Part shown: positions 1-41,295 of the stretch, one piece after another
Numbering within the stretch: the first letter of the stretch is position 1
How the letters are laid out: each line of letters starts with the position of its first letter
Virus record (IMG/VR): IMGVR_UViG_3300030117_002217
Coordinates: 1-41,295 of that record
From: a virus
Strand: one strand, 5' to 3'
Length of the DNA: 41,295 nt
Notes under the pieces: model-generated
Databases searched by the model: none
Told to the model about the DNA's origin: nothing
What the model saw: the letters and a program-made list of their open reading frames with translations, nothing else
Translations under genes and position numbers: made by a program

Positions 1-304
1 TTTCTAAATCTGCTATTATGCACAAGCTTTGTTTTTCAGGCAAGGATACACAAAATTTTATAGCATGGGTATCAGAAGAACAAGGACAATCAATAGACCA
101 CCTAAAATATATCAGACACCATCTAGAGACAAACAAGACAATTAAATATTATTTTGGTAATATGGATGGAGGCTCAGTAGGAAAAAGATGGACTGAAAAG
201 GATTTAGTTACCCCCAAAGGTGACAGGATTATAGCCAAAGGCACCAGTCAAAGACTTCGTGGTAGAGCTGAGGTAGACGTTCGATATACTGGCATCATTC
301 TTGA
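1..304 (+). repeat. Left copy of divergent terminal duplication
   Basis: Positions 1-304 align without gaps to 40992-41295. I count 28 mismatches (about 91% identity), 26 of 304 in synonymous codon changes or single silent sites and only two codons changing residue (Met/Leu at 18-20 and a Thr/Met codon). Both copies lie in the same terL frame. This is not an identical terminal repeat of a linear genome; it looks like two alleles of one locus meeting at the contig closure. Confidence 0.9.
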
Positions 305-1361
305 TGACTTTGAATCAGAACTAAACACAAGGACACCAGAAAGACGTGCAGACATCAAGAGGTGGGTGGTATCAACGATTTATCCGGCTTTGGAAGAATC
401 CCCGGGTAAGGAAGGCTGGATATGGCTTTCTGGCACGATTGTGCACTTTGATAGCTTCCTGCAAATGACATACGATGGATACAACAAAGCAAAGGAAGAT
501 AATCGCAGTTATCCTTGGCAGGTATTCTTCAAGCGTGCAATAGAAGATGGTCAGCCTATCTGGAAAGAACAGTTCCCACTCTCTAAGCTAAATGCAAAGA
601 AAAGAGAGTTTATAGAAGCGGGACTTGTAAACAAGTTTGCTCAGGAGTATATGAATGATGCTAGAGATATATCCAATGCGTCATTTAAGATAGATAGGAT
701 ACAATACTTTTCTGGTGAAAGAAAGTATATCAATGGATTTAATTACATAGCAGAGCACGATGAGATGATACCTGTTAATCTTTACATAGGGGTAGACCTT
801 GCAGCGACAGCTAGTGAGACCTCTGACTATCAAGTAATACTGGTCATGGCTATAGACTCACGCTCTAATCGCTATGTCTTAGAATATTTTAGAGAACGTA
901 TCCCTACATTTGATGTGCCACAAAAGATTATAGACTTAGCAAAAAAATACAATCCAGTCAAAAGGGTAACGATAGAAACAGTGGCAGCTCAGGAAATGGT
1001 AAGAGATATGGTAACTCGTATGAGTGCGCAGGAAAAGCGTTTAATGCCCGGCATCTTTAAAGGTGTAAAGCCACCCGGTAGGATTAAAAAGGCAGATAGG
1101 CTAGAAACAACGCTAGGACCTATTGTCAATTCAAAAAAGTTATATATACGTAGGGAAATGACAGAGATTGTAGATGAGTTCTTTGAACACCCTAAACCTA
1201 GAAACGATGATATTATGGATGCCCTTTACTATGCGGATTACTTTGCAAGAGCGCCCAAGTCAGCTGCTACACCAAAAGAAGGATTTAAAGCTGGGAAGAG
1301 AAAAGAAAGTTTACTTCCAAAGTTAAAAAAGTATAATTGGATAACAGGGGCAAGAACATAA
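1..1361 (+). CDS. terL: Terminase large subunit, C-terminal part (open at window start)
   Basis: ATP-driven motor and headful nuclease that packages DNA into the prohead. The frame is open from position 3; the ATG at 18 is an internal codon, because the homologous copy at the window end has Leu there. Visible elements are a Walker B-like IILDDFES at 294-317, a nuclease block with IGVDLAAT (Asp codon at 795), VTIETVAAQ near 967, and RNDDIMDALYYAD near 1200, the usual three acidic clusters of the RNase H-like TerL nuclease. The Walker A motif lies in the other fragment (40796-41295). Joining the two where they coincide gives a protein of about 518 residues, normal for TerL. The stop is followed by a 91-bp gap before the next gene. 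Confidence 0.93.
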   Translation, partial: SKSAIMHKLCFSGKDTQNFIAWVSEEQGQSIDHLKYIRHHLETNKTIKYYFGNMDGGSVGKRWTEKDLVTPKGDRIIAKGTSQRLRGRAEVDVRYTGIILDDFESELNTRTPERRADIKRWVVSTIYPALEESPGKEGWIWLSGTIVHFDSFLQMTYDGYNKAKEDNRSYPWQVFFKRAIEDGQPIWKEQFPLSKLNAKKREFIEAGLVNKFAQEYMNDARDISNASFKIDRIQYFSGERKYINGFNYIAEHDEMIPVNLYIGVDLAATASETSDYQVILVMAIDSRSNRYVLEYFRERIPTFDVPQKIIDLAKKYNPVKRVTIETVAAQEMVRDMVTRMSAQEKRLMPGIFKGVKPPGRIKKADRLETTLGPIVNSKKLYIRREMTEIVDEFFEHPKPRNDDIMDALYYADYFARAPKSAATPKEGFKAGKRKESLLPKLKKYNWITGART

Positions 1362-1452
1362 AATAAGCTATTGTTAGTTACAATATTTTTTTTTATATTC
1401 TCCCAATAGAAGATTTCTGTTACAATAATTAAGCTATAGGACCACATACCAA

Positions 1453-3750
1453 ATGGCAAATAGAAGCAGAATGATGTTTCCAGACTCAGGCTTAGTAGTC
1501 GGACCATCCCATAGTGACGGAGGAGTTTATGCTTCTGTTGCTAACGGTCCCGATGTAGAACTAGAAGGCGGAGAGTTTATCATCAATAAAGAGGCTACTG
1601 AGGACTTCTTGCCTCTTATCAAGCAAATCAACGATATTGGAAGGATGGAGCAGATGGGCAACGCTAATAACGCTCAAAACGCTCATAGTGCCATAGATGC
1701 GCTTATTGCTAGTGCCAGCACCTTGATGATGCCCGGAGGAGGCATGGTCGCACCTAAGACACCTATGTATCGAGAGGGTGGAATTACAAGCAATGAAAGA
1801 GTAAAAAGATATATAAAAGAAGGTATCCCTTTTGATGACACTATAGACGCTAGTAACTATACAATTAATTTAGCAGAAGTAGACAATGAAACTGGAAAAA
1901 ACACTTACAACTTGTATGACGCACGAACAGGTGAAAACCTTGGGAAGATGTTTGATTTAGAAAGTGGAACGCTAAACGTATCCAATAGACACCCATCATT
2001 ACAAAATAGCGATAGCCCAAATTGGAGTATGTTAGAGGGAAAAGTTAATCCGGGTAGTGAGTTTAATCAAGCAAGTAGGGAAGGAACTCTAAAAAAACCT
2101 ACATCTACAGGTGATATACTAGCAACTATGAACCCTGATGGGACTTTAGAAATTTTTAGTAATACTCAAAATCAAAAAAATAAAAAGAGTATAGACCCAA
2201 ATTTAGCAAGACTAGCACAAAGAATTGATATGTATAACAGGATGAACAGAGAAGAAACACCAATCAGAGACGTGACTCCTGCGATGACTGCTATGCCAGA
2301 ATTAGAAGAAGTAGGTATACTAAGCGAAGATATGATGGGTAGTAACATGATGTCATTAAGAGATGTTACACCTTCCTTAGAACAGCCTAGCCTTAGAGAT
2401 AAGCCTAAAAAACTTAGACCAACTATACGGTCAAGAATTAGTTCTGCTTTAGAAAATTTACTTGGCACAGCAGCTTTAGAAAGCACACTAACCGAAGACC
2501 AGATGAACAGGACCGTAATGCCCCTAAGAGATGTTACACCTGATTTAGCAAGACCAGAGATAACACTACAGCCAGAAGTAGAACCTTTAGAGTCTATCAA
2601 ACAAACAGCTTCAGAAGAGCCAATAGCTTTTGACAAAAATAACTTTCCTATATACGATAAAGCCTCTAACAAGGCACAGTCATTTAGAGATGCTTTTAGA
2701 ACAGCAAGAAGAGAAGGTAAAGATATTTTTTCATGGGACGGAAGGTCTTACACAACAGAATTAAAAAAACAATTAGGCGGTATGATACAGTATGAAGAAG
2801 GTGGTCCTCTTCATAGCCGTAGAATGTTCAACCAAGGCACTGGTTTTGATAAGAAAAAATCTGACCTAGATAAAGATGGTAAGATATCTGAGTATGAAAA
2901 GAAAAGAGGAATGGCTATTGCTAAGTCAATGAAGAATCAAATGCAGATGGGTGGTATGATTGGTATGCAACAACCCATGATGCAAAGACCTATGAATCCA
3001 GCCATGAATCTTAGCCCTATGCAAAGAATGGGTAACAATATGCCACCAATGATGTACCAAGAGGGTGGCAGCATTCTTCCTTCGTTAAATACACTTAGAA
3101 ATATTAGACAAGGAGCTATGTCAGCATTAGAGAATGTTGGTATAGAAAATTTAAGACAAACAGCTATGGATACTTTAATGAACATGGATACCAGACCGCA
3201 GATTGAAAAAGATTTGTTTCAATTCGCACAGCCTGTTGAAGTTAAGGGACCACAAACTTACGGACCACCAGCCCCTAGAAAACAAAAAGAAATGCGACAA
3301 AAAAGCTCCGATTTAGATGAGCTTTTAAAAGGTTTAGTTATAGAAGTCAATCCTTTTACTGGCGACACCATTACAGAGCAATCTATAAAAGAAGAACTTG
3401 AAAGAATTAGAAGAAGAGTAGAACAATCTAAAAAGCCAAATATGCAAGAAGGTGGTATGATTTCTGGTAACAACTTAATGGGAGCTATGGCTAATGACAG
3501 AAGAGTAGCAGCTTTACAACCAGATGTTTACTCTTCTAGAATGCAAAACGGTATGACAGGTGCAGAAGCTATGGTAGTGCCAAAACTATCAGAAGCAATA
3601 CTACCTGCTTATGGTATAGAGACCCCACTTTCAAAAAGACAAAGCGCTATGCTGAACAAAAATGCAGTTAGCCCAAGTGCTTTGAATCCTAACGTAAAAG
3701 GGCTAGTAAATAGATTGTTGGTACAAAGGTTAGCAAACGAGACCACTTAA
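1453..3750 (+). CDS. Hypothetical virion-associated protein with EF-hand-like loop
   Basis: Function unknown. The 765-aa protein sits between terL and portal. Residues about 35-50 carry a GGEFIINKEATE segment resembling the GEFVI(N) motif of several phage structural proteins. RDVTP recurs three times (codons near 2266, 2359, 2527). Residues 471-482 read DLDKDGKISEYE, a canonical EF-hand loop (D1, D3, D5, G6, I8, E12). Met/Gly/Gln-rich stretches contain repeated GGM or EGG motifs near 1730, 2775, 2950, 3060 and 3450. ATAGGA about 12 bp upstream is a weak ribosome site. It ends in a 1-base TAATG overlap with the portal gene, which suggests a head or packaging role. Known family: none I recognise beyond similar marine-phage proteins. 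Confidence 0.85.
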   Translation: MANRSRMMFPDSGLVVGPSHSDGGVYASVANGPDVELEGGEFIINKEATEDFLPLIKQINDIGRMEQMGNANNAQNAHSAIDALIASASTLMMPGGGMVAPKTPMYREGGITSNERVKRYIKEGIPFDDTIDASNYTINLAEVDNETGKNTYNLYDARTGENLGKMFDLESGTLNVSNRHPSLQNSDSPNWSMLEGKVNPGSEFNQASREGTLKKPTSTGDILATMNPDGTLEIFSNTQNQKNKKSIDPNLARLAQRIDMYNRMNREETPIRDVTPAMTAMPELEEVGILSEDMMGSNMMSLRDVTPSLEQPSLRDKPKKLRPTIRSRISSALENLLGTAALESTLTEDQMNRTVMPLRDVTPDLARPEITLQPEVEPLESIKQTASEEPIAFDKNNFPIYDKASNKAQSFRDAFRTARREGKDIFSWDGRSYTTELKKQLGGMIQYEEGGPLHSRRMFNQGTGFDKKKSDLDKDGKISEYEKKRGMAIAKSMKNQMQMGGMIGMQQPMMQRPMNPAMNLSPMQRMGNNMPPMMYQEGGSILPSLNTLRNIRQGAMSALENVGIENLRQTAMDTLMNMDTRPQIEKDLFQFAQPVEVKGPQTYGPPAPRKQKEMRQKSSDLDELLKGLVIEVNPFTGDTITEQSIKEELERIRRRVEQSKKPNMQEGGMISGNNLMGAMANDRRVAALQPDVYSSRMQNGMTGAEAMVVPKLSEAILPAYGIETPLSKRQSAMLNKNAVSPSALNPNVKGLVNRLLVQRLANETT

Positions 3751-5762
3751 TGGTATTAGAAAAAGATAAAAGAGCGGATTATAACCAAGAACTATATCGT
3801 AGATACAGAGATGCTAGAAAAAGCTGGGATACCGAAGCTCGTTTTGATATAGATTTTTTTCATGGTAACCACTACTCTACAGAAGAAGTAGATGAGTTAC
3901 AATCAAGAAACCAAGCTGATGTTCCAATGGACAGGATTGGACCAGCTATTGAAAAATTTAAAGCTGTTTTAACTTCACGTTCTCCAGCGTTTACTATGAC
4001 ACCCAGAGAAGATTCTGATGTAAAGATTGCTTCTCTATGGAGAGTTATCATGGGATATATCTGGGGTAACTCAAATGGTGATTATCAGTTAAAGCACGCA
4101 ATACATGACTACGCTACAACAGGATTAGGTTACTTGTATGCGTATGTAGATGCAGAGTCAGATTTTGGTAGAGGTGATGTCAAGTTCACTTATGTCAATC
4201 CCTTTCGAGTATATGCCTCTCCTAACACCCGAAACCGCTGGTTCGATGATGCTGAAAGCATTATCCTCTCCACGATACTCACTGGTGAACAGGTCGTCAA
4301 CCTCTACCCTGAATTAGGAGAACAAGAAGACCCAGAGACGGGAGAGACGCAAGTTGGTATTATACAGGATTTAGAAACTTATCTTGAAGAAGACTATCCT
4401 GATGCAATGAATGCTAATAATAAAAAAATATTTACACCGTCTGAGGTTAAGGATTTAGACTATTATGAAAGACAAAAATATCAGATATTAGAAAGATTCT
4501 ACAAAGTCAAAGTTAATTTTTATCGCATCATAGATATACAGAACGGTGAAGAAGTAATTTTGAGTGAACCTGAGTATGCAGAGTTTATTGAAAATAATAG
4601 AGAGCAGATAGAAGCAGGTCAATATGAAGTTATACCGGTAAGACAAACTAGAGTAAAGGTTTGTGCGAGTATTGGTCAAGTAGTCCTTTATGAAACTATC
4701 TTAAACACTGACCATTATCCTATTATACCTTTTCCAAATGTATTTACAGAAAGCCCTTATCCAAAGTCAGATGTATCAAGGGCAAGACCTATGCAAAGGC
4801 TTTTAAATAAATTATGGTCATTAGCACTATCACACGCACAAGCATCTGGAGGATTAAAGCTATTAGTCCCACTGGGAAGTGTAGAAGACCTTGGTCAACT
4901 AGAAAGAGACTGGGCAAATCCAAACGCAGTCATAGAAGTAGACAGTACACAAGGTGAGCCACACTTTCCAGCACCTCAGCCGTTATCTTCTGAGTTTTAC
5001 AGATTGATACAGCAGTGTGAGTTCTATATTGATTTCACATTCGGATTACCTGAGATGATGCACGGCTTTGCTGAAAAAGCACCAGAGACAGTGAGAGCTA
5101 CAGAGAGAATGATATCTCTAGGCTCAGAAAGACCAAAGTCAAAATTAAGAGATATAGAGTTTAGCATCAACAGATTAGGACAGGTATTGTACAACCTATC
5201 CAAGGGTCACTATACATATAAAAAGATTTTTAGGCTTAACGAAGCCAACAATGATATTACAGAAGCAACTATCAATATGTACGATAAAAAGGTAGGAGCG
5301 ATACTAGATATCAAAAAAGAAAAACATAATTTACAACAGCATGACGTTAGGATTGAGCCCGGGTCTACGCTACCAACCAACAAGTATGCAGAGCTTGGTG
5401 TATACATGGAGGCGTTTAGAATGGGCATCGTAGACAGAACAGAGGTTCTTAAAAAGAATCCTGAGATATTTGATAAGGAAGGTGTAATGAAAAGAACAGA
5501 AGAAAGACAGTTATTACAACAACAGATTGCTGCAATGACCGAGCAAATCAAGAATTTGGAGGGTGACCTCCAGACTGCCCAAAGGGAGTCCATAAGTGAT
5601 AGAAAGAAAGTCGAAGTCGAAAAATTTAAGACTAGATTGAAAGATATCTCTGCGGACGCCAAAGCTGATAAGCGAGTTCAACTAAACAACCTACAATCAA
5701 AGGTGAAGCTCGAAGCGGAGAAATTAGCGAATGTTAGAAAAGACGCTAGTTCTGCTCCATAA
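3750..5762 (+). CDS. Portal protein (P22-like)
   Basis: The portal forms the dodecameric ring at the capsid vertex through which DNA is packaged and ejected. The 670-aa product has the look of P22-type podoviral portals: N-terminal RADYNQELYRRYRDA followed by DIDFFHGNHYS, a middle region (VFTESPYPKSDVSRARPMQ) matching the family's core, and a C-terminal coiled-coil tail from about residue 580 rich in Gln, Glu and Lys. The size fits the larger P22-like portals. It starts in a TAATG overlap with the upstream gene and is followed by scaffold and capsid genes, the standard head-gene order. Confidence 0.9.
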   Translation: MVLEKDKRADYNQELYRRYRDARKSWDTEARFDIDFFHGNHYSTEEVDELQSRNQADVPMDRIGPAIEKFKAVLTSRSPAFTMTPREDSDVKIASLWRVIMGYIWGNSNGDYQLKHAIHDYATTGLGYLYAYVDAESDFGRGDVKFTYVNPFRVYASPNTRNRWFDDAESIILSTILTGEQVVNLYPELGEQEDPETGETQVGIIQDLETYLEEDYPDAMNANNKKIFTPSEVKDLDYYERQKYQILERFYKVKVNFYRIIDIQNGEEVILSEPEYAEFIENNREQIEAGQYEVIPVRQTRVKVCASIGQVVLYETILNTDHYPIIPFPNVFTESPYPKSDVSRARPMQRLLNKLWSLALSHAQASGGLKLLVPLGSVEDLGQLERDWANPNAVIEVDSTQGEPHFPAPQPLSSEFYRLIQQCEFYIDFTFGLPEMMHGFAEKAPETVRATERMISLGSERPKSKLRDIEFSINRLGQVLYNLSKGHYTYKKIFRLNEANNDITEATINMYDKKVGAILDIKKEKHNLQQHDVRIEPGSTLPTNKYAELGVYMEAFRMGIVDRTEVLKKNPEIFDKEGVMKRTEERQLLQQQIAAMTEQIKNLEGDLQTAQRESISDRKKVEVEKFKTRLKDISADAKADKRVQLNNLQSKVKLEAEKLANVRKDASSAP

Positions 5763-5788
5763 GCTTAGAGACATCTGAAAGGAATATA

Positions 5789-6613
5789 ATGGATAATCAA
5801 CAAGTAGAGGCTACATCAACTGCTGACGGTTTGGTAGATGGTGGAGCTGATATAGTACAAGAAGTACGAGAACAGACAAACGCTAACTATGAGCAACAAG
5901 CTGAACAACCTGTAGACGAGGCTGTAGATTACAGTGCTCCAGAGGTTAATGTAGAAAGCGAAACAACTCAAGCAAATGAATGGGAAGTAGAAGCACGTAA
6001 GTTTCAATCTATGTATGACAAATCAAGCGCAGAAAATGAAAAGTTACGTAAGTTTCAACCTATCGGACAGCTGCTAGAGCAAAGACCTGATTTGGTAAAT
6101 ATGCTTCAGGAAAATATCAATGCTCCACAACAACAGCAACAGCAAGGTCAACCGGCTCTGAAACCGGAAGACTTTAACCCTTGGGATGCGTACTACAATG
6201 CAGAATCACCATCTTTTAAGTTCAGGCTAAATCAAGAGATGCAGCTTGCCAAAGATGTTGTAGATAATGCAATGGCGCAACAAAAGAGACAGATGCAAGA
6301 AGAAATAACCTATAACAATACAGTCAATGAGCTTAGAAACACTTATAAGTTTTCGGACGGAGACGTTCAAGAGTTTATGGGTTTTGTTACTCAGCCCAAA
6401 GAATCTGTAGGGTTATCTAATCTTGTCAAGCTATTCAGAGACGTAAAAAACAAAGGTAACGCTCCAGAGACAGCCCAAGCAGTACAAAATGCCCAACAAC
6501 AGCCCAGAACAGCTGGGGTACTCCAAGGTGGTGCACCAAGTTCACCAAAGAGTACAGAAAATCAAGTATGGGATAATATTGTAAATGCCGGGAGTCGTAC
6601 TAGCGTCCTTTAA
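5789..6613 (+). CDS. Probable scaffolding protein
   Basis: 274 aa. Assigned by position between portal and major capsid and by composition: strongly acidic N-terminus, Gln/Ala/Glu-rich, with predicted helices around residues 65-85 (EVEARKFQSMYDKSSAENEK) and a polyglutamine patch near residue 115. Scaffolding proteins act inside the prohead as assembly templates and are removed before packaging; they diverge too fast for motif recognition. GAAAGGAATATA upstream gives a good Shine-Dalgarno. No protease gene was recognised, so the scaffold may exit intact as in P22. Confidence 0.72.
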   Translation: MDNQQVEATSTADGLVDGGADIVQEVREQTNANYEQQAEQPVDEAVDYSAPEVNVESETTQANEWEVEARKFQSMYDKSSAENEKLRKFQPIGQLLEQRPDLVNMLQENINAPQQQQQQGQPALKPEDFNPWDAYYNAESPSFKFRLNQEMQLAKDVVDNAMAQQKRQMQEEITYNNTVNELRNTYKFSDGDVQEFMGFVTQPKESVGLSNLVKLFRDVKNKGNAPETAQAVQNAQQQPRTAGVLQGGAPSSPKSTENQVWDNIVNAGSRTSVL

Positions 6614-6640
6614 TTAATCACATAATGGAAGGAATGACAA

Positions 6641-7999
6641 ATGGCAACATTTAATAATCCTCATCCCCTTAAGGTTGGAGACCCCGGTGCAGTTATAGAC
6701 AGCACGATTCCTTCGAGACGACTGTTTAACTTTAGTGATAGAGTAGCAGACCTCGCTCCAGAAGAATCGCCGTTTTTTGTATACTTATCCAAGGTAGCCA
6801 AAGTCCCTACGGATGACCCACAGTTTAGATGGTTGAAAGACAGAAACAAGATTGACATGACAGATAGAAGTTTTCGTTTAGCAGCCGCTCACACTGTACC
6901 AGCTGCAGAAAGCACATTAACTTATACTGTTGAAACTGCAGGAAGTTCACAGACTTCAGTAGACTTTCTAATTAAAGGAATGGTCTTTGCTGTTGGTGAA
7001 ACAAATTCAGGAACAAAAGAGCCTGAAACCGCAATCGTAAGAATAGAGAGTGCTCCTGACAATTCAGGCGACACTACTACATTTCTTGGTCGCACAATAT
7101 CTGCAGCCACCGGTTCAACCACCGCTGCTGCTGACCAGACTTTATGTACCGTTATTGGTAGTGCATTTGAAGAAGGAACTGGTTCTCCAGACTCTTTCTC
7201 AAAGCATTTAGATAATGGTGTCGGATACTGTCAAATCTTTAAAACCTCTTGCGAGTTAACTAACACAGCAAGAGCTACTGTATATCGTGGATATGCTAGT
7301 GAGTTTGATAGAATCTGGAACTTAAAGTTACGTGAGCACAAAGTTGACATTGAAAGAGCTATGCTCTTCGGTCAAGGTGGTGTTGTAAATGGTATCTCTT
7401 ACTCTGATGGTATTGTAGGAAGTATTGTTAAGAACTCACAATCACAGATTAAAGACAATGCTCAACTAAGCTACACAGAAGATAAATCATACTTCTCAAC
7501 CCGCACAGACGCTGAGTTTACTTACGATGCGTTACTTGCTGACTTAGAAGTTGTTTTTGACCCTGCACGTGGCGGAGCTGGCGCAAAGCTTGCGCTATGT
7601 TCATTGCCTGTAATCACATTCTTTAACAAAATGGCAAGTTCTAGCACTTTCTTATCGTCAGTACACTCTGCTGCTAACCCTTTAATGTCGCAAGAAAAAG
7701 GTTCTTTTGGACATAAAGTGGTCAAGGTAGAAACTATTCATGGTGACCTGACCTTAGTAAAAGAGCCTCTATTTAGAGGTTTTGCTGCTGGATTCATGGC
7801 TATGATTGACTTAGACCAAGTTGCTTATAGACCTTTGATTGGTAACGGTGTTAACAGAGATACACACATTATGACCAATGTGCAGTCTGCCGATGAAGAC
7901 CTGCGCAAGGATATGGTATTGACTGAAGCTGGTTTAGAAGTTTCTTTACCAGAAGCACACGCATTGTTCAACTTTGAATCTTCTTACACAGCACCATAA
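6641..7999 (+). CDS. Major capsid protein (DUF5309/SU10-type)
   Basis: 452-aa major head protein, HK97-fold lineage by family. The N-terminus (SRRLFNFSDRVADLAPEESP followed by FFVYLSKV) and the C-terminus (VNRDTHIMTNVQSADEDLRK and LEVSLPEAHALFNF) match the DUF5309/SU10 capsid family as I know it. A roughly 80-residue Thr/Ser-rich insertion (residues about 90-175) is probably surface exposed. AAGGAATGACAA precedes the ATG. Directly after the scaffold and before a decoration-like gene, as expected. Confidence 0.9.
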   Translation: MATFNNPHPLKVGDPGAVIDSTIPSRRLFNFSDRVADLAPEESPFFVYLSKVAKVPTDDPQFRWLKDRNKIDMTDRSFRLAAAHTVPAAESTLTYTVETAGSSQTSVDFLIKGMVFAVGETNSGTKEPETAIVRIESAPDNSGDTTTFLGRTISAATGSTTAAADQTLCTVIGSAFEEGTGSPDSFSKHLDNGVGYCQIFKTSCELTNTARATVYRGYASEFDRIWNLKLREHKVDIERAMLFGQGGVVNGISYSDGIVGSIVKNSQSQIKDNAQLSYTEDKSYFSTRTDAEFTYDALLADLEVVFDPARGGAGAKLALCSLPVITFFNKMASSSTFLSSVHSAANPLMSQEKGSFGHKVVKVETIHGDLTLVKEPLFRGFAAGFMAMIDLDQVAYRPLIGNGVNRDTHIMTNVQSADEDLRKDMVLTEAGLEVSLPEAHALFNFESSYTAP

Positions 8000-8017
8000 T
8001 CTAGGAGGTAATGAATA

Positions 8018-8452
8018 ATGAGAGCCGCAACAAGAGAAAAGAATAGTGGTAAAGGTGGATTTCTACAAAAAGTAGAATTAATCACAAAAGCTCGTACTTT
8101 GGCAGAAGCTGACAGTGGGAAGATATTTATGCTTTCTAATGCTACTGGCAGTGGGTACAGCATTACACTACCAACAGCTTCAACTGGCATAACTGGAACT
8201 TACTACAAGTTTATTGTAGAAGAAGAGACTCCGGGTCATGCTATTACCATAGCTGCAGGCAGTGCGATTGTTGATTTAGTAATGAAAGACCCCGGTGGTG
8301 ATGCTTCCAATTCAACAGCAGGTACAGCAGTATCTAATATTGTAATTGGCACTTCAGCACAGCAAGGTGACTACATCAATATAATGTTTGTTAATGGTAC
8401 TTACTATGCAGAAGCAATGTCAGGTATTAATAACGCACTAACCACTTCATAA
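8018..8452 (+). CDS. Putative head decoration / minor structural protein
   Basis: 144 aa, immediately after the capsid gene with an AGGAGG ribosome site. The pattern RTLAEADSGKIFMLSNATG then YSITLPTAS and a KFIVEEETPGHAITI strand resembles a small beta-rich family that often follows phage capsid genes and is believed to decorate the head. No motif pins the function, so it could instead be a minor head or neck component. The gene is followed by a hairpin that may set the transcript level of head versus tail genes. Confidence 0.6.
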   Translation: MRAATREKNSGKGGFLQKVELITKARTLAEADSGKIFMLSNATGSGYSITLPTASTGITGTYYKFIVEEETPGHAITIAAGSAIVDLVMKDPGGDASNSTAGTAVSNIVIGTSAQQGDYINIMFVNGTYYAEAMSGINNALTTS

Positions 8453-8487
8453 CCCTAAACAATACGGGTAACAGACTTGGATTCTGT

Positions 8488-8514
8488 GGGGGTTACTGAG
8501 AAAGAGTAGCCCCC
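8488..8514 (+). terminator. Hairpin after capsid/decoration genes
   Basis: A 10-bp stem (8488-8497 with 8505-8514) closes a 7-nt GAGAAAG loop. One pair is U-G in plus-strand RNA but would be A-C on the other strand, so it is probably read as plus RNA. There is no U tract, so it is either a weak terminator or an mRNA-stabilising element behind the highly expressed capsid genes. Confidence 0.55.
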
Positions 8515-8546
8515 GAACATCCTAAAAATTTAAAACAGGAGTAATT

Positions 8547-8750
8547 ATGGCTGCTTATGGTAATTTAAAAGTAAAAGTTATGATACATCCCGGTAACCCC
8601 GGAGAGGAAGATGGTGCAGTAGGAACTATGGCAAGGGATATCAAGGATTACATAGCTACTTTAGATTCTACCAATAATGAAGTTTTATCTATCACGCATA
8701 CACAATTAAATGGTGATAGAATTATGACATTAATTGTTGGAGGAACTTAA
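8547..8750 (+). CDS. Hypothetical protein, connector region
   Basis: 67 aa, not recognised. AACAGGAGTAATT gives a strong ribosome site, and the stop overlaps the next start by one base (TAATG). The sequence is a small mixed alpha/beta protein with HPGNPGEEDG near the N-terminus and two beta-like segments at the C-terminus (EVLSITHTQL, RIMTLIVGGT). Its place at the head-to-tail transition suggests a minor virion component. Confidence 0.75.
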   Translation: MAAYGNLKVKVMIHPGNPGEEDGAVGTMARDIKDYIATLDSTNNEVLSITHTQLNGDRIMTLIVGGT

Positions 8751-8965
8751 TGCGTTGTCAGCATTGCAAAGCTGAGAATGAAGGTGGATGGTTTTATTGT
8801 AGAGAGTGTGGCAAAAGAGCGCACGCTCCTAGATATAGTACAGCCACAATTATAAGAGATAGTCGTTTTGCAACTGCAATACGCAAGGACCTTATTAACT
8901 TTAAAACAATGTCTATGGCAGAGGACATAGAGTCAAAGGGAGGAGAAATAAGTGGCAACATTTAG
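8750..8965 (+). CDS. Zinc-ribbon small protein
   Basis: 71 aa. Four cysteines in two CxxC pairs (C3, C6, C17, C20) in the first 20 residues form a compact zinc ribbon. The remainder is basic and helical (residues 30-60). Start coupled by TAATG to the previous gene, and its 3' end overlaps the next gene by 14 bases. Zinc ribbons usually bind nucleic acid or protein; one inside a structural operon is uncommon, so a connector or regulatory role is possible but not shown. Confidence 0.75.
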   Translation: MRCQHCKAENEGGWFYCRECGKRAHAPRYSTATIIRDSRFATAIRKDLINFKTMSMAEDIESKGGEISGNI

Positions 8966-10547
8966 TGCACAAGTTGTTGATTTAATTGGCACTTTTAGCG
9001 ATGAAACGGCGCTAGATACCTTCATAACAGAGGGTGCTAATCAAGTTATTGACGCTATGCCTCGACCTGTGCTGGAAAGGATAGCAGAAGAAACAACTGT
9101 AACTGATGGTACTACCACCTCAGAAGGTCATAAGATTTTGTATGTTCTTAAAAACGATGGAACAATAGACCAGCCCTGTAGGCAGATACCTGCTTATAAA
9201 AGAGGGAGGGTTCAAGATTCATCTGACATGGAGTTTGCTACCAATACAGACCCAGTATATTACATACAAGATGGGAAGATAAATATATTTCCAAATGGAA
9301 ACGGTTTAATGGTTTCAGTTCCTACTTATAGTCAGTCTTCTCCTTTGGATGCAAGCGCTATATCTACCATAACAAACTTTCCTGATGAGTATGAGTATTT
9401 AGTTACCACTTACGCAGCTATAAAAGCATTAAATCAAAATTTATCTGCTTTGCATAGTAACTCTGATATTACAACTGCTTTAACGGCTATTAACACAGAA
9501 ATAGACGAGACACTTACTATTGCAGACTTAATAAATACTCAGGTAGACGCAGCTGTTGTAGAAATAGCTGAAACCGTCACGAATGTAGACGCTAATGTAG
9601 ATACCGCTTTAGCAGCTATGACAACCGCAGCTGGTAGAATTAATACAGCTGTTGGACTTGCTAACGCTGAGTTTGATAAGGGTGATGCTTTATTAGATTT
9701 AGGTGAAGCAGATACTGAGACAGATATAAACACTGCACTGACGGCAATAAATACCGAACTAGATGAAACTCAAGCAGTCTGTGATTTAATTAATACACAG
9801 GTGGATACCGCCGTAACCGAACTAACAGAAGCAACCGCTCTAGTAGATTCAGACATAGATACAGCAACTGCAGCAATAAACACGGCTGTAGACAGGGTAA
9901 ATACAGCTGTTGCGTTAGCTAATACGCAGTTTGATAGCGCAGTCACCGCAAATACAGCAGAAGATGTAGAATTAGCCTCATCTCATATAAACGCTGGAGG
10001 TGGCTTTATATCTGAGGCTCAAGCAAGTCTTTCAGAGGCTCAAGGATTTATTGGCGAAGTGTCCGCCAGAGTAAATCAAAGTAATGCGCAAGTAGGTGTT
10101 GCTAGTGGTTTTTTATCAGCTGCTCAAGGGTATTTAAATGAGATACAAGCAAAAATTAATATAGCATCTGGATACTCAAGCGAAATACAAGCTAGACTTG
10201 CTCAAGCTCAAGCTAAAAGAGAAGAATCTAATTCTAGAATACAGCTAGGTAATTCCTATCTATCAGAAGCAAATGCTGCTGCTAATGAAGTCCAAGCTTT
10301 TGGCAATGAAGTATCTCAAAGATTGGCACAAGTTGGAGCTCAAGGAAACGTAGCTGCAAGCTATATTAATGCTGCCACAGGCTATGCAAACGAAGTACAG
10401 TCTAAGCTTGGAATAGCAAGTGCTTATGCAAATGAAGTACAGGTCAGGTTAAATGTTGATAGCACTGAGTATACTTGGTACGAAAGGCAACAAGCAAAGC
10501 TACAAGCTGACTATGATAAAGGTATACAGCTACTAAGGAGCGCATAA
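8952..10547 (+). CDS. Coiled-coil neck/tail structural protein with internal duplication
   Basis: 531 aa, GTG start behind GGGAGGAGAAATAA, a strong ribosome site inside the upstream gene. The N-terminal ~150 residues (FSDETALDTFITEGANQVID onward) resemble a head-tail connector domain. Then an 86-residue unit occurs twice, starting at ALTAINTEIDET (residue about 176) and ALTAINTELDET (about 262), each with DLINTQVD. The C-terminal 200 residues are Ala/Gln-rich helical repeats of the form SEAQGY.NEIQARL. Similar long coil proteins occur in marine podoviruses. It is probably a structural component of neck or appendages; the exact role is unknown. Confidence 0.8.
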   Translation: MATFSAQVVDLIGTFSDETALDTFITEGANQVIDAMPRPVLERIAEETTVTDGTTTSEGHKILYVLKNDGTIDQPCRQIPAYKRGRVQDSSDMEFATNTDPVYYIQDGKINIFPNGNGLMVSVPTYSQSSPLDASAISTITNFPDEYEYLVTTYAAIKALNQNLSALHSNSDITTALTAINTEIDETLTIADLINTQVDAAVVEIAETVTNVDANVDTALAAMTTAAGRINTAVGLANAEFDKGDALLDLGEADTETDINTALTAINTELDETQAVCDLINTQVDTAVTELTEATALVDSDIDTATAAINTAVDRVNTAVALANTQFDSAVTANTAEDVELASSHINAGGGFISEAQASLSEAQGFIGEVSARVNQSNAQVGVASGFLSAAQGYLNEIQAKINIASGYSSEIQARLAQAQAKREESNSRIQLGNSYLSEANAAANEVQAFGNEVSQRLAQVGAQGNVAASYINAATGYANEVQSKLGIASAYANEVQVRLNVDSTEYTWYERQQAKLQADYDKGIQLLRSA

Positions 10548-10816
10548 TGGCATTGACATTGTTAAATCTAAATACATCTCCATCTGCTACATTGGTAACA
10601 TTAAATACAAGTCCTAGCTGTACACTTGTTAACTTAAACACATCTCCAAGTTCTACATTGGTAAGTCTTAATACCAGCCCTAGTTCAACTCTGGTTACTC
10701 TAAATACAAGCCCTAGTGCAGTATTATCTGGCTCTTGGGCAGGTGTAGCTAGTAATTGGGAATCTGAAACTAAAACTTGGAAGCAAATAGGTATGCTTGG
10801 AAAGGACTCTGACTGA
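10547..10816 (+). CDS. Small protein with five 11-residue LNTSPS repeats
   Basis: 89 aa. Residues 8-62 (bases 10568-10732) are five tandem 11-residue units of consensus LNTSPSxTLVx, with DNA units of 33 bp that have drifted at third positions. Regular short beta-strand repeats like this could stack as a solenoid or bind a symmetric partner. The C-terminus is Trp-rich (SWAGVASNWESETKTW). TAATG couplings on both sides place it in the connector/tail operon. Function not recognised. Confidence 0.8.
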   Translation: MALTLLNLNTSPSATLVTLNTSPSCTLVNLNTSPSSTLVSLNTSPSSTLVTLNTSPSAVLSGSWAGVASNWESETKTWKQIGMLGKDSD

Positions 10817-11124
10817 TGGCTGTTATAAGTTTAACTGTAAAGAAGATTATATCTAGAGTAAGACAGGCTTTTCCAGATGCGCCTGAAACTTATATTTTAA
10901 ACTTAATAAACGAAGCATTGGTGGAAATGGGTAAGTACAATACAAAGGTTGAATATGCAAAACTTACCACAGTGGCGAATCAACAGTGGTATACTCTTAG
11001 CGACAGTAACGCCGGTGTAGAAATTAACAAAGTATACCGTGTTGACTTTATGGATTCAGATGGAACATACGTAAAGATACCAAGACTTTTAGATAACGAA
11101 ATACCAACAATGGATATAGACTAA
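10816..11124 (+). CDS. Probable head-tail adaptor protein, first part
   Basis: 102 aa. N-terminal helices (KKIISRVRQAFPDAPETYI then LNLINEALVEMGKYN) and a beta segment (QQWYTLSDSNAGVEINKVYR) resemble phage head-completion/adaptor proteins. It overlaps the next gene by TAATG. The two products together have the composition of one adaptor, so this may be a split gene or two separate connector rings. The assignment is by pattern and position, not by a diagnostic motif. Confidence 0.7.
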   Translation: MAVISLTVKKIISRVRQAFPDAPETYILNLINEALVEMGKYNTKVEYAKLTTVANQQWYTLSDSNAGVEINKVYRVDFMDSDGTYVKIPRLLDNEIPTMDID

Positions 11125-11555
11125 TGGCAAGTACATACAATTACCCAGAAGATTATATTACATGGTTTATAAAAGGCAATCATTTAGCAGTAGTTACACT
11201 GAAAGGTGATTCAGAAGGAACATATCACAGTAAGTATGGGCAATACAAACCTATCGATGAAGCAGTTACTAACGGACTGTTATTGCATTATTATGCAGAG
11301 CCTAATGCTGTCACAGCGATTACTGACACCCCAGATGTGGATAATGTGTTTCATACGGCTATTGTGGATTATGTAAAAGCAAGATTATACCAAGATAGAG
11401 CGGGCAGAACAAACGATGGTGGAGTTGCAAGTGTAAGCTTAAATCTTGCACAACTACACGAGAATAAATTTAGCGAATCAGTAAAAAGAAATGGAATGCA
11501 GAAGCGAGACAAGACCGGTGGACCACGTAGAGTCTTGATGGCTGACTTTACCTAA
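11124..11555 (+). CDS. Probable head-tail adaptor protein, second part
   Basis: 143 aa. Contains a LLLHYYAEPNAVTAITDTPD segment followed by HTAIVDYVKARLYQDRAG, the pattern seen in C-terminal halves of phage adaptor proteins (a helix with Tyr/Arg after a DxP turn). The C-terminus is basic (KRDKTGGPRR). Starts in a TAATG overlap with the preceding 102-aa gene, with which it probably acts at the portal-tail interface. Confidence 0.7.
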   Translation: MASTYNYPEDYITWFIKGNHLAVVTLKGDSEGTYHSKYGQYKPIDEAVTNGLLLHYYAEPNAVTAITDTPDVDNVFHTAIVDYVKARLYQDRAGRTNDGGVASVSLNLAQLHENKFSESVKRNGMQKRDKTGGPRRVLMADFT

Positions 11556-11568
11556 CAAGGAAAATATT

Positions 11569-12537
11569 ATGGCAGATATCAGAAAATTTCAAACACATGA
11601 GGTGCTCAACAAGGTTTTAAATACTGGTGAGGACGCTCTAAAGGTTGACATTGATAACGTAACACTGACTACAGAAGGCGGGGACGTTGCAATAGATGTA
11701 GCCCTAGACAAAGCAAATGATACTATCACTGTATTCTCTAATACCACCAAAGATGGTAGTGGCACTAGCTATGTTCCTTTAGTAGATAGTGATGGGCATT
11801 TACAAGTAGATGCTTTGTCTACTGCTTTACCTAGTGGAGCAGCCACTGCAGCTAATCAGGCAACTATTATAGGTCATGTAGATGGAGTAGAGACTTTAAT
11901 TACGTCTAGTAACACTAAATTAGACACATTGGAAACAACCCTTACCGCTATAGAAACAGACGCTGCGGCGATAGAAACATTGCTAACAGGTATTGACGCT
12001 GACACTGACGCTATAAAAACCGATGCTGCAGCGATAGAGGTTTTGATAACATCGACTAATTCAAAGATAGATACATTTGATGCTGTTTTGGATAATATTC
12101 TTGTAAAAAACACTGAAATAGATACAGTATTAGACAATATCAAGACTGACACACAAGCAATAGAAACAGATATGGCAGCTATCGAGACCTTATTAACTGC
12201 TGCAAATGTAGACCACGCCGCTAACGAAGTATTGCTTACTACTATTGATTCTGATACTAATGATATTAAGACTGCAACAGAATCGTCAAACACACATCTA
12301 GGTAATATGTTTTACGATACAGCTCTTGCTGTTACACCTAGTGATAGCTCTGACCTATCTGGTGAGCCTTATTTTGCAGTATGGGTAGGAACAGGTGGGA
12401 ATCTAAAAGTAGATATGTCAAGTGGGACTGGAACTGTGACTTTAAATAATTGTGCATCTGGTCAGTTAATACCTATTATGGTTGAAAGAATATATGCAAC
12501 AGGCACAACAGCTTCTAACATTATAGTGTTTAAATAA
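11569..12537 (+). CDS. Putative tail appendage protein with coiled coil
   Basis: 322 aa. Residues about 100-245 are a repetitive helical region in which variants of AIETLLTGIDADTDAIKTDA recur, typical of trimeric coiled coils. The C-terminal ~75 residues (from YDTALAVTPSDSSD) look like a compact beta domain. This coil-plus-knob design fits a short fibre or appendage. AAGGAAAATATT precedes the start. It is followed by a tiny Trp-rich gene and then the main fibre gene. Confidence 0.72.
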   Translation: MADIRKFQTHEVLNKVLNTGEDALKVDIDNVTLTTEGGDVAIDVALDKANDTITVFSNTTKDGSGTSYVPLVDSDGHLQVDALSTALPSGAATAANQATIIGHVDGVETLITSSNTKLDTLETTLTAIETDAAAIETLLTGIDADTDAIKTDAAAIEVLITSTNSKIDTFDAVLDNILVKNTEIDTVLDNIKTDTQAIETDMAAIETLLTAANVDHAANEVLLTTIDSDTNDIKTATESSNTHLGNMFYDTALAVTPSDSSDLSGEPYFAVWVGTGGNLKVDMSSGTGTVTLNNCASGQLIPIMVERIYATGTTASNIIVFK

Positions 12538-12656
12538 TGTTAGCGTGGACTAGAACATCTTTAAACTTTTTAAAGTCAGTATATGACGTTATTTGGAACA
12601 TTACCCGACTTAACTGGGAAGAAGACAATGTTAAGTGGGAAGAACATACAGGATAA
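12537..12656 (+). CDS. Trp-rich 39-aa protein
   Basis: 39 codons, starting in the TAATG stop/start overlap with the preceding gene and ending 6 bases before the fibre gene. Five tryptophans (W4, W20, W27, W34 plus a closing WEE) in a WNITRLNWEEDNVKWEE pattern. The Trp spacing resembles the Trp-rich tail of the 89-aa repeat protein (NWESETKTW). The tight spacing and lack of any other use for the 120 bp support a real gene. Function unknown. Confidence 0.6.
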   Translation: MLAWTRTSLNFLKSVYDVIWNITRLNWEEDNVKWEEHTG

Positions 12657-12662
12657 AAAATT

Positions 12663-15029
12663 ATGGCAGATTTATCAGGACAAACTATAGCATCGAGTTA
12701 CGAACAGTTATTATCACTGCCTGATGGTGGAGGTAATGCAAATACATTAGTAGCTGTAACTGATGGAGATGGGGGCACAACATTTGGAATAAAATTAGCT
12801 ACTAATAAAGTAGAGATTATACCGGGCTCTAATGATACAAATGCTTTTGAAGTATCTCAAGCAGATGGTACAGCAGTATTAACAGTTGACAGTACAAATG
12901 CTAGAGTTGGTATTGGTGGGGCACCAGCTTGGAATTTGCAGGTAGGAGACCAGACAACAATATTTGGTGCCAATTTAGGCTCTGATGGTGTTTTAATAGC
13001 ACCTAACGCTAACAATACAAGACTTATTATAGAGGGTCAAGTTGATGCTTCGATTATCTTAGTTGATGATGGTGCGGCTGACAACGATGAAGCGATGATG
13101 ATTCAAACTGTCGATGGAACTACCAAGTTTAGGTCTATTGCTGAAGATACTGCGGCTGTAAAAGATAATATTTTATGCTTAGACCATGGTACTGGAAATG
13201 TTGGTATTGGAACCAGCTCACCAACTGGAAAGCTATCAATCGCTGGGGCATCTGGAGTAGCATCAAACGTCTATATAGATAATCATGCTGGTGACCAAGA
13301 TGGTGCAAACATTATTTATAGAAAAAGCAGAAATACTTCTATTGGCTCTCATACAGTTGTACAAGATGGTGATGATTTAGGCTCTATATTATTTCAAGGC
13401 TCTGATGGTAATTCTTATGAAACTGGGGCAATGATTGTTACAGAAGTAGATGGCACTCCAGGGGATGGGGATATGCCTGGAAGATTGCTTTTTAAAACAA
13501 CTGCTGATGGTGCAAGTTCAGCAACTGAAAGACTACGCATTGAAAGTAATGGTGCTTTTAGGATTGGTGGCGATGGCTCAGACCAGACTACAAAATGGCA
13601 TACTGGTTCTGCTTATGTAAATGCAAAGTTAGATGTAAGACAATTAGCGATAGCATTTAGTGGTACAGATAAAATCACTTCAGATACTAATGGTAATACT
13701 ACTTTTGGTGCTGATTTAAAGGTAAGTAGGGCTAATGATGGTGGTGATGTTCATTTCCAAATTATAAATAGTGCTGGTGGTGTATCATCAAGCACTCAAG
13801 AAACAACAAGTTTAAAATTTTTACATGGTAAGGCTGGAACATCAGGTTCTGGTGCTTCTAATGTAGATATGGGAAAAATTGTTGTTGGTAGAGAAAGCAC
13901 TAATGAAAATGATTCAGCAACAGATGGATTTATGGCTTTTCATACTACAGAAAATGATAGTGTTTCTGAAAAAATGAGAATAAACAGTTCTGGACAAGCC
14001 CTTTTTTCTGATGGTTCTGCATCTGACCCATCTGTATCTTTTATAAATGATGATGATACTGGCTTATATAGTGGAGGCACTGGTGCAATAACATTTGTTT
14101 CTCAAGGTAATAGAGTTCTTGAGTTGCAATCCTCACTACTTGCTCAATTTAGTGGAGATATAGATATAAATGGTAGTGGCACAAGACAAATAAAATTTAA
14201 CGATAGTGCTGTATCAGAGGGTGCTATTGTATTTAATGAGATAACAAATGGTTTTATTTTTAAAGTTGGTGGCACAAGTAGTGCTGGGAAAACAGATGCT
14301 TTGCATATACAAAATGATGGAAAGGTGGGTATTGGAACCAGCTCACCCTCACACCTTTTAGAAATTTCTCAAGATGCTTCATCATATCCAGTTCTAATAA
14401 AACAAAATCAAGGTGATGGTCTTTGTTTAGATGTATTTGCATCTTCATCCGACCAAGCTTCAAATGATGCCATAATAAGAGCAAGAACAAACCATGCTAC
14501 ACTTTTACAGCTTATGAATGATGGTCGAATGATAGTTCAACAAAATCATTTACAGGTCGCTGGTGCTGTGATACCAGGAACTGCAAATGAGGCAGATAAT
14601 AATAAAATATTTACAAGTTCAAGTGGAAGTAGTTCAACCCCTATGTTTGTAGGAAACGCTCAGATACAGGTTTCCTCTGATAAGAGATTAAAAACTAATA
14701 TTAGGGATACAGAGATGAATCCGATAGAAACCCTAAATAAACTAAGAATTGTTGATTTTGATTGGGATGACCCAAGTGATACAAGTTGGAATAATAAGAT
14801 GGCAAGGGTTGAGAATGGTGGTCAATGGTCTGGTATACTTGCACAAGAAGCAGTTGAAGTTGTTCCTCATATAATAAATGCACCAAGAATAGAGGAAACA
14901 CTTGAGTTAGACCACAAGAGTAAAAATACATGGCAAGTTGAATACGAACACTTGGTTCCAACATTAGTAAAAGCAGTTCAAGAGCTATCTGCAAAAGTAG
15001 AAGAATTAGAAAATAAATTAGGAGAATAA
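12663..15029 (+). CDS. Tail fibre/spike with S74 self-cleaving chaperone domain
   Basis: 788 aa. Repeated VGIGTSSP turns (near residues 180 and 560) and Gly/Asp/Ser-rich beta repeats are typical of trimeric fibres. The last ~117 residues, from SDKRLKTNI at about residue 672, are a peptidase S74 intramolecular chaperone, with the conserved Ser and following Lys, GILAQEAVEVVP and a C-terminal coiled coil. In known members this domain drives trimerisation then cuts itself off at that Ser. It probably sets host receptor binding. Followed 1 base later by a small gene. Confidence 0.88.
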   Translation: MADLSGQTIASSYEQLLSLPDGGGNANTLVAVTDGDGGTTFGIKLATNKVEIIPGSNDTNAFEVSQADGTAVLTVDSTNARVGIGGAPAWNLQVGDQTTIFGANLGSDGVLIAPNANNTRLIIEGQVDASIILVDDGAADNDEAMMIQTVDGTTKFRSIAEDTAAVKDNILCLDHGTGNVGIGTSSPTGKLSIAGASGVASNVYIDNHAGDQDGANIIYRKSRNTSIGSHTVVQDGDDLGSILFQGSDGNSYETGAMIVTEVDGTPGDGDMPGRLLFKTTADGASSATERLRIESNGAFRIGGDGSDQTTKWHTGSAYVNAKLDVRQLAIAFSGTDKITSDTNGNTTFGADLKVSRANDGGDVHFQIINSAGGVSSSTQETTSLKFLHGKAGTSGSGASNVDMGKIVVGRESTNENDSATDGFMAFHTTENDSVSEKMRINSSGQALFSDGSASDPSVSFINDDDTGLYSGGTGAITFVSQGNRVLELQSSLLAQFSGDIDINGSGTRQIKFNDSAVSEGAIVFNEITNGFIFKVGGTSSAGKTDALHIQNDGKVGIGTSSPSHLLEISQDASSYPVLIKQNQGDGLCLDVFASSSDQASNDAIIRARTNHATLLQLMNDGRMIVQQNHLQVAGAVIPGTANEADNNKIFTSSSGSSSTPMFVGNAQIQVSSDKRLKTNIRDTEMNPIETLNKLRIVDFDWDDPSDTSWNNKMARVENGGQWSGILAQEAVEVVPHIINAPRIEETLELDHKSKNTWQVEYEHLVPTLVKAVQELSAKVEELENKLGE

Positions 15030-15030
15030 A

Positions 15031-15516
15031 ATGGCAACAACATGGAAAATAGATAAATTAAAATACTATACTTCAAAAAATAATAAAAATAATGTTGTTC
15101 ATAGTATAGACTATATAGTTTCTGATAACAAAAAAGTAGAAGATAAAATATATTCTTATAGTCATTATGGATATTTAAATATTGACTTAGAAATTGTAGA
15201 AGCTGTAGACGAAATACCAGAAGTTCCAGAAGTTTTATACACAGATAAAGACACTTTGCTTGTAGATAAAGCAGTCAAAGTAGGCGATGTAAAAACACCA
15301 GCTGTGCCAGCAGTACCAGCTGTTAAAGCTAAAAACCCTTGGGCTAATGTAGATTTTGTTAAATACGATGACTTAACTGAAGATGTTGTTATTGGATGGG
15401 TAAAATCTGCTTTAGGAGAAGATAGGGTTCAAGAAATAGAAGATGATATTACAGCTCAAATAGATGCACAAGAAAATCCACCTGCACCTACAGAAGGTAA
15501 TGGTGTACCTTGGTAA
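15031..15516 (+). CDS. Hypothetical protein downstream of fibre
   Basis: 161 aa. Aromatic N-terminal beta region (WKIDKLKYYTS, IDYIVSD), a Pro/Val/Ala linker (TPAVPAVPAVKAKNPWAN), a helical region (VIGWVKSALGEDRVQEIEDD) and a C-terminal NPPAPTEGNGVPW. Proteins with this layout often follow fibre genes in marine phages, possibly as fibre-associated or virion proteins, but I cannot assign a function. GGAGAATAAA from the previous gene's end acts as ribosome site. Confidence 0.75.
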   Translation: MATTWKIDKLKYYTSKNNKNNVVHSIDYIVSDNKKVEDKIYSYSHYGYLNIDLEIVEAVDEIPEVPEVLYTDKDTLLVDKAVKVGDVKTPAVPAVPAVKAKNPWANVDFVKYDDLTEDVVIGWVKSALGEDRVQEIEDDITAQIDAQENPPAPTEGNGVPW

Positions 15517-15525
15517 AAAATAATT

Positions 15526-15783
15526 GTGAATGTTGTTGTTGCTGTAGTTGCAAAGATGAATGAGGCTGTTAAAAGTTTTTTTAGAAGAACTGGTAAGTTT
15601 TATAATGGTGTTATTGTTGCTCTGCTGTTTGTGTGTGTATTCGTTTGGGCTTGCAATGATATTTATTTCGGAAAAAGTCAGAGGGAGATTGAAGAAGAAT
15701 TAATGCGCTCTATCTTTGAGGTAGATTCGTTAATAATGGACATAAAGCTAACGCTAGGAGATTCTAGCATAATACAAAAATAG
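15526..15783 (+). CDS. Small single-pass membrane protein (lysis region)
   Basis: 85 aa if the GTG at 15526 is used; an in-frame ATG at 15556 gives 75 aa, and neither has a strong ribosome site. One membrane segment (residues about 27-43, VIVALLFVCVFVWAC) follows a basic stretch (FFRRTGK), with an acidic helical C-terminus. The topology fits a holin- or spanin-like protein, and the gene opens the cluster that leads to the endolysin. Confidence 0.6.
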   Translation: MNVVVAVVAKMNEAVKSFFRRTGKFYNGVIVALLFVCVFVWACNDIYFGKSQREIEEELMRSIFEVDSLIMDIKLTLGDSSIIQK

Positions 15784-15792
15784 GAGTATAAA

Positions 15793-16011
15793 ATGGCAAA
15801 CAAAGAAAACAAAGCTGTTTTAAAAATAGACGATAACGAATATCTGGTTGAAGACATGACTAATGAACAGAAAGCACTGTACAATCATTTAGCTGACATT
15901 ACAAGAAAGATAGAGACCATGTCTTTTAACTTAGAGCAATTACAATTCGGAAAGGGAGCTTTCGTCAACGCTCTTAAAGAATCCTTATCAAAGGAGAAAG
16001 AAGAAAAGTAA
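15793..16011 (+). CDS. Small helical protein (DUF6447-like)
   Basis: 72 aa. A short beta N-terminus with IDDNEYLVEDMTNEQKALY, then a helix with regularly spaced hydrophobics (ITRKIETMSFNLEQLQFGKG). The I.I.D.EY...DLT pattern followed by a heptad helix resembles the DUF6447 family of small phage proteins, as far as I can tell by eye. Strong ribosome site (TAGGAGTATAAA). It lies in the lysis region, with its stop directly abutting the next ATG. Confidence 0.65.
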   Translation: MANKENKAVLKIDDNEYLVEDMTNEQKALYNHLADITRKIETMSFNLEQLQFGKGAFVNALKESLSKEKEEK

Positions 16012-16314
16012 ATGTTAGAAACTTATGCTGAATACGGAGCAATGGGTGTGGTCATAGTTTTGTTTGGCTATATGGTGTTAAATCTAATGTCAAGCCAGAA
16101 AGCGCAGAACGAAGACTTAGATGATATTAGACAGGCTAACGCAAAGCTAGAAACAAAGATGGGAAATGTAGAAAGCATAGTTTTAAAAATGTTGGACCGC
16201 TGGAACAAGTCGGATGAGACAAGTCAAAGGCACAGGGAAGCGATAGTATCAGAGTTAAATGATGTGACCGATGACTTGTCTTATATAAAGGGAAGGATGA
16301 ACGGTAAAGGATGA
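16012..16314 (+). CDS. Putative holin (BhlA/UviB-like topology)
   Basis: 100 aa. A short periplasmic N-terminus, one transmembrane helix (residues about 9-27, YGAMGVVIVLFGYMVLNL) and a long charged coiled-coil C-terminus. This architecture matches BhlA/UviB-type holins, and the gene lies four open frames upstream of the endolysin. The ATGA overlap with the next membrane protein suggests the two are translated together. Sequence alone does not exclude an i-spanin-like role. Confidence 0.55.
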   Translation: MLETYAEYGAMGVVIVLFGYMVLNLMSSQKAQNEDLDDIRQANAKLETKMGNVESIVLKMLDRWNKSDETSQRHREAIVSELNDVTDDLSYIKGRMNGKG

Positions 16315-16463
16315 TGAGTGATACCCTAAAAGCAGTAGGCAACGGGACAATAGGAGTAAGTGTTTGGTGGGTAAATCTGCCAATGATAATACAGACAATG
16401 GTATCGGTGGCAACATTGATATACATTATAATCAAAATAACAAAAGAGGTTAAAGGAGCATAA
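16311..16463 (+). CDS. 50-aa membrane protein, possible second holin or antiholin
   Basis: 50 codons, starting in an ATGATG that overlaps the previous stop (ATGA). One hydrophobic helix near residues 24-44 (PMIIQTMVSVATLIYIIIKI) with a Lys-rich C-terminus and a WW pair before it. Pairing with the upstream 100-aa membrane protein in coupled frames is typical of holin/antiholin sets. Short, so the call rests on topology and location. Confidence 0.6.
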   Translation: MMSDTLKAVGNGTIGVSVWWVNLPMIIQTMVSVATLIYIIIKITKEVKGA

Positions 16464-16464
16464 A

Positions 16465-16599
16465 ATGCCATATCATAAGAAAAAGAAAATGGGTCACGGC
16501 GGTAAGGTCAAAAAGAAAATGGGCGGTGGCATGGTCAAGAAAAAGATGATGTCAGGTGGAATGGTCAAGAAGAAAAAAACTATGAGAAAGAAGAAGTAA
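16465..16599 (+). CDS. 44-aa Lys/Gly-rich protein with GGMVKKK repeats
   Basis: 44 codons. About half of the residues are Lys or Arg. GGxVKKKM and GGMVKKK recur three times between residues 12 and 38. The start follows the previous stop by 1 base, with AAAGGAGC upstream, and the next gene starts 1 base after the stop. Such a composition suggests a nucleic-acid or membrane-surface binding peptide. The GGM motif recurs in two large virion proteins of this genome. Confidence 0.62.
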   Translation: MPYHKKKKMGHGGKVKKKMGGGMVKKKMMSGGMVKKKKTMRKKK

Positions 16600-16600
16600 A

Positions 16601-16828
16601 ATGAATTTAAAAGAAATGTTAATAGAAGCTGCTGAACTGCAAGCTGACGCAATTAAGAATAAAATGGTAGACCAACTTGGCTCCGATGATATGGCTCAGA
16701 AGATAGCTACCAAGATTAATGAAAAAATTGACATACCTTTTGTGTCGGAAGAAAAAGAACAGATATTCTTTGAAAAGTGCGTTGATATTGTTACTGACTT
16801 ACTAGAAGGTATTATCAAGGGAAAGTAA
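16601..16828 (+). CDS. Hypothetical small helical protein
   Basis: 75 aa, predicted almost entirely alpha-helical (MNLKEMLIEAAELQADAIKN; EKCVDIVTDLLEGIIKG), with no motif I recognise. It is coupled by TAATG to the endolysin gene, so it is probably co-translated and may belong to the lysis cassette. Confidence 0.75.
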   Translation: MNLKEMLIEAAELQADAIKNKMVDQLGSDDMAQKIATKINEKIDIPFVSEEKEQIFFEKCVDIVTDLLEGIIKGK

Positions 16829-17220
16829 TGCCGAGGTTTAGCAAAAGAAGTTTAGGTAGATTGGAGACTTGTGATGAGCGATTACAGGAACTATTTGAAG
16901 AAGTTGTTAAGAGATTCGACTGCACCATCATTGAAGGTCATAGAGGCGAGGAAAGACAGAACGAAGCATACAGAAAAGGGAACAGCAAAGTTAAGTACCC
17001 AAATGGAAAGCACAATAAATTACCTAGCATTGCTGTCGATGTTGCTCCTTATCCTATTGACTGGTCTGACCGTGATAGGTTTCACTATTTTGGCGGATAT
17101 GTTATAGGTATTGCACAACAGATGGGATTAAACATTCGCTGGGGTGGAGACTGGGACCAGGACACAAAAACCAAAGACAATCGATTTGATGACCTCGTAC
17201 ACTTTGAGATTAAGGAATAA
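16828..17220 (+). CDS. Endolysin: M15-family L-alanyl-D-glutamate-type peptidase
   Basis: 130 aa, the usual size for single-domain M15 endolysins such as those of several marine phages. Residues 36-50 hold the conserved EGHRGEERQNEAYRK, and the zinc ligands are visible as H62 (NGKHNKLPS), D71 (AVDVAP) and H125 (VHFE). WGGDWD at 105-110 is typical of the family. The enzyme cuts the peptide stem of peptidoglycan. No signal peptide, so release needs a holin. TAATG-coupled on both sides, lying between holin-like genes and the nozzle gene. Confidence 0.88.
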   Translation: MPRFSKRSLGRLETCDERLQELFEEVVKRFDCTIIEGHRGEERQNEAYRKGNSKVKYPNGKHNKLPSIAVDVAPYPIDWSDRDRFHYFGGYVIGIAQQMGLNIRWGGDWDQDTKTKDNRFDDLVHFEIKE

Positions 17221-19811
17221 TGCCAAAGCAGTTTAAGACATACACACGCTTTGATGGTGGTCTGAACACAAAGACCAATGCTCGTTCTATACAAGATAAC
17301 GAATTAGCGCAAGCTAACAATGTTATTGTAGATGAGCTGGGTATGGTAAAATCAGCTGGCAAAGCTATCGACAACGATAATAACTATACTGACCCTAGTT
17401 TAGGCGGGGCTATGCAGGCAGGTTACGGTTTATTTCAAGCTGTTATGGATTTTAAATTAGATGGTACAAATACACCTAGTGTGTTTACATTTCTTGCTGA
17501 CCCAAGTTCCTCTACAAAAATTGATATAAGCGAAGACCAAGCCCCATTTTCTAAGAGCGGTAGCTTTGATGCAGACGAGATTGATATGAATGTAACAAGT
17601 GTGGTTGCTGGATTCACAGGAGGTCAAGTAGTTTATGATATAGCAGATGGAGCAGTTAGGTTATCGGATGCTGCTTTTGGAGCAACAAATACCACAAAGA
17701 TATATCAGTTTGTTAAGAGAAAACTTTGGCTTGATGACGACGGAACACAGTTGGTAGTTGATGGCAGCTCTACACAAACTATATCTCAGTATGTGAGCAC
17801 TTTTAGTGGACTGTATAGACCCTTTGAAAACCCATTTATAACAGGTGCGACTGTTACTGGCTACCCTACTAACGGTGGCTTAGTTATGACTGGAGATATT
17901 ACTCAGAGTGGTTCTAATAACGACACTACTGTTGACGGAAGCCCGGGAGCTGGATTAGGGTCCGCTCACGAAGGAGCTCTTGATACTGGAGGCTTTATCT
18001 TAATAAACCTAGAAGATAGCTCGGAGCACGCTATATCCAGTGCAAATAGTTCTGGTGTCTTAACATTAGCAGACACAGTTAGCACGAGCGCTGGTAACGA
18101 CAATTATATCGTAGCTCCAGACCCCGGATTTGGATTTAATATAGAAGTGACGCAACCCGGTGCTGGAACAATGACAGCTGGGACGTTTGAATTTGCACAA
18201 ACATTTATATACGACGAAAGGCAAGAGTCTTTACCATCTGAAATGAAAGGCACCATAACGATAGGCGCTGACAAATACTTAAACCTTAGAATTATTGCTA
18301 CTAACGGATACAATAAAAGAATTAGTGGCGGTAGAATATATATGAGAGATAGCACGACTAAAGGCGAATATCAGCTAATTGCAGACATTGACCTGTCAAA
18401 GGGTTGTCGCTCTAGCTTAGAAGGGGAATATACAGGTTGGACAGTAGCATTTTCTCAGTCTAAGGTGTTACATTGCTCTGTTAACATATCAGTCAACAAC
18501 ATAGATACATTTGAAACCTTAAATGGATACACCTCTTCAGTTTTTACAAATCATATAGCCTCCAGTACAGCTTCTGGTTATAAGACAAGCGTGGTAACAA
18601 ATAGAAGAAAGTTTATAGCAAATGTAAAAACACTGGATTCTACCGGTAGTGTTGTGCATCAACCTGATAGGTTGTTATTTAGCGATATAAATAAGTTTGA
18701 CACAATACTGCCTACTAGCTTTATTGATATAGGTGTGAATGATGGTGAAGAATTTATAAAACTAGAAGCCTATGCCGATAGATTGCTTGCCTACAAGAAT
18801 AGAACATTGTATGTAATCAATATTGGTGGAGGTGCGGATACTCAATGGTTCTTAGAAAGCTCACATCAAAATATGGGCGTAGAGTTTCATGCTGCTGTTA
18901 CAAAGACACCTTTTGGTGTATGCTGGGTAAATAAAAATGGTTTATATATATATGATGGAAGCAGAATACAAAACTTGCAAACAAAAATTATAGAGGACCA
19001 GTGGTCTAGTTTTGTAGATGTTGATACAATGATAGGCTATGAGCCTACTCATAAACATTTAATAATTATTAGAAACGCTGGACTGGCTTTCACTGACAGT
19101 ACTTGTGATTATAACAATGACCCGACTATCACGATGGATAGTACCGCAGCTATAGCTCCGGGCATGACAGTTAGTGGTACAGGGATTCCCACTGGTGCAA
19201 GTGTACTTTCTGTTACAAACTCTACTACGTTTGAGCTTTCTGTATCTACAACTGGAGGTAGTGTTACTAATGGGACACTTACTTTTAACGGACACGCAGA
19301 TGCTAGTGACAATGGAGATGCTTATATATACAGCTTTATCAGTAAATCTTTTACTTTCGTAGAAGATTTAGTAGCAAGCAACATAAAGACAAATCCAATA
19401 ACAGATGTTTATAACAAGATGACAATGGCAGTAAGTACAAATGAAATAATCTCCTACGATGGCGAACCTGATTCTGGAACTACATTTGACATTAAGTTAA
19501 AAGATGATGACTTTGGATTACCCGGTGTAGTAAAAAAAGTATACGGAGTCAGTGTTGAGTATGCAAGTGACAATGACAGTACTAATGGACTGAAGTATAT
19601 ACACACAGATAGCTCTGGGGTAAAGCAAGCCGTAGCAAATGGAGGCACATTATCTGATACTGACAATGATTTAGATGTTAATAATGTAACATTCAGTAGC
19701 CCGTTATCAGTGTCATCCTTTCAAGTGCAGTTAGATTTAGATGGTAGCAGCGTTCACAAGATTAATAATGTATCAGTAGAATATAGACCAACAAGTAAGA
19801 ATGTAACATAA
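17220..19811 (+). CDS. Tail nozzle / tubular protein B-like
   Basis: 863 aa. The start, FKTYTRFDGGLNTKTNARSI with a following DNELAQANNVIVDELGMVKS, matches the GG(L/V)N...L.DNE..  N....G N-terminus of podoviral tail-tube B/stabilisation proteins. Later aromatic repeats such as YADRLLAYKNRTLYVI, GLYIYDGSRIQN and YIYSFISKSF resemble propeller blades. It would form the distal tail nozzle. A Ser/Thr-rich insertion lies near residues 620-690. No tape measure exists in the genome, consistent with a short tail. Confidence 0.75.
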   Translation: MPKQFKTYTRFDGGLNTKTNARSIQDNELAQANNVIVDELGMVKSAGKAIDNDNNYTDPSLGGAMQAGYGLFQAVMDFKLDGTNTPSVFTFLADPSSSTKIDISEDQAPFSKSGSFDADEIDMNVTSVVAGFTGGQVVYDIADGAVRLSDAAFGATNTTKIYQFVKRKLWLDDDGTQLVVDGSSTQTISQYVSTFSGLYRPFENPFITGATVTGYPTNGGLVMTGDITQSGSNNDTTVDGSPGAGLGSAHEGALDTGGFILINLEDSSEHAISSANSSGVLTLADTVSTSAGNDNYIVAPDPGFGFNIEVTQPGAGTMTAGTFEFAQTFIYDERQESLPSEMKGTITIGADKYLNLRIIATNGYNKRISGGRIYMRDSTTKGEYQLIADIDLSKGCRSSLEGEYTGWTVAFSQSKVLHCSVNISVNNIDTFETLNGYTSSVFTNHIASSTASGYKTSVVTNRRKFIANVKTLDSTGSVVHQPDRLLFSDINKFDTILPTSFIDIGVNDGEEFIKLEAYADRLLAYKNRTLYVINIGGGADTQWFLESSHQNMGVEFHAAVTKTPFGVCWVNKNGLYIYDGSRIQNLQTKIIEDQWSSFVDVDTMIGYEPTHKHLIIIRNAGLAFTDSTCDYNNDPTITMDSTAAIAPGMTVSGTGIPTGASVLSVTNSTTFELSVSTTGGSVTNGTLTFNGHADASDNGDAYIYSFISKSFTFVEDLVASNIKTNPITDVYNKMTMAVSTNEIISYDGEPDSGTTFDIKLKDDDFGLPGVVKKVYGVSVEYASDNDSTNGLKYIHTDSSGVKQAVANGGTLSDTDNDLDVNNVTFSSPLSVSSFQVQLDLDGSSVHKINNVSVEYRPTSKNVT

Positions 19812-20002
19812 TGGCTATAGACAGGGAAAAAAGATATTTATATAATACTAAAGGTATTAAAACTAAATTACAAGTAGGGGTACCAGCTAAAAATACTGGC
19901 AATGACGGCGAAGAGCGCATAGTAAAGACTAGCGATGGCAAACTCAGGTTGTATAGAAAACAACTGGGAGCATGGTACTTTTTAGAATTTACGAGGACTT
20001 GA
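19811..20002 (+). CDS. Hypothetical small tail-region protein
   Basis: 63 aa, not assigned. Basic, beta-rich with a VGVPAKNTGNDGEERIVKTS segment and aromatic C-terminus (GAWYFLEF). The layout resembles small proteins found next to nozzle genes in marine phages. Starts in TAATG overlap with the nozzle gene and ends one base before the next start. Confidence 0.72.
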   Translation: MAIDREKRYLYNTKGIKTKLQVGVPAKNTGNDGEERIVKTSDGKLRLYRKQLGAWYFLEFTRT

Positions 20003-20003
20003 T

Positions 20004-21482
20004 ATGGCAAAAAGTTTAATGGAACTATACGGTGGCGGTATGACAGGCAGACCTACCAACTACCAATTAGGAGGTAGGATTGCTCGTTCTAACTTAGAAA
20101 GAGCAGTACAGACAGAGCAAAGAGCATTACAAAGAAAACAACAGGAAGCTGCACGAAAAGAGGCTAGAGCTACGGGTCTTGGTACAATACTAGGAGGTTT
20201 GGGCTCATTCGCCGGTTCTTTTATCCCAATACCCGGTGTAGGAACTGCGCTTGGTAGCGCTATAGGTAGCGGGCTTGGAGCTGGACTTGGTCAGCTATTA
20301 GGTGAGAGTACCTTTAAAGGCACAGATGTTGGTGAGGGTAGGTTTTTAGCAGGAGACAGAGAAGACTTACAAAATGTCGTTGATGACTTTAAAAGTAGCC
20401 TAGGTGAAAGAGCGTTAGCAACCGGCGTTTCTAAGTTTGCTCAAAAAGCAGCTATGAATTTGCCCGATATAAGAGATGAACTAGGATTAGGACCATATAA
20501 ATTAAGAGAGTTATTACCTGACGAGGTCTACAATGATTTAGTTAATATACAAAACGCTGATGCCAAGGGTATAGACGTTACCGGTACAATTTTTGAAGAA
20601 TTACCGAATGATGGTATGTTGGCTGATGAACTCATAGACGATTTAGATTTTAGTTTAGACCTGCCAGAAAATATGGATTTACCGGCTTTGCCAACGACAA
20701 AAGGGATGGGTAGTCCTTTTAATGTTCCCGGTCAGTTTTATGAAGATGACCCATTAATAGCGCCTGCTCCTAGTGAATTAATGCTTCCGTTTAGAGGTGG
20801 CGGTCTCTTGGGCATGATGTTACCACAAATGCAGGTAGGTGGAATGTTAGACCCTTTTGAAATAGATAGGTTTGAAGTTGGCGGCGAAGGTCAAGGGGCT
20901 ATGCAAAATCCGTTACCAATACCTCCACCACCTCCCCCTCCTACAACAAGCTCTCCCTATACACCCGGATATGGAACTGCGACAACGATAACCGGAGCAT
21001 TGGGTCAATTAGGTATGCAGGATATAGCAAATGACCCTAGACTGCAACAATACATGAGCGAGCTACCGCAGTTTGGTATGGGCTACGCACAACAGTTAGG
21101 GGATATTCAACTTGGTGCGCAACAGTCAGCAAGAAATATTAGGCAGCAATCAATGCAAGCAGCAGGACAAAGAGGCTTTTCTGGTAGCGGAATAGGTCAG
21201 TCTCAACTATCAAGAACTTTTGGTGACTTAACATCTGATGTTGCAAGACAAAGACGTGGTGTTATTGAAGGGTTTCAAGCTGATTTACTTGGAGCTATTG
21301 GCGACATAGAAAGGCTGGGTCAATTTGAGTTTGGAAATAGAGCATTTACAAGCGACCCAACATTACAAGACCCAACAGAAGAGATAAAAAGAATTGCAAC
21401 GGAAAAAAACATTACAGAAGAAGAGGCGGAGCAAGAATATGAAAGACAAAGAGATAGGGATGAAAGAGGAATGTATGGTTAA
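20004..21482 (+). CDS. Putative internal virion / ejection protein 1
   Basis: 492 aa. N-terminal helix rich in Arg/Gln/Glu, then a Gly-rich hydrophobic stretch (residues about 58-100, alternating GLG, GSA and GVG) that could insert in membrane, an acidic middle, a poly-proline run near residue 308 and a Gln/Gly/Arg-rich C-terminus (GQRGFSGSGIGQSQLSRTFG). GGM motifs near residues 11 and 280. Located with two other large proteins after the nozzle gene, the usual place for ejection proteins. Confidence 0.65.
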   Translation: MAKSLMELYGGGMTGRPTNYQLGGRIARSNLERAVQTEQRALQRKQQEAARKEARATGLGTILGGLGSFAGSFIPIPGVGTALGSAIGSGLGAGLGQLLGESTFKGTDVGEGRFLAGDREDLQNVVDDFKSSLGERALATGVSKFAQKAAMNLPDIRDELGLGPYKLRELLPDEVYNDLVNIQNADAKGIDVTGTIFEELPNDGMLADELIDDLDFSLDLPENMDLPALPTTKGMGSPFNVPGQFYEDDPLIAPAPSELMLPFRGGGLLGMMLPQMQVGGMLDPFEIDRFEVGGEGQGAMQNPLPIPPPPPPPTTSSPYTPGYGTATTITGALGQLGMQDIANDPRLQQYMSELPQFGMGYAQQLGDIQLGAQQSARNIRQQSMQAAGQRGFSGSGIGQSQLSRTFGDLTSDVARQRRGVIEGFQADLLGAIGDIERLGQFEFGNRAFTSDPTLQDPTEEIKRIATEKNITEEEAEQEYERQRDRDERGMYG

Positions 21483-21502
21483 TCGTTTACAAGGAGTAAA
21501 AA

Positions 21503-22657
21503 ATGCCCGGACATAGACCAAAATTTGGCGACACTTTAATACCTACATTAGCAAAAGGTATCGCTAATATAGATAGTTTAGCGCAAGCCGCAATAAAAGC
21601 TAGAGAAGCAAAAGACGAAAGAGAACAACAGCTGGCTTTTGCTAGGGAAGAATCGCAGAAAGATAGAGCTTTTCGACAGCAACAATTTGAATTTAACAAG
21701 AATCAAGCTGACATCAAACTCATGGAAAGATTAATAGACTCAGTAGATGAACCCTACCAAAAGGCAGCCATTGCTAAAAGATATGGTGACTTTGATTTAG
21801 AAAAAGTATACCTTACACAGGATGAGAAATTAACAAATCAAAAAGATTCTCTCAGGGATTTTTACCAATTAACAGAGCCAAAAGAAGTTATACTTGGAGC
21901 TGCCAGTGCACTTGGTACTTTAGACCCAACTAGCAATGCGTTTTCTCAAGTAATGCAAAGAAGAGATGAGGCTTTAGAAAGTCAAAGAATAACACATAAA
22001 AAGCTTATGGAAAACACTGGGTTTGCAGCTAGATTTAACATGATTGACACTCAGTTAAAATCACTCGGACAGAAGCCTGAATTTTACGAATCAGCCTTAA
22101 ATAGAATTGATTCTCTTGTAGCAGAGTATAGTTCTCCAACCACCCCAACAGGGGAAGGACAAGGTGAGAAGATAGGGGCTGCCTTGATTGCTGATGACCA
22201 AGATGTTTTAAGTGAAGCTTTTTTAAAAACGATACCGGGAGTCTCTTTAAATCTAGAGGATGGTACTACGATACCTGAGGCTGACGAGACAGGCTCTAAT
22301 ATAGAGCAGGTGGCAACAGCTACTTTAGAGCAAAGCACTAAAGACATCCGAGCTCTTCAAAGTATGGTAAAGCAACTCAATACTCAAGTAACAAATTTAA
22401 ACAAAATAAAAGGGGTAGGCGGACTACCAAAAAATGGGGAACAAACGCTTGAGTATTTGACGCAAGCTTTGGCAAGAACAACGGACCAGTTAAAAGAAGC
22501 AGAAGAAATTCAAAGGCAATCCAAAATTTTGACTGAGCCCTATGAAAGGGAATCCAGAAGGTTGGCTTATAAGCCTCCCGGAGACTTTAAAACAGTATTT
22601 GAACAAACTGCTACCGACCCTTTTGGCATAGCAAGGACATTGAATTTAGATAAATAA
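21503..22657 (+). CDS. Putative internal virion / ejection protein 2 (coiled coil)
   Basis: 384 aa. Residues about 25-85 form a strongly charged coiled coil (IKAREAKDEREQQLAFAREE and following), and the C-terminal third another helix with QSMVKQLNTQVTNLNKIKG. Perfect AAGGAGTAAAA ribosome site. Position between two ejection-type genes and helical makeup suggest a core protein released with the genome. No enzymatic motif is visible. Confidence 0.65.
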   Translation: MPGHRPKFGDTLIPTLAKGIANIDSLAQAAIKAREAKDEREQQLAFAREESQKDRAFRQQQFEFNKNQADIKLMERLIDSVDEPYQKAAIAKRYGDFDLEKVYLTQDEKLTNQKDSLRDFYQLTEPKEVILGAASALGTLDPTSNAFSQVMQRRDEALESQRITHKKLMENTGFAARFNMIDTQLKSLGQKPEFYESALNRIDSLVAEYSSPTTPTGEGQGEKIGAALIADDQDVLSEAFLKTIPGVSLNLEDGTTIPEADETGSNIEQVATATLEQSTKDIRALQSMVKQLNTQVTNLNKIKGVGGLPKNGEQTLEYLTQALARTTDQLKEAEEIQRQSKILTEPYERESRRLAYKPPGDFKTVFEQTATDPFGIARTLNLDK

Positions 22658-22660
22658 TTA

Positions 22661-25600
22661 ATGGCAAGTTATAATATAACGCAAGAGGAAAGAGATTATT
22701 TACAATCAATAGGCGGCGCCTCTTCCTTACAAAATGAAAAGCTGTACGGATTTATACCGGGTAGATGGCTACCTGATTGGGTAAAACAGGGCTACAATCA
22801 GAGTATAGAGGGCATGGCTCAACAGGTTGCAAAAGGCAAGCCCGTCTTTACAACAGACCAATCTTACGACCCTAATATGCTAGAGGATGTTGCTGCTACT
22901 GTTGTAAGCTTTTTAACACCTACTGATTTTGCAGCTATGGTTTTAGGTGGAGGAGTAGGTGGTTTAGCTTTAAAAGCTGCAACAAAACAAGGCGCAAAAC
23001 AGTTAGTTAAAAGTGGTTTAAAAAAAGAATTATCAGAGGAAGCGACTAAAAAAGCATCTTCAAAGGTCTTAGCTCAAGCAAGAGACAGGGCTGTTACCGG
23101 AGCAACTGGGCTTGGTTTTTATTCTGGTTTACAGTCTGCTTTAGGACAAAAAGTTACAGATGGTGATATTGAATTTACAAAAACCTTAAAAGACATAGCT
23201 ACGGGTGCGGCACTAGGAGCTGGAACCGGGGCTTTAAATGTAGTAGCTAATAAAACTGCATTAAGAAGAGGTCTGTCTAATAAACAGGCTCTTGCTGCAA
23301 CTAAAGCTACTGAATCAGCTTTTTTTGGAACAATAAATCCTATTTTAGAAGGCGAGCTACCCTCTGCAGAATCATACATACACGCCGCTGGTGTAATAGG
23401 TGGTATGACACTATCTACTGCTGCTGCAAAAAGAATATTTAAGCCAAGGACAAGGGGCGTAGAAGGTGAAGAAGCGGCTGAAGTATACAGGGAAAGCGCT
23501 AAAGCAAGCGCCGATAGAAGGGCTAAAGAAAAATCACAAAATGAAATATGGTCGAATAAAGAAAAAGATGTTAAGATTACTAGCGATTGGACGGGAAAGG
23601 ATAAAGACTCATTAGAGCTCAGAATTAGAGAAGTAAAGAAAGACGGTTCACTGGGAAAAGAGCAAACAGTTTTAAAGAAAGACTTTTTTGCAAGCGAATC
23701 TCAAGGTGGCTATATATTAAAAAGAAACGCAAACAGACAAGACGTAGCTGGTTTAATAAGAAGCGCTGTTTTTAAGATAAAAAAGAAATTAAACATGGAT
23801 GACAGCACCTTTAGGCAAGTCGTAAATAATGTATCAGGAAAAGATTTTGCAGAAAAAATAAGTTTAAATCCTGCTAAAGCTAAGAAAAAAATTAAAAGCA
23901 CTAACTTTGATGAAATAAAAAATAATAGACAAGCTCAAGAGCGTATGCTTAGAGAGATGGAAAAAAGATTATATATAGAGAATCAGGTAAAAAGATTCAA
24001 AGACAGTGGCTCACAGTTGTATGAAGTAACTGGAAAATCTATATTTGAAATAGCTTTGCCAAAGCCTGTTTATAGCATATTGACCTCATTAAAACCATTT
24101 GGGACTCCCCCTAAGGATAAAAGATTTCAGCCTTTATTTCAAGACGTAAAAAAAGATTATTTTATTATGGACAGGGACAGGGGTACCTTGACTCAAGACT
24201 ATATGTATAAATTTTCCCAAGCTAAATATGTGACAAGAGACGGTAACATAGTAAAAGGTCTTGATAAGTTAACAAAAAAACAAAGGATAGAACTTGGCGA
24301 AGACCTGCAAAATAAGAACAAAAGAGAACAGGTTAAAGAGTATAGAGATATATTAGATAGGATATACAAAAACTCAGAAAACGCAGGAATTAAAGTAGAG
24401 AAATTTTTAGAAGATTATTTTCCAAGAAAGATTAAAAGAAAGTTACTGCAAACACTAAGAGATGATATAGATAAATTTGGAGATTTTGATTCAAGGACTA
24501 TGTCTTTTAACTTAAAAGATAAAGTTGGATTTGAAAGAGCCCTTGTAACAGCCTTAGAAACTAATCAGCTTTCTGAAACAACTATAAAAGCTATCAGGTC
24601 ACTAAGGGAGCAAATAGCTAAGGGTAGGAAAACAGATGTGTCGCAGGTTAGGAACTCAGAAGCTTTTGAGAGGCTTAGAAATGAGGTGTTTAGTGAAATA
24701 ATTTTTACTAATAAGAATCTAGAGGTAGCTAGAAAACAATCCACTTTACCTGATTTTTTCTTTGAAAAAGATGCGGGTACTGTCTTGAGTGACTATGCAG
24801 CCGGAGCTGCAAAGCGTATTGCCTTTGTAAGAACTGCAGGAAAAAAGGGTGAAATAGTTTTTGGAAAAATAAAAGCATTAAAAGATTTAGGTGGTCACAA
24901 CGAAGCTGAGGGTCTTTATAAGGCTATAGGCTCTATAACTGGTGCGTTAGAGGTTGATAGAAGATACAACTGGAGCCCAAAAGCAAAGGGTATTTTAAAT
25001 GATTTAGTTAATATACAGGTCGCTACAAAGATTGGTCTAGGATTTGCTACTATTCCCAACTTGACGCAATCCTTTATATCTAGTGTTCTAAAGGCTGGTT
25101 ATGGTCCCTTTATTAAAGGCTCATACAGGATGTTAACAGATAAAGAGTACAGAAGAAATATACGTAGATATGCAGGGTCTAACTCTTTAGAGTTGCAACA
25201 AATGCTTGCTGGTTTCAACCCCTCTGATATGAGTTTTACTGCTAAGATAGCAGATAGAATAACCTTTTACTCTGGTTTTCAGGGTATTAACAAGTTGAAC
25301 AAAACAGTAGCTGCATATACAGGATATGAAGCTGCTTTGAAATGGCAAAGAATTGCTAAAACTTCAAAGATAGCGACAAGGAGGGAGTGGGCTAAGTCAA
25401 ACCTCAAGCAACTTGGAGTAGACAATATAAATAAAAAGATTACACAAAAGGGATTGGCTGGTGCAATGTATGAGTTTTCTAGAGATACGCAATTACAGAG
25501 AAATGTATTTAGAGAACCTTTGTTCTTTAACGACCCTCGCTTTCAGCCTTTTATTTTGTTTAAAAGATTTGGCTACAGGCAGTTTGAGTGGATAGCAAGT

Positions 25601-26305
25601 GAGCTAAACAAAGAATTAAGATATGGGAATGCTGCTATACTGTTAAGGCTAGGTTTAGCTGGCATTGCAGGAGGTACTGCAGTAAACTTTGCAAGGAACG
25701 GTTTAGCCAATGTACTTTCTGGGAAATATGATGAAGATATTTTTGGAGCAGATATTGGCTCTGCAAAAACTGTATACTCTGAAGCCTATTCGTTTACTGA
25801 AGACGGAAAAAATTACACAATGCGAGATTTTATAGATTCCTTAGCCGCTGCTGGAGCAGCCGGTTTGGTCTCAGATATAATAGCTAGTGAAAGCAAATGG
25901 AGAACCTTAGAGTTTGTAGCTAAACCAGCTATCGTCCAAGACGCATCTAAAGCGTACAAAGCTTTGCAGGCATTAATATCGGATATTGATACTTTTGGAC
26001 CCACCGGGATTGTCCTTAGAAGAGGTGTTAAAAATGTTGCTCCCATGTTTGGAAGTGTCGCCAGAAGAGTTCTTGAAAGATTTGAAACCGAGGGGCAAAG
26101 AACTAATTACGTGAAGTTTAGATTGGGCAGAACTAGAGCTAGGATATTAGATGCAATGATAGAAGGCGATACAAACTTAGCTAATAGATTAATTAGAAGT
26201 TGGAACAGTTCATTTCCTGACAGAATATTAACTTACGATGACATAGGACCGGAAGCTATCAATCAAAGATTAATGAATAAGTATAAGAAACAAATGAACC
26301 CTTAA
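22661..26305 (+). CDS. Large internal virion / ejection protein
   Basis: 1214 aa, the longest gene and last of the plus-strand block. Size, position after nozzle and two helical partners, and mixed hydrophobic/charged makeup match large podoviral ejection proteins (T7 gp16 being the best known analogue). Membrane-active segments are likely near residues 85-110 (FAAMVLGGGVGGLALKAA), 140-160, 180-195 and about 1030 (LGLAGIAGGTAVNFA). No lytic transglycosylase motif was found. Ends in a 4-base overlap with a convergent minus-strand gene. Confidence 0.72.
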   Translation: MASYNITQEERDYLQSIGGASSLQNEKLYGFIPGRWLPDWVKQGYNQSIEGMAQQVAKGKPVFTTDQSYDPNMLEDVAATVVSFLTPTDFAAMVLGGGVGGLALKAATKQGAKQLVKSGLKKELSEEATKKASSKVLAQARDRAVTGATGLGFYSGLQSALGQKVTDGDIEFTKTLKDIATGAALGAGTGALNVVANKTALRRGLSNKQALAATKATESAFFGTINPILEGELPSAESYIHAAGVIGGMTLSTAAAKRIFKPRTRGVEGEEAAEVYRESAKASADRRAKEKSQNEIWSNKEKDVKITSDWTGKDKDSLELRIREVKKDGSLGKEQTVLKKDFFASESQGGYILKRNANRQDVAGLIRSAVFKIKKKLNMDDSTFRQVVNNVSGKDFAEKISLNPAKAKKKIKSTNFDEIKNNRQAQERMLREMEKRLYIENQVKRFKDSGSQLYEVTGKSIFEIALPKPVYSILTSLKPFGTPPKDKRFQPLFQDVKKDYFIMDRDRGTLTQDYMYKFSQAKYVTRDGNIVKGLDKLTKKQRIELGEDLQNKNKREQVKEYRDILDRIYKNSENAGIKVEKFLEDYFPRKIKRKLLQTLRDDIDKFGDFDSRTMSFNLKDKVGFERALVTALETNQLSETTIKAIRSLREQIAKGRKTDVSQVRNSEAFERLRNEVFSEIIFTNKNLEVARKQSTLPDFFFEKDAGTVLSDYAAGAAKRIAFVRTAGKKGEIVFGKIKALKDLGGHNEAEGLYKAIGSITGALEVDRRYNWSPKAKGILNDLVNIQVATKIGLGFATIPNLTQSFISSVLKAGYGPFIKGSYRMLTDKEYRRNIRRYAGSNSLELQQMLAGFNPSDMSFTAKIADRITFYSGFQGINKLNKTVAAYTGYEAALKWQRIAKTSKIATRREWAKSNLKQLGVDNINKKITQKGLAGAMYEFSRDTQLQRNVFREPLFFNDPRFQPFILFKRFGYRQFEWIASELNKELRYGNAAILLRLGLAGIAGGTAVNFARNGLANVLSGKYDEDIFGADIGSAKTVYSEAYSFTEDGKNYTMRDFIDSLAAAGAAGLVSDIIASESKWRTLEFVAKPAIVQDASKAYKALQALISDIDTFGPTGIVLRRGVKNVAPMFGSVARRVLERFETEGQRTNYVKFRLGRTRARILDAMIEGDTNLANRLIRSWNSSFPDRILTYDDIGPEAINQRLMNKYKKQMNP

Positions 26306-26610
26306 TAATAGGTAACTTTCATTCTCTGCATTTTACTAGGGTTCAAAGCGTAGTATTCATTCTTCTTTTGCTTTTTAAATTTAGCCTGTTCTTTCTTTTC
26401 CATTTCAAGCCAACACTTTTCTAGTGAATCTACTCTTGTTTCATAGCCTGTTATCATTCCACAATGTAAATAGTTTGTAGAATTATAGCTGTCTGTCATA
26501 GGATTCCAGTTTGATTCTCCGCACATTGCGCACTTAGAATCTACCAAAGGGCATTTTATGAACAATGTTTTACTTTCTGTATTTTTTTGTAAACTTGTAG
26601 ACAAAAACAC
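26302..26610 (-). CDS. Cys-rich hypothetical protein, convergent with ejection gene
   Basis: 102 aa from a GTG at 26610; a TTG nearer the Cys motif could be the true start. Five cysteines (C20, C27, C30, C50, C66), including CAMCGES, suggest a metal site. The C-terminus is very basic (KKEQAKFKKQKKNEYYALNP). It is the last gene of the minus arm, downstream of a G5/C5 hairpin, and its end overlaps the convergent ejection gene. No family recognised. Confidence 0.55.
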   Translation of the reverse strand: MFLSTSLQKNTESKTLFIKCPLVDSKCAMCGESNWNPMTDSYNSTNYLHCGMITGYETRVDSLEKCWLEMEKKEQAKFKKQKKNEYYALNPSKMQRMKVTYY

Positions 26611-26662
26611 CCCCTAATTTAGCTTATATGACGATAAAAATAATATTTTGATACAATATATA

Positions 26663-26699
26663 GCTGTGGGGGATAATGCGAAATTACCCCCGTTACAGC
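26663..26699. terminator. G5/C5 hairpin, probable bidirectional terminator
   Basis: GCTGT-GGGGG-(A)-TAAT pairs with ATTA-CCCCC-(GTT)-ACAGC around a GCGAA loop (26663-26677 with 26683-26699). It lies 18 bases after the stop of the minus gene 26717-26941 and about 360 bases after the end of the plus block. Flanks are AT-rich but there is no clean U tract, so the function is inferred. Confidence 0.55.
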
Positions 26700-26716
26700 C
26701 TTTATTCAAGCTTTTT

Positions 26717-26941
26717 CTAAAAAGGGTCGTCATTACTCTTTTTATTGCCGAATTTCTCTGATGGTTCCTTAAAACTCATGTAAAAATACTCATCACCCTT
26801 CTGAGTTTTCTTTCTCCACATAGCGAACTCCATCAAGCTGTCTCCAACCTTACCCTTTCCTGTGAAATCTGGTTGGTTCTCACCGCTTTTCTTTCCGTTA
26901 AAAAATACCGTAGCAGTATTTGGTTTATGTTCAAATGCCAT
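26717..26941 (-). CDS. DUF736-like small protein
   Basis: 74 aa from the ATG at 26941, chosen because AAAGGAG sits six bases upstream; an ORF extends 26 residues further but lacks such a site. The order of elements, a TATVFFNGKK strand, NQPDFTGKG, then FAMWRKKTQKGDEYFYMSF, resembles the DUF736 family of phage and plasmid proteins (the W-K-K...G..Y..  core). A ssDNA- or replication-associated role is possible but unproven. Confidence 0.6.
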   Translation of the reverse strand: MAFEHKPNTATVFFNGKKSGENQPDFTGKGKVGDSLMEFAMWRKKTQKGDEYFYMSFKEPSEKFGNKKSNDDPF

Positions 26942-26967
26942 TCTTGGCTCCTTTCGTTTGTTAATTT

Positions 26968-27052
26968 TTAGCGGGCTACTTTTACGCCACAGATTGTTCA
27001 AAGTCTTAGTTAGCGCCAACCAACTTTTTCTTTTGCTAATCTTTCCCGCTAA
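26968..27052 (-). promoter_or_regulatory. Leader with 8-bp inverted repeat
   Basis: TTAGCGGG (26968-26975) and CCCGCTAA (27045-27052) can pair over a 69-nt interval that includes an imperfect GTTAGCGCCAAC dyad. It spans the gap between the resolvase-like gene and the 74-aa gene, so it may be a structured leader or attenuator. No promoter motif was identified here. Confidence 0.35.
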
Positions 27053-27405
27053 ATCCTTTCTTTAATAAGCGACACTAAGAACAAGTAGTGCTCTAGTGGG
27101 ACCACCATAAATGGTGCGCCTCTATCCTCTCGTATCACCACGCCCACTTCTTCTTTCTCTGGTTTTACCCAAGTCGCAATAGACTTTCTTCTCTTGCATC
27201 CGTAGTAGTTACCTTCAATCTCTATGTCACCCATCTCATGTTGCGCTCCACCTCTGTCTCGATTGAAAGCCTCTAGATTAAATTCTTTAGCTAGATTTAC
27301 TGCTTGCCTTTGTAGCTCTGCTCCTCTTTGACGGTTTCTTTTTCCTCGTCTCTGATTCTCTTTTTTCTTGGTCTTCTTGTAAGTATTTTGTGAATTTTTC
27401 GACAT
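27049..27405 (-). CDS. PDDEXK Holliday-junction-resolvase-like nuclease
   Basis: 118 aa from the ATG at 27405 (GGA 8 bases upstream; an ATG two codons earlier is possible). After a Lys/Arg-rich N-terminus the core reads RQRGAELQRQAVNLAKEF, then RDRGGAQHEMGDIEIEG and CKRRKS, in the order of archaeal-Hjc-like phage nucleases. In the 120-aa numbering D62 and K73 are present, but the residue two before the Lys is Gly (GCK), where the family has Glu. That could impair catalysis or be bypassed by E64/E66. The first 119 bases overlap another gene in a different frame. Confidence 0.65.
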   Translation of the reverse strand: MSKNSQNTYKKTKKKENQRRGKRNRQRGAELQRQAVNLAKEFNLEAFNRDRGGAQHEMGDIEIEGNYYGCKRRKSIATWVKPEKEEVGVVIREDRGAPFMVVPLEHYLFLVSLIKERI

Positions 27406-27541
27406 CGCCATTCCATATTATATAGTTTTCTAATAGTGTTCTTACCATTCGCAATTCTTGCCCTAAGCCATACACTCGCTCAAACAGGTGTGTAATTTGC
27501 TTATCTCTGTCTTTGTTATTGGTCTTGTGTTTGTTCTTCAA
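27287..27541 (-). CDS. Hypothetical helical protein overlapping the nuclease gene
   Basis: 84 aa. Charged helix (residues 10-60, LFERVYGLGQELRMVRTLLE and following) and a Lys/Ser/Arg-rich tail. Its start overlaps the upstream stop by 4 bases (ATGA), which supports a real gene, while its last 119 bases are shared with the nuclease gene in another frame. Function unknown. Confidence 0.6.
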   Translation of the reverse strand: MKNKHKTNNKDRDKQITHLFERVYGLGQELRMVRTLLENYIIWNGDVEKFTKYLQEDQEKRESETRKKKPSKRSRATKASSKSS

Positions 27542-28122
27542 AATATCTCCAACTTAATTTTTTTATCTACTTTTATACAATCTGGACAGATTTTGAAAAG
27601 TGTTTTAGATTGTGAAATATATGCGTAACCACAGTCTCTGCATTTATACTCCCATTCTTTTCTATCATCCTCTGACTCAAATATAAATTTAGGATTTAGT
27701 AGCTCTTCAACTGGTAGCAAGATTAGACTAGAGCTAAAGTTATCTCCACCTTTAATATCTCTTTGTGGGTGTCTCAAGTATTTACGACACATCTTCTTAA
27801 ACACCTCTGTCTTTATAAAGATAGCTACGTTCTCGTTTTGCTTTTCATCTACAAGTACGTATGCAATATACTTAGCTTCTGTAACAGAGATGCCACTTGG
27901 CTTTCCATTATTACTGTACTCTACAGCTATATTCCCTGTGTCCCAAGCTTTATAATCCTTCTTAAACTCTACAGTCTCTAGCATTTCTGCCCATTTATTT
28001 TCGGACAGCTTACCCTCCAAAAGGTTTACATCAAACCGGTAGTCTGCACCTCCCTCGTCTCTTACCTGCTTGGTAATATCTTTTAGCTGTCCTTGATTCA
28101 AGATAACTTTAATCGCTTTCAT
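27538..28122 (-). CDS. PDDEXK-like nuclease with C-terminal zinc ribbon
   Basis: 194 aa. The N-terminal core has D31 (RFDVNLLEG), E41, and VEFK at 51-54 (the ExK), followed by WDTGNIAVEYSNNGKPSG and TEAKYIAYVL, a combination found in small PDDEXK phage nucleases. Residues 161-182 hold CRDC...CPDC, a zinc ribbon. Cleavage of DNA during recombination or host-DNA turnover is plausible. Sits between hypothetical genes in an overlapping early operon (14 bases upstream, 4 downstream). Confidence 0.62.
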   Translation of the reverse strand: MKAIKVILNQGQLKDITKQVRDEGGADYRFDVNLLEGKLSENKWAEMLETVEFKKDYKAWDTGNIAVEYSNNGKPSGISVTEAKYIAYVLVDEKQNENVAIFIKTEVFKKMCRKYLRHPQRDIKGGDNFSSSLILLPVEELLNPKFIFESEDDRKEWEYKCRDCGYAYISQSKTLFKICPDCIKVDKKIKLEIF

Positions 28123-28306
28123 TAGTAGCCAGTGGGTTGGGACTTATTGCTTCTGAAGAACCAGAGCCAGACTCTTTGTACAAGTCTAACTCTACGTTGA
28201 AACCTAATCGTTCTGCTTTTTTCGTTACCCATTCCACAAAATCTCTGACATCCGCATCTGTCATATCATCTGTTGGCTTTATCTTTAGTTTGTTCCAGTG
28301 TATCAA
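28109..28306 (-). CDS. Hypothetical protein, TTG start
   Basis: 65 aa from a TTG at 28306 with AGGAGG seven bases upstream, and a TTGA overlap with the preceding gene's stop. Content is acidic and helical (DMTDADVRDFVEWVTKKAER) with a Ser/Gly tail. Not recognised. Overlaps the following nuclease gene by 14 bases, so it is probably part of the same mRNA. Confidence 0.62.
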   Translation of the reverse strand: MIHWNKLKIKPTDDMTDADVRDFVEWVTKKAERLGFNVELDLYKESGSGSSEAISPNPLATNESD

Positions 28307-28758
28307 AACGGAACCTCCTCTATTTTCTTTTTAAGTATCGCTACTGGATAGCTTACGTTTGTGCCTTCTTTATTTATAAAGTTCTTATAACTTATTGCTA
28401 CCATTACTTCTATGTTATTAAGCATGCTTAACTGCAGGTATGGAAGTGATACTTTACCTCCAGTCTCTTTTTGTATGCCTAAGGTCTGGCAGAACTTTGC
28501 AAAGCCCCAGTTTCGGTTTGGCTTGAATTGATAGCCTTGTGCTTCTTTATATCTAAAGAGACCGCTATCTTTTATCTCTGTTCCTTCGTAATCTGATTGT
28601 ATTATACGATATATTGGTTTGAATACATCAGCTATGAATCCCCCGCAACGCATATCCTTCATAACCTCTATGTCGCATATCATAGCTTTGTATTCACCGG
28701 CGGGAATGCGAGAGCTCGCACTATCCCCAGTTGGTATGTAGTAGGAGTTACCGGACAT
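28303..28758 (-). CDS. Putative ssDNA-binding protein (DUF669-like)
   Basis: 151 aa. The start has RIPAGEYKAMICDIEVMKDM then a GGFIADVFKPIYRIIQSDYEG strand set, and later GFAKFCQTLGI, the arrangement of DUF669-type phage proteins, which are thought to bind ssDNA. Neighbours include three nucleases, which fits a recombination module. I rate the family only by pattern. Its ATG directly abuts the previous stop. Confidence 0.5.
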   Translation of the reverse strand: MSGNSYYIPTGDSASSRIPAGEYKAMICDIEVMKDMRCGGFIADVFKPIYRIIQSDYEGTEIKDSGLFRYKEAQGYQFKPNRNWGFAKFCQTLGIQKETGGKVSLPYLQLSMLNNIEVMVAISYKNFINKEGTNVSYPVAILKKKIEEVPF

Positions 28759-29160
28759 TTACTTATAGGATTTTCTTATCTGTTGCATCTTATCTAAAGA
28801 TGCCTGAAGATTATCCATAGTAATTTTGCCATCAGCTAACGCTTTTAAGACCTTATCTGAATCCTCTTGCTTGAGACCATCCATATCTAAATGAACCATA
28901 GCCTCTACAAACTTCTTGGTCCCCTCCTGTTCTGTCTCTAAGACTTTCTTGCATTGCTCTTTGTCCATGTATGGCTTCTTAACAACCGGTCTATCTGGCG
29001 GACTATCCTCATCCACGCCGTTCATTACATATCCTACAAACGCTTCTATCTTTCCTATCTCAGATGGTTTCAACATCTTACCCTGTTTGTACAATTCGAG
29101 TGCAAACCCATATCGCACCTTGCCTCTATTCACCTTATCCCAATCTACCTCTTGGTCCAT
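28759..29160 (-). CDS. Hypothetical protein upstream of DUF669-like gene
   Basis: 133 aa from the ATG at 29160, chosen because AAGAAAGGG lies about 8 bases upstream; the open frame begins 20 codons earlier inside the preceding gene. N-terminal WDKVNRGKVRYGFALELYKQ with KPSEIGKIEAFVGYVM, then a charged helical C-terminus (KVLKALADGKITMDNLQASL). No family assigned. The 5' end overlaps the Cas4-like gene by 16 bases. Confidence 0.62.
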   Translation of the reverse strand: MDQEVDWDKVNRGKVRYGFALELYKQGKMLKPSEIGKIEAFVGYVMNGVDEDSPPDRPVVKKPYMDKEQCKKVLETEQEGTKKFVEAMVHLDMDGLKQEDSDKVLKALADGKITMDNLQASLDKMQQIRKSYK

Positions 29161-29888
29161 TTGTTTTCCCTTTCTTGTATTCCTTTTATGCCACCACCAC
29201 AAGGCTCGTAAAACGAGCAATATTTAGAGTTACACTCCCAATCCTCTACTGGAGAGAACCCCTTCTCTATCGGTGGTAAGCCGTCCTTAAATAATTCTTC
29301 TACCTTTAGCCAATATCTTTCTGCGATATCAATATACTTTCTTGGTACCTTCAACTCCTTGACACGTGAATTGTTCTTGTTGTAAAAGAGTAGTGCCATT
29401 TTATTTATCTTTATATTGTTTTCACGATAATAAAGCCCATAAGTTCCCAATTGAATTGCATAATTTTGCGGTGCCTCTTTACTTCCGTATCTGCCGAAGA
29501 TGGATTGCCACTTAAAATCGTTACACGTTTTAATATCGTACAATGCACCATCCTTTAGAATCATAGCATCTACGAAGCTGCGTACATTCAATCGTGGAAT
29601 CAAAATCTCTGTCTCAATATGAACCTCGTACCCATTCTTCTTTGCGTATCTTTCTAGTGCCTCTTGCATATCTCCGTGAACCAAGTCACCAAGTCTGAAG
29701 AGTCGCATCGTGTTAGAGTCTTTATCTCCGGTCGGTAGCTTTTCTATCTGTCCATAGTAATGTTTACGCATACACAAACCTGCACCAGAAGCGTGAAACC
29801 ATTCGTCCTTACCATCGTATCTAGCGTCATAGTTCTCGCCCTTGAGGTCCATGATGTAGTCATCGTATATCTTAAAAAGGTCTATCAT
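29145..29888 (-). CDS. Cas4/RecB-family Fe-S exonuclease
   Basis: 247 aa. Four cysteines, C39 (ASGAGLCMRKHYY) and the C-terminal trio C219, C224, C230 (CNSKYCSFYEPC), bracket the nuclease as in Cas4/AddB 4Fe-4S enzymes. The active site is H71 (LGDLVHGDMQ), D107 (FVDAMI), D118-x-K120 (YDIKTC) and Q146...Y150 (QLGTYGLYY). It probably resects DNA ends in phage recombination or replication. Not next to any CRISPR array; none is seen in the window. Start overlaps the histone-like gene by 17 bases. Confidence 0.82.
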   Translation of the reverse strand: MIDLFKIYDDYIMDLKGENYDARYDGKDEWFHASGAGLCMRKHYYGQIEKLPTGDKDSNTMRLFRLGDLVHGDMQEALERYAKKNGYEVHIETEILIPRLNVRSFVDAMILKDGALYDIKTCNDFKWQSIFGRYGSKEAPQNYAIQLGTYGLYYRENNIKINKMALLFYNKNNSRVKELKVPRKYIDIAERYWLKVEELFKDGLPPIEKGFSPVEDWECNSKYCSFYEPCGGGIKGIQERENKWTKR

Positions 29889-30153
29889 CCATGTGTATTA
29901 GCATAGCTTTTATCTCTTCGTCAGATATTTTTTCTATATTACTAGGCTTAACCCTTTTTACTTTCTTGAACTTTGCTCCGATTATCATAGAATCTACTAT
30001 GTATCGTACAAGACGCTCTACAATATTGAGTGCAAGTACATTCACTTGTATGCCCTCATCGTGAAACATTTTTCTAATTGCAGTTTTATTTAACAACATA
30101 ATCTTCCCTAAATAATTGCTGATTCTTCCGGAATTTACACCGTTTCTTGCCAT
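29872..30153 (-). CDS. Histone-fold-like protein (candidate)
   Basis: 93 aa from ATG 30153. After a short basic N-terminus come an alpha1-like KTAIRKMFHDEG, loop IQVN, a long alpha2-like helix NIVERLVRYIVDSMIIGAKF, then KRVKPSNIEKI, the same order as the archaeal-histone loop-2 signature (K-T-V-K-A-E-D-I). The match is about four residues shorter than HMf between alpha1 and loop 2. If right, it would coat phage or host DNA. Alternatives: an unrelated helical DNA-binding protein. Sits between a coiled-coil gene and the Cas4-like nuclease. Confidence 0.6.
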   Translation of the reverse strand: MARNGVNSGRISNYLGKIMLLNKTAIRKMFHDEGIQVNVLALNIVERLVRYIVDSMIIGAKFKKVKRVKPSNIEKISDEEIKAMLIHMDDRPF

Positions 30154-30155
30154 AT

Positions 30156-30386
30156 TCAAGCAGAAATGTCATTTTGTTTATCGTCTGCCCACTTATCTAG
30201 CTCGTTCAATTCATCACGAACATGGTCAGTTATGATGCTTAGTCCCTTGTAAAGACCTGCTAAGTACATCGTATTTTCTGCGTACTGTAATGTGCTGTTT
30301 TTCAATAACAATTTCTTGTTAGCCTCCCGTATCCTTTTTATTTCGGCTTGTATCTGTTCTATAATCTTGTCGTAATTCGCTAACAC
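30156..30386 (-). CDS. Coiled-coil hypothetical protein, GTG start
   Basis: 76 aa from a GTG at 30386 with AAAGG about 9 bases upstream. Helical throughout, with a charged coil (IEQIQAEIKRIREANKKLLL). No family. Its end lies next to the histone-like start, so the two may be translated together. Confidence 0.6.
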   Translation of the reverse strand: MLANYDKIIEQIQAEIKRIREANKKLLLKNSTLQYAENTMYLAGLYKGLSIITDHVRDELNELDKWADDKQNDISA

Positions 30387-30397
30387 TATTAACCTTT

Positions 30398-30505
30398 CTA
30401 TATTATCTTACCGATAATGATTCCTATTATCATTCCTAAAATAAATTCTTTGTTACGTTTACATTCATACACAAATAGTAAACATAAGTCTTTAACTATG
30501 CCCAT
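30398..30505 (-). CDS. 35-aa membrane peptide
   Basis: 35 codons. The start follows the preceding stop by one base (TAAGATG). Cys-containing N-terminus, charged centre (YECKRNKEF), and a hydrophobic C-terminal helix with GxxxG-like spacing (LGMIIGIIIGKII). Could be a small membrane effector. It is supported by tight spacing rather than homology. Confidence 0.45.
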   Translation of the reverse strand: MGIVKDLCLLFVYECKRNKEFILGMIIGIIIGKII

Positions 30506-30506
30506 C

Positions 30507-30917
30507 TTATTTTGTTCCCTTCTTTTTTGTTTTTTTCTGTAGGTCGCTAATATAATTATCTGTTAGCTTGAAGAAGTCACGTGACTCCTTGTCAAAGCCT
30601 TCCCCTTCTTCTTTTCGTTCCTTTATCAACGCACCTAGTAGTAAACAATAATTACGTATATCCCTGAGTCTGCCTTCTATTGGTTCGTTAGATGCTTCCG
30701 TACCCTGTAATACGTAGTTCCTTACACTATCCATGTGCTTTAGTAAATACACCATCGCTACAAACTCCGGTTTACATTTCAGTCTTTCTCCGATTGATTT
30801 GAAGTTGGCAAGCTTGTCATCATCTGATACAGTGTACTCGATTCCCTTCTTCTCCATCAGGTCTAGCTCTACCTTTGATTCGTTCCTTGCCCACTTGAAA
30901 AAATCCTTTACTAGCAT
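30507..30917 (-). CDS. MazG/DUF1599-like nucleotide-processing protein
   Basis: 136 aa from the ATG at 30917, chosen for the AAGAAAGGG site; the frame runs 52 codons further upstream through a structured non-coding leader. Residues 25-60 read KKGIEYTVSDDDKLANFKSI and later a KHMDSVRNYV and GRLRDIRNYCLLLGALIKE, the pattern of DUF1599/Nmad1, related to all-alpha NTP pyrophosphatases. It may hydrolyse or sense nucleotides. The family call is by pattern only. Confidence 0.6.
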   Translation of the reverse strand: MLVKDFFKWARNESKVELDLMEKKGIEYTVSDDDKLANFKSIGERLKCKPEFVAMVYLLKHMDSVRNYVLQGTEASNEPIEGRLRDIRNYCLLLGALIKERKEEGEGFDKESRDFFKLTDNYISDLQKKTKKKGTK

Positions 30918-30954
30918 ATTATCCCTTTCTTGTTTATAAATCTTAAATCGAGAG

Positions 30955-31057
30955 GGGGGAGGTGCGTGATTAAAATACCTCCCCCGCTTTATCGCAGTGC
31001 TTACCAAAGGGAAATAAAGAGGAAGCGATGAACTGACTTCCCGAAAAAAACCTTTGG
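30955..31057 (-). promoter_or_regulatory. Two-hairpin leader upstream of MazG-like gene
   Basis: A perfect 9-bp stem (30955-30963 with 30977-30985) with 13-nt loop, and further upstream on the minus strand a nested pair: outer CCAAAGG/CCTTTGG (31004-31010, 31051-31057) and inner GGAAG/CTTCC (31021-31025, 31037-31041). Both lie between the stop of the zinc-ribbon gene and the start at 30917. Could act as terminator plus leader or as a small RNA. Confidence 0.5.
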
Positions 31058-31072
31058 CAATACAAACGTGCA

Positions 31073-31267
31073 CTACGATATTAATCTTTCTGTTTCTGCT
31101 ACGATAGCTGAGTAAACGTCATCTGGCTGCACCGTAAAGCCTTCGCACTCTGTATTCTCGCAGCCCATTCCTAAATCTGATTGGTCTCCAGAATCTCCGA
31201 ACTCCCACCAAACCAAAGTCTCATCACACTCTGGACATTGTACTGCTGTCTTGTCTCCACCTATCAT
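31073..31267 (-). CDS. Zinc-ribbon protein
   Basis: 64 aa. C11, C14 and C36, C41 flank an acidic loop with WWEFGDSGDQ. ATGA overlap with the upstream gene. Small zinc ribbons like this are common early phage proteins with unknown targets. Confidence 0.65.
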   Translation of the reverse strand: MIGGDKTAVQCPECDETLVWWEFGDSGDQSDLGMGCENTECEGFTVQPDDVYSAIVAETERLIS

Positions 31268-31560
31268 AACTCACCTATATACCTTTCTGCTACTCTTTGT
31301 AAATGCTCATGCAAGTTACTAGCAATTGCGTTGTTAATTTCTATCAACTCTCCGTACTTATAATTCTCTGGTACATTGTTCATCAACCACTTTGCCCTAT
31401 CGCCTATCTTTACTAATCTGTCTGCATCTTGTGGTATTACTTCACTTACAATCTTCTCAATGCCACGCTGTCTAAATCTAAAATCTTTTAAAGCCACTTT
31501 GTGTTTATCCATCTCTGCTTTCATTAGTCTTTCTAAGTATCTAACGCTGTTCTTGTTCAT
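31264..31560 (-). CDS. Hypothetical basic helical protein
   Basis: 98 aa, not recognised. Charged helices (RYLERLMKAEMDKHKVALKD; AIASNLHEHLQRVAERYI). AAGGA lies about 6 bases before the ATG. The leader contains the 106-nt structured element at 31580-31685 behind a TGGAAC-N18 promoter, so this gene may be controlled by that RNA. Confidence 0.65.
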   Translation of the reverse strand: MNKNSVRYLERLMKAEMDKHKVALKDFRFRQRGIEKIVSEVIPQDADRLVKIGDRAKWLMNNVPENYKYGELIEINNAIASNLHEHLQRVAERYIGEL

Positions 31561-31763
31561 GCTTTTGTCCTTAAATTTAAGAGCCTCCGTTGTTTGGTCT
31601 CTTGCCTTAGTGCACCTTCAGGCAAGACCTCAGTTTTCTCTGAAGGGTCCAGACTGCCCAACACACATCTGAATACAGAGGCTCTCGTTAAAAGGGTATC
31701 AAGATAGGTTTCTAACACCCTGACAATTTCTGTCCTACTTTCACTTTCAATAATGATACCCAT
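31557..31763 (-). CDS. Doubtful 68-aa frame over a structured RNA
   Basis: An open frame with an ATGA overlap to the next gene, but its ATG sits at or before the expected transcription start of the promoter at 31768-31797, has no clear ribosome site, and most of it is covered by a compensating set of stems at 31580-31685. It may be leaderless or not a gene. Confidence 0.25.
   Translation of the reverse strand: MGIIIESESRTEIVRVLETYLDTLLTRASVFRCVLGSLDPSEKTEVLPEGALRQETKQRRLLNLRTKA
31580..31685 (-). ncRNA. Structured RNA / leader candidate
   Basis: An 8-bp P1 (31580-31587 with 31678-31685) encloses three hairpins: GGTC+TTGCC with GGCAA+GACC (31596-31606, 31621-31629, 9 bp with a 2-nt bulge), TCAG/CTGA (31630-31633, 31640-31643) and CAGA/TCTG (31650-31653, 31668-31671). 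It lies between a TGGAAC-N18 promoter and the gene starting at 31560, whose AAGGA site follows P1 closely. I do not recognise a riboswitch family; it is not a tRNA (no T-arm signature). Confidence 0.5.
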
Positions 31764-31767
31764 ACTC

Positions 31768-31797
31768 TTATAACTATTTACCTACTAATAAGTTCCA
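31768..31797 (-). promoter_or_regulatory. Early promoter F (TGGAAC-N18-TTATAA)
   Basis: On the minus strand, TGGAAC (31792-31797) and TTATAA (31768-31773) are 18 bases apart. One of eight such sites. The predicted start near 31761 places the structured element 31580-31685 in the 5' leader. Confidence 0.6.
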
Positions 31798-31815
31798 TTC
31801 TTTTATTAGCTTTTA

Positions 31816-32034
31816 CTATGCGACCTCATCTGAACGTAGCCATTCTAACATACCATCATACCTATCGAGTATTACTTGCTCTACGCAAACTTCAACTTTA
31901 TCTTTATAGTCCGAAGTCCATAGCTTACGCACGTGAAAACCTTGACCTTCTTTCATATACTCTATCCAATTAATCACATCTTGTTTGTTTTCAATAACAA
32001 ACTTTTTGTCTTTGTTTTCTTTTAATTGTTTCAT
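31816..32034 (-). CDS. Hypothetical protein
   Basis: 72 aa, starting after AAGGAAATAAG. Contains VIENKQDVINWIEYMKEGQG and an acidic Trp-bearing C-terminus (DGMLEWLRSDEVA). No family. It lies downstream of the weaker promoter at 32080-32110. Confidence 0.68.
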   Translation of the reverse strand: MKQLKENKDKKFVIENKQDVINWIEYMKEGQGFHVRKLWTSDYKDKVEVCVEQVILDRYDGMLEWLRSDEVA

Positions 32035-32079
32035 CTTATTTCCTTTTTTTATTTTAGTATTTTAGCTTCACGCTTTCTT

Positions 32080-32110
32080 CTTAAACGCACAAGGTTTCAA
32101 AAAGTTCCCA
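32080..32110 (-). promoter_or_regulatory. Early promoter E (GGGAAC-N19-TTTAAG, weaker)
   Basis: GGGAAC (32105-32110) precedes TTTAAG (32080-32085) by 19 bases, one more than the others, and the -10 is poor. It lies 46 bases upstream of the start at 32034. Confidence 0.4.
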
Positions 32111-32120
32111 AATATTTTTT

Positions 32121-32199
32121 TAGGGTATAAACTGATTGTTGTGATTTGTGAAATTAACTTCAAGTAATCAATACTACTTTAGTTGTGTTCATACCCTAA
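32121..32199. repeat. 9-bp inverted repeat in intergenic region
   Basis: TTAGGGTAT (32121-32129) and ATACCCTAA (32191-32199) are perfect inverse copies 61 bases apart, in the 170-bp gap between genes ending at 32205 and starting at 32034. Could be a stem of a terminator/leader or a protein site. Confidence 0.45.
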
Positions 32200-32204
32200 T
32201 TATA

Positions 32205-32465
32205 TTACAGAATCTCAGCAAAGCATGGAGTATGAGGACCAACGTAGGAACCAGCCACATTATAGTAAAAGTGCTCATACGCATCTTCCTCTGATATCTC
32301 ATGCTCTTCCATTAGTATCTCAATACATTTGTTCTTGTCATACAGAACTACTGCTTCGTGTCCGTGCCTCTCTACGATTCCCAAGATAGCATCTCCAAAT
32401 CCGTTTGCTACCATACAATCTGGGTAGTTCTCTGCAATAAAAGTTTTCTTATCTTCCGCATTCAT
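32205..32465 (-). CDS. Conserved hypothetical phage protein
   Basis: 86 aa. Contains VANGFGDAILGIVERHGHEAV, YDKNKCIEILMEEHEISEED and YNVAGSYVGPHTPCF, a combination I have seen in hypothetical proteins of marine phages. No role known. Its start overlaps the end of the HNH gene by 17 bases. Confidence 0.7.
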   Translation of the reverse strand: MNAEDKKTFIAENYPDCMVANGFGDAILGIVERHGHEAVVLYDKNKCIEILMEEHEISEEDAYEHFYYNVAGSYVGPHTPCFAEIL

Positions 32466-32934
32466 TTATAAAGTCCTCTATTTTTCTTTCCATACATATC
32501 TGATAAAACATTCTGTTAGTTTCCTTTGCTGTTTTTATTTGGTGGCAATTCGCACATAACACCCTGCACTTCTTTGCCTCTTTCTCTAACTCTTCAATCG
32601 TTACTTTGTTCCGAAAAAGATTTGCCATGTTATCTGTCTTGATATATTTGCTCTTATGGTCGAACTGCAAAGCCAATGGATTACTCTCGCCACATACTAC
32701 GCACTGCCTATCTAATAAATAATCGTACTTCCACTCGTATCTTTCACGTAAACCAAGGTTATATTCATCAATTTTCTTCTTCCATTTATATCGCTTATTT
32801 CGAGCTAAAATCTTTTCTTTAGCACCAAGTACCAAATGATAATTAATCGTTGATTTAGAGCATCTCAAGAGCTTAGAAATGGCATTGTAGCTATATCCCT
32901 CGCCCCGTAGTTGATGTATCTTTTCACGTAGCAT
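32449..32934 (-). CDS. HNH endonuclease with N-terminal helix-turn-helix
   Basis: 161 aa. Residues 5-34 look like a resolvase-type HTH (GEGYSYNAISKLLRCSKSTI). The HNH core is C78-x2-C81, D92-H93, and C127-x2-C130-H131 (CANCHQIKT), zinc-stabilised. Such free-standing genes behave as homing endonucleases. There is a 95-bp gap upstream; no intron or intein was seen nearby, so it may have inserted between early operons. Confidence 0.8.
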   Translation of the reverse strand: MLREKIHQLRGEGYSYNAISKLLRCSKSTINYHLVLGAKEKILARNKRYKWKKKIDEYNLGLRERYEWKYDYLLDRQCVVCGESNPLALQFDHKSKYIKTDNMANLFRNKVTIEELEKEAKKCRVLCANCHQIKTAKETNRMFYQICMERKIEDFINECGR

Positions 32935-33029
32935 TTATATTTCCTAATATGCGGGTATCATGTACCATAATATAAATAGTGGCATGACAAAATGTCCAAT
33001 ACAATAATACGACTTTCTAAAAGTTAACA

Positions 33030-33437
33030 TTATAACTCCTCGTAGTCCATCCATATCATAGAATCTGGATTGATTATAGCCTCTGACTCTTGTCTGGTAT
33101 TTGTGAAGTACAATATGTTCTCCTTATCTATCTCGCCTTTCATAATGTAGGGCGTACCTCCTAATCTACTGAATCGTAGGGCGAACATCTTTGCCACCTC
33201 CTCATTGGTTGTCCATGACGCCCCGAGCTGTGTGTCAAACTTCTCCTTCGCTAGTATGCCTCTGTAAAGCATGACCTCATCGGGAAGCTTGTCGTACATC
33301 TCTTGCGACTCTTCGTCTGTCTTTTGCTCTACCTCGCTGAAGAAGTTCATCACGACATCCCAACTCTTGAATATGTTCAAGGGAAACTCTGCGTCAACGT
33401 AGGCATCTATCCCCTTCTGTGCTAGTTCTCTGTTCAT
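33030..33437 (-). CDS. ADP-ribosyltransferase-like protein (R-S-E type)
   Basis: 135 aa from the ATG at 33437, with AAAGGA ten bases upstream; an upstream reading of 51 more codons crosses the promoter and is rejected. Key residues fit the Arg-specific ART fold: R59 (LYRG), S74-W75-T76 (ASWTTNEEVAKMFA) and E117-x-E119 (RQESEAII). Host-directed ADP-ribosylation by early phage proteins is known from T4 Alt and ModA/ModB. The call is from motif order only. Promoter H is 21 bases upstream. Confidence 0.65.
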   Translation of the reverse strand: MNRELAQKGIDAYVDAEFPLNIFKSWDVVMNFFSEVEQKTDEESQEMYDKLPDEVMLYRGILAKEKFDTQLGASWTTNEEVAKMFALRFSRLGGTPYIMKGEIDKENILYFTNTRQESEAIINPDSMIWMDYEEL

Positions 33438-33457
33438 CTGTTGTCCTTTCTTTTCTT

Positions 33458-33487
33458 CTTTAACTCGGGAATACCTTAAAGGTTCCC
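33458..33487 (-). promoter_or_regulatory. Early promoter H (GGGAAC-N18-TTAAAG) overlapping a hairpin
   Basis: GGGAAC (33482-33487) and TTAAAG (33458-33463) are 18 bases apart, directly upstream of the ART-like gene. The spacer also forms a hairpin (33465-33475 with 33481-33490), so the site could alternatively be a terminator after the upstream gene. Confidence 0.45.
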
Positions 33488-33495
33488 CGATTTTT

Positions 33496-33876
33496 TTACA
33501 ACTCCGAATTAACATTGCAATAATCCTCGCCACTCTCCTTGAAGTGCCGTTGAACTTCCTTACCAAAGCAGTAGTCTGCGTAGTCCTCAACGTCTTGACT
33601 TACTGACTCCAATTTGTAGCCCTCGATATGCTTAGACATATATTTGTGTAACTTCTCATTGTTATAGTAAGGCTCTTCCTTAAAGAACTTTTCTAGAATC
33701 GGTAGCCTATCTCCTAAGTCATTCTCTATACACTCCATTCTGTCCTTGAACGTATCATCGTTGGATATTGTGTAATCTATATGTGTTTCATAACCTCCGA
33801 ACTTTTCTGGAGTATCTGAGGATTGTACGCCAAACCACCATTTACCCTCTACATCTCCATTGTAGAATCTGCCCAT
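33496..33876 (-). CDS. Conserved hypothetical protein (MGRxYNGDxEGK family)
   Basis: 126 aa. The N-terminal MGRFYNGDVEGKWWFGVQSS is a recognisable conserved start shared by hypothetical proteins of large DNA viruses and phages. The C-terminus has QDVEDYADYCFGKEVQRHF. GAGGTGAAC, part of the repeated junction, serves as ribosome site. No known function. Confidence 0.75.
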   Translation of the reverse strand: MGRFYNGDVEGKWWFGVQSSDTPEKFGGYETHIDYTISNDDTFKDRMECIENDLGDRLPILEKFFKEEPYYNNEKLHKYMSKHIEGYKLESVSQDVEDYADYCFGKEVQRHFKESGEDYCNVNSEL

Positions 33877-34040
33877 TAGTTCACCTCACTTCTTCTTTTA
33901 AAGTCAGTCTCATGCCATGTTTCAAGACCCCATGTTTTTGTGTCTACAATCCAATAGCCATCAGCTCTTGATTCAATTAACTCTGCCTCGAATCCATCAT
34001 CAGCTATAACAATATCTCCTGTTTGATAATCTCTGTTCAT
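33876..34040 (-). CDS. 54-aa small beta protein (cassette 2)
   Basis: 54 codons, TAATG overlaps on both ends. Starts YQTGDIVIADDGFEAE, an SH3-like beta start, with a Trp-rich middle (DGYWIVDTKTWGLETW) and ends RRSEVN. Comparable in layout to the 61-aa neighbour (KGDIAILFAYERHGE). Function unknown. Confidence 0.65.
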   Translation of the reverse strand: MNRDYQTGDIVIADDGFEAELIESRADGYWIVDTKTWGLETWHETDFKRRSEVN

Positions 34041-34225
34041 TAGTTCACCTCGCTTTCTTTTACAATCCTATCTTTACTATGCAATGCTAATTCATATTTT
34101 TTTCCACTCCTTGCAAACTTACCCGTAAAACAAGTTTCATCATCTTTGTTTTTAAAAACTCTATCTACAGTAAACTCACCATGTCTCTCATAGGCAAATA
34201 GTATTGCAATATCACCTTTTTTCAT
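34040..34225 (-). CDS. 61-aa small beta protein (cassette 3)
   Basis: 61 aa, ends KESEVN. Starts MKKGDIAILFAYERHGEFTV with VFKNKDDETCFTGKF. A GDI-type beta start like cassette 2, so the two may be diverged duplicates. TAATG coupling to both neighbours. No family assigned. Confidence 0.65.
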   Translation of the reverse strand: MKKGDIAILFAYERHGEFTVDRVFKNKDDETCFTGKFARSGKKYELALHSKDRIVKESEVN

Positions 34226-34401
34226 TACTTGACCTCGCTTTCTATAAAAGCTCTAATTTCTGTATTGTTCCCAACAGTTTCTACCTCAATAACATCTACA
34301 TACCAACCCAATCTATCTTCTTCTTCATAGTCAATTGAAATTTGAGCATTGTTATCTTGTGGACAATTTTTCAAATATTCTATTAATTCTCTTATAGTCA
34401 T
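34225..34401 (-). CDS. 58-aa conserved small protein (cassette 4)
   Basis: 58 codons. MTIRELIEYLKNCPQDNNAQ, then ISIDYEEEDRLGWYVDVIEV, ends IESEVK. The MTIxELIxxL...P.DA pattern is common in small phage proteins without known role. Preceded by promoter C, whose predicted start is about 17 bases upstream, and by the fourth repeated junction. Confidence 0.65.
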   Translation of the reverse strand: MTIRELIEYLKNCPQDNNAQISIDYEEEDRLGWYVDVIEVETVGNNTEIRAFIESEVK

Positions 34402-34425
34402 TAGTTCATCTCGCTTTCTTTATTT

Positions 34426-34455
34426 ATTATACGCTTAAGTTTTATATTAGTTCCA
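34426..34455 (-). promoter_or_regulatory. Early promoter C (TGGAAC-N18-TATAAT)
   Basis: TGGAAC (34450-34455) and TATAAT (34426-34431), spaced by 18 bases on the minus strand, overlap the end of the 34447-34776 gene and precede the gene starting at 34401. Confidence 0.65.
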
Positions 34456-34776
34456 AGAATATTCATATTTATCTAATATTCTCTCGGGAAATATCTCCCC
34501 CTCGTTGTCAATCGCATCCTCCCACCAACTCATTCCCTCAAACTTCAATCTGAACATCGTAAACTTCTGAATGTCCTTGCCGTGTACATAGAAGAGTACA
34601 TCCTTGCGTCCACCTTCTCCTCCATTACCTGCCAATGTTTCAAACTCTGTTGCATATTTCACAGTAAAGCCTTCATCGTGAAAGAACCTTTCAAAGTCCT
34701 CTATGTTCTCTTCTCCAACTATGGTCCCTCTCCAAATTACTAACTGCTTGTAGTCTTTGTCTGTTGTGTCGTTCAT
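34447..34776 (-). CDS. Conserved hypothetical phage protein
   Basis: 109 aa, starting after AAGAAAGGGATAAG. QLVIWRGTIVGEENIEDFER, then VKYATEFETLAGNGGEGGRK, DVLFYVHGKDIQKF and SWWEDAIDNE. A family of unknown function seen in several phages has this layout (W.G..VG...F..F, DVLFYVH). No catalytic motif recognised. Confidence 0.72.
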   Translation of the reverse strand: MNDTTDKDYKQLVIWRGTIVGEENIEDFERFFHDEGFTVKYATEFETLAGNGGEGGRKDVLFYVHGKDIQKFTMFRLKFEGMSWWEDAIDNEGEIFPERILDKYEYSWN

Positions 34777-34790
34777 CTTATCCCTTTCTT

Positions 34791-35033
34791 TTATTTTATG
34801 GTGTTTAATTCTTTTTCCCAGAAAGAATCTTGTTCTATTTTTTTGATTGGATGTCCGTAAAAATGTGAGTCGAAATATTCCCCTAGTTCATACATATTCC
34901 AATCTTTTTTAGTACGCATCCAGCTTTGCAATAATGTTTCGATAAATTTTTGTCGCTCTTCATCGTCCATTTCATAAGCTACAAATCTAGATAGCACATA
35001 CATAAACCAATCTTTACTTATTTTTGTGTTCAT
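34791..35033 (-). CDS. Hypothetical protein after structured RNA
   Basis: 80 aa with AAGGAAAAAAG before the ATG. Trp/Tyr-rich acidic helical protein (DWFMYVLSRFVAYEMDDEER). It is the first gene after the 187-nt RNA candidate; if transcribed from promoter B its mRNA would carry that RNA as a 5' leader. Confidence 0.68.
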   Translation of the reverse strand: MNTKISKDWFMYVLSRFVAYEMDDEERQKFIETLLQSWMRTKKDWNMYELGEYFDSHFYGHPIKKIEQDSFWEKELNTIK

Positions 35034-35068
35034 CTTTTTTCCTTTGTTTTTGTTTTACAAATCTTCTA

Positions 35069-35255
35069 GGACGGGCAAAGATTGAATCGATTAAACCATT
35101 TCCTGTTCATCGTTCCCTTACGGGCAATCATCTTTCACGGGCTTAAGTTTAATGAGCGTCCCCCCTTCTTAGGTTCTTCCCACAGATAGTAAACTCTATC
35201 TTCACTCGTGTTGTACCGAATCGACCCAGTAGGCTGTCGGTATCACACCCGTCCC
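35069..35255 (-). ncRNA. Multi-helix structured RNA candidate with possible pseudoknot
   Basis: P1: 7 bp (35069-35075 with 35248-35254). P2: 35209-35211/35245-35247 plus 35214-35219/35237-35242 with a symmetric 2x2 loop. P3: 35154-35158/35203-35207. P3a: 35184-35189/35196-35201. P4: 35090-35096/35147-35153. P5: CCC/GGG closing a GUAA tetraloop in minus RNA (35115-35124). A further helix 35077-35084 with 35125-35135 interleaves with P4 as a pseudoknot. P3 has a U-G pair only in minus RNA. No credible ORF. Promoter B ends about 22 bases upstream. Family unknown to me; RNase P, tmRNA and tRNA do not fit. Confidence 0.62.
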
Positions 35256-35276
35256 AATTTTTAAATATCTTTTTCT

Positions 35277-35306
35277 TTTATACGCATCAATTGTTAATTA
35301 GTTCCC
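35277..35306 (-). promoter_or_regulatory. Early promoter B (GGGAAC-N18-TATAAA)
   Basis: GGGAAC (35301-35306) and TATAAA (35277-35282), 18 bases apart. Predicted transcription start near 35270, about 15 bases before the structured RNA at 35255-35069. Shares a TAACAATT block in the spacer with promoter A. Confidence 0.68.
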
Positions 35307-35308
35307 AA

Positions 35309-35488
35309 TTATTTTATTATTTTATATTCTGATTTATTTAATAGAATATCTCCACAAAATACCAAGCCCTTCTTTTTGTAATCTGGTTGGTTGTCAGCAA
35401 TCACTGCATTGTACACTTTATTTTTATCTAGTTTAATCACGGGGTAAGTCCCTAGTAATTTGTAATTTTCTTTTGGTTGTATTTTCAT
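35309..35488 (-). CDS. 59-aa hypothetical protein
   Basis: 59 codons. IQPKENYKLLGTYPVIKLDK, then VYNAVIADNQPDYKKKGLVF and a beta C-terminus (CGDILLNKSEYKII). Small beta-rich (possibly SH3-like) protein with an AAGAAAGAT sequence about 10 bases upstream. Function unknown. Confidence 0.6.
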   Translation of the reverse strand: MKIQPKENYKLLGTYPVIKLDKNKVYNAVIADNQPDYKKKGLVFCGDILLNKSEYKIIK

Positions 35489-35533
35489 AGTTCATCTTTC
35501 TTTCTGTAGTTTATTTTTATTTCACAATCTTTA

Positions 35534-35881
35534 TTATATTTCCTTCTCTAGTTCCAAGACCATCATCGCCATAAAATCCCAGTAGTTTTCTATAATACGC
35601 TCTTCTTGTCTTTCTGTTAGTTCATTGTCCACTGAGCCCATATCTTTAGCAAGCTGTAATATATCCTGATTGTAGAATGGAATATTGATTGCTAAACCCG
35701 ATAGCCACTCTGAAATAGCTTTCTGCCTCCCTAATCTCTCTACAAGGTGTCCGTATTCTGAGTCAATCCTATTTGATAAGTGCTTTATTTTCTGCTCTCT
35801 GTTCATCCCGTCAACATCATTTAAGGAACCTAAGATTAAGTTCTTGTAGTTCTTTTTATATTTAGTGTGATGTAATTTCAT
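35534..35881 (-). CDS. Conserved hypothetical phage protein
   Basis: 115 aa. AGGAAATAAA before the ATG. Contains LGRQKAISEWLSGLAINIPF, YNQDILQLAKDMGS and ENYWDFMAMMVLELE, a pattern of a common unannotated phage protein. Promoter A lies 22 bases upstream. Confidence 0.72.
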   Translation of the reverse strand: MKLHHTKYKKNYKNLILGSLNDVDGMNREQKIKHLSNRIDSEYGHLVERLGRQKAISEWLSGLAINIPFYNQDILQLAKDMGSVDNELTERQEERIIENYWDFMAMMVLELEKEI

Positions 35882-35902
35882 TTTATTTCCTCTCGTTTTT
35901 AT

Positions 35903-35932
35903 TTTATACGTTTTAATTGTTAATAAGTTCCA
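35903..35932 (-). promoter_or_regulatory. Early promoter A (TGGAAC-N18-TATAAA)
   Basis: TGGAAC (35927-35932) and TATAAA (35903-35908), 18 bases apart, upstream of the 35881 start. Immediately upstream, the 20-base run ATAAATAAAATAATTTGTTT (plus strand, 35939-35958) recurs at 36519-36538 beside promoter D. Confidence 0.7.
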
Positions 35933-36122
35933 TCCAAGATAAATAAAATAATTTGTTTATTTTTTTATTGCAATTATTACATTGTGTGTCCTCGTCTATT
36001 TCGTGGCACCCATTCCATCCTTCGTAGTTGTCGCCACTTTTTACCTCGTGGCAGTAATCTGAACAATAATAATTAGCATCAATTATATCATTGTTTTTAT
36101 CTGTTATGTATTCTATATGCAT
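35913..36122 (-). CDS. Cys/His-rich zinc-binding protein
   Basis: 69 aa. C20, C24-H25, C39-H40, C48, C51 (YCSDYCHE, GWNGCHE, CNNC) form two likely metal sites. Its 3' end overlaps promoter A. A small early zinc protein of unknown target. Confidence 0.7.
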   Translation of the reverse strand: MHIEYITDKNNDIIDANYYCSDYCHEVKSGDNYEGWNGCHEIDEDTQCNNCNKKINKLFYLSWMELINN

Positions 36123-36160
36123 TGTATAACCTCTTTTGTATTATGTAATCTAAATTTATA

Positions 36161-36190
36161 GGGGGCTAAGGAAAGGAAACCCTAACCCCC
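36161..36190 (-). terminator. G5/C5 hairpin after 36197-36460 gene
   Basis: An 11-position stem (36161-36171 with 36180-36190) with two mismatches closes an 8-nt loop, seven bases past the stop of the minus gene at 36197. No long U tract. Terminator or attenuator. Confidence 0.5.
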
Positions 36191-36196
36191 TTACCC

Positions 36197-36460
36197 TTAT
36201 AAAAATAAATTCTTATCTATTCTTGTAGTGTAAAATCTATTGAAGTTTAGAGCGTTTAAGACTCTAATTGATTTACCCTTGTTAGTTTCTATTATCACAC
36301 TATAGCCCATGCTTTCTTTAAATATATTAAATATTGTTTTACCTGCTTGTTTGTTTGCATCTCTAAGAGCTTTTAACATTTTCTGGAGTTCTCTTTTTGG
36401 TAGCATTCGCACGTTCATATTTTTGGAATCAGTAAATTTTATTTTATTTAATTGTTTCAT
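36197..36460 (-). CDS. Hypothetical basic protein
   Basis: 87 aa from the ATG at 36460, chosen because AAAGG lies about 9 bases upstream and because the frame above it crosses promoter D. Basic, with RELQKMLKALRDANKQAGKT (helical) and YSVIIETNKGKSIRVL (strand). No family recognised. Confidence 0.65.
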   Translation of the reverse strand: MKQLNKIKFTDSKNMNVRMLPKRELQKMLKALRDANKQAGKTIFNIFKESMGYSVIIETNKGKSIRVLNALNFNRFYTTRIDKNLFL

Positions 36461-36486
36461 ATTGTAACCTTTTATTTTATTTGTAT

Positions 36487-36516
36487 TGTATACAAGAGAT
36501 ATAAAAAAAAGTTCCA
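36487..36516 (-). promoter_or_regulatory. Early promoter D (TGGAAC-N18-TATACA)
   Basis: TGGAAC (36511-36516) and TATACA (36487-36492), 18 bases apart, upstream of the 36460 start. Confidence 0.65.
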
Positions 36517-36570
36517 AAATAAATAAAATAATTTGTTTGTCGGGGGGAAGTTCGGGTATCTTATTTCTGC

Positions 36571-36641
36571 TAATATTAATATATTATAATATTAATACTA
36601 ATATATATAATATAAATAAAAGATATAATATTAATATATTA
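36571..36641. repeat. AT-rich dyad block with repeated 16-mer
   Basis: The 16-mer TAATATTAATATATTA occurs at 36571-36586 and 36626-36641 and again at 38550-38565. The block (36565-36650) is almost pure A/T with many short palindromes, bounded by CGGGGGG and GCCCCC. No gene between 36461 and 36834. Candidate DNA-unwinding element. Confidence 0.7.
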
Positions 36642-36675
36642 CCTATTGCCCCCTATATTGTACAATCTGCCTAGC

Positions 36676-36804
36676 TACGTGAATTATATTAATAAAATAG
36701 TAGTTACGTGAATATTCTATAATAAAAATAGATTTTACAATGCATTTAGTCTTTACGTGAATTTTTTATTTTAAAATATTTTTCTGTTTACTAATTACGT
36801 GAAT
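36676..36804 (+). repeat. Iteron-like array, four copies of TACGTGAAT
   Basis: Exact TACGTGAAT at 36676, 36705, 36754 and 36796, same orientation, starts 29, 49 and 42 bases apart, in a non-coding gap next to the AT-rich block. A partial inverse copy (CGTGAATATTC on the minus strand) is at 38124-38134. Candidate initiator-binding sites of an origin. Confidence 0.7.
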
Positions 36805-36834
36805 GGATTATATAAAATATTTAAAAAAGAAAAA

Positions 36835-36852
36835 CCCCCGATTTCTCGGGGG
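36835..36852 (-). terminator. Intrinsic terminator
   Basis: CCCCCGA/TCGGGGG 7-bp stem with a 4-nt loop; on the minus strand it is followed by TTTTTCTTTTTT. Located 11 bases past the stop of the 36863 gene, the cleanest rho-independent terminator in the window. Confidence 0.85.
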
Positions 36853-36862
36853 CTGTCCTTAT

Positions 36863-37066
36863 CTAGTCTTGAGTCTGATATTCATAACTTTCTTCTAGCA
36901 TCTTAAATATCAGTTCTCTAAGATTTGCATTTTTTATCCAGTTCATCCTGTGAAACTTACCATTTTTAGTCATTTCAACTATTTTTATGGTATTGGTTAC
37001 AGAAGACATAACATACTCTATAATATAGACTTCATTGTCCATTTCGATAGTTTGTGTAAGGGTCAT
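36863..37066 (-). CDS. Hypothetical small protein
   Basis: 67 aa from the ATG at 37066 (GAAGAGAATAAA upstream); the frame upstream overlaps the DUF932 gene and is not favoured. EMDNEVYIIEYVMSSVTNTI and KFHRMNWIKNANLRELIFKM. Unknown role; lies downstream of the DUF932-like gene in the same transcript. Confidence 0.65.
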   Translation of the reverse strand: MTLTQTIEMDNEVYIIEYVMSSVTNTIKIVEMTKNGKFHRMNWIKNANLRELIFKMLEESYEYQTQD

Positions 37067-37083
37067 TTTATTCTCTTCTTTCT

Positions 37084-37101
37084 GGGGGGCTTGCGCCCCC
37101 C
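37084..37101 (-). promoter_or_regulatory. G6/C6 hairpin between DUF932 gene and 67-aa gene
   Basis: GGGGGGC/GCCCCCC 7-bp stem with TTGC loop, 15 bases after the DUF932 stop. No U tract, so it is more likely an mRNA-processing or stabilising structure than a full stop. Confidence 0.55.
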
Positions 37102-37115
37102 GTAGTTTGGTTATA

Positions 37116-38081
37116 TTATGAAACGTAGGCTTTTTCTCCAAAGTCAAGCATACCATCCACAAAGTGAGCATTATTGTCAAATACAGCCTTGGTTATCTTA
37201 TCCTTATGCCATAAGGTATTAGTACCCGCTTGCATAAGGTCCCATAGGCGTCCATCCTTGTATTCAGGCTTATTGTGAAACTTGTCTAAGATTTCACCAT
37301 AACGCAAGGCTGGTAGCTTATTGATATGGTTTTTCCTGATGTCTGTCAGAGCTTCCATAGTCAAAGGAGCTTGTAGCTTACCGCAAGCATTTGCAAAGCT
37401 GTCCAGTCTTCTGATAAGACCCTCACCCCTAAGAGTGGCGGTAGCTGTCAGAATCTCTTGTTGCCAGTCAACATTGGACATAGTGTGAGCAAATGATTTG
37501 CCAATACCGTGCCTAGCTGACAGCATACCATTCTTGCAGACTTGAATCATAAAGTCAATACGCCAGCCAGCTGGTGAGCTTTGGTCATAGCTGTTAATCT
37601 CAGTAAATATCAAGTATGCAACATCACCATTATTGAGCTCTCGTTGAATAGATTGAGTTCTAAAGACATTCTTGTATCGTTTACCGTCAAAAAATATCCT
37701 GTCATGTTCCCAGTCTAAACCAGATTCATCTCTAATAATATTACATTTGTCATTAATAGCTTGATTCTTGATTAACAAATATTTAGGACTAACAATGCCA
37801 GCCTCTAAATATTGTCCAGTATCTCTTTTAACTCTCACGTTACGGGCACCACTTTGAAAGCCGTCCGCATTCTCTAAAGGTAGGACATCAATCTCACAAA
37901 ATGGGTCAAATGTACCGCCGTTAACATTTTGTGGAATATCAACAGAATCTAAAACAACAGCCTCATTTGTAATATTTGCTGGTTTTACGATTGGTTGAAC
38001 TGGTATAATACCGTTAGATTGTGAAATACCGTTAGATTGTGCACCGTTCATCATTTGTGCGTATTCATCATATTGGTTCAT
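37116..38081 (-). CDS. DUF932-like protein
   Basis: 321 aa. LEAGIVSPKYLLIKNQAIND, RIDFMIQVCKNGMLSARHG and GKLQAPLTMEALTDIRKNHI follow the order of DUF932 proteins carried by phages and plasmids (function unknown, often near replication genes). Strong AAAGGAGG six bases before the ATG, after a structured leader. The first gene of the minus arm, so probably an early protein. It lies between the two AT-rich blocks, which makes it a possible origin-binding or replication protein; that is inference only. Confidence 0.72.
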   Translation of the reverse strand: MNQYDEYAQMMNGAQSNGISQSNGIIPVQPIVKPANITNEAVVLDSVDIPQNVNGGTFDPFCEIDVLPLENADGFQSGARNVRVKRDTGQYLEAGIVSPKYLLIKNQAINDKCNIIRDESGLDWEHDRIFFDGKRYKNVFRTQSIQRELNNGDVAYLIFTEINSYDQSSPAGWRIDFMIQVCKNGMLSARHGIGKSFAHTMSNVDWQQEILTATATLRGEGLIRRLDSFANACGKLQAPLTMEALTDIRKNHINKLPALRYGEILDKFHNKPEYKDGRLWDLMQAGTNTLWHKDKITKAVFDNNAHFVDGMLDFGEKAYVS

Positions 38082-38132
38082 TTTGAACCTCCTTTATTGA
38101 TTGTTAAGGGAAAGTGATTGAGAGAATATTCA

Positions 38133-38213
38133 CGGGTTGCATTCGAGAGACTTAGACCCGCTAACGCCCTCCACACGCTGACAGGCAATGGTGTGGTAGA
38201 TTCACCGAGGGCG
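38133..38213 (-). promoter_or_regulatory. Structured 5' leader of DUF932-like gene
   Basis: Outer stem CGCCCTC/GAGGGCG (38165-38171, 38207-38213), coaxial inner CACAC/GTGTG (38172-38176, 3891-38195 region, i.e. 38191-38195), and a separate CGGGT/ACCCG hairpin (38133-38137, 38156-38160). It lies between promoter G (start about 38233) and the ATG at 38081. Might be a ligand or protein sensing leader. No known riboswitch recognised. Confidence 0.55.
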
Positions 38214-38239
38214 AGAAAAACATTTTCAAAGAACTGTAC

Positions 38240-38269
38240 TGTATATGATTGACGGGCTAAAAGGTTCCA
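38240..38269 (-). promoter_or_regulatory. Early promoter G (TGGAAC-N18-TATACA)
   Basis: TGGAAC (38264-38269) and TATACA (38240-38245), 18 bases apart. Predicted start near 38233; leader hairpins begin about 20 bases later. Confidence 0.65.
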
Positions 38270-38592
38270 TCTTTTTTAAACTTTTTTTCTAGCTACGTTT
38301 ATATTGTGAAATATTCAACCTAGTATGAAATGGGTCCAGATTTCTCAACCTAACTTTTTTTCAACGGAAAGGGAACGGGGGGTGCCGTGTGCATAAAAAA
38401 AGAAAGACACACATAGTAAAATATTTTTTTTGGATTTTTTTTGAGATTTAGGTTGGATTGCCTGCGGCGGTAAAATGCGGTAATATATTAAAATATTATA
38501 ATATTAACTATCTATCTAATATTAATAATATTATTTAATATTAATAATATAATATTAATATATTAATATATTATTGTTCCTCTCAACCAACA

Positions 38593-38628
38593 GTTGAAAT
38601 TTATAGTAAAAACACTATACCTGTCAAC
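38593..38628. promoter_or_regulatory. Symmetric 36-bp dyad, putative operator
   Basis: GTTGA-N4-TATAGT-N6-ACTATA-N4-TCAAC, exactly symmetric about 38610/38611, with 22 of 36 bases in paired arms. It lies 15 bases before the first possible start of the plus-strand (late) block. The sequence is AT-rich, so it looks like a dimeric-repressor or activator site rather than a terminator. Confidence 0.6.
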
Positions 38629-38643
38629 ACTTATTTTAATTAC

Positions 38644-38877
38644 TTGTTGAATACTATATTCTATGATTATATTACCGCCATGGAATTAGAACCTCGTATA
38701 GAAGTACTTGATTTAGGACCTGCGATAGATTATTTAAAGAGTCTATCAAAGAAGTTCATTGATACTGGTGACCACCAATACATGATGGAAATATTAATGG
38801 TCATAGATGAAATGGATACCCCGGTATTAATAGACTTTGTTGCTGGTCCTAACCCTGAGATTGAAGCTAAGGCATAA
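38644..38877 (+). CDS. Hypothetical protein before terS
   Basis: 77 aa from a TTG at 38644, or 65 aa from the ATG at 38680; neither has a strong ribosome site. Acidic protein with PRIEVLDLGPAIDYLKSLSK and MMEILMVIDEMDTPVLIDFV. TAATG-coupled to terS. Possibly a regulator or packaging accessory; unknown. Confidence 0.65.
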   Translation: MLNTIFYDYITAMELEPRIEVLDLGPAIDYLKSLSKKFIDTGDHQYMMEILMVIDEMDTPVLIDFVAGPNPEIEAKA

Positions 38878-39602
38878 TGTACCTTAAGACAATCAAAGGC
38901 GTGGATTATCATTTATTTGATAATGAAAAAGAGTTCCGTAAAAAATACCCCAAAGAAAAGATTAATACTGACTGGCGCACCGCAAAAGAAGGTGAATGGA
39001 CCATTACTGACGATGGACAGATACTTAGTATAATTAAAAAAAGCACTATCAATAGCACTGCTTACAAAGGCAAACAGACAGTTGTTAAAACATTACTAGG
39101 TCTCAAGTATACAAATGGTAAGCAAAAGCTAGAAGGGGACCCTGCTAAGGACATCAATCGTTTTGGTAGTGGTAGACATAAATATACAACTGAAAAAGAA
39201 AGATACTTTGCCAAGCTAGTTGCACAGGGCGTAGACAAGAAGGACGCATATATACATTCGTTTGATACTAATAACGAGGAATATGCACTTGAAAGGGCGA
39301 GGATACTATTAAGACAAAAGAGGATTAGAACATTGGTCAATAAAGAAATCGAAGAGATATTAGATGACCTTGGTATCAGTAAGACATATCTACTAGAACA
39401 AGCAAAGGATATAGTAGATAAGAAGGATGCTAAGGATTCTGACAAACTAAGAGCACTAGAAACACTAATGAAGATAGCAGGTCTATTGTCTACAGAAAAG
39501 AAAACAGAGTCATTAGCATTGATACAAGAGTTCAAAGGTTTTTCTAGAGATAAGCTAAAAGCATTTGAAACCGGACTATTAGAGGAAAGTGCTTCTCAAT
39601 AG
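38877..39602 (+). CDS. terS: Terminase small subunit (probable)
   Basis: 241 aa. Residues about 100-160 hold a TerS-like helical DNA-binding domain: EKERYFAKLVAQGVDKKDAY, then ALERARILLRQKRI and LVNKEIEEILDDLGI, a layout seen in phBC6A51-type TerS. The tail (DKLRALETLMKIAGL) is the usual oligomerisation region. It binds the pac site and loads TerL. TerL follows after five small basic genes. Confidence 0.75.
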   Translation: MYLKTIKGVDYHLFDNEKEFRKKYPKEKINTDWRTAKEGEWTITDDGQILSIIKKSTINSTAYKGKQTVVKTLLGLKYTNGKQKLEGDPAKDINRFGSGRHKYTTEKERYFAKLVAQGVDKKDAYIHSFDTNNEEYALERARILLRQKRIRTLVNKEIEEILDDLGISKTYLLEQAKDIVDKKDAKDSDKLRALETLMKIAGLLSTEKKTESLALIQEFKGFSRDKLKAFETGLLEESASQ

Positions 39603-39610
39603 ATACTGGG

Positions 39611-39639
39611 ATTACCCTAAACAAGTTAGATGGGGTAAT
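39611..39639 (+). terminator. Hairpin after terS
   Basis: ATTACCC/GGGTAAT 7-bp stem (39611-39617, 39633-39639), 8 bases after the terS stop. No U tract. Could be a weak attenuator or part of a pac site. Confidence 0.35.
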
Positions 39640-39670
39640 ATAACCTATAACATAAGATTAGAGGTACAAT

Positions 39671-39832
39671 ATGACAGTTAAAAGAGTCAAAGCCCCCGCT
39701 GGTCATCACTGGATGAAGAAAGGCAAGAACCAGTACAAACTTATGAAACATAGTGGCAAGTTTGTAAAACACAAAGGTGCAAGCCTTACTGCTTCTTTTG
39801 AAGTGCAAAAAGTACACAAAGCTAAAAAGTAA
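39671..39832 (+). CDS. Small basic protein 1
   Basis: 53 codons, TAATG into the next gene. His/Lys-rich: VKAPAGHHWMKKGKNQYKLM. Part of a block of five basic proteins between terS and terL. Proteins of this sort recur in marine phages; role unknown, possibly DNA or head associated. Confidence 0.68.
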   Translation: MTVKRVKAPAGHHWMKKGKNQYKLMKHSGKFVKHKGASLTASFEVQKVHKAKK

Positions 39833-40062
39833 TGGCTAGAAAATTTAAAAAGGTACCTAAGACTAAAAGAGGCGTACCCAAAAAGTACGTTAGAGGTGCT
39901 AAAAGCCCTTCTGCCCAAGAATCTGAGATTATTGAGACTAGGAAGCTGTATGCTGCTGGTCAACTAACTCCAGCTATGATGGACAGAATATCCAAAGAAA
40001 GGAGTCAAAGTGCCCGCAAAAAGAAAAAGCGCAAAACCAAAAGCAAAAACTCCAAGCGGTAA
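39832..40062 (+). CDS. Small basic protein 2
   Basis: 76 aa. ARKFKKVPKTKRGVPKKYVR then a helical segment (ETRKLYAAGQLTPAMMDRIS) and a KKKKRKTKSK tail. TAATG-coupled start. Its last 53 bases overlap the next gene in another frame. Resembles marine-phage proteins with a Val-Pro-Lys-Lys-Tyr motif. Function unknown. Confidence 0.72.
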   Translation: MARKFKKVPKTKRGVPKKYVRGAKSPSAQESEIIETRKLYAAGQLTPAMMDRISKERSQSARKKKKRKTKSKNSKR

Positions 40063-40309
40063 AGCTGGAGTTGTAGCAAAATATTCTAAAAGCTCAGGTA
40101 TATCTAAGTCTACCCTAAATAAGGTCTACTCTCGTGGTTTGGGGGCGTACTATTCGCAGGGTAGTAGACCCGGTGTTTCCGCACATCAATGGGCTGCTGG
40201 TAGAGTCAGAAGCTTTGCAACTGGCAAGGGTGGAGCAAGAAAAGCAGACTCAGACCTTATCCGTGGTGGTAAAAAGAAAAAGACTACGACCAGACGCAAA
40301 AAGCGGTAA
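40010..40309 (+). CDS. DUF5824-like basic protein
   Basis: 99 aa from a GTG at 40010 after AAAGGAG. Core VAKYSKSSGISKSTLNKVYS then RGLGAYYSQGSRPG and QWAAGRVRSFATGKGGARKA, which matches a small conserved domain (DUF5824, as I recall) found in phages and large DNA viruses. Lys/Arg tails on both sides. Possibly DNA- or prohead-associated. Confidence 0.72.
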   Translation: MPAKRKSAKPKAKTPSGKAGVVAKYSKSSGISKSTLNKVYSRGLGAYYSQGSRPGVSAHQWAAGRVRSFATGKGGARKADSDLIRGGKKKKTTTRRKKR

Positions 40310-40318
40310 GGAAATTAT

Positions 40319-40609
40319 ATGACAAGAAAAAAAGACCCTAGACTTAAAAGAGCTGGCGTAACTGGGTTTAACAAGCCTAAGAGAACACCCGGTCATCCTA
40401 CTAAATCACACATAGTGGTTGCCAAAGAAGGTGATAAGATTAAGACCATACGCTTTGGACAGCAAGGCGCTAAGACCGCTGGGAAACCTAAAAAGGGTGA
40501 ATCACGTGCTACTACTATGAAAAGAAAGTCATTCAAAGCACGTCATAGAAAAAACATAGCAAAGGGCAAAATGTCTGCAGCATTCTGGGCAGATAAAGTT
40601 AAGTGGTAG
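40319..40609 (+). CDS. Conserved basic protein (KPKRTPGHPTKSH family)
   Basis: 96 aa. LKRAGVTGFNKPKRTPGHPT then HIVVAKEGDKIKTIRFGQQG, SFKARHRKNIAKGKMSAAFW and a closing DKVKW, a strongly conserved hypothetical phage/large-virus family. Ribosome site AAGGAAATT. Role unknown. Its TAG overlaps the next GTG by one base. Confidence 0.75.
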   Translation: MTRKKDPRLKRAGVTGFNKPKRTPGHPTKSHIVVAKEGDKIKTIRFGQQGAKTAGKPKKGESRATTMKRKSFKARHRKNIAKGKMSAAFWADKVKW

Positions 40610-40767
40610 TGTCCAAACCTCGTAATAGAAGGGTAAACAAAAAGATATCTAAATTAGTTGACGAAGGATATCCCATGTATCAAGCGGTTGCTATTGCTTT
40701 AAATATGGAAGAAAAGAAAAGGTTAGGACCTAAAGGTGGGTATAAAAGAGCTAAAGCAAAAAAATAG
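40609..40767 (+). CDS. Small basic protein 5, GTG start
   Basis: 52 codons from GTG overlapping the previous stop (TAGTG). RNRRVNKKISKLVDEGYP then QAVAIALNMEEKKRLGPKGG, a short helical core with basic tails; the EGYPxxQAVAIAL stretch recurs in marine-phage proteins. Directly precedes terL. Confidence 0.68.
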   Translation: MSKPRNRRVNKKISKLVDEGYPMYQAVAIALNMEEKKRLGPKGGYKRAKAKK

Positions 40768-40795
40768 TTTTAACATCAACCCTTCGCCAGAAGAA

Positions 40796-41295
40796 ATGGC
40801 AAGAAAAGACGAGGTATTGCACAAAGCATACAATGACCTTGTTTACTTTGGTAGAGCTTTCTTACCTAATGACTTCTTAAATAAAAGCACATCCCCTGCA
40901 TATCACTACGATGTATCTAAAAAATTAATATCAACCAAGCCCGGTGAGCGCATCTGTATCATACTTCCAAGGGGTTTTGGTAAATCTATCCTTTCTAAAT
41001 CTGCTATTCTTCACAAGCTTTGCTTTTCTGGGAAAGATACACAGAACTTTATAGCATGGGTATCGGAGGAACAGGGACAATCAATTGACCACTTAAAATA
41101 TATCAGACATCATCTAGAGATGAACAAGACAATCAAATACTACTTTGGTAATATGGATGGAGGCTCAGTAGGAAAAAGATGGACTGAAAAGGATTTAGTT
41201 ACCCCTAAAGGTGATAGAATCATAGCTAAAGGTACCAGCCAAAGACTTCGTGGTAGAGCTGAGGTAGATGTTCGATACACTGGCATCATTCTTGA
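40796..41295 (+). CDS. terL: Terminase large subunit, N-terminal part (open at window end)
   Basis: 166 residues visible, open at the window edge. HKAYNDLVYFGRAFLPNDFL, then a Walker A region IILPRGFGKS (P-loop at 40964-40987). The ATG at 40796 is used; an in-frame GTG at 40736 would add 20 residues and overlap the previous gene by 32 bases. From 40992 it repeats the first 304 bases of the window with 28 mismatches. Ring closure of the genome gives one normal TerL. Confidence 0.9.
   Translation, partial: MARKDEVLHKAYNDLVYFGRAFLPNDFLNKSTSPAYHYDVSKKLISTKPGERICIILPRGFGKSILSKSAILHKLCFSGKDTQNFIAWVSEEQGQSIDHLKYIRHHLEMNKTIKYYFGNMDGGSVGKRWTEKDLVTPKGDRIIAKGTSQRLRGRAEVDVRYTGIIL
40992..41295 (+). repeat. 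Right copy of divergent terminal duplication
   Basis: Aligns to 1-304 without gaps, same terL frame; see the left copy. The two alleles differ at third-codon positions in nearly every case, as expected for strains under purifying selection. Confidence 0.9.

Follow-up and report, generated by a model that had tools for sequence, protein, structure and literature searches.

Phages usually start transcription with the primary sigma factor of the host, or bring a polymerase or sigma factor of their own. Repeated phage promoters with a -35 element that is not of the sigma-70 type are exemplified by the middle promoters of T4, which combine a MotA box with TATAAT. Among the promoters read by ECF sigma factors, those of the SigW type contain CGTA at -10 after a spacer of 16 nucleotides, and sigma-E has -10 elements of the TCTGA/TCAAA type. 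The -35 element of RpoE (sigma-E, Gammaproteobacteria) is GGAACTT (PMC8103513), and EcfG, which governs the general stress response in Alphaproteobacteria, recognises GGAAC-N16-CGTT with the -10 variants TGTT and CATT (PMC7083833). In phages, the ECF sigma factor gp36 of phiEco32 recognises tAATGTATAtA (PMC4281155), and phage ECF promoters have been described as having no recognisable -35 element (PMC5333181).

The window, by which we mean the whole stretch of 41,295 nucleotides analysed here, is a 41.3 kb record of an uncultured virus (G000). The large terminase is found at both ends, which makes the map a circular or circularly permuted one. The late genes, which are located on the plus strand and include the terminase, portal (phrog_156), capsid (phrog_1328), tail fibre and an M15-type endolysin (phrog_465), face an early gene block on the minus strand (Table 1); the endolysin implies a peptidoglycan-bearing bacterial host. 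The capsid and terminase proteins were only about 22-28% identical to those of cultured phages, the portal protein had no match among cultured phages, and scans of genome contigs for a host with the portal and terminase gave no match. Scanning the window for tRNAs and Rfam families also gave no match. The relatives are IMG/VR metagenome records, which we take to be largely marine. One 75-amino-acid early protein (29875-30099, minus strand) has a predicted histone fold (AlphaFold model with pLDDT 82), and its best Foldseek matches were archaeal and bacterial histones (8bdk, Bdellovibrio HBb, Leptospira HLp) with probabilities of 0.97-1.0 and a TM of about 0.6-0.77 to HBb, although no E-value was <0.001. 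Homologues of this protein are present in L095, L210, L133 and L147, and 'phage histones' have been described (PMC11390915).

An initial annotation had listed eight minus-strand sites consisting of GGAAC, 18 bases and a TATA-like element, all of which are present. The aligned sites share the block GGAAC-N16-[CAT][GA]T[AT][TA]A, and a better register is GGAAC(TT)-N16-[C/A][G/A]T[A/T]TAA, in which the -10 element is better read as CGTATAA. In this register, the copy at 32080, previously set apart as a weaker outlier with a spacer of 19, reads GGAAC-N16-CGTTTAAG and has the same spacing as the rest. It is also the most widely conserved copy in the phage family, in the form GGAACTTTTTGAAAC..TG-CGTATAA. 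Its counterparts in L230, L235, L238, L240 and L242-L244 are conserved over approximately 60 bp (32060-32110 in the window), including AAGTAAGCACGAAGCTTAAAA downstream of the start, which suggests a putative additional element in the 5' leader of this promoter.

Two selections were made that each left part of the motif free. The first required GGAAC-N18-T and a downstream start with a Shine-Dalgarno sequence and ATG, with the other -10 bases free, and yielded 41 non-redundant sites from 19 records. The imposed T was directly preceded by G in 34/41 sites and C was found one position earlier in 23/41, while the position of the final T in the sigma-70 element was T in just 8/41 and is not conserved. 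The second selection required [CA]GTATA and a downstream start and left the -35 region free; here, GGAAC was located exactly 16 nucleotides upstream in 28 of 41 non-redundant sites and AAC in 30 of 41. The earlier view that the -35 element is ECF-like and not sigma-70-like was thereby recovered from the -10 side. The -35 element is GGAACTT, usually with an A/T-rich stretch before it, and the -10 element begins with CGTT or AGTT in a minority of the sites, CGTA being commoner. The sites thus combine the near-invariant AAC at -35 and the short CGT-type -10 element at about N16 that mark ECF promoters, and have neither the TTGACA nor the TATAAT with a conserved final T of sigma-70 promoters. Reading the -10 element as CGTATAA at N16 therefore strengthens the ECF interpretation.

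Compared with the described systems, the sites share the -35 element, the N16 spacer and the CGT core with EcfG promoters, and the variation tolerated there has parallels here, with A in place of G (CATT in EcfG, CATA in the phage) and T in place of C (TGTT and TGTA). They differ from EcfG promoters in having mostly A as the fourth -10 base, with TAA after it, and in being located on a phage. GGAACTT is common to RpoE promoters and the phage sites, whereas the -10 element CGTATAA differs from the sigma-E type. The AAC core at -35 and the CGTA at -10 after N16 are shared with promoters of Bacillus SigW and similar ECF factors, the full -35 element being ATTGAAACCTTT for SigW and GGAAC in the phage. 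The middle and late promoters of phiEco32 belong to an ECF-type phage class and have GTATA in the -10 element, as do the sites described here; however, phiEco32 encodes its sigma factor, while the present family has a strong -35 element and no recognised sigma gene. Unlike in T4, no activator was recognised and the -10 element is not TATAAT.

Table 1. Positions in the window of the early gene block, the promoters assigned to it from their sequence and a structured leader RNA.
Feature	Position	Strand	Remarks
Sigma-70-type promoter TTGACA-N18-TAAATT	38598..38627	-	Head of early block; single, conserved
ECF-type promoter GGAAC-N16-CATATACA	38240..38268	-	Upstream of leader (about 38100-38235) and phrog_1221 gene 37116-38081
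ECF-type promoter GGAAC-N16-TGTATACA	36487..36515	-	Upstream of ORF 36197-36460
ECF-type promoter GGAAC-N16-CGTATAAA	35903..35931	-	-10 T to ATG of ORF 35534-35881, 27 nt; AGGA Shine-Dalgarno
ECF-type promoter GGAAC-N16-CGTATAAA	35277..35305	-	Upstream of leader (about 35060-35250) and ORF 34791-35033
ECF-type promoter GGAAC-N16-CGTATAAT	34426..34454	-	Promoter kept, downstream gene varies among relatives
ECF-type promoter GGAAC-N16-AGTTAAAG	33458..33486	-	ATG of MNRELAQKG... 26 nt downstream; CGTTAAAG in G004
ECF-type promoter GGAAC-N16-CGTTTAAG	32080..32108	-	'N19' site of the initial annotation
ECF-type promoter GGAAC-N16-AGTTATAA	31768..31796	-	Upstream of structured leader RNA
Structured leader RNA	31575..31700	-	Downstream of 31796 promoter, upstream of ORF 31264-31560; multibranch
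Early gene block	26302..38081	-	SSB-like, RusA-like, Cas4-like nuclease, HNH and phrog_1221 genes with numerous small ORFs; probably driven by the promoters above

The motif is strongly enriched over chance. The search pattern of the initial annotation has four copies on the minus strand (38269, 36516, 35932 and 35306), as compared to 0.06 expected from dinucleotide shuffles of the whole window and 0.05 from shuffles of the early block, and it has none on the plus strand, in agreement with what had been proposed. GGAAC-N18-TATA was found in five minus-strand copies where 0.13 were expected, and GGAAC-N(k)-xGT[TA]TA occurred five times at k=16 and 0 or 1 times at each other k from 8 to 29. In a motif-blind count of all gapped words of 5+4 bases, GGAAC-N18-TATA ranked first in G004 and second in the window; in the pooled count it came second to a word that belongs to a separate repeat array. 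An array in G011 that dominates the motif-blind word count resembles a set of TTACGTGAAT repeats located about 50-60 bp apart at 36670-36810 in the window, which are possibly iterons or protein-binding sites. Further GGAAC-N16-xGT matches in the window (30518, 29447, 32612 and 17510) fall within coding sequence or at its edge, and chance probably accounts for them. Many isolated matches to the pattern, found in further viral contigs (L139, L154, L132, L115 and others), were rejected as coding coincidences in a conserved protein motif.

The fixed spacing, which the initial annotation had framed as 6+18+6, is kept across the phage family as GGAAC-N16-CGTATAA. It was observed in close relatives, in G011 (portal 84% identical), in G004, where the phrog_1221 protein is just 44% identical, and in L161, L133, L147, L156 and L125, five records with G+C contents from 31 to 44% in which identity drops to 32-50% for part of the proteins. 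The 38240..38268 site is found as the same site in L003-L010 and as a diverged copy in L161 and L124. Ten pooled family records contained 48 early-strand matches at N16, 20 at N18 and about 0-11 at other spacings, with 2 matches on the opposite strand, although 7 of the 10 had been fetched by the motif and, of the fetching sites that were to be excluded, that of L161 was not filtered out. The clean test of conservation is therefore provided by 18 relatives picked by a protein and hence blind to the motif, which contained 24 early-strand sites and 0 on the other strand, with 3.7 expected. N16 is the enriched spacing both in the window and in the motif-blind relatives. All contigs with many sites belong to one phage family, and GGAAC sites were absent from the five distant cultured phages searched, three of which infect alphaproteobacteria.

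The sites had been placed in gaps ahead of minus-strand genes, which is correct for most of them, while at 34454 and 35931 the -35 element extends into the final codons of the preceding gene. Start codons typically lie 25-51 nt beyond the -10 T and have an AGGA or AAGG Shine-Dalgarno sequence; the sites that depart from this are mostly located before leaders (38268, 35305 and 31796). Downstream of the 31768 site, an ATG at 31763 follows after only 5 nt; the corresponding ORF (31557-31763) overlaps the start of the structured leader RNA and is probably not a gene. This leader (31575-31700) folds much better than shuffled sequences (z = -3.9) and had no match in Rfam, whereas folding of the leaders at 38100-38235 and 35050-35195 was no better than for shuffles. 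At the 34426-34454 site, a near-identical promoter is followed by different genes in the close relatives L002, L004, L006 and L010, which suggests that promoters are the points at which early cassettes are exchanged.

A single promoter of the sigma-70 type is located at the head of the early block. TTGACA-N18-TA[AT]3T was found once apiece in 11 family records, with TTGCCA in the G011 copy; it is oriented toward the early genes and stands at the head of the block in every record where the position could be checked. A scan for generic sigma-70 promoters in the region did not rise above chance (51 versus 46.9). Because this promoter reads into the early genes, the GGAAC class is not the sole early promoter, and its designation as the early promoter class needs to be amended accordingly. 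Judging from this arrangement, the GGAAC sites may represent a second or parallel wave. Downstream of the TTGACA promoter, the non-coding sequence up to the first GGAAC site (38320-38560) is conserved in the family and contains an AT-rich ATATTAATAT tract and a GTGTGTCTTTCTTTT...GCACAC..CACCCCCCG block; it is a candidate origin or leader.

Which factor reads the sites was approached through the sigma genes of the phages. Sigma70 region 2 (PF04542) was absent from all 16 family records searched, and PHROG scans of the early proteins revealed no sigma factor and no promoter activator. Hits to sigma region 4 (PF08281) in the window's group fall in the N-terminal HTH of the HNH endonuclease and were rejected as sigma factors; the G011 hit was above the family cut-off, and the same ORF also matches the HNH gene. 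The sequences themselves show the fixed layout, the bias in strand and position, the conservation and the lack of a recognised sigma gene. We infer that the sites initiate transcription and act early and, as the phages yielded no recognisable sigma factor, that a host ECF sigma factor reads them. On balance, we somewhat favour the interpretation that they are repeated ECF (group 4) promoters for which a host ECF factor is the likeliest reader, beside one sigma-70 promoter, and the earlier proposal of one particular host sigma factor is plausible. The observations against a host ECF reader are that the TATAA part exceeds what an EcfG promoter needs, that the five distant cultured phages, three of them phages of alphaproteobacteria, have no such sites, and that the contigs with many sites all fall within one phage family.

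This confinement would also fit a reader encoded by the phages, with which the motif tracks, and such a reader is an appreciably less probable alternative. It would be either a very diverged ECF-like sigma factor, comparable to gp36 of phiEco32, or else, comparable to MotA of T4, an activator that takes the place of the -35 contact. Its gene would be expressed first, from the TTGACA promoter, in which case the GGAAC sites would be middle promoters. The single sigma-70-type promoter at the block head agrees with this order of events, the phiEco32 site tAATGTATAtA (PMC4281155) is close to CGTATAA, and some early proteins are conserved in the family with no assigned function, the family-conserved ones including those of ORFs 30156-30386, 28759-29160 and 28109-28306. 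The profile and PHROG searches, which found no phage-encoded ECF sigma factor of the phiEco32 type, speak against it, although a very diverged sigma factor could escape the profiles. Furthermore, the -35 element, which ECF promoters of phages are described as not having in recognisable form (PMC5333181), is the strongest element here.

It is unlikely that the sites are read by the primary sigma factor of a host lineage with a -35 preference other than TTGACA and a TATAAt-like -10 element at 18 bp. The -10 element does contain TATAA, and the 6+18+6 framing is near the sigma-70 geometry; yet conservation in the first selection falls on the CG before TATA and not on the final T of TATAAT. The same phages also carry the conserved canonical TTGACA element, so that the host primary sigma factor probably uses TTGACA. 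Still less likely is a repeated DNA or RNA signal other than a promoter, such as a recombination junction, an antitermination signal or a protein-binding site: the 34454 promoter is kept while the downstream gene changes and so behaves as an exchange point, but two elements at one fixed spacing, with no complementarity, on one strand and 25-51 nt before a Shine-Dalgarno sequence and ATG have the anatomy of promoters. An archaeal TATA box was rejected, as a start approximately 26 nt downstream would leave the Shine-Dalgarno sequence of sites 25-31 nt from the ATG untranscribed, and also because of the peptidoglycan-targeting endolysin.

Under the favoured host ECF interpretation, the GGAAC sites would be bipartite promoters with a spacer of exactly 16 nt and the -10 element [C/A][G/A]T[A/T]TAA. 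RNA would start a few bases downstream, giving short mRNAs led by a Shine-Dalgarno sequence or leader RNAs, and each copy would drive a single early gene or a small cassette. The reader would be a host ECF sigma factor, for example an EcfG- or RpoE-like stress sigma factor, and the block would in addition be served at its head by one ordinary sigma-70 promoter. We found no report of ECF-dependent early phage promoters in the open-access literature, which is weak evidence of novelty.

With the motif as a sequence signature, leader RNAs and early operons can be located in marine phages that have not been cultured. The motif also restricts the host to bacteria possessing an ECF sigma factor of GGAAC/CGT specificity. 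ECF-type promoters throughout a family in which no sigma gene was recognised suggest reliance on a stress sigma factor of the host. Tentatively, this abundant, podovirus-like marine family could have placed most of its early genes, cassette by cassette, under ECF promoters that a host stress sigma factor reads, so that infection would be linked to the host's stress response, whether envelope or general, or would set it off.
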